Source of the DNA: Cellvibrio mixtus subsp. mixtus J3-8
GTDB taxonomy: Bacteria; Pseudomonadota; Gammaproteobacteria; Pseudomonadales; Cellvibrionaceae
DNA: 35,181 bases
Direction: 5' to 3'
Assembly (NCBI RefSeq): GCF_000766945.1
Contig: NZ_ALBT01000084.1
Location: 1 to 35,181 of the forward strand
The notes beneath the pieces were generated by a model. It was not told the origin of the DNA. It made no database searches and worked only from the letters and a program-made list of their open reading frames with translations. The number at the start of each line of letters is the position of its first letter. Position 1 is the stretch's first letter. Shown here one piece after another: positions 1 to 35,181 of this stretch. A program made the position numbers and the translations under genes.

Positions 1-57
1 GAACTATTTATACTTTCCATTAACACGCTAATTCCATACTGTAAAATTAATTATTTT

Positions 58-85
58 AAAAAGGTGCACTCATTCAAAAGTGCAC
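58..85 (-). terminator. Likely rho-independent terminator at the end of the NRPS/PKS operon
   Basis: Read on the minus strand, GTGCACT (85 to 79) can pair with AGTGCAC (70 to 64), giving a 7-bp stem with an 8-nt loop. It is followed by C and then five T (62 to 58). It begins about 30 nt after the stop codon of the large hybrid synthetase. The same bases also form a 9-nt direct repeat GTGCACTCA (64-72 and 80-88), which arises because GTGCAC is self-complementary. The stem is short and the T tract modest, so termination may be partial. The remaining 57 bases to the window edge hold nothing I can identify. Confidence 0.5.
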
Positions 86-116
86 TCAAGCAACTCAATA
101 AGAGATGGGTATTCGA

Positions 117-3100
117 CTATTGCTTATTAGCTTCCTCAAGGATGTTAATGATATTGGATATCCATAACTCCAACACTTTTTCAATGTTGTCGGGGTTATA
201 GATGTTATCCCGAGCCATCCAGGTAAATTCATAACAATTTTGGTTAACGCCTACTTGGATATAGGAAGGCCACACAATAGAACTACGTTGCGACCCAACA
301 AGTTGTCCTGCAGATTCTTTAGCGCCGCTTATTAAATGCAATGGAAGATTAGTATTTTTTAACTCGTCCATATTTCTCAAAGCCGGTGGAACAAAATTAA
401 TATTGAACTCGGCATTCCCAAGCGCCCTCAAATTTGACCGCAACTCTTCGTCTTCCGAAAGATGCCTGATGGCATTGAACGTCAATCCCGCATTTGGCAT
501 TTGTGCCAGTTGGTTGTGGTAATCAACAGCCTGCTCTAGTGGACTTTTGGAAAAATCAATTTCTGTCACGATAGGAGCCCAATCAGCAAACCAACCGATG
601 GTTCTATCCACATCAACATTTCGTATAATTTTATCCCTTCCATTAACGATCATTTCAAAACGTACATGGGAAGATCCGTTAAAACCGGCAACCGCCGCAG
701 TGAATGCTGAAAATATGACATCCGCACTTGTAACATTCTTATAAACAGCTGCACCATCGATCAGTGCTGCACTAAACTCTTTGGCGAGCGTACGGGTTCG
801 GGAAAAATCATTCCCATATTCAGCCGGATTATTACCCATATTCTTCAGTAAACCATCAGGATAATCGATCAGTGTGCCGACCTTATCCCATTCACGGCTA
901 GTCCAATATTCTATGTCACCATTTACCTCTGGCGAATTGACAAATTGGTGTAGGTAATTACCCCACTCAACTATCGTTTGAGTTTTGGGCAGAGGAGTAA
1001 ACTCTACTTGTGCAACGTAAGATAAGTATCGAGTAAATATTTCCTGAAAGAAGATATTTACACTAAACCCATCCATAACAGAGTGATGAACCACCCACAG
1101 GAATCTGTCAGGCTGCCCTTTCGGACACTTAAACAATACAAACTTGTGGAGTTTTTTCGTGAGGTCCAGGCTTCCCTGAACTTTATTGGCAAACGCTTCA
1201 ATAGAAGCAGATAAGTTTTCATCCTCAATAGAGGTGAAGTTAACAACTTCCATAACCTCAAGGTCATCCATGCCTAAAACGTTTTCTTTAACAGTTGCAC
1301 CATCCAGATAATATACGTGCCTTAAACCTTCCTGTTCTTGTAACAATTCGGAAAGCGCACGCTGGAGGTATTCTTCATTTGCATCAACAATGTTAAATAT
1401 AGTTCCCACATTCCAATGATTATTAAAATCACTTTTAAACAATAATTGCTTATTTGGAAGACTATATACAGTATCGCCTTCTTGATATTTATATAAATAT
1501 GCAGCCTGGGTTACATGCTGTTGTGCATTCAGTGTTTCACTAACGCCAGCAATTGTTGGGGAATCAATAAGCTCTCTTACTAATATTTCATAGCCGGCTT
1601 TTTTCATTTTCGAAATAAGCTGGATCGCCAGCAAAGAGTGGCCGCCGAGATCAAACAAATTATCATGGATACCAATCTTTTCAACACCCAGTAAATCTTG
1701 CCAGATCTTAACAAGGTCTCGCTCAACATCATTTCTCGCTGCTACATATTCATTCTCAAGCGTGCGCGATGAGTAATTTACAGGTTCATCTGTACTTTCC
1801 GGTTTTTCTTTATCAATTTCAGCAGTAATTGAAATATCCCTTTTAGAAAAGAGTAACTGTGGAATATCACTAAATGTCAGTGCATATTCAAAAGTTTTTA
1901 TACCTTCCATGGCTGATAATCCTGAGTTTGCCACCTCCTCAGCAGAAAAATCCCAACGATCCCAATTTATCGCTGTCCACTGCTGGTAGCCGTGTAAATT
2001 TTTCTGTTTTGCAAATGCATCCATATACGCATTCGCTGCTGCGTAAGCCGAAAAACCAAGGCCGCCCAATACCGATGCAAGTGTTGAAGTCAATATACAA
2101 AAATCAATCTCGCGATTCGCCAACACTTTATCCAAGGCATGTAATGCAATGACTTTGGTTTGATACTGATCCAGGAATTCCCGTTCGCTAACATCCTGGA
2201 TAGGTTTTATAATTCCATGCGCAAGACCGGCAGCATGCACAACGCCGGTGATAGCGCCCAGTTTTTCCTCGATTTGTAAAAATATCGCTTCAAGCTGGAC
2301 GCAGTCACTGACATCTACTTGATATAATTCAACACTGCGTGCTGAAGCAAAGACCCTTTCCAGCTTTCTTATTTTTCTGCTTGTCTTGTCTTTTTCGCCA
2401 TGTTCCGAGCACCAATTCTCCCACTCTTCAGTTGCCGGGAATGCCGAACGGCTCAAGAGTGCTATTTTGGTATTTGGTACACAGGCAATAAATTCAGCAA
2501 TATTTAATCCTACCTGCCCTAATCCACCGGTAATAACGTAAACCCCACCCTCACGTATTTTCCTGGTAGTGGAGGATGCATAATCTTCCTGATACGCATA
2601 TTCAAAATTATGCAACCAGCGACGATGGTTCCTTAACGCAATATCATGTTCACGTTCAGCCAACAACAGTTCATTGGTAATATCGTTAATAACGCGTTTA
2701 ATTGAAAAGCGATTATTTAGTTCTGCCGAATCTACATCTATTTGGAAGCAGCTAACTTCCGGACACTCAAGCTTCATTGCTTTTTGTAAACCGGTGATGG
2801 TTGCATTGGCAGGAGATATATCTTCACACCCTGAAACACGGTGTATGTTTTCCGAAATTATATTTAGCTGAATATTATCCAAGCGTTGGGCCAATATCGC
2901 TTTAACTAATTTTAATAAGCCTTGTATTCCCTGCTTTTGCGATTGTTCAAAAAGATCGACTGAAAATTCAGCTTGGGACCGGTGTGTTTCAGCAGGTGAT
3001 AATCCCCACATATAAACCACTTGCCAGGGAGAATGCTCGTCGAGGATTACGCTCTTAATGAGCGCCTCAAAATCACCGCCACTATTTATATCAATAGAAT

Positions 3101-6100
3101 AGTTATCTGCGGAAATGGAGGAGTATGCTGCACCCGCATAGACACAAATCACATTTTTTCCAGAGGTACGCAAGGCACTTACCAAGGCGTCGCACACTTC
3201 ATTTTTGTGAACAAATATTAATACATTTTGATATTGGAATGAGTCTCCAACCGGCTTAGCATCAGGAAGTGCTTGCTTTTTCCAGCGAGAAACATAAGCC
3301 AATCCTTTAATACCTTTCTTTTTGCCCAACGCTCGTGATTGCAAATGTTTTTTTGCATCAATCCAGTAACGACTTTGAGAAAACGGATATGTCGAAAATG
3401 GTACACGCTGGCATTTATTGAACCGATGGAAATTCTTCCAATCAATATCTACACCCGACTGCCAAAGTTTACCGATAACTTCCAGTAAGTGAGCACCATC
3501 ATCCAGCTCACTTTGTTGATGACGCGTCAAATGAGCCACAAATTTTCCGTCTATTCCCTGATGCCGCTTAACAAGAGAGGTCAGTGCATTGCCGGGGCCA
3601 ACCTCGATGAAGAAATTTTTTGAAGCGGATGACAGATTGAGAATGCCAGAAGAAAACTCCACGGAATTCCGCAAATGATTCACCCAGTACGCAGGTGTTG
3701 TCACAAGTCTTTCCAATGCTGGCTTGCCACTTAGATTCGACATAAATGGAATGGTCATTTTTCCAAACTGGATATTTTCCCACGCCGTTTTAAATGTATC
3801 TAATATGTCATCCATCATATGTGAATGGAATGCATGGGAGGTATTAAGTTGTTTATTAACAATTTCCAATGCGGAAAGTTTATTTTTAAGTTGCTCAATA
3901 TTTTCCTGAGGGCCTGAAACCACAATATCCGTTGGGCTATTTACAGCAGCTATCTCGCAATCAGTATCTTTCAATAGATCAGCCAATTGATTGCGCTCCA
4001 AAAGAACCGACAGCATGCAACCAGGTTTCGCTGACTGCATTAATCTCGCCCGTATTGCTATTATTTTCAGCGCATCCGCCAGGCTAAATACACCAGAGAG
4101 GCAGGCAGCTACATATTCGCCAAGACTATGACCAATCATCGCTGCAGGCTTAATACCCCATGACATCAATAATCTTGCCAAACAATACTCGACAACAAAA
4201 ATTGCTGGCTGGGCATAGATGGTTTTATCAATATCATCCACGGCCTCACCATTTTGGGGATATAGCAACGCCCTGATATCAACACCGATTTCAGGCTTTA
4301 ACAGCTCGCTGCATTTATCAAGCTCATTGCGGAAATAGGGTTCCTGTTCATATATGCCTTTGGCCATATTGACATATTGTGCGCCTTGTCCGGGAAACAT
4401 AAATATTATTGGCAAGGAAGATCCAGCGTTAATCGTTTTCCGGCTCAATACATTTTTATCATTACTTAATAAATCTATTGCTTCATCATGCGATTCACAA
4501 ACAATAAACTGCCGGAAATCATGGAATTCACGTCCAACATGAAGGGTGTACTCAATATTATGCAGTGAAAGCGCGTTGTTGGTTAAAAATTGGTTGATCA
4601 TCTGCTGGCGCAAGTTTTCAATATCATTTTCTGTCTTGGCTGAAAGCAGCAACAATTTTTTATTTCTGTGTGAATTGGTCTCAGGAAGAGATTCATTTTC
4701 TTCCACAATCATGTGGACGTTTGTTCCACCAATCCCAAAGGAAGAAACCGCAGCACGCCTTGGCCGTCCATTATGCGGCCAATTTTTTTGCTCTACATTT
4801 ATATGGAAAGGTGAGTTTCCCAAATTAATTTTAGAGTTTAAATTATTGAAATTAATACTTGGCGGCAGCTGCTTATATTTAATTGCCTGTATTGTTTTTA
4901 TCAAACCGGCGATGCCGGCAGCAGCATCTAAATGACCGATATTTGCTTTAACGCTGCCAAGGGCGCAAGTATGGTTCGAGTTGTTGCCGAAACCGGCAGA
5001 TAGGGCCGATATTTCAATCGGATCACCTAAATGAGTGGCAGTACCATGGGTTTCAACATAATCAATGGTATCAGGTTGAATGCCGGATTTTTGAATAGCA
5101 TCGCGAATTGCCTTTGCTTGCCCGGGCATGCTCGGGGCAACATAACCGACTTTCTGATTACCATCGTTATTTATACCGATGCCTTTAATAACAGCGTGAA
5201 TGGTATCTCCATCCATTATTGCTTTATCAAGGCGCTTCAACAACACCATACCCAAACCGTTGCCATTACGAGTACCAGCACCTTGCTCATCAAATGGCCG
5301 GCAATGCCCATCAGGGGAATATATTCCCCCTTCTTCATATAAGTATCCTTCAGGGTAAAACTGCGAGATAGATGCCGCACCAGCTAAAGCCATATCACAT
5401 TTATTAGCAGTCAGGTTTAAACAAGCCTGTGCAATTGCAACAAGCGAAGTAGAACAAGCGGTGTTAAGGCTCAAGCTTGGGCCAGTAAGATTTAATTTAT
5501 ACGCTAATCGAGTGGCAATAAAATCTTTGTCACCACCCATTTTTACTGCCATCGCTCCCATAGCGGAGCGCAATTCAGTATTAGGTAAAATATTTTCCAG
5601 GAAATATCTACTATTACTGGCACCAGCAAAAACACCTATATTTCGCTCTTTGCTACAATCGCCATAACCACCGTGCTCTAAAGTTTCTAATGCGACCTCC
5701 AGCATCATGCGTAATTGCGGACAGGTAATCTCGGCTTCCCTGGGGGTAAATCCAAAATACGCTGCATCAAACATGTCATAACCATGGAAAACATGTCCTT
5801 TTTTTACATAGGCTGGATTTTCCAATACTTCCGGGTCAATACCCGCCGCCCTTAGTTCTTCGTCGCTAAATTCCTGGATAGACTCCAAACCAAGGCTTAG
5901 ATTGCTCCAATATTCTTCGATATTTTGCGCATCAGGAAAACGCCCGGCCATACCAATGATGGCAATCGGAACATTGGGATCCAGTGACTCATTAGCTGCC
6001 GGGGTTGACGCCAGCTCTGCACTAGCATCCGCTTGATTGGCATGGGATGCAATTGCTCCAGCTAACGCATGTATTGTGGTGTAGGTAAAGATTTCAGTGA

Positions 6101-9100
6101 CCGGGATATCAATTCCAATGTCATCCCTTATCCTTGCCTGAAGCCGTACAGCCAGCAGGGAATTACCGCCAACTTCAAAAAAATTCACATTTACACTGAC
6201 TTCAGGAACATTCAATAACTCACACCATATTGTATGAATTTTTTTCTCAAGCTCACTGCCAGGTAACGCCGGGAAATTTTCTTTAAGTAGTGCTTCATCT
6301 GTTTTTGGTAATTTTCGTAGATCAATTTTTCCATTATTGGTAAGCGGGAAATCATTCAATACAACAAATATCGCCGGCACCATATAACCAGGCAATGCCG
6401 CTTTTGCTATACCCTGTAACTCATCAATCAATATTTTCTTCAAATGAGTTGTTTTTTCTGAGGCATCGCCACAATTTAAAAAATCGACAGCAACGTAGGC
6501 AACAATACGTTTGCTTTCAAGTTCTTTCTCAGTAACTACAACTGCTTTATTAACGTGTCGATGGGTATTTAAAACTGTTTCAATTTCACCCAACTCTATA
6601 CGGTAACCACGGATTTTTACTTGCGAATCCATACGCCCCAGATAATCCAGGGAACCATCAGCAAACAATCTGACAATATCGCCTGTTTTATAAAATAATT
6701 TATTTTCATATCCTGGCAATTGGACAAATTTAGTATTGGTTAATTCAGGCTGATTGAGGTAACCGCGCGTTACGCCATCACCGCCAACATATAATTCACC
6801 AATACCGCCAGTAGGCACGCCCCCACCATGAGTGTTAAGCACTAACGCAGTCAGATCACACAACGGTTTTCCGATAAAACTTGCGTATTTCTGCTCACGG
6901 ACGATTTCCGGCGTTATCGCAAGATAAGTAACATGTACGGTAGTTTCAGTAATACCGTACATGTTAACTAACAACGGGGAATTATAACCACGGCGATTAA
7001 ACCAAGGCTCAAGTGCACTGAGATTAAGTGCTTCACCACCAAATATAATGTAACGCAAAGCGAAGCGAGCTCGCTGGTGTGCATCTTCCTGTAACAGGAA
7101 ATTAAAAGCACCAGGCGTTTGGTTTAATACAGTGACTTGTTCTTGTAATAGCAAACCGTAAAAATCCACAGGAGAACGGGCAGTCTCATGAGAAACAATT
7201 ACCAAACGCCCACCATGTGAAAGTGCGCCCCAAATTTCCCATACTGAAAAATCAAATGCATAAGAATGGAACAATGTCCAAACATCAGTAGAAGAGAATT
7301 CAAAATTGGACTTTGCAGCTTCCATTAACCGACTGACATTTCTATGCTCGACTAAAACACCCTTTGGTTTTCCAGTCGAACCGGATGTGTATATGACATA
7401 AGCAAGGTTCGCGGAGGTAAGCCCAAGCGCATTCACGCAGGGATTCTCTTCAGGCATATCCATGAGAATCGTGTTAAATTCATCATGATCAAGGCAAAGT
7501 GCATTACTTGCATTGATTGCGGGAACCCTATCCAGCAATTTATGTTGAGTAATGACCGTAACCAGGGAAGCATCTTTCAATATATAGTGGATTCGCTCTT
7601 CAGGGCTTTCCGGATCAAGGGGAACATAAGCTCCCCCCGCTTTAAGTATCCCCAGGATAGCAATCAACATCTCGAATGATCGATCCAAGAAGACACCAAT
7701 CAATGTGTCAGGTTTTATAGCCCTTTGCGTAATTAAATAATGTGCCAACCTATTAGCTTTCCGATTTAGCTCTCCATAAGCCATAGACTCATTATTAAAT
7801 GTTAATGCTACAGCATTTGCATTGATAGCCGCTTGCTGTTCAAACAACTGGTGAATACAGTCCTGTACAGGAAAAGACACATAATTTGCTTTTTGCTTTT
7901 TTAAAATTTCCCGCTCGACTTGCGATGAAATTCCGATTTGCAATACATTTTTTTCCGGTTCAGCAATAAGCGTATCTAATAGTACATTAAAATTTTCTGA
8001 AAAATTCTGGATAGTTTCCAGATTAAAAATATCTGAACTGTATTCCCAACCTAAATTAAATCCGTTTGCGGATTCACTGATATTTAAAGTGAGATCGAAT
8101 TTTGCAGTATTACCTTCACCTATACTTTCTGAACTTAACGAGACACCCGGAATATTAAAATTTCCCTTTTCATTATTCTGCATGACCAACATTATTTGAA
8201 ATATCGGGCTATAACTTGATGTTCGCTCCGGTTGTATCATTTCAACAATTTGGTCAAACGGAAGGTGCTGGTTTTCATAAGCAGCCAGCAGCATATTCTT
8301 GCTTTTTTCCAGCACTTGATAAAAATTGGGCGCGTCTGACAGATCACTGCGTAAAACCAATGTATTTCCAAAGTAACCAATCAAGCCACTAATCTCAACT
8401 TGGTCCCTGCCCGCTATCGGGCTTCCAATCACAATATCTGTTTCATTGCTATATCTTGCCAGCAAGATCGAAAACACAGCATGGATGCCCATAAATACCG
8501 TGGCCCCCTGCTTGCGACAAAAAGCACCGAACTGCTCAGCGAGTCCCACCGGGATGCTGCTTACCAAAGTACTACCTTTGAAAGTTTGGCGAACCGGGCG
8601 GGGGCGATCCAATGGAATATTATGGACAACAGGCAGATCACTTAATTGGGATCGCCAGTAACTTAATTGTTTAGTACATTTTTCACTTTTTAACCATTTT
8701 CGTTGCCATACAGCATAATCAACATATTGCAGAGGTAAAGGAAAAAGCGGATTGGGTGTATTAGAAATACAGGCGCTATATAGGCCACAAAATTCGTTGA
8801 TTAATATCGCCATGGACCAGCCATCAGAAGCAATGTGATGCATGGTAACCACAAGAATATGCTCGTCGCTGGCCAGCTTTATTAGTTTGGCTCTCAACAT
8901 CAAATCTTTTGAAAGATCAAATTGCTTGCTGGTCTCCTCTAAAATAATGCCCCCCATTAAAGAGGGGTCGCCAGCATTGCGAGTCAAATCCTTAATCGCA
9001 ATATCATAAGGTACAGCCTGGCTAATAAACTGATATGGTTCACCGTCCTGATCAGTAAGAATAAAAGTTCGCAAACTTTCATGGCGCTCAATAATAGCGG

Positions 9101-9449
9101 AAAAAGCCTTATTGATTGCGTCTATATTCAACTCTCCTTTAAGCCTCAACACACCCGGCATATTATAGTGGGAGCCGCCATCAATTTGATTTAACAGCCA
9201 TAAACGCTGCTGTTCAAAAGAGAGGACAAGTTTTTCCTCGGCGCGATTAGCACGAGGAATAATATTTAAATTAGGTTCATTTACCGATTGCTCTTCTAAT
9301 AATTTAATCAGGGCTGCCTTATTTTCCTGAATAGATAGCTTTAAATCAGGTGTCATGGCATCTTTTTGTGCCCTGTATGCGAGCGCACCGTCTTTTAGAT
9401 ATAAATAAATGCCTTTTTGGGCTGCGGCAAGCAATATACGGTTAGGCAT
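117..9449 (-). CDS. Hybrid NRPS-PKS: docking-C-A(Thr)-T-KS-AT-KR-T-terminal epimerase-like domain
   Basis: 3110-aa cytoplasmic megasynthetase. Domains in order (residues approximate): TubC-type N-terminal docking domain 1-55; C 70-500 with HHIASDG near 203; A 540-1060 with TSGSTGKPKG near 690 and GK near 1040; T with GGNSLL near 1095; KS 1150-1580 with Cys in TACSTSL (1331) and His in ETHGTAT (1469) and NIGHLD (1504); AT with GHSLGEY (1777) and HAFH (1875), the malonyl-type motif; KR with GGLGQVG (2312), active Ser and Tyr (2470); T with GGHSLL (2602); terminal condensation-superfamily domain 2660-3110. The hand-read A pocket is DFWNIGMVHK, the standard threonine code. The KR lacks an LDD loop, which fits an A-type reductase. 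There is no DH, ER or methyltransferase. The predicted product is Thr extended by malonate and reduced at the beta carbon. The terminal domain has epimerase-type signatures and HHSVMDG (2788), but VNGRD stands where epimerases have GHGRE and the catalytic Glu is absent. The ATG overlaps the preceding stop (TAATG), with GGAAGGA upstream. No thioesterase follows. Confidence 0.95.
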   Translation of the reverse strand: MPNRILLAAAQKGIYLYLKDGALAYRAQKDAMTPDLKLSIQENKAALIKLLEEQSVNEPNLNIIPRANRAEEKLVLSFEQQRLWLLNQIDGGSHYNMPGVLRLKGELNIDAINKAFSAIIERHESLRTFILTDQDGEPYQFISQAVPYDIAIKDLTRNAGDPSLMGGIILEETSKQFDLSKDLMLRAKLIKLASDEHILVVTMHHIASDGWSMAILINEFCGLYSACISNTPNPLFPLPLQYVDYAVWQRKWLKSEKCTKQLSYWRSQLSDLPVVHNIPLDRPRPVRQTFKGSTLVSSIPVGLAEQFGAFCRKQGATVFMGIHAVFSILLARYSNETDIVIGSPIAGRDQVEISGLIGYFGNTLVLRSDLSDAPNFYQVLEKSKNMLLAAYENQHLPFDQIVEMIQPERTSSYSPIFQIMLVMQNNEKGNFNIPGVSLSSESIGEGNTAKFDLTLNISESANGFNLGWEYSSDIFNLETIQNFSENFNVLLDTLIAEPEKNVLQIGISSQVEREILKKQKANYVSFPVQDCIHQLFEQQAAINANAVALTFNNESMAYGELNRKANRLAHYLITQRAIKPDTLIGVFLDRSFEMLIAILGILKAGGAYVPLDPESPEERIHYILKDASLVTVITQHKLLDRVPAINASNALCLDHDEFNTILMDMPEENPCVNALGLTSANLAYVIYTSGSTGKPKGVLVEHRNVSRLMEAAKSNFEFSSTDVWTLFHSYAFDFSVWEIWGALSHGGRLVIVSHETARSPVDFYGLLLQEQVTVLNQTPGAFNFLLQEDAHQRARFALRYIIFGGEALNLSALEPWFNRRGYNSPLLVNMYGITETTVHVTYLAITPEIVREQKYASFIGKPLCDLTALVLNTHGGGVPTGGIGELYVGGDGVTRGYLNQPELTNTKFVQLPGYENKLFYKTGDIVRLFADGSLDYLGRMDSQVKIRGYRIELGEIETVLNTHRHVNKAVVVTEKELESKRIVAYVAVDFLNCGDASEKTTHLKKILIDELQGIAKAALPGYMVPAIFVVLNDFPLTNNGKIDLRKLPKTDEALLKENFPALPGSELEKKIHTIWCELLNVPEVSVNVNFFEVGGNSLLAVRLQARIRDDIGIDIPVTEIFTYTTIHALAGAIASHANQADASAELASTPAANESLDPNVPIAIIGMAGRFPDAQNIEEYWSNLSLGLESIQEFSDEELRAAGIDPEVLENPAYVKKGHVFHGYDMFDAAYFGFTPREAEITCPQLRMMLEVALETLEHGGYGDCSKERNIGVFAGASNSRYFLENILPNTELRSAMGAMAVKMGGDKDFIATRLAYKLNLTGPSLSLNTACSTSLVAIAQACLNLTANKCDMALAGAASISQFYPEGYLYEEGGIYSPDGHCRPFDEQGAGTRNGNGLGMVLLKRLDKAIMDGDTIHAVIKGIGINNDGNQKVGYVAPSMPGQAKAIRDAIQKSGIQPDTIDYVETHGTATHLGDPIEISALSAGFGNNSNHTCALGSVKANIGHLDAAAGIAGLIKTIQAIKYKQLPPSINFNNLNSKINLGNSPFHINVEQKNWPHNGRPRRAAVSSFGIGGTNVHMIVEENESLPETNSHRNKKLLLLSAKTENDIENLRQQMINQFLTNNALSLHNIEYTLHVGREFHDFRQFIVCESHDEAIDLLSNDKNVLSRKTINAGSSLPIIFMFPGQGAQYVNMAKGIYEQEPYFRNELDKCSELLKPEIGVDIRALLYPQNGEAVDDIDKTIYAQPAIFVVEYCLARLLMSWGIKPAAMIGHSLGEYVAACLSGVFSLADALKIIAIRARLMQSAKPGCMLSVLLERNQLADLLKDTDCEIAAVNSPTDIVVSGPQENIEQLKNKLSALEIVNKQLNTSHAFHSHMMDDILDTFKTAWENIQFGKMTIPFMSNLSGKPALERLVTTPAYWVNHLRNSVEFSSGILNLSSASKNFFIEVGPGNALTSLVKRHQGIDGKFVAHLTRHQQSELDDGAHLLEVIGKLWQSGVDIDWKNFHRFNKCQRVPFSTYPFSQSRYWIDAKKHLQSRALGKKKGIKGLAYVSRWKKQALPDAKPVGDSFQYQNVLIFVHKNEVCDALVSALRTSGKNVICVYAGAAYSSISADNYSIDINSGGDFEALIKSVILDEHSPWQVVYMWGLSPAETHRSQAEFSVDLFEQSQKQGIQGLLKLVKAILAQRLDNIQLNIISENIHRVSGCEDISPANATITGLQKAMKLECPEVSCFQIDVDSAELNNRFSIKRVINDITNELLLAEREHDIALRNHRRWLHNFEYAYQEDYASSTTRKIREGGVYVITGGLGQVGLNIAEFIACVPNTKIALLSRSAFPATEEWENWCSEHGEKDKTSRKIRKLERVFASARSVELYQVDVSDCVQLEAIFLQIEEKLGAITGVVHAAGLAHGIIKPIQDVSEREFLDQYQTKVIALHALDKVLANREIDFCILTSTLASVLGGLGFSAYAAANAYMDAFAKQKNLHGYQQWTAINWDRWDFSAEEVANSGLSAMEGIKTFEYALTFSDIPQLLFSKRDISITAEIDKEKPESTDEPVNYSSRTLENEYVAARNDVERDLVKIWQDLLGVEKIGIHDNLFDLGGHSLLAIQLISKMKKAGYEILVRELIDSPTIAGVSETLNAQQHVTQAAYLYKYQEGDTVYSLPNKQLLFKSDFNNHWNVGTIFNIVDANEEYLQRALSELLQEQEGLRHVYYLDGATVKENVLGMDDLEVMEVVNFTSIEDENLSASIEAFANKVQGSLDLTKKLHKFVLFKCPKGQPDRFLWVVHHSVMDGFSVNIFFQEIFTRYLSYVAQVEFTPLPKTQTIVEWGNYLHQFVNSPEVNGDIEYWTSREWDKVGTLIDYPDGLLKNMGNNPAEYGNDFSRTRTLAKEFSAALIDGAAVYKNVTSADVIFSAFTAAVAGFNGSSHVRFEMIVNGRDKIIRNVDVDRTIGWFADWAPIVTEIDFSKSPLEQAVDYHNQLAQMPNAGLTFNAIRHLSEDEELRSNLRALGNAEFNINFVPPALRNMDELKNTNLPLHLISGAKESAGQLVGSQRSSIVWPSYIQVGVNQNCYEFTWMARDNIYNPDNIEKVLELWISNIINILEEANKQ

Positions 9450-9463
9450 TAAAATATTCCTTC
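9447..9463 (-). promoter_or_regulatory. Ribosome binding site and stop/start overlap coupling two synthetase genes
   Basis: On the minus strand the stop codon of the upstream gene and the ATG of the 3110-aa synthetase share a base (TAATG). GGAAGGA lies about 9 nt upstream, inside the end of the preceding gene. This arrangement predicts translational coupling, so the LLM pseudo-module protein and the hybrid synthetase should be made in linked amounts. Confidence 0.75.
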
Positions 9464-12400
9464 CTCAATAATTTCTTCATGTGTAATAGCAGCATTAGTG
9501 CTATTTAATTTAAATGCGTCAATACAAGCGCTAAGCGCTTCCAAAGAGCCATATTCGGCTAGATAATAAAATGGAATGTTTATTCCGATTGATTCATTTA
9601 TTTGCTTTAGCATAAAAAAAGCATCAATTGCTTCTCCACCGAGAGCGAAAAAATTATCGTGGATACTAATTTTTTCCCGAGGAATATACTTCCTCCACAC
9701 CTCACACATATATTTTTCTGTATCAGTTCGCGGAGAAAAATATGGGCTTTCGAATTTTTTTGGAGGAAAAGGCGAATTGGCCTCATTGGTAGCCATAGCA
9801 CATGAGCTACTTTTACTGTATCTAAATTGCGCAGGAAGCGAGTTGGCCGGTAAAAATTCGCTGCAATAATCACTTAAGTTCAAAGATTTATTTTTATCAT
9901 TAATTAAATTTTTTAACCGGTTCAACGACGAGAGACCATTCAGGACAGACTCATCATCCATCCAATCTACAAGACATGCCACTTCATTGACACCGGCATC
10001 CGCAAGGTCATGAACGATATGAGCGACGCTTTCTGGCGTACCAATCAATGCACCTTTTTGCACATAATGGTCAAATGCAAAATCAGCCATTCCCGCCAAT
10101 GTTTTTTCATCTACATCCTCCACAGAAATCTTGGGATTTTTTAAAAGACGTAGAATTAATGATGCATGCTCTCTAATGTATGCCGAAAAAGGAGACCTGG
10201 CTTTATTTAGTGTCTCATCAATATTTTCGCCCAGGAACGTGTGAATCATAACAGTCACCCGCCCCTTCTCCACATCATGCCCCGCGGCCGCTAAAGCCTC
10301 TCGATATATTGCAACTTTTTCTTTAAGGTCTGCGATAGGCTGCCCCAACATATGCGTGAGAACATTAACACCTTGCCGCCCTGCTTCTCTAAATGCATCA
10401 GGGCTGCCTGCTGTGGTTAACCATATCGGTAACTTTTTCTGGATTGGCTTTGGAAATATTTCAATCTCAGCATTAGCTTGATTGCCATCTTTTTCCAATA
10501 TGCGTTTTCCGGACCACAGATCGTATATCACGTTAAGTGATTCGGCGGTTACATCCCTTCTATTGGAAAAATTTTCTGGTGCCACAACAAAATCGCGAGG
10601 GTGAAAGCCGCTTGCCACGCCAAGACCAATACGACCATTCGAAAGGTTATCAACTACTGACCACTCTTCAGCTATTCGAACTGGATGCTGCAAGGGCACA
10701 ACAACGCTACCCGCTCTCAGTTTTATCTGTTTGGTAACGGTAGCCAGGGCCGCATTCAATAATGCGGGTGTTGGGTAAAGGGCTCCCACAACACCAAAAT
10801 GCCGCTCGGGAGTCCAAAGCGCTTCAAAATTATTGTTGTCGGCATAGATTGCAGATTTTAGGTACAAATCATATCTGTCGGTAACTTTGGATGATTCAGT
10901 ACCAAAATAGAAAAGGCTAAAACCAATTTTATCATTAGCTGGACTATGGGATTTTGTTTCCTTAGTCACTACATCAGCAACCAGGTATTGTTTGGCATCA
11001 TCTCCTAGCACGACAGACACTTTGGCTGTTTCTACATCAGGATGAGCACAAATAACGTCTTCTATATTTTTTCGATTTATCGAATGATGACGAAAACTAA
11101 TAACGTCTGCAGTAGAATCAACCAACTCAAAAGTTCCATCATCCATCAACCGTCCTTTTTGCGACAAATGGTTTTGTCGAACAAGAGATGCCTGTTTGAA
11201 TATATTCATTACAGGAATCTTTCTTGCTGGAACAGCGATTATTTGAGCATCGTAAAAATTGCCCCACACTCCAGCTGGAGAAATAATTTCGTCGTCATTT
11301 TTTAAAATTACATTTTTTGGATACAAGGGTTTACTGTATCGTTGAACACCACTATGCACATGCGCGCTCGATACGGGAAAGGCTAATCGCCAAATCTCGC
11401 CGGGGTTTCCATGGCGGAGCTCCAAAAATTCGGCATTTGGAAAGAGAGAAGTTAAATATCTATAATATTTACTAGCCGAGAAATCACTACTGAGCAACAA
11501 CAATCTAAGGGATTGGGAGGCACAAACAATAGTAGAGGAAGTGACTGAACTTAATTTCTGAATATCCTCATGCGTAGCATTAAAAACACTAATTTGATTA
11601 TCATTTACATAAGTCATCCATTGATTAACAGGCAACCCCTCATTGGCGATAACGAGACATGCCCCCACTTTAAAGGCCGCAAACAAATCAAATAAAAATA
11701 ATTCAGAGTTTAATTTGTTAAATGATAAAAAATTATCATTTTCAGAAATTGAATAATGCGCACAAATTGTTTCAATAGTATCTATTGCTATTGAATTGCT
11801 GACGTATGATGATTTTTTTTCATCATCCAGGTTAAAAAAAGCAATAACATCATTCGGCGTGTTTACCGGCAGAATAGCCTTGTCGGCATTGATTTCAGAT
11901 AAGCGATTAAACTCATCCAGCAATATTACATCAATTGATGACTGGGAATGCAGGGCGGAGTTTTTTAATGAGTCACTCAGTATTATCTTAACACCGATTT
12001 CCTTCATCCAGCGCAAGTAACTATCATCGATAAGTAAAGGGTCTACATTAATGTAACTGGCACCAGTTTTTAAAACGCCAAGCAATGCAGAAACAGTAAC
12101 ATCCGCCGCTGAAGAAACTATTGCAATCAGCGCTTTCGTATTACCTGAAATGCGATTTATATTTTCGGCAACTGCATTTGAGGCAGCCAACAAATTAGCA
12201 TAACTAATATTCCGGGAATCACACCGCAAAGCAGTTTTTGAAGGGTTTTTTTCCACACAATCGGAGAAGAAATGATAAATATTTTGCCGAGGAACTGGCG
12301 ATTCAATTTGCGGTGATGGGCTTACCGGATTTTCAGCGACACTACCTGCAAAGCCAGAGCTAACAACAGATACCAGATAGTTATCAAAGCTTTTTGATAA

Positions 12401-13804
12401 TGCCCGGACAAAATCGTCTCTATAAACTTCAGGATTATAAATCCACTCCGCAGTAATACTTTCATCACGAAAAATCAATCTTAAAGAGAGATTGTGCGCG
12501 CCGCCACTTTTAATCATTTTAAAAAAGGATAGCGTTAGATTATTACCGCATTCGATATGGGAAAATTGCCGGAAATCCTGCACATCAAAGGCAACATCAG
12601 CAGCAAAACTGGAGTCATACCCAACACGTTCATTAAAACCTGGCAGTTGGCGACCGAAGCTAAATAGAAAATCCCGGAAATCTGGTCGTTGGCTAACATT
12701 TACCTCAAAAGCCGCTATCGATTCGTAGGGACCAATACTGCTGGAAAACTCATACCAATACCTATTTGGATCTGGTATTGCTATTGTTATTTTCTCGTTA
12801 CCTGTAAGGCGCGATAAAGCAAGCAAAAATAAACCACATATTCCAACAAATGGCGAAACATCTGAACCAACGCAAATTGATTCAAAGCTATTAAATGTGG
12901 TCACTTCAATATCAGTATCAATGGAAACCTTATTACATAGATCAATCGCCAATTCAGGGGCCTGGCCAACAAGCGCAGAGCCTAAAGCTGGATTGCATAA
13001 GCGGTCCAAATATAATTTAGGTTCATTGGTAGAAGACTTACAAGAATCACCACTCTCAATCCATTTAATATATGCAGAGTAAGGAAAATTGTTAGGGGAT
13101 GTATCATCGTAAATCGCGGTGCTGTTCGAATAAAATTCAAAAATTTCACTTACTATTAATGACAATGACCACATATCTGTTGCTATATTGTGCGCAGTCA
13201 TTATAAGGAAATGGTGTTTATCACCTTGCTGCAACAACGTTGCCCGCAACATGAAATCATTAGCGATATCAATTAGCCTGGCATTTTCACGTTTAATGAT
13301 ATGATGGCATTGAGACAATTCATTGTCATGGGCTACAAGACATTCCAACTCAATGGAAAAGCCCAGGGGGCTAATAACCCTCCCTTCAATATCATTTATA
13401 CGGTCTGTATATACAGTCCGCAAAACCACATGCTTTTCAAGGACAGCGACAAATGCATCGCGCAGCAATTGCTTATCGAGCTCACCATTAATTTCAAATA
13501 CGAGTGTTGTATTTAGGTTAACCTTTTCTCCCAATATCTTTTGTAGCAACCAATATTCCTTTTGCTCCCTGGAAATAACGTGTACAGAATCGATAGATCC
13601 AGCCGTCAGAAACCCAAGAGAAGGTGATTTTATTTTGAATCGATCAGATGATAGCTTGCAAAATAGGGCGGGGTTACCTTCTTGAAAAGCACCATCGATC
13701 TTTACTAACGAATTCTTAATAAATGGCTGCCTTATAGCCAATTTTCCCACCGCAACATAAGAACAACTGTTAGCAAATTTTAAGCTACTAGTAGTATTTC
13801 CCAC
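9449..13804 (-). CDS. Degenerate NRPS-like protein (C*-A*-LLM-T*) carrying an intact luciferase-like monooxygenase domain
   Basis: 1451 aa with NRPS module layout but every NRPS active site altered. The N-terminal C domain (about 75-500) has HNIATDM near 206 in place of HHxxxDG, so the catalytic second His is Asn. The A-like region (about 520-955) has no Gly-rich TSGSTG loop, no YGxTE, no TGD and no C-terminal GK lysine. The carrier domain reads LGGEAID near 1390, with Ala (GCA) where the phosphopantetheine Ser belongs. By contrast, residues 958-1300 form a well-conserved LLM domain of the natural-product type (FSLFYFG, WTPERHF, AEEWSVVDNLS, ASGFHPRDF), paralogous to the one in the Thr module at 27650-28657. 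The reading frame is open throughout, so this is selected protein, not a decayed gene. Inferred role: an FMN-dependent oxygenase held on a non-catalytic NRPS scaffold. The C-terminus (HEEIIEEGIF) is acidic and may dock to the next protein. The start is GTG, the first option after an in-frame TAA, and is uncertain. Confidence 0.9.
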   Translation of the reverse strand: MGNTTSSLKFANSCSYVAVGKLAIRQPFIKNSLVKIDGAFQEGNPALFCKLSSDRFKIKSPSLGFLTAGSIDSVHVISREQKEYWLLQKILGEKVNLNTTLVFEINGELDKQLLRDAFVAVLEKHVVLRTVYTDRINDIEGRVISPLGFSIELECLVAHDNELSQCHHIIKRENARLIDIANDFMLRATLLQQGDKHHFLIMTAHNIATDMWSLSLIVSEIFEFYSNSTAIYDDTSPNNFPYSAYIKWIESGDSCKSSTNEPKLYLDRLCNPALGSALVGQAPELAIDLCNKVSIDTDIEVTTFNSFESICVGSDVSPFVGICGLFLLALSRLTGNEKITIAIPDPNRYWYEFSSSIGPYESIAAFEVNVSQRPDFRDFLFSFGRQLPGFNERVGYDSSFAADVAFDVQDFRQFSHIECGNNLTLSFFKMIKSGGAHNLSLRLIFRDESITAEWIYNPEVYRDDFVRALSKSFDNYLVSVVSSGFAGSVAENPVSPSPQIESPVPRQNIYHFFSDCVEKNPSKTALRCDSRNISYANLLAASNAVAENINRISGNTKALIAIVSSAADVTVSALLGVLKTGASYINVDPLLIDDSYLRWMKEIGVKIILSDSLKNSALHSQSSIDVILLDEFNRLSEINADKAILPVNTPNDVIAFFNLDDEKKSSYVSNSIAIDTIETICAHYSISENDNFLSFNKLNSELFLFDLFAAFKVGACLVIANEGLPVNQWMTYVNDNQISVFNATHEDIQKLSSVTSSTIVCASQSLRLLLLSSDFSASKYYRYLTSLFPNAEFLELRHGNPGEIWRLAFPVSSAHVHSGVQRYSKPLYPKNVILKNDDEIISPAGVWGNFYDAQIIAVPARKIPVMNIFKQASLVRQNHLSQKGRLMDDGTFELVDSTADVISFRHHSINRKNIEDVICAHPDVETAKVSVVLGDDAKQYLVADVVTKETKSHSPANDKIGFSLFYFGTESSKVTDRYDLYLKSAIYADNNNFEALWTPERHFGVVGALYPTPALLNAALATVTKQIKLRAGSVVVPLQHPVRIAEEWSVVDNLSNGRIGLGVASGFHPRDFVVAPENFSNRRDVTAESLNVIYDLWSGKRILEKDGNQANAEIEIFPKPIQKKLPIWLTTAGSPDAFREAGRQGVNVLTHMLGQPIADLKEKVAIYREALAAAGHDVEKGRVTVMIHTFLGENIDETLNKARSPFSAYIREHASLILRLLKNPKISVEDVDEKTLAGMADFAFDHYVQKGALIGTPESVAHIVHDLADAGVNEVACLVDWMDDESVLNGLSSLNRLKNLINDKNKSLNLSDYCSEFLPANSLPAQFRYSKSSSCAMATNEANSPFPPKKFESPYFSPRTDTEKYMCEVWRKYIPREKISIHDNFFALGGEAIDAFFMLKQINESIGINIPFYYLAEYGSLEALSACIDAFKLNSTNAAITHEEIIEEGIF

Positions 13805-13855
13805 TATTCCCTTTATCCTTTAATTTATATGTAAATTTAATACAGCAATGTTTGA

Positions 13856-15823
13856 TTATTTAAAAAGCTTGCTCTTTATTGACGAAAAAAAGCCAAAGAA
13901 GGAATTTCCCGCTAACAGCCCAAGCAGTATTGGCAAGAAATTATTATTATTTTTAAAAAAATAAAAAAGGACTGCAAAGAAAATGCAATTCAGCCCCAGC
14001 CAACTTAGGACATATGTATTCCTGAATATGGAATATTGTTCTTTCTGATGAGAGAGTGCAGCCTCTTTACTGCTAGCATAGCCCGGCGTTTCCAAGCCCT
14101 TGGTGCCCCAACTATTATCATGGGCATTACATATGGCGTACATCCAAATGGCAAACCACGATGCTGGTAATAAAGATATTGTCTGCACACTGTATTTCAA
14201 TACCGGGAATAACTGACGCGCATGAAAAATCGCCGTAGCTAAAGGAATAACAGCTATATATGCAACGGCCATCATCAATGCAAACATCCATTCACCATTT
14301 TTGATAATGGTAACAGTGCAACTTAAAATAAATAATGTTTGTAAAAGAATAGAACCGACAATAATGCTCTTCGCTACTTTATCCAATTTTCCCCTGTAGC
14401 AGGCGATAAACTGAAAGATGATTGACGCTGACATAAGTAGTGATAACGTACTTATATATACTCCGGATATAGAGCTAGCCCCTTCTGCCTTTATTGCTAT
14501 TTTAGCAAGTTCAACATAAGAATAAAGAATAAATGCAGGGAAAAACCAATCTTTAATAAGCAATAACAATTGATAAACCGAGGCAAACAACATCGACAAC
14601 TTTTCATTAGCTGACAGGTTTTTACGTGATAAATAGTCGGACATTTGAGACAGAAAACTAATACGGCAGGCAAGATAACCATTACACCAACGTTTTCGTT
14701 GACGCAACAGCTCCTCAAATGAATGGCAATAATCCGTAATGGCTAACGAAGCCTTGGCAAATCCAAGTTTCCATTTAGACTCAGGCCTTGTAGCAATTTG
14801 CGCACAAAGAACACGATCCTCAGCTAAATATAAAATTGATTCCGAAGGCTTTAGTGCACCCAATCCCTTGAAATAAATATCCAATGGTTGGTCTAAAGCA
14901 TCCGAATCACTGTTACTTTTTAATGCATCCCATCGGATAGCGCTAAACTGCCCCGGAATTACACTTAAATACCCACTGGCAACCTCGGCAGGCCATTCAA
15001 CCAGCATACATTTAGCAAATGTAATAAATTGCCACATTTTTAAAAAATCTGAAGAACCATCCGGCGATGTAAGGTATATCCCACTTGCCACAGCGCCTAT
15101 TGTTTTATCATCGTTGAAAACTTTCATAGTTTCGGAGATTGCAGTATTTACAGGTGCAGTACCCACATCCATTTGAATACAAAATGCAGGAGAGATGACC
15201 TGGCAGAAAACCCGATAAAACCACCAATGTGAATCGAGTTTTCCCGCATTTTTATTTTTAACTCCCACTAATAACTGGATTGGAGTGATCTCATCATTAA
15301 CATGATGGCCAGAAGAATCCCGTGAGCCAAGACGCAAACTCTCCTTATAAATTACACCCCAATGAAGCTCATCAGTCGCACCATTTAAATGCCGGTTTGA
15401 AATTATTTCCCTGATCCTTTTCAAATGAATGTTTGCTTTACATATTTGAATACCGGTTGAACCATCATTTTCATTAAAGAAGAATCCGAAGTCCTCCAGG
15501 AAAATCCTGGTTGAACTTGCCAGTGCTTCCACTCCGTCAACGACGATACAAATCGTAATCCCTCCTGTATCAATGATGGATTCTTCGCGGAGCATAAATT
15601 CGATATTGTTTACGATAGCAGATAAAGACGAAATTAACGCTTCAACCGGCTCGTTATATATCGTAATGCATAAAGCAATTCCACCACCGTCGAGCTTAAG
15701 AAACTCAATATCATCAAGTGAGGTTTTTACTAGATTTAGATATTTATTGTCTTTAAAAAAATCAAACCTATTAACATGAGGTTGATCTTGTTCAACTATC
15801 AAACAATTATTTTCCTGATACAT
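13856..15823 (-). CDS. Chitin synthase-family membrane glycosyltransferase (GT2)
   Basis: 655 aa. The N-terminal half is a cytosolic GT-A catalytic domain: YNEP near 57, VVDG near 110, NKNAGKLDSHWWF near 195 (like the K-K-SHRWFF region of chitin synthases), MDVGTAP near 220, VIPGQFSA near 295, EDRVL near 335, and QRKRW near 376 (the QxxRW processivity motif). The C-terminal half has about seven hydrophobic segments and HDNSWGTKG near 572, a motif typical of eukaryotic-type chitin synthases. This set fits chitin synthases better than bacterial NodC, hyaluronan or cellulose synthases. The expected reaction is processive transfer of N-acetylglucosamine or a related sugar from a UDP-sugar at the inner membrane; donor and acceptor here are unknown. 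The gene lies 61 nt after the FAAL-NRPS gene and 51 nt before the LLM pseudo-module gene, so it is probably in the same operon. The Shine-Dalgarno sequence is poor (GGAA too far upstream). An amino-sugar decoration of the lipopeptide is inference. Confidence 0.88.
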   Translation of the reverse strand: MYQENNCLIVEQDQPHVNRFDFFKDNKYLNLVKTSLDDIEFLKLDGGGIALCITIYNEPVEALISSLSAIVNNIEFMLREESIIDTGGITICIVVDGVEALASSTRIFLEDFGFFFNENDGSTGIQICKANIHLKRIREIISNRHLNGATDELHWGVIYKESLRLGSRDSSGHHVNDEITPIQLLVGVKNKNAGKLDSHWWFYRVFCQVISPAFCIQMDVGTAPVNTAISETMKVFNDDKTIGAVASGIYLTSPDGSSDFLKMWQFITFAKCMLVEWPAEVASGYLSVIPGQFSAIRWDALKSNSDSDALDQPLDIYFKGLGALKPSESILYLAEDRVLCAQIATRPESKWKLGFAKASLAITDYCHSFEELLRQRKRWCNGYLACRISFLSQMSDYLSRKNLSANEKLSMLFASVYQLLLLIKDWFFPAFILYSYVELAKIAIKAEGASSISGVYISTLSLLMSASIIFQFIACYRGKLDKVAKSIIVGSILLQTLFILSCTVTIIKNGEWMFALMMAVAYIAVIPLATAIFHARQLFPVLKYSVQTISLLPASWFAIWMYAICNAHDNSWGTKGLETPGYASSKEAALSHQKEQYSIFRNTYVLSWLGLNCIFFAVLFYFFKNNNNFLPILLGLLAGNSFFGFFSSIKSKLFK

Positions 15824-15884
15824 AGCAGTATTTTTAAATTCCGTTATAAAACTTTTTTGAGAATGTAGTGGAAAATTGGAAGAG

Positions 15885-18800
15885 TTATTGAAGTTCTTCC
15901 AATTCAGTGGCCATAATTAGAATTTTATTGGCTAATAAAGAAATTTTAGGGTTATTGAAAAGCTCACGAATACTAATATCAATACCTAAATCACTTTTAA
16001 TAATAGAAAGAAGTTTTGTTCCTAGTAATGAGTTTCCGCCAATTTGGAAAAAGTCATCGTTTGTTCCAATCATACGTCCTGCCAAATTACGATCACCAAG
16101 CACAGACTCCCATATTTCGACCAGCATTACTTCAAGCTCATTTTCAGGAGCTACATAACTTGCTTCGAAAGCCTGGCTTATAGCATCAACAGGTGATGGT
16201 AATAAGCGTCGTTCGATTTTTCCCAATGTAGTAAGGGGCAGTTCATCTAAATAGACGAACGCGCTGGGAATCATATAAGCAGGCAATTTTAATTTTAGCT
16301 CTTCACGCAATTGAGCTTCATCAAGGCTTTTGTTAAACCAGGGATACGTGACCACGTAGGCAATTAAATGCAAATCACCTTTATTGAAATAGGTAGATAT
16401 CACAGCGCTTTTAATGCTACTGAGGTCACATAACGCTTTTTCTATTTCAGCAGGCTCAATACGAAAACCATTTATATTTATCTGTGAATCTTTACGCCCG
16501 GCTATAATTATATTTCCATCAGGAAGCTGCCGCGCAAGGTCTCCCATTCTGTACAAACGCGATCCAGGCACTTTAGAAAATGGATTGGGAATAAATTTTT
16601 CAGCGGTAAGGCGTGGTGACTTATTGTAGCCTCTGGATAGCTGCATACCTTCTATATATATTTCGCCAATACCACCAACGGGAACCTGCGAAAGGTTTTC
16701 ATCTAAAATATAAATAATCGTATTGGACAAAGCGCTGCCAATCGGCGTAGTAAACTCATTTTTTTCGTAGCCATATGGCACCCGGAAACAAGCGACATCA
16801 GATGTGGTTTCTGTGGAACCATAGAAATAACTGAATTGTACATTTGGTTGAAAATGCTGGATTCGTTTTATCAAACTATGATGCAGCACATCCGCCCCGA
16901 TAAACCAATGTTTAATAGAGCTGATTGAGGCAAACTTTGCTGCATCGGTATCTAGCATAATTCGCAAATGCGCAGGCGAAGAGGCAGTAAATGTTACATT
17001 TTCACTATTTAAGGCATTAAGAAATGCAACCGGATTTTCCAGCCCATTCTCATCAAGAATGACTAGTTTCGCTCCGGCACAGAGCGGGAAAAAAATTTCC
17101 CTTTCAGCCCGTACAAAATTAATTGGTGTGGCATGCAGAACCGTATCTTCCGCATTGATTCCATATTCAGAGAGCATCCATTCAGTTCTATTAATGATAC
17201 CTTCATGAATACCAACAACACCTTTGGGCTCACCTGTCGAGCCAGAGGTATAAATTATGTAAGCCGCATTGGAACCAATTATATTAACGGATAAATTTTT
17301 TACCTTATCGGCGTATCTAGACAAGCTGTTCTTAATTGATAAAAAAACAATATTATCGCTATATGAAAGCTCGCTCGCCTCTTCTCCGAGAATTACTTTT
17401 ACTTCTGCATCATCGATTATATATTCACAACGTTTTTTGGTAACACTGGGCTCCAGCAATATGCAGCATGCTCCCGCTTTTAATGCTCCAAAAAAAGCAA
17501 TTATCGTATCAACAGAGCGCTTGCAATAAATAGCCACTCTTGTCTCAGGCAACACACCATTATCAACCAATGCGTGAGCTAGACAGTTAGCTTTGCGATT
17601 TAGTTCTTCATAGGTCAGGCTATCAATACCGCAGACAACAGCTGTCGCATTCGGCACCATCTTTACCTGCCGCTCAAAAACCTGATGAATCCCAAAATGC
17701 CTGGGCAATGCAGAAAGTGCATTTTGATTGCCTTTGATTAACGATAACGGAATGGTTGGTGGCAATGGTATATCGCATATTTTCTGCGTTAAGTTTGATA
17801 CGGCAGATGCAAGAATAGCTTTATAACAATCGGCTAAACGGCTAATTGTCTTCTGCTCAAAGAGGCATTTATTATAATTAAATCGAAATAGTATGCCCGC
17901 GTCACACTCAACTGCCGTTAAGCTCAGTTCTGCTTGAGCCAAATCTGTTTTTAATCCGTTCGATTGGTATGAGGAAAGGCTAAAGGAATCCAGGGTCAAA
18001 GAACTATCGGCTGCACCAAAATAGAAGGGTGCACTACCCTTAAGCAGGCTTTCCTGCTGCAAGGAAAATCTTACATTCGGAAATGTCATTCCCGCAGCCA
18101 GAGAATCATTTGTAAATGTATCCCTAATAATTAACTGCAAAGGGTATGATTTATTTTTAATAACATGAATAAAAGTGTTCTTTAATTTATCCAGGTGCAC
18201 CTTAAAAGAATCATTGCCATTTACCTGGCTTCTAATAGGTTTTATATCGACGAAACAACCCACCGTTTCAGCAAACTTCAGAGGCCGCTCTGATATTGGG
18301 GAGCCAACAATTATGTCTTGCTCACCCATAAATCGATAAAGCAAAACTTGATAGACGGATAACAGAAACATATACAACGTTGAATTTGTTTCTAACAATG
18401 TTCGCTCTACTTTTTCAAATTGATCACGGGAAAGGTAAAAATCAAAATTATCCCCGGAAAAATCAAGCGTGGTTCCTCGAGGATGATCAATAGGAAGCTC
18501 TGTTAAACTTCCAGCACCAGCCATGTAATCACGCCAAAAAGATTGCATTTCAACGACGTGCGCACTATTGATAAGCGCAGCATTTTTTTGCGAAAACACG
18601 CTATATTGATTTATTTTTTGCAAATGTTTTTTAATTGAGCTTTGATAAGCTTGATAATAATTTGCTATCTTTTTAATTAACAATTGCACAGACCATGCAT
18701 CTGCTGCGATATGATGAATAACAACATTCAATACATAATTATTATCAGCGACCTTATATAAGTAAATCCTGATAACCGGGTCATATTGCAAATTAATAGG

Positions 18801-21212
18801 TTTTAGGATATTAGCCTTTAATTCGACATCCAATTGATTGGCATTCCATAGGCTGGCATCTAAAAACCGAAAATAATCCTCGATCAGGAAATCACTTTTT
18901 ACAATCTGAAATGGCACACCGTTTTTTTCAATATAAACCGAACGAAGAATCTCTTGCTCTTCGATTAGTTGCCGAACTGATTCCCTAAAATGCTCAACAT
19001 TAATATCCCTTTGATTTTCACTCGATGACAGTTTTAAGGTTAACGACAAATTATAATTAGCGCTGTCAGGGTGTAGATTTTGAAGATACCAAAAACCCAT
19101 TTGCTGATGGGAAATATTGTCATTGGCTACTGATGATGCAGAAACCAACAAACTTGCCGTGTTATTTTTATCCTTTATAGATTCTAATTCAGAGATATGC
19201 GTCATCAACTCCAGCAATGTTGGACCTGACAATAACCTTGACATGTCGTAGGCCACACCTTTGTCGGCTTCGATCCTGTATTGCAAATGCGCAGCCTTGA
19301 GCGAGTCCACCCCAAAGTTAACTATTGAAACATTCCAGCTAACATTATCAACATCAATATTCAGCTCGTTCAAAAACAATGATTTTACATATGCATAATT
19401 GTCATTATCTCCAGATGTTGCTGCGCTATATTCTTCTTTAATTTTTTGTTTGGCATCTTCTTCGTGCGCAGTAGCAAAAACGCCCTTCAAATAAGCCAAC
19501 CTACACTCCGAGCGACGCACTTTACCGCTGGAGGTTATAAATATTTTCCCGGGTTTAACCAGAATGATTTCATCAAGATACAGACCATGAGACAAAAGAA
19601 CAGCTTCTCGTATAAGCGTCTCGACATTAGCACCTTCCGCTTTCCTGACTGAACTTCTTTCCATCTCCTGAATTAAAATGATTTTTTGTTTTTCTTTCGT
19701 TTCCACTGAAAAACAAGCGCCTCTTCCAGCGCGCAAGTGTTTAGAGCTATTCTGTGCCGTAGTTTCAATATCCTGGGGGTAGTAATTTTTACCCCTTACG
19801 ATAATAAGATCCTTAAGGCGACCGGAAACGTACAGTTGTTTATCATGTAAAAACCCCATATCGCCGGTTCTTAAAAATGTCTCATTTGGATCAGTGGAAT
19901 TATTGATATGAGCATTAAAAGATGCGGCTGTTAAATCCGGATTTCCCCAATAACCCAATGCGACACTAGGCCCCTTAACCCAAATCTCCCCCACTTTATT
20001 GTTTTCACATTCGCGTAAGGTTTTCGGATCAACGATACGAATAGCGGTATCAATTCCTGCTTGCCCGCAACTCACAAGTGATACTGAGCTTTCGTTTGAA
20101 GCGCTAGTTTTTATAATGTGGAAATCTAAATTCTCACGCTCCAGATTCAATGCAACTGGCTGATCCGCTTTATTAACGCCGGATATCATCAATGTAGATT
20201 CTGCCATTCCATAGCATGGATAAAATGCATTATATTTAAACCCACATATTTTAAATGCATTAAAAAACCGCTCCAATGTTGTGGAATTGACAGGCTCAGC
20301 ACCATTAAAAGCCAAATCCCATGAACTCAAATCCAAATGCTCTTTTTCTTCTTCAGTAATTCTGCTGACACATAAATCATAAGCAAAATTGGGAGCACCA
20401 CTGGTGGTCGCTTTATAATTGGAGATCATTTCCAACCATGTAATTGGCCTGCGTAAAAACGTAACAGGAGACATTAGAATGGCAGTAGTACCCAAATACA
20501 TCGGGTGCAGAATATTCCCTATCAGTCCCATGTCATGGTATTGAGGTAGCCAACCAGCGACGACCGAATTTCTGGTGTGATTAAAGCTTGAGAAAATCAT
20601 TGATTGGTTATGGAGCAAATTTTCGTGCGATACCATAACCCCTTTCGGAGAACCTGTTGACCCGGATGTATATTGCAAGAACGCCAATTGCTTCAGTTGG
20701 AAATCAGGCTTCGCCCACAATATCTTTTTATCGGAAAGCACTTCACTAATATCGATGATACTTTCTTCATTCGCCAACACCTTTTGCACCAGCAAGGACT
20801 TGGTGATTTGTAATTCATTTTTTCCAATTAAGATAAACTCTGCCTGGCAATTATCTTTGATTGCTTTAAGGCGGATCCAGTCTTCTGCGCGCGCGCGCGG
20901 AGGATAGACAGGTACACAGACTACACCTGCATATAAACAGCCCCAGAATGCTTCAATGAACTCCAATCCCGGCGGGAATATCAGCAGCGCCTGAGAGTGC
21001 GCATTGGCTTGCTGAAGCCTGGATGCTATGGATTTTGCTTTTGAATCCAGTTCTCCGTAGGTTATCGAGGTACTGACCAACCCCTCATTAGTTAAAAACC
21101 TATAGGCAACATGGTCTGGTTTTACCTCAGCCCAGTGCCGGGCAATATCCACTAGGCTGGTTAATTCAATATCTTCAAATTGATGCTTACAACTACTGTA
21201 ATTATTTTCCAT
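15885..21212 (-). CDS. Lipid-loading NRPS: FAAL-ACP-C-A-T
   Basis: 1775 aa from the chosen ATG. Domains (approximate): fatty acyl-AMP ligase 10-590 with TSGSTGSPKG near 185 and the FAAL-typical LPQYHDMGLIG; carrier with GVDSLKA near 640; C 690-1120 with HHIAADA near 835 (Gly of HHxxxDG is Ala); A 1165-1690 with TSGSTGEPKG near 1325, GDLARQ and a C-terminal GK; T with GGNSLL near 1725. The FAAL activates a free fatty acid as acyl-AMP and loads it on the ACP; the C domain would acylate the first building block. The A domain core motifs are intact, but the segment that normally reads FDxSxW is FVRAERE, so Asp235 is Val with Arg at 236 and 239 (hand-read pocket VRRAFGFSDK). This argues against an ordinary alpha-amino acid. 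The C-terminus MATELEELQ resembles the acidic tails of two other synthetases here. A TTG at 21233 would add seven residues; ATG at 21212 is preferred because GGA precedes it by about 15 nt, though neither site is strong. Confidence 0.93.
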   Translation of the reverse strand: MENNYSSCKHQFEDIELTSLVDIARHWAEVKPDHVAYRFLTNEGLVSTSITYGELDSKAKSIASRLQQANAHSQALLIFPPGLEFIEAFWGCLYAGVVCVPVYPPRARAEDWIRLKAIKDNCQAEFILIGKNELQITKSLLVQKVLANEESIIDISEVLSDKKILWAKPDFQLKQLAFLQYTSGSTGSPKGVMVSHENLLHNQSMIFSSFNHTRNSVVAGWLPQYHDMGLIGNILHPMYLGTTAILMSPVTFLRRPITWLEMISNYKATTSGAPNFAYDLCVSRITEEEKEHLDLSSWDLAFNGAEPVNSTTLERFFNAFKICGFKYNAFYPCYGMAESTLMISGVNKADQPVALNLERENLDFHIIKTSASNESSVSLVSCGQAGIDTAIRIVDPKTLRECENNKVGEIWVKGPSVALGYWGNPDLTAASFNAHINNSTDPNETFLRTGDMGFLHDKQLYVSGRLKDLIIVRGKNYYPQDIETTAQNSSKHLRAGRGACFSVETKEKQKIILIQEMERSSVRKAEGANVETLIREAVLLSHGLYLDEIILVKPGKIFITSSGKVRRSECRLAYLKGVFATAHEEDAKQKIKEEYSAATSGDNDNYAYVKSLFLNELNIDVDNVSWNVSIVNFGVDSLKAAHLQYRIEADKGVAYDMSRLLSGPTLLELMTHISELESIKDKNNTASLLVSASSVANDNISHQQMGFWYLQNLHPDSANYNLSLTLKLSSSENQRDINVEHFRESVRQLIEEQEILRSVYIEKNGVPFQIVKSDFLIEDYFRFLDASLWNANQLDVELKANILKPINLQYDPVIRIYLYKVADNNYVLNVVIHHIAADAWSVQLLIKKIANYYQAYQSSIKKHLQKINQYSVFSQKNAALINSAHVVEMQSFWRDYMAGAGSLTELPIDHPRGTTLDFSGDNFDFYLSRDQFEKVERTLLETNSTLYMFLLSVYQVLLYRFMGEQDIIVGSPISERPLKFAETVGCFVDIKPIRSQVNGNDSFKVHLDKLKNTFIHVIKNKSYPLQLIIRDTFTNDSLAAGMTFPNVRFSLQQESLLKGSAPFYFGAADSSLTLDSFSLSSYQSNGLKTDLAQAELSLTAVECDAGILFRFNYNKCLFEQKTISRLADCYKAILASAVSNLTQKICDIPLPPTIPLSLIKGNQNALSALPRHFGIHQVFERQVKMVPNATAVVCGIDSLTYEELNRKANCLAHALVDNGVLPETRVAIYCKRSVDTIIAFFGALKAGACCILLEPSVTKKRCEYIIDDAEVKVILGEEASELSYSDNIVFLSIKNSLSRYADKVKNLSVNIIGSNAAYIIYTSGSTGEPKGVVGIHEGIINRTEWMLSEYGINAEDTVLHATPINFVRAEREIFFPLCAGAKLVILDENGLENPVAFLNALNSENVTFTASSPAHLRIMLDTDAAKFASISSIKHWFIGADVLHHSLIKRIQHFQPNVQFSYFYGSTETTSDVACFRVPYGYEKNEFTTPIGSALSNTIIYILDENLSQVPVGGIGEIYIEGMQLSRGYNKSPRLTAEKFIPNPFSKVPGSRLYRMGDLARQLPDGNIIIAGRKDSQININGFRIEPAEIEKALCDLSSIKSAVISTYFNKGDLHLIAYVVTYPWFNKSLDEAQLREELKLKLPAYMIPSAFVYLDELPLTTLGKIERRLLPSPVDAISQAFEASYVAPENELEVMLVEIWESVLGDRNLAGRMIGTNDDFFQIGGNSLLGTKLLSIIKSDLGIDISIRELFNNPKISLLANKILIMATELEELQ

Positions 21213-21291
21213 TTTTTTAATTTTTCCATTCAATCATTCATGCGCTTAATTAATTTTTATAAAGTCACATAAATATATGTATATAAAGTGA

Positions 21292-21328
21292 GTTATAAAT
21301 AGAGATCAAACTAATCTCTATTTATAAC
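21292..21328. repeat. Perfect 15-bp inverted repeat between permease and FAAL genes
   Basis: GTTATAAATAGAGAT (21292-21306) is the exact reverse complement of ATCTCTATTTATAAC (21314-21328), with a 7-nt loop CAAACTA. It lies 21 nt past the permease stop in a 116-bp gap (21234-21349) that is otherwise AT-rich. No T tract follows on the minus strand and a G/C run follows on the plus strand, so it is not a textbook intrinsic terminator. It could be a weak terminator or attenuator, an mRNA processing or stabilising stem, or a regulator-binding palindrome ahead of the FAAL gene. The repeat is certain; its role is not known. Confidence 0.85.
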
Positions 21329-21349
21329 GGGCGAGCTTATCTTCGTAGT

Positions 21350-23761
21350 TTATGAGTGATTATTTCGAAAAGTATGCGCAAGGCTAACGTTTGAAATTTT
21401 TATAATGTGATAACCGACTGCGATCCAACAAACCACTAATGAAAGCACACTTACAACAAGAAAATTAACCGAAGAAACATGCAAACGATATGGAAATCCG
21501 CTCAACCATTCTATAACCACATAAAAAGCAATTGGCATAGCGATAATGTTTGCAATTAAAACAGGTTTGGCAAATTTCCATAGAAACAACCTGGATATAT
21601 CTATCGTATTTGCACCAACCATTTTTCTTAATCCGATCTCTTTTGTTTGTGATCGAATTGAAAAACCGGACAAAACAAATGAACCAAGCATTGCAATAAC
21701 TATGGCTACAATTGACAAAACCGCCATTATTTGTCCATTTTTCTCCCAGCGAGAGAAGGCGATATTCAAATCCGTATCTAGAAAAGACCTTACGATCGGA
21801 TAATTAGGGTTAATCGCGCTCCAGGTTGAATCTATTGATTCAAGAGTGTCCACTAAATTATTACCGGTAATTTTTACTGATAGGTACTGCGACTGCTCAG
21901 GATAAACAATGAAAATATAAGGAGATAATTCGCCATGCCCAGCGAGCATATGGAAATCTGACACTACACCTACAATGTTTAATGTGAAATTCCAATGGCT
22001 ATCCACCGAGTTTACTAACTGACCCAATGCATCGGAATTATTCAACCAACCAAGCTTGCGCGCAGCCGACTCATTAATAACCGCACTATAAATTGAATTA
22101 TCAACTACGTCTTTATTTGTAGCCCTATCTAGCGCGTAATCTTCACCGAAGGATCTGCCAGCAAGAACGTTGATATTGTAGGTTTCAAAAAAATCATAAT
22201 CTACAGCAAGTCGATTAAGTGTTAATGCATCTTCCCTGTTACCGCCAGAAAGATAAAATCCACTCGATTTATCATATTCTTTACCAGGTACAGTCATTGA
22301 GCCAGAAACACTTATTACTTCGGGATTTTTTAAAAGTTCATTTTTTAATCTTTCGTAATTTGGTTTTATTTCCGTCCATCCTAAATTGCTTAACACCAAG
22401 ATATTCTCTTTTTCAAACCCCAAATCAATTTTTTTTATAAAACTCATCTGCTGGAAGATAAAAACTGTATAGATACTTACAACTATAGCAATTGAAAATT
22501 GAACTATAATCAATCCGTTTCTAACACTTGATGACGCAGAACCAGCTTTTCCGAGGTTTCTAAATACTTCTGAGGGTTGAAATTTAGACAGATAAAATGC
22601 AGGGTAAGAACCAGCTATAAATCCAGTAATTACTGTAACAATGACCAATTTCCAAATTAAAAAGATATTTGTAAAGAAATCAAATATTATCGTTTTATCC
22701 GTTACGTAATTAAACCAACCTAAAGACAACCTTACCAAAATAATTGCCAAAAATAATGCACACACTGAAAGCACCAGGGATTCAGATAGAAATTGTATTG
22801 CCAGTTGCTGACGTGAAGCACCAAGTGATTTCCTAACTCCGAGCTCCTTATTCCGCCCAACCCCTTTGGCAATCGCCATATTGGTAGCATTAATACAGGC
22901 GATTAGCAAAATAAGGCCTCCAATTAGCGACAGCGCAATTAGGCTATTTCCACCTCCCCCCGCCGATTCTTGAAGATGAATATCCTCTATTGGATTTAAA
23001 CGAAATCCAATATTAAGCTCGTTTGGTATGTGAACGCTTGAGAAGTACTCAATGCCATTTTTCAATGATTCAATAGTTTCATTCTTTTTTAACAAAATAT
23101 ACGTTCTGGCAAATCGATCTTTCCAATTATCGTTGTCACGGGCGTGATACATATTTTCACGCGATTGAATATTCGCTAAAAATTCAATATTCAAATGCGA
23201 ATTTTCTTTAACATCTTTTATAACTGCGCCAACGCGATAGAAATTTTTATTATCCAGCGTTAGAACTTTATCTACTGGATTAATATCACCAAAATATTTT
23301 TCGGACATAGATTTGGTAATAACTATTGAAAAAGGCTCGCCAAATGCAGTTTCATAATCGCCATATATAAACTCAAAACCGAATATCGATAAAAATGATT
23401 TATCAATAAAATTGATATTTTCATAAAAGGCTTTTTCTTGATACTTTACAACAAATTGCATTGGAACCAGGCGAGCGGCTTGTTCAACCTCAGCTACCCC
23501 TGCCACCAAAGCCGGAGCAATGGCAGGAAATGTATCAACATCAATACTGCCAGCCTTATCTGAAAAGTGCCGAACTGTTTCAAGGCGAAAAATCTGTCCA
23601 CTGTTCTTCCAATTTTTATCGAAACTAAGCTCATCCTGGACATATAGCAGTGTAAAAACAAAAACTGCCATACCAATAGCTAGACCAAGAATGTTTATAG
23701 TCGAATAAAATAGATCCGCTTTCAGTCGGCGAATAGCTATAAGCAAATAATTTATGAGCAT
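21350..23761 (-). CDS. MacB/FtsX-type ABC transporter permease (double FtsX)
   Basis: 803-aa inner-membrane protein with two FtsX/MacB core repeats. The first hydrophobic segment is near residues 20-42, followed by a large periplasmic domain and segments near 270-295, 328-350, 370-396 and 420-440. A second periplasmic domain follows, then segments near 675-700, 730-755 and 765-790, giving about eight membrane passes. The RNKELGVRKSLGAS and TKEIGLRKMVGAN stretches after the membrane segments are typical of this family. Unlike MacB of E. coli, the ATPase is on a separate gene. The start overlaps the ATPase stop by 10 nt (ATGCTCATAA), with GAGG 7 nt upstream, so the two are translationally coupled. 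With the ATPase and adaptor it probably powers export of the lipopeptide or its precursor; the substrate is inferred only from position. Confidence 0.92.
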   Translation of the reverse strand: MLINYLLIAIRRLKADLFYSTINILGLAIGMAVFVFTLLYVQDELSFDKNWKNSGQIFRLETVRHFSDKAGSIDVDTFPAIAPALVAGVAEVEQAARLVPMQFVVKYQEKAFYENINFIDKSFLSIFGFEFIYGDYETAFGEPFSIVITKSMSEKYFGDINPVDKVLTLDNKNFYRVGAVIKDVKENSHLNIEFLANIQSRENMYHARDNDNWKDRFARTYILLKKNETIESLKNGIEYFSSVHIPNELNIGFRLNPIEDIHLQESAGGGGNSLIALSLIGGLILLIACINATNMAIAKGVGRNKELGVRKSLGASRQQLAIQFLSESLVLSVCALFLAIILVRLSLGWFNYVTDKTIIFDFFTNIFLIWKLVIVTVITGFIAGSYPAFYLSKFQPSEVFRNLGKAGSASSSVRNGLIIVQFSIAIVVSIYTVFIFQQMSFIKKIDLGFEKENILVLSNLGWTEIKPNYERLKNELLKNPEVISVSGSMTVPGKEYDKSSGFYLSGGNREDALTLNRLAVDYDFFETYNINVLAGRSFGEDYALDRATNKDVVDNSIYSAVINESAARKLGWLNNSDALGQLVNSVDSHWNFTLNIVGVVSDFHMLAGHGELSPYIFIVYPEQSQYLSVKITGNNLVDTLESIDSTWSAINPNYPIVRSFLDTDLNIAFSRWEKNGQIMAVLSIVAIVIAMLGSFVLSGFSIRSQTKEIGLRKMVGANTIDISRLFLWKFAKPVLIANIIAMPIAFYVVIEWLSGFPYRLHVSSVNFLVVSVLSLVVCWIAVGYHIIKISNVSLAHTFRNNHS

Positions 23762-24474
23762 ACTTCGACCTCGTTTTTGCGAGCTTGAACTATCTCATTT
23801 TGGCTCCCATATTCCTGCATCTTCCCATCCAGCAAATATAGGATTCGATTAGCGTAACTGGCGTGATAATCAGAGTGTGTAACCATTATCAACGTAGTTC
23901 CAGACTTATTTAACGCTTTGAGCATATCCATCACTTCTTGCCCCATTTCACTATCCAGGTTACCAGTCGGCTCATCAGCTAATATTAATTTTGGTTTGGC
24001 TACCAAGGCTCTTGCAATTGCAACGCGCTGCTGCTGTCCACCCGAAAGCTGCTTTGGATAATGATTCATTCGATGCAAAATACCCACATCTTCCAATATT
24101 TTCTTTACCAATTCTTGACGTTGATTTTTTGATTTATTTTGGTACAGCAACGCCAATTCAACATTCTCATATACAGTTAACTCATCAATTAAATTAAACT
24201 CCTGGAATATGTAGCCAATATTTGACTTTCTAATATTGGCTAACTGTTTTTCAGAATAGGAAGAAACCTCATGATCAAGGAAATAATATTTACCTGAACT
24301 AGGATTTCCCAATAAGCCGAAGATATTTAATATTGAAGATTTACCGCATCCAGAAGGCCCCATTATGGCAACAAACTCACCCTCTTTAATTTCTAAACTA
24401 ATTTCATTGAGAGCTGTGGTTTCTATATCTTCTGTTCTATAAACCTTACTGATTTTGTCAAATTTCAACATCAT
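23752..24474 (-). CDS. ABC transporter ATP-binding protein (MacB/LolD type)
   Basis: 240 aa, the full length of a single nucleotide-binding domain. Walker [10 protein letters not shown] near 39-47, signature LSGGQQQR near 143, Walker [10 protein letters not shown] near 163 and the switch His in TLIMVTHS near 199 are all intact, so it should hydrolyse ATP. It sits between the adaptor gene (33-nt gap) and the permease gene (10-nt overlap). GGAG precedes two consecutive ATG codons; the second (24471) has the better spacing of 7 nt, so the first Met may not be used. Part of a tripartite MacAB-like exporter. No outer-membrane channel gene is in the window, so a general TolC-type protein is likely used. 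Confidence 0.95.
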
Positions 24475-24507
24475 TTATCTCCATTAATAATATTTAGAAA
24501 ACCTGCA

Positions 24508-25758
24508 TTAGTAAATTTTGAGCTTTTCCATATCTTTATAATCAGCATAAGATGAAACAACAACTTTTTCACCTGCAGTCAAACCGCTAATTACCTCGAT
24601 GAATTTCGAATTACGACGCCCCAATTTAACTTTTCGTTTCACTGCAGTTGACCCGTTTTTCTCAAGAACAAAAATCCAATTTCCTCCGGTGTCGGAGAAA
24701 AAGCCAGCATTGTCGACTAATAATGTCTGCTTTGGTTGATCTAAAATCAATGTAAGCGATAAATCCTGCCCCCTCCGCAGGTCTTTCAAGGCAGCACCCT
24801 CAAATTCCAAATCAACTACAAAGGCCCCATTAATCACCTCGGGGTAAATTTTTTGAACGACCAAAGTTGCTGTATCGTTATCTCTTTTATATATTGCCTT
24901 TTGCCCAACCTTTAATCTTGCAGCATAAAAAGCGTCCACATTTGCCACCAACTTAAACACGCCTTCTTTATCAATTTGACCGAGACGAGCTCCTTTCTCC
25001 CTTGACTGCCCAATTTCTACATCAAGAGATGTTAACTGCCCATCAATAGGGGATTTAACAACCAGATCCTCAAGACTATTTCGAATAATACTCAAATGGT
25101 TTTGAAGTCTTTTTTCGCTTTCAAGTAGCTGCCCAATTTTTTGACGTTGAATTTCGGTTTCTTTCTTCTGCGCTAAACGAATCAACTCAAGATATCTTGC
25201 ACTGTATTCATGTTCATTTTTAATGGAATCGAAATCGTTTTTGCTGACAAGCTTGTTTTCAAATAAATGGGTTGTCATATCCAAACGCCTCTGAAGTTCA
25301 TTTGTTTTGTATGTGACTTCGTTGAGCGTGGTATTTAATTCCAGCTCATTTCTATCCAGCGACAAGCGCGTGCTTGCATTTATGTCAAGCTGATAACTTA
25401 CTTGAGCTTCTTGGGAATAAACATCTAATTGAAATGCGGTATTCTTAAATTTGATTATATTTTGCCCTGCCTTAACATAATCGCCTTGAGAAACATATAT
25501 CGCATCTACCGTACCGCCCTGGATGGCATCCAGGAAAACAGTTTTTATTGGTGCTGCGATACCACGAATTGGAATGCTGTCCTCGAAGCTACCAAATGTG
25601 ACGCTTGAAATAGATACATGGTCACGTTTTACAGAGTATGTTTTTTGAAATGTAACACCAAAAGCCAAATAACCAACAACGAGAATTGCACCTGCCGCGC
25701 ATATGCTTTTTATAAAAAAACTTTTACTATATTTTTTAGGGGTAATTTGCTTGTCCAT
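24508..25758 (-). CDS. MacA/HlyD-family periplasmic adaptor (membrane fusion protein)
   Basis: 416 aa. A single N-terminal membrane anchor lies at about residues 15-36 and there is no lipobox. Next comes a lipoyl-like half (VDAIYVSQGDYVKAGQNI, near 85), a helical hairpin of about 110 residues (roughly 110-220) rich in Leu, Glu, Lys and Gln, and the second lipoyl half (VVKSPIDGQLTSLDVEIGQ, near 225). Beta-barrel and membrane-proximal domains follow, ending SGLTAGEKVVVSSYADYKDMEKLKIY, which matches the usual end of MacA-like adaptors. It would link the inner-membrane ABC pump to an outer-membrane channel and so implies a Gram-negative envelope. First of the three transporter genes; 80 nt separate it from the preceding NRPS, and its Shine-Dalgarno sequence is weak. 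Confidence 0.92.
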   Translation of the reverse strand: MDKQITPKKYSKSFFIKSICAAGAILVVGYLAFGVTFQKTYSVKRDHVSISSVTFGSFEDSIPIRGIAAPIKTVFLDAIQGGTVDAIYVSQGDYVKAGQNIIKFKNTAFQLDVYSQEAQVSYQLDINASTRLSLDRNELELNTTLNEVTYKTNELQRRLDMTTHLFENKLVSKNDFDSIKNEHEYSARYLELIRLAQKKETEIQRQKIGQLLESEKRLQNHLSIIRNSLEDLVVKSPIDGQLTSLDVEIGQSREKGARLGQIDKEGVFKLVANVDAFYAARLKVGQKAIYKRDNDTATLVVQKIYPEVINGAFVVDLEFEGAALKDLRRGQDLSLTLILDQPKQTLLVDNAGFFSDTGGNWIFVLEKNGSTAVKRKVKLGRRNSKFIEVISGLTAGEKVVVSSYADYKDMEKLKIY

Positions 25759-25838
25759 ATGGTCTACTTAATACTCGCTTGTATATTGTCGTGAATCTTT
25801 TCACAAACAAAAATTTTAATTTTAAAAACAACGATACG

Positions 25839-28800
25839 TTAATTACTAAATGCAGCAATAATTTCATTTATCTCTGAAACCCAGAGCTCAACCCCTTGCT
25901 CGATAGTTTCTTTTTTATAAATATTATCCCTGCAAATCCATTTTACATTATAAGTTCCATTTTTTACCGCAACCTCAATGTAAGAGGCCCAGCAAATATC
26001 TGCTGCAGTTTCAGAATGCGAAACGCCATATGACTCACTGGCCGAAGAAATTAAATGTGCCGGCAAATCAGAAAACTCATTCTCAATGTTATTTTTAACA
26101 CCAACAAGATCAGGCGGGATATAATTGATATTGAATTCAGGAATAGGTATTTCATTGAAATATTTTTTGAGCTCATTATCTCTTGAAAAAGCCTTTATAG
26201 CGTTAAAAGCCAGCCCCCCATTAGGAATAGATTCATATTGCTTTTTATAAGACAGAACCTGTTCTTTCCTATCAACTGCAAGGTCCACATTAATTAATAC
26301 AGGTAAATAATCAGAAAACCAACCAATTGTTCTGCTTAAATCCACATTTCGAATAATTTTTTCTCTTCCAAGAGAAATCATCGTAAAACAAATATGCGGC
26401 GCCCCGGTCATTAGGGAAATCGCATTTGATAAAGCAGTAAAGATAACATCTGCAGCGGTTATCCTGTCAGCCCGATGCGGAAAAGACAGTAAAAAATCAT
26501 TTGATTGAATATTCAATTGTCGCTCAACCAGAAAATCTTTACCGTACAGAGCCTGGTTGCCGGATCTGTTCTTTGCAATACCATCGGGGAAATCGATCAT
26601 TCGGCCAACGAGGCTAAACTCCAATGACTGCCAGTATTTGACATCCCTTTCAATATCCGGTGAATTCACCCAGTTATTAAGATAATTGGCCCATTCAATG
26701 ATCGATGTTTTTACTGGTAAATCCTTTATGGCTTTCCCTTGCACCAGGGACAAGTAATGAACAAATAACTCCTTCATGAACACAGCAAAGCTATAACCGT
26801 CCATCAGTGCATGATGGACAATCCAAAGAAACCTGGCTGGCTCCGCGTTGCCGCAGTTGAACAAAACGAACTTAAAGAGATTCTTTCCAAGATCCAAAGA
26901 GTGTTGCATTTCATTTGCAATATATTCTATTTCCTCAGATCTGGACTTCTGACAAGGTACATGTGATAAATCGATTATTTGTAGCAATTCACAATGTTCA
27001 ATATCAATGACACTTTCGTGGACGACTCCATTATTATTATGAAATATGTGACGTAATCCTTCTTGATCAAGTACAACGGCGTGCAATGCTTGATTTAAGA
27101 ATGCCGGATTCGCATCTATGATATTAAGTATTCCGGATTGATTCCAATGATTTTTAAACACATATTTAAAAAGCATTTGTTTATTTGGCAAACTATATAC
27201 TATATCCCCTTTTACATAGTTATATTTATAGGAACTTGTCGATGCCTGCTGTGAAATCAATGCAGACACACCGGCAACAGTTGGAAATTGCATAATATCT
27301 TTCACCAGCACATCCATACCGGCTTTTTTCATTTGCGCAATTAACTGGATAATCAATAAGGAATGCCCGCCGAGGTGAAATATATTATCGGTTATTCCTA
27401 TCCGTTCAACTTTTAATACATCCTGCCAAATTTCACATAAAAGAACTTCGATGTCAGAACGCGGCGCAACATATTCCTCTTGTAGCAGGGACCTATCAGG
27501 TTTGGGTAATGCTTTAACATTAACTTTTCCATTGGAAGTCAACGGCAATTGTTCAAGTTCAACGTATGCCGAAGGTAACATATAGGGAGGTAAAAGATTA
27601 CTGCAATAATCCGCCAGGTTTCTAATATTTAACGTTGACGAAAGAGTGATATTTTTTAACTGATTTATATAGTCTAATCCTTGAAAAGCCAAATCATTAT
27701 CCATCCAATCGATAAGGCATGCTATTTCATCAACATCAATTTTCTTTATTCGCTCAACCATCGGCGATACACTTTTTGGAGTGCCGATCAACGCCGCCGC
27801 AGTAACATAGTGCTCAAATGCCAACGCTGTTACATCATCTATCTCTTCCTGGGTGTGAGTAACACCGGGAGCGTGAACCAAATACAAAGACACATGAGCT
27901 TTCATGTAGTCAATAAATGGCGCTCTCGCCTGTTCGAGAGTGCGTTCAAGATCCTCCCCCAAAAAGGTATGCACCATCAAGGTTACCCGCCCCTTTTTCG
28001 GATCATGTCCATGCTTTACCAAGGACTTCCGGTAAAGGGAAATTTTTTGTTCTAGCTCATCTATTGATTGGCCCAAAAAGTGCGTAATAAGATTTACGCC
28101 CAAACGGCCAGCTTCAATAAATGTCTCCGGGTTACCACCAGCTGCAACCCACAAAGGAATTTGATCCTGTGCTGGTGTTGGATAAATTTTTACACTGACA
28201 TCATTATTATTACCATCTCGCCGTGTAATAGATTCTCCGGCCCACAGAGCCCTTACAGTTTTTACTCCTTCACTCAATATCTTTTTTCTATCTGCAAAAT
28301 TATCAGGAGCCAAAACAAAATCACGAGGATGCCATCCACTGGCAATTGCCATACCTACCCGGCCATTCGAGAGGTTATCTACCACAGACCACTCTTCAGC
28401 AACCCGAATAGGATCTTGCAAAGGCAGCACAACACTTCCCGCCCGCAGGTGTACGCGTTGGGTGATAGTGGCTATTGCAGCATTTAGAACCGCAGGATTG
28501 GGATAGAGGCCCCCAACAGGGTCAAAATGCCGCTCGGGAGTCCAAATAGCTTCAAAGCCATTTTCGTCAGCAAATTGTGCTGCTTTAAGATACAACTCAT
28601 ACTTATTCTTTTCCGCGAATGGATTAGCACCAAAATAAAAAAGGCTGAAATCAATTGATGGAACGGCAGTCTTCGCCATATTTTCAGTGTTGGCGGGAAC
28701 GATATAAGCAACCAGTTGTTTTTCATGATGATCATTGTCCCTTGCTACAACAACCACATCCTGGATCGAAGGATGTTGTCGTAACACTGATTCAATTTCT

Positions 28801-31664
28801 CCCAGTTCAATTCTAAAACCGCGGATCTTAACTTGTTGGTCAATGCGCCCAAAATATTCAAATTCGCCATTAATCAGTTTACGAGCCAAATCACCTGTAC
28901 GATAAAAACGTCTGTTGCCAAATTCAGGGAGTGAAACAAATCGAGTTTCAGTTAACGCCTCTCGATTCAAATAACCACGGGTAACACCAGCCCCCCCTAC
29001 ATACAGTTCACCTGTTACACCAGCAGGAACCAAACTTTTCTCTTCGTTTAATACAATCAGCTGTAAATCAGAAAGAGGTTTTCCAATTAAACTGGCTCCC
29101 GTATTTTCCAAAATATCGGTTTGCGTTAGTCTCCGATAGGTTACATGCACCGTTGTTTCCGTGATCCCATACATATTAATCAAGTTTGGCGCGGCATCTC
29201 CATGCCGTGAAACCCAGGAAGATAAACTTGATAGGTTAAGCGCTTCCCCACCAAATATGACATAGCGTAAGGAGAGCGATAAATTTTGTATGCTGTCCTC
29301 AGGCATAAATTGATTAAACGCACTGGGGGTTTGGTTTAGTACGGTAACTTTTTCGCGTGCAACCAGCTGGTAAAAATCACTGGTCGATCTTGATACCCAA
29401 TAGGGAACTATTATCAGGCGGCCACCAAAACATAAGGCTCCCCATATTTCCCATACCGAAAAATCAAACGCATAAGAATGAAATAACGTCCATATATCAG
29501 TATGGTTAAAGTCAAAATGCGCTTGCGCAGCATGGAATAGCCGAGTCACATTATGATGCTCTACCAAAACACCTTTTGGATTGCCGGTAGAGCCTGATGT
29601 ATAAATAACATACGCTAAATTATGTTCCCTTGAATTATTTTCAGGCAAGGAAACATTTGCCGATGGGAAACTATCCAACTCATTAGATGAATCATCAATA
29701 CATAAAGCTTGCTCGGGAATAACAGGTAAACGAGGTAATAGATGAGTATGGGTTATTACGGTATCAAGTTTCGCATCATCCAAAATGTATTTCACCCGAG
29801 CTTCGGGATAATCAGGGTCAATTGGCACATAAGCAGCGCCAGCTTTTAAAACGCCCAGAATAGCTACAATAGTATCCAGGGAGCGCTCAACACACACACC
29901 AACAAGTGTATTGGGCATAACATTTCTCTTATTAACCAGGTAATGCGCCAATCGGTTTGCCCTGCAATTTAATTCGCGATAGCTAAGCTCCTGCAATTCA
30001 AATTTAATGGCAATAGCATTAGGTTGGGCAATTTCCCTGGCTTCAAATAACTCATGGATGAATTTATTTTTATTATAATTTTGCAACTCATCCGGTACTG
30101 CATCCAACAGCTTAAAACGCTCTTGCTGATTAAGCATATTCAGTGCATATACATGTGCATCCGGGCTCTTTAATACGGCACTGAGCAATTCCTTAAAATG
30201 ATTAGCCATCCGTTCAATAGTCGAAGGATTAAAAAGATCCGTCCTGAAACTCCATCGCAAATCCAATCCATCAGGGCACTCAATGACGTCAAGGCGCAAA
30301 TCATGAGTTACCAGACTTGAATCAAGCTTTACCTCAGTAAGTTCTAAACCTGGTAAGTTTATTTTGGTTTTTTCATAATTATGAAGCACAAGCATAATTT
30401 GAAATAGCGGGCTGTATGCCATATTTCTTTCAGGCTGGATTTTTTCAACTATTTTTTGAAACGGAACTTGTTGGTATTTATAGGCATCGAGCAACGTTCT
30501 CCGGCTTTTTCCAAGCAAGCTATTGAAGCTTGGTTGTTCCGCAAGATCCATGCGCAAAACTAATGCATTAACAAAAAAACCTATTAAATTTGCAATTTCT
30601 TCCTGCTCTCTATTGGCAATAAAGCTGCCAACAACAATATCCCTTTCATTGCTGTATCGAGATAGTAATATTGAAAAAACCACGTGCAATCCCATGTACA
30701 AGGTTGCACCCTGAGTACGGCACAATTCCTTTAGTGCATCAGTAGCAGCCAAATCAATTCTATTAATATAGGTTGACCCAGTAAACGTTTGTACTGTCGG
30801 ACGAGGATAATCCAATGGCAAGCTGTGTACTAACGGCAAATCGGCCAACTCTTTAACCCAATAATTTAATTGCTCTTCAAAAGCATCTCCCTGCAACCAT
30901 TGACGCTGCCAGGAAGCATAATCAGCATATTGAATATGTAATGGTGGAAGCGGGCTGGCATTACCTAAATAAAATGCGGAATATAATTCCTTAAATTCTT
31001 TAACGAAGATTGCTGTTGACCAACCATCCGAAACGATATGATGCATTACAACCAACAAGATATGTTCATCTTCTTTGGTTTTTACCAATTTCAAATAAAT
31101 CATCAGGTCACGGCTTAAATCAAATGTGTGCAATTTTGCCGCGGTTATTATGTTATTCAATTGCTGTTGCTGCACCTCGGGCTCAAGTGCAGTCAGATCG
31201 TCTAAAGGGACCTCAAAGCGCTCCGAATCCTGGATAATTTGAAATAACTGTCCTTCTTCATCTGCGATAAAACGCGTGCGTAAACCATGATGTCGCTCAA
31301 TAATTTCAGAAAAGGTTTTGTTAACAATATTATAATTAAGGGCGCCCGTGAGTTTGAACACACCAGATATATTATAATGTGCGCTCCCTCCATCAATTTC
31401 ACTTAATAGCCAAAGGCGTTGCTGGGCATAGGATAGCAAAGACTTCCTTTCATCCAGCGGCAAAATCTTTCCATAATCAATAGTGTCAGCTTTCAACTCA
31501 ACTGAAAGATAATCTATCAATTGGCTTTTATTGCTTCTAATAAGATGAGCGATATCATCGGTTAAGCTATTGTCATCAGATCTTGTTTTTAGCTTTCCCT
31601 CCTCAACGAAGACATAGACTCCAGCATCGGAAAGCTTGTTAATAACCTCAATAATGCTCACCAC
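25839..31664 (-). CDS. NRPS: docking-C-A(Thr, with inserted LLM monooxygenase)-T-terminal epimerase-like domain
   Basis: 1941 aa. Domains (approximate): TubC-type docking domain 1-52; C 70-500 with HHIVSDG near 207; A core with TSGSTGNPKG near 690, NMYGITETT near 833 and KIRGFRIELGEIE near 950; LLM 1003-1335 (FSLFYFG, WTPERHF, AEEWSVVDNLS, ASGWHPRDF) inserted before the last part of the A domain; A10 with NGK near 1377; T with GGHSLL near 1433; epimerase-like domain 1490-1941 with HHALMDG near 1616, LSRTIGWF near 1775 and FNINY near 1846. The pocket reads DFWNIGMVHK, so Thr is activated. The LLM would be a flavin-dependent oxygenase acting on the carrier-bound residue or chain; its exact chemistry cannot be read from sequence. 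In the terminal domain the GHGRE Glu region reads SLGRE, so the usual epimerase Glu is missing. The start is one of two tandem GTG codons (31664 or 31661). The second gives a GTGA overlap with the previous stop and better spacing from GGAG. Confidence 0.95.
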   Translation of the reverse strand: MVSIIEVINKLSDAGVYVFVEEGKLKTRSDDNSLTDDIAHLIRSNKSQLIDYLSVELKADTIDYGKILPLDERKSLLSYAQQRLWLLSEIDGGSAHYNISGVFKLTGALNYNIVNKTFSEIIERHHGLRTRFIADEEGQLFQIIQDSERFEVPLDDLTALEPEVQQQQLNNIITAAKLHTFDLSRDLMIYLKLVKTKEDEHILLVVMHHIVSDGWSTAIFVKEFKELYSAFYLGNASPLPPLHIQYADYASWQRQWLQGDAFEEQLNYWVKELADLPLVHSLPLDYPRPTVQTFTGSTYINRIDLAATDALKELCRTQGATLYMGLHVVFSILLSRYSNERDIVVGSFIANREQEEIANLIGFFVNALVLRMDLAEQPSFNSLLGKSRRTLLDAYKYQQVPFQKIVEKIQPERNMAYSPLFQIMLVLHNYEKTKINLPGLELTEVKLDSSLVTHDLRLDVIECPDGLDLRWSFRTDLFNPSTIERMANHFKELLSAVLKSPDAHVYALNMLNQQERFKLLDAVPDELQNYNKNKFIHELFEAREIAQPNAIAIKFELQELSYRELNCRANRLAHYLVNKRNVMPNTLVGVCVERSLDTIVAILGVLKAGAAYVPIDPDYPEARVKYILDDAKLDTVITHTHLLPRLPVIPEQALCIDDSSNELDSFPSANVSLPENNSREHNLAYVIYTSGSTGNPKGVLVEHHNVTRLFHAAQAHFDFNHTDIWTLFHSYAFDFSVWEIWGALCFGGRLIIVPYWVSRSTSDFYQLVAREKVTVLNQTPSAFNQFMPEDSIQNLSLSLRYVIFGGEALNLSSLSSWVSRHGDAAPNLINMYGITETTVHVTYRRLTQTDILENTGASLIGKPLSDLQLIVLNEEKSLVPAGVTGELYVGGAGVTRGYLNREALTETRFVSLPEFGNRRFYRTGDLARKLINGEFEYFGRIDQQVKIRGFRIELGEIESVLRQHPSIQDVVVVARDNDHHEKQLVAYIVPANTENMAKTAVPSIDFSLFYFGANPFAEKNKYELYLKAAQFADENGFEAIWTPERHFDPVGGLYPNPAVLNAAIATITQRVHLRAGSVVLPLQDPIRVAEEWSVVDNLSNGRVGMAIASGWHPRDFVLAPDNFADRKKILSEGVKTVRALWAGESITRRDGNNNDVSVKIYPTPAQDQIPLWVAAGGNPETFIEAGRLGVNLITHFLGQSIDELEQKISLYRKSLVKHGHDPKKGRVTLMVHTFLGEDLERTLEQARAPFIDYMKAHVSLYLVHAPGVTHTQEEIDDVTALAFEHYVTAAALIGTPKSVSPMVERIKKIDVDEIACLIDWMDNDLAFQGLDYINQLKNITLSSTLNIRNLADYCSNLLPPYMLPSAYVELEQLPLTSNGKVNVKALPKPDRSLLQEEYVAPRSDIEVLLCEIWQDVLKVERIGITDNIFHLGGHSLLIIQLIAQMKKAGMDVLVKDIMQFPTVAGVSALISQQASTSSYKYNYVKGDIVYSLPNKQMLFKYVFKNHWNQSGILNIIDANPAFLNQALHAVVLDQEGLRHIFHNNNGVVHESVIDIEHCELLQIIDLSHVPCQKSRSEEIEYIANEMQHSLDLGKNLFKFVLFNCGNAEPARFLWIVHHALMDGYSFAVFMKELFVHYLSLVQGKAIKDLPVKTSIIEWANYLNNWVNSPDIERDVKYWQSLEFSLVGRMIDFPDGIAKNRSGNQALYGKDFLVERQLNIQSNDFLLSFPHRADRITAADVIFTALSNAISLMTGAPHICFTMISLGREKIIRNVDLSRTIGWFSDYLPVLINVDLAVDRKEQVLSYKKQYESIPNGGLAFNAIKAFSRDNELKKYFNEIPIPEFNINYIPPDLVGVKNNIENEFSDLPAHLISSASESYGVSHSETAADICWASYIEVAVKNGTYNVKWICRDNIYKKETIEQGVELWVSEINEIIAAFSN

Positions 31665-31675
31665 TCAATCTCCGT
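31658..31675 (-). promoter_or_regulatory. GTG start, ribosome binding site and overlap with the preceding NRPS stop
   Basis: On the minus strand the upstream gene ends GAG TGG TGA, and the next gene starts at one of the two GTG codons in the same bases. GGAG lies 8 nt before the second GTG (31661) and 5 nt before the first (31664), which favours the second and a 4-nt GTGA overlap. No ATG serves as an alternative near the docking-domain start. Translational coupling of the two synthetases is expected. Confidence 0.65.
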
Positions 31676-34600
31676 TTTTTCCTTATTAATTTCTTTTAAA
31701 ATTTTATTTTTCGTTAACGCAATATTTTCATCAATCAGGGCACTCATAGCCTGGAGATCCTCACATTCAAATAATGATTTGAATTGCAACACAACCATAA
31801 ATGTTTGATTAATTTTTGCCATGAGGCGTGTTAATAACAAAGAATGTCCACCCAAATTGAAAAAATTATCCCCGGCTCCAACACGCTCTATGCTTAAAAC
31901 ATCTTGCCAAATTTTACATAAGGCCTTTTCGGTTTCGCTACGCGGGGCAAGATAAGACGCCTGTAGTATTATTTCTGGTTCTGGCAATGATTTTCTATCC
32001 ACCTTACCGCTCGGCGTTAACGGGAACTCTTTCATTAACACAAAAGCAGCAGGAATCATGTAATCCGGGACATGCTGTGCCAGATATTTACGCAGTGCAG
32101 TTAAAACATCGTCAGAGTTGCCGCCATCACGCGAAACATGAGCCTCATTCTCAACAATGTACGCAATCAAACGCTTATCGTTATCGCCAAAATCTTTGGC
32201 GATTACAATGGCATCTTGAATATCAATGTAGTTACGCAAAGCATTTTCAATTTCGCTTAACTCAATCCTGAAACCACGAATTTTAGTTTGATGATCTGCC
32301 CTACCTATAAATTCCAGGTTGCCATCCGGAAGCCAACGAACCAAATCACCAGTCTTATAAATAAATTTACTGATTGAATAGTCCTGTCCGTTATAGAAAG
32401 GGTTGGGAACAAATACTTTGCCGGTTTGGTTCCCATCGTTCCAATAACCACCACCAACACAATCACCACCGATATACAGCTCCCCAACTACGCCTATGGG
32501 CACAATTGCATAATTGCGCCCAAGCACATACACATTGGTATTATTAATTGGCTTGCCGATTGGAATCGAATCCGGTGGCACATCAGGAATACGGTAGAAC
32601 ACGACACCGATAGAAGTTTCAGTCGGTCCATAGGCATTCACCAACTCAATAGCAGGAAATGTTTGCTTAAACTTTTTAACTGCATTTACATTTATTGCTT
32701 CCCCACCAATTATTATTGACTTCAGTGAGGACAGTTTTTTGTATTGATGATTATTTTTATGACTGACCGCCTCATCAACAAATGCAGAGAACAGCGCAGG
32801 GGTGAAATCGATTAAAGTGATATTTTTTTCACAAATAGCAGAAGCAACATAATTTACATCAAGAATATTGTCCCTATCGGGAATATAACAACTTCCGCCA
32901 GTTATTAATGGCCAGAAAAATTGCCATATACATGAATCAAAACAATGATGTGTTGTTTGCATGACAACTTCAGTTGTCGCACTGAAAAATTGATTCATGA
33001 AAACCAATCGATTCACGATACCCTTGTGAAGATTGATTGCACCTTTTGGCGCTCCTGTTGAACCCGATGTATGTATAACGTATATCGGGGCATCGGACGC
33101 AAGAGGTATTGCCAGGTTTTCGTTCGAGGGTTTAATTCGCTCTATACTTATATTAATGATGGTTGGCAGATTGTTAATGTGGTGCGCAAACCTATCATCG
33201 ATCACAACAACTTTTGCAGACAGACGCTCCAGGGCTGACTGAATCCGTACACTTGGCCAGCGTGTATCAATGGGGGCAAATATAGCCCCTGCTTTCATTA
33301 TTGCCAGATATACAAGAGGAACCTCAATACCCGGCTCCATTAAAACCGGAATAACATCGCCAACATTGACATCAGCCTGGATAAAATCTTTAGCCAAACC
33401 ATTTGCATATGAATTTAACTCTCCATAGCTAAGTTTGATGCTATCGTTGAAAAGCGCAGTGTGCGTCGGGAACTTAGCTGCTTCTATCTCAAACAATTCA
33501 TGAACACACTTATCATTTGGATATGCTGTTTTTGTATTATTCCAATCCACTACTATTTGATTGCGTTCATCATTAGAAATAATGGATATAGTTTCAATGC
33601 CTGAAGCAGGCGAATGCTGTAATGCAGACACTAAACCGCTGATTGCTGTGTGAGCATAATCCAATATTCGTTTCGCATTAATTGAGGAGTCAACTTGCAC
33701 ATCTAATTGGAAATCCTGCCCAAAATCATTAACCGAAATATTAAACGGATAATTAGTCCGCTCATATCCCAATACAACTTCAAAGTCTTTTTCCGCAGCA
33801 GGGTTTTCCGGAAAATTATTTGTTTTCGGTAACGAGTGCCGGTAATTAAATAAGGAAGTGAACAGGGGCAACTTGCCATTAACCTGGCTACAGCGCTGGG
33901 CCAAGGCAAGCGAAGTTTGCTCATAATGTAATAAATTTGTTAATGATGATTGAACCTGTCGAACGAATTCAATAACACTAACCGATTCTAATTTTGCGCG
34001 AAATGGCAGTGTATTAATGAATACACCCATTGAACGCTCTGCGCCAATGGCGCCCTGTAATCTACCGGATAATACGGTACCAAATATCACATCATTTCGA
34101 GCGGTACATGTAGCTATTACCATTGCCCATGCTGCATGAAATAGCACTGCCGGGCTAATGTTTAAATTTTTGGCTACCAGCCGAACCTGTTTTGATGTTT
34201 CGCTATGGAGATAGATATCCGCATCTGCGCGATGACATCCGTCTTCATTAATATCTAATAAATTAAAAGGTGTAGTAGGTTCTTCAACATCACCTAAAAT
34301 ATCGGTGAAAAAAGATTCTGCATTATTATGTAAAGCTTGATACTGTGTGTGCGCAATAAAGTCCCGGTATGGCACAGACGGGGGCAACTCATCCGCCTTA
34401 CCTGCCTTATAAGCCTCAAATTCCCTTTGTATAATTTCCAAACCTAGGTGATCGGAAATAATATGGTGGTATTGCAACAAGACAAAATGTTCACCAGCGT
34501 GACAACTGTTTGCTATTTGCAAACGCATCAACGGAGCTTGTTCCAGATTTATCCATTGAAGTTGCGGATCACATAGCTGACGCATTTGTGCTTCGATATC

Positions 34601-35181
34601 ACCGCTGAGATTTAACTGCACAACAGGAAGGGGCGCCTCACGACAAACCACCTGAACAGGTACCGACAAACCACGCCAGAAAATAGCAGTACGTAGCGCA
34701 TCATGCCGATGAATAATAAATTGCAAAGCATCAATAAATGCAGTTACTGATTCAGCACTATTAAATTTAAATAACACCGGAAGAACATACGGGTCTACCT
34801 GCTGGCACAGCATATGGTGAAACAATAGACCTTCCTGTAAAGGACCCAGTGCATATATATCCTGCACATTTGTTGTACCCCCGGGAATTTGGGTAATCAG
34901 GTGTTCAATTTCTTCTTCTGTCAGGTTAACCAGCGGCAGCATCGCTGGTGTGATATGCCTGCAATTGTTAGGAATTACATTGGGAGGAGCGACAAAAATC
35001 GGCGATTTTTTTCCTGCCTGCTGATCGATAACTTGTGCTAATGCAGCCAGGTTTTCTGTGATAAATATATCCCTAACCTGCAAGGAACAACCCTGTTGCT
35101 GCAAACGTGCGATCACGCGCATAGTCAGTAACGAATGCCCACCCAAATGGAAGAAATTATCCGTCACACCTACCCGTTCAA
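31658..35181 (-). CDS. NRPS, partial at the right edge: T-C-A-T
   Basis: The frame is open to the window edge (ERVGV before TDNFF, the usual lead-in to a carrier domain), so this is the C-terminal part of a longer protein; about 1173 residues are seen. Numbering from the GTG at 35167: T with GGHSLL at 9-14; C about 55-520 with HHIISDH near 237 (Gly replaced by His); A with TSGSTGAPKG near 703, NAYGPTE near 848 and SGK near 1055; T with GGHSLL near 1107; and a helical charged tail ending KEKTEIEW. The C domain opens YALGPLQEGLLFHHMLCQQVD, close to the N-terminal His motif of dual condensation/epimerisation domains, so it may accept and invert the upstream residue. The hand-read A pocket is DSWDIGAIGK, which I cannot assign; Asp278 would suit a basic or polar side chain. 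The tail may bind the docking domain of the next protein, with which the gene overlaps. Confidence 0.93.
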   Translation of the reverse strand, partial: ERVGVTDNFFHLGGHSLLTMRVIARLQQQGCSLQVRDIFITENLAALAQVIDQQAGKKSPIFVAPPNVIPNNCRHITPAMLPLVNLTEEEIEHLITQIPGGTTNVQDIYALGPLQEGLLFHHMLCQQVDPYVLPVLFKFNSAESVTAFIDALQFIIHRHDALRTAIFWRGLSVPVQVVCREAPLPVVQLNLSGDIEAQMRQLCDPQLQWINLEQAPLMRLQIANSCHAGEHFVLLQYHHIISDHLGLEIIQREFEAYKAGKADELPPSVPYRDFIAHTQYQALHNNAESFFTDILGDVEEPTTPFNLLDINEDGCHRADADIYLHSETSKQVRLVAKNLNISPAVLFHAAWAMVIATCTARNDVIFGTVLSGRLQGAIGAERSMGVFINTLPFRAKLESVSVIEFVRQVQSSLTNLLHYEQTSLALAQRCSQVNGKLPLFTSLFNYRHSLPKTNNFPENPAAEKDFEVVLGYERTNYPFNISVNDFGQDFQLDVQVDSSINAKRILDYAHTAISGLVSALQHSPASGIETISIISNDERNQIVVDWNNTKTAYPNDKCVHELFEIEAAKFPTHTALFNDSIKLSYGELNSYANGLAKDFIQADVNVGDVIPVLMEPGIEVPLVYLAIMKAGAIFAPIDTRWPSVRIQSALERLSAKVVVIDDRFAHHINNLPTIINISIERIKPSNENLAIPLASDAPIYVIHTSGSTGAPKGAINLHKGIVNRLVFMNQFFSATTEVVMQTTHHCFDSCIWQFFWPLITGGSCYIPDRDNILDVNYVASAICEKNITLIDFTPALFSAFVDEAVSHKNNHQYKKLSSLKSIIIGGEAINVNAVKKFKQTFPAIELVNAYGPTETSIGVVFYRIPDVPPDSIPIGKPINNTNVYVLGRNYAIVPIGVVGELYIGGDCVGGGYWNDGNQTGKVFVPNPFYNGQDYSISKFIYKTGDLVRWLPDGNLEFIGRADHQTKIRGFRIELSEIENALRNYIDIQDAIVIAKDFGDNDKRLIAYIVENEAHVSRDGGNSDDVLTALRKYLAQHVPDYMIPAAFVLMKEFPLTPSGKVDRKSLPEPEIILQASYLAPRSETEKALCKIWQDVLSIERVGAGDNFFNLGGHSLLLTRLMAKINQTFMVVLQFKSLFECEDLQAMSALIDENIALTKNKILKEINKEKTEIEW

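Follow-up and report, generated by a model that had tools for sequence, protein, structure and literature searches.

A division-1 chitin synthase homologue set in an NRPS/PKS operon of Cellvibrio mixtus and recurring beside peptide-product genes in Cellvibrionaceae

The window, by which we mean the whole stretch of 35,181 nucleotides analysed here, makes up the entire contig C20 of the Cellvibrio mixtus genome (5.18 Mb in 50 contigs) and carries the only chitin synthase (CHS) gene copy of that genome. Nine cluster genes were identified in the window, every one of them on the minus strand:

117..9449, minus strand: hybrid NRPS/PKS with TubC_N docking, C, A (Thr code), PCP, KS, AT, KR, PCP and C/E-type C-terminal domain (Pfam)
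9449..13804, minus strand: NRPS with C, degenerate A, MupA/Atu3671-type luciferase-like monooxygenase and PCP (Pfam; TIGR04020, 425 bits, cut-off 244)
13856..15823, minus strand: CHS homologue, division-1 (fungal-type), 655 aa, ATG start, without Chitin_synth_1N (profile, fold, tree)
15885..21233, minus strand: NRPS starter with FAAL-like AMP ligase, ACP, C, A and PCP (Pfam/NCBIfam); 1782 aa from a putative TTG start
21350..23761, minus strand: MacB/FtsX-type permease of an exporter (Pfam; darobactin-exporter model match below cut-off)
23752..24474, minus strand: ABC ATPase of the exporter (Pfam)
24508..25758, minus strand: HlyD-type periplasmic adaptor of the exporter (Pfam/NCBIfam)
25839..31664, minus strand: NRPS with TubC_N docking, C, A (Thr code) plus luciferase-like monooxygenase, PCP and C/E-type domain (domain matches)
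31658..35179, minus strand: NRPS truncated by the contig end, with PCP, C, A and PCP (Pfam)

The CHS gene is separated by 61 and 51 nt from the synthetase genes on its two sides, as the preliminary description had reported, and all three lie on one strand. No terminator-like site was found in either of these gaps, in a scan of positions 12500-22000 that returned 11 sites versus 8.1 expected by chance and thus has little power. In protein P0002, FAAL and ACP domains precede C-A-PCP, as in a FAAL-NRPS lipopeptide cluster, the FAAL label in the window coming from strong NCBIfam matches that yet fall below the curated cut-offs. The A domain of the 15885..21233 protein has no Asp at position 235, where one is normally present, and those of the 117..9449 and 25839..31664 proteins both read DFWNIGMVH, which we take to be the Thr code of A domains; one of the latter two proteins also carries a luciferase-like monooxygenase. 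In the C domain of the 9449..13804 NRPS, Ala replaces the first His of HHxxxDG.

The cluster is incomplete, being cut at both contig ends. A carrier-domain repeat, at which the assembly broke, supplies the same 53 bases to window positions 35129-35181 and to positions 1-53 of L093, the first bases of contig C5; further NRPS genes lie at the start of C5. The shared bases are no proof that the window and C5 adjoin, and the genes of C5 were kept out of the cluster as predicted here. A polysaccharide deacetylase gene (PF01522, Polysacc_deac_1, NodB-like family; L093:11955-12905) lies near these NRPS genes.

The predicted frame of the CHS gene was confirmed exactly, with zero internal stops, and the motifs that had been read in it are all present, namely, YNEP (56-59), MDVGT (218-222), PGQFSA (290-295), EDR (335-337), QRKRW (375-379), and SWGTKG (571-576), the catalytic and switch motifs (DVGT, EDR, QRRRW type, SWGTKG) included. 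Searched against chitin synthase families, as the preliminary description had recommended, the protein matched PF01644 at 88.6 bits (E 5.7e-25; curated Pfam cut-off, 25), far beyond chance, and a search with profile A1 gave E values of 3e-92 to 1e-75 for CHS versus 2.6e-4 for hyaluronan synthase and 0.0086 for cellulose synthase. The best-matching solved chain was 7wjm, a chitin synthase of Phytophthora sojae (E 1e-42), and the whole-enzyme fold, membrane part included, is retained. Identity to fungal and oomycete chitin synthases is about 22%; 43 positions are conserved in the window's clade and the eukaryotic CHS rows alike, among them the equivalent of Phytophthora E495 (mutant in the PDB), and only 3 fixed differences were found. 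Relative to Saccharomyces cerevisiae Chs1, Candida albicans Chs2, and P. sojae Chs1, the window CHS differs in its bacterial operon setting and in having no N-terminal regulatory domains. No Chitin_synth_1N (PF08407) match was obtained with it in Pfam at E 0.01; bacterial CHS members are described as being without this domain in the available part of Goncalves et al. (PMC5122149), and given this absence PF08407 is a marker of the eukaryotic branch only. By family, fold, and conserved catalytic residues, the window gene is thus predicted to be an intact division-1 chitin synthase that would make a chain from UDP-GlcNAc.

Several other identities and origins of the gene were considered and rejected. 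That it encodes an ordinary bacterial exopolysaccharide synthase is ruled out by profile, fold, and tree. It had no matches in phage and plasmid collections, and none of the 23 viral-contig stretches that fit a pattern encoded a relative. Nor does base composition hint that the CHS gene alone arrived recently (G+C of 0.382 versus 0.396, 0.397, and 0.414 in the synthetase neighbours).

In a tree of 33 rows (27 CHS, of which 23 are bacterial and 4 eukaryotic, and 6 bacterial GT2), from which NodC, HasA, and BcsA rows are missing, the 27 CHS and 6 GT2 rows split at 100/100, and the window CHS does not join an ordinary clade of bacterial polysaccharide synthases. Profile, fold, and tree together therefore support the earlier claim of a eukaryotic-type chitin synthase inside an NRPS/PKS operon. 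The 23 bacterial CHS rows form a single group (100/97) and the four eukaryotic rows another (91/91), in a tree for which the program warned of long branches, including where the outgroup joins. The window CHS falls in a group of 9 rows (8 Cellvibrionaceae and Massilia; 100/99), with G021 as its nearest relative (92/96), and the remaining two rows of the family, G010 and G001, form a pair in another part of the tree (98/92). Since these two stand apart from the window group, at least two gains or losses on the starred branches are required to explain the link to peptide clusters. Two eukaryotic rows, L040 and L042, derive from eukaryotic-looking contigs in MAGs labelled Crocinitomicaceae and Desulfosporosinus; in the L042 CHS, otherwise conserved stretches contain in-frame stops, as in a ciliate-like code.

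A survey of 144 Cellvibrionaceae genomes revealed CHS matches in 10 of them, at 11 loci, of which the G049 locus, fragmentary and on a contig of 5.3 kb, was left out. Peptide-product genes lie near CHS at all 10 remaining, full-length loci. Those outside the window are arranged as follows, FAAL and several other labels having been taken from BLAST to the window's own domains:

G040 contig 32: FAAL, NRPS, ABC, CHS, NRPS; gaps of 91 and 95 nt
G136 and its near copy G135: HlyD, ABC, permease, CHS, ABC, FAAL, P450, KS, NRPS; gaps of 34 and 62 nt in G136
G010: NRPS, then CHS after 73 nt
G001: thioesterase, CHS, YdjC, FAD protein, two sulfotransferases, penicillin amidase, ABC, FAAL-NRPS
G021: CHS 881 nt from a same-strand FAAL-NRPS, with a small opposite ORF between
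G040 contig 60: CHS between two acyltransferase-3 genes, with A-PCP-TE and thioesterase genes within a few kb
G014: radical SAM enzyme nearest to XyeB (below cut-off), C39 exporter, 2OG oxygenase, HlyD, ABC; gaps of 50 and 13 nt
G025: YcaO, LanB-type parts, and nitroreductase upstream, LuxR and LuxI around CHS; gap of 381 nt to an opposite-strand gene

Thus, the CHS gene recurs beside different FAAL-NRPS sets, the pattern that the preliminary description had proposed looking for in other genomes. Gaps of 13-95 nt surround CHS in five clusters besides G001, the window's included, and a looser association is seen at three of the 10 loci (G021, G025, and G040 contig 60). Identity between most of the CHS loci is 31-41%, with the catalytic residues kept. 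No near-identical cluster, and so no otherwise identical one without CHS, was found in 143 family genomes; protein P0003 was matched in 12 of these 143 at 1e-60, with identities of 31-47% outside its own genome among the matches listed. The G014 cluster also holds, before the C39 exporter, a 52-aa ORF with a double-glycine-like leader (L020:4462-4620), a possible cyclophane RiPP precursor.

The association with NRPS genes was also quantified, the P values being guides only, as related genomes are not independent. CHS lies within 10 kb of a condensation domain at 7 of the 10 loci versus at most 1.27 expected, an upper bound (P 5.8e-6); without the near copy G135, the count is 6 of 9 (P 2.7e-5), and without the window also, 5 of 8 (P 2.3e-4). 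The 10 kb radius was picked after the loci had been seen, G001 is barely inside it (9.9 kb), and the nearest C domains of G135 and G136 were taken from BLAST. Other radii gave 4/10 at 3.5 kb (P 6e-4), 4/10 at 5 kb (P 0.002), 6/10 at 8 kb, and 7/10 at 15 kb. The three loci with no condensation domain within 10 kb have NRPS-like genes, a cyclophane-type RiPP set, and a YcaO/LanB RiPP set, one each.

Beyond the family, full-length CHS matches among 390 genomes of the order were confined to Cellvibrionaceae (3 genomes), and 398 genomes of the phylum yielded one further genome with a strong match (G716). A scan of a genome collection, which relies on two short peptide patterns and is no census, returned 22 CHS loci, 6 of them already in the family set. 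The Marinomonas CHS locus carries DUF1800 and DUF1501 genes (Pfam), and a DUF1800/DUF1501-like pair, judged from size and position only, lies by CHS in Pectobacterium, Agrobacterium, Allorhizobium, and Rhizobium; the same type of setting is reported in the available part of Goncalves et al. 2016 (PMC5122149).

That a CHS gene lies in a bacterial secondary-metabolism cluster, one in Cellvibrio, is already published (PMC5122149). The part of that paper available describes bacterial CHS, places the copies of C. mixtus and Teredinibacter turnerae within secondary-metabolism clusters, and proposes a single transfer of eukaryotic division-1 CHS to bacteria. Its enzymes are of the same family as ours and likewise without Chitin_synth_1N, and its C. 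mixtus cluster spans 35 kb (window, 35.2 kb), so that the published locus may be the window locus or its orthologue. NRPS and FAAL genes are, however, not described in that part of the text, and the recurrence across the family near peptide-product genes, the RiPP settings, and the CHS-YdjC overlap in a FAAL-NRPS cluster with sulfotransferases go beyond what is in print there. Besides one sentence of PMC5122149, we found no publication on NRPS or FAAL genes adjoining a bacterial CHS, which is weak evidence of absence, and the available text of PMC9692312 links no CHS to turnercyclamycin in Teredinibacter (0 matches for chitin).

The pairing of CHS with peptide genes in Cellvibrio and its relatives suggests that peptide products receive an amino sugar or a short chain resembling chitin. 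For the window, we propose that CHS is a lipopeptide tailoring enzyme, by which GlcNAc or a short chain from UDP-GlcNAc becomes part of the exported product, and we give this proposal a roughly even chance of being right. The FAAL-like domain would load a fatty acid, and the NRPS/PKS proteins would extend it with amino acids (two Thr, as read from the A-domain codes) and a ketide. The membrane-embedded CHS would transfer GlcNAc, the presumed donor sugar here, from UDP-GlcNAc and make one or a few beta-1,4-linked residues rather than a chitin fibre; these would be incorporated covalently into the lipopeptide, and the HlyD-ABC-MacB proteins would export the product, presumably in this order of steps. 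Hydroxyl acceptors would exist, as two A domains carry the Thr code. Counting against the proposal, only one of the 13 other bacterial CHS rows, Polaromonas, has an NRPS-like neighbour, others having DUF1800/DUF1501-type genes beside CHS, and the association is looser at three of the ten Cellvibrionaceae loci. The product idea of the preliminary description, a lipopeptide bearing an amino sugar or a short chitin-like chain, which we still only infer, gains because CHS recurs by different FAAL-NRPS and RiPP sets and because the CHS and deacetylase genes of G001 overlap. Glycosylated FAAL-NRPS lipopeptides of the hassallidin type are similar in having a FAAL starter, NRPS, and a glycosyltransferase gene in the cluster, but the known ones are made with soluble glycosyltransferases, whereas a membrane polysaccharide synthase is found here.

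In chitin synthases, the chain passes through the enzyme's own membrane channel. Given this channel, a meeting of chain and exported peptide in the periplasm, or use of an N-acyl-glucosamine primer, is as plausible as direct glycosylation. Such a primer is chemically possible because N-propanoyl, N-butanoyl, and N-glycolyl glucosamine are reported to serve yeast Chs2 as GlcNAc acceptors (PMC4007471). If the tailoring proposal is true, a eukaryotic-type polysaccharide synthase would have been turned into a tailoring enzyme of peptide natural products across Cellvibrionaceae, which would open a further way of making glycosylated lipopeptides and RiPPs, new to the field, and possibly link Nod-factor-like chemistry with NRPS chemistry; bacterial chitin synthases, to which no role could be assigned in 2016, would also gain a function. 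A wider version, in which bacterial peptide antibiotics, both lipopeptides and ribosomal peptides, carry a chito-oligosaccharide made by a captured eukaryotic-type CHS, and in which the chain could be a delivery tag for competitors' chitin-uptake systems or a mimic of host or symbiont signals, we consider unlikely.

Alternatively, CHS could make a free secreted chito-oligosaccharide or a thin chitin exopolysaccharide that is co-regulated with the lipopeptide and unjoined to it. Chitin synthases are channel-forming polymerases, the window CHS keeps the entire membrane part with SWGTKG and QRKRW, and export through the enzyme's own channel fits a free oligosaccharide equally well as a conjugate. 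Moreover, Pectobacterium, Agrobacterium vitis, and Rhizobium relatives have CHS with no NRPS by it, and an exopolysaccharide or oligosaccharide is proposed for Pectobacterium, A. vitis, and Rhizobium in the available part of Goncalves et al. (PMC5122149). Against a free product, none of the nine window genes was matched by Pfam to polysaccharide export or chitin handling, CHS is tightly set inside the synthetase operons of several different clusters, and it occurs in RiPP gene sets too; on balance, we regard this explanation as somewhat unlikely.

The rhizobial Nod factor pathway includes NodC, NodB, NodA, and NodH. It resembles the present system in pairing a GlcNAc polymerase with acyl chemistry, and the G001 gene set, which adds a deacetylase and sulfotransferases, may be seen as an echo of Nod factor synthesis. 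The two differ in that CHS here belongs to the eukaryotic division, FAAL/NRPS would carry out the acylation, and the G001 deacetylase is of the YdjC family. By analogy, the amino sugar might be a building block, the CHS product being N-deacetylated and its free amine accepting the (lipo)peptidyl thioester, with NRPS replacing NodA. In G001, the CHS gene overlaps the YdjC-type deacetylase gene (PF04794, 121 bits) by 4 nt, in one cluster with FAAL-NRPS and two sulfotransferase genes, both on the same strand, and this pairing favours an amine-linked variant in G001; a NodH-type sulfotransferase is also listed in one CHS region in the available part of Goncalves et al. (PMC5122149). However, the YdjC protein does not reach the cut-offs that NCBIfam sets for carbohydrate deacetylase and chitin disaccharide deacetylase, and the pairing occurs at only 1 of the 10 loci. 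In the window, cut as its cluster is, neither a deacetylase nor an N-acyltransferase is found among the nine genes, and the deacetylase gene of C5 may well lie outside the cluster. The building-block route seems to us quite unlikely.

Finally, CHS could be a passenger gene, transferred and retained by chance with no role in the product, as its rarity (10/144 family genomes) and the movement of bacterial CHS between species, described in the available part of PMC5122149, would allow, but its conserved catalytic residues at 31-41% identity between most loci, its repeated placement near peptide-product genes, the overlap with YdjC in G001, and the short gaps in the five other clusters make this very unlikely.

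Among the 13 other bacterial CHS rows, an NRPS-like gene was found beside CHS in one, a Polaromonas MAG (L031:296-10008). In this MAG, CHS overlaps an A-PCP-TE gene by 8 nt, and ABC, DUF1800, and DUF1501 genes follow, so that the locus, as predicted from its genes, appears to join both known CHS settings.
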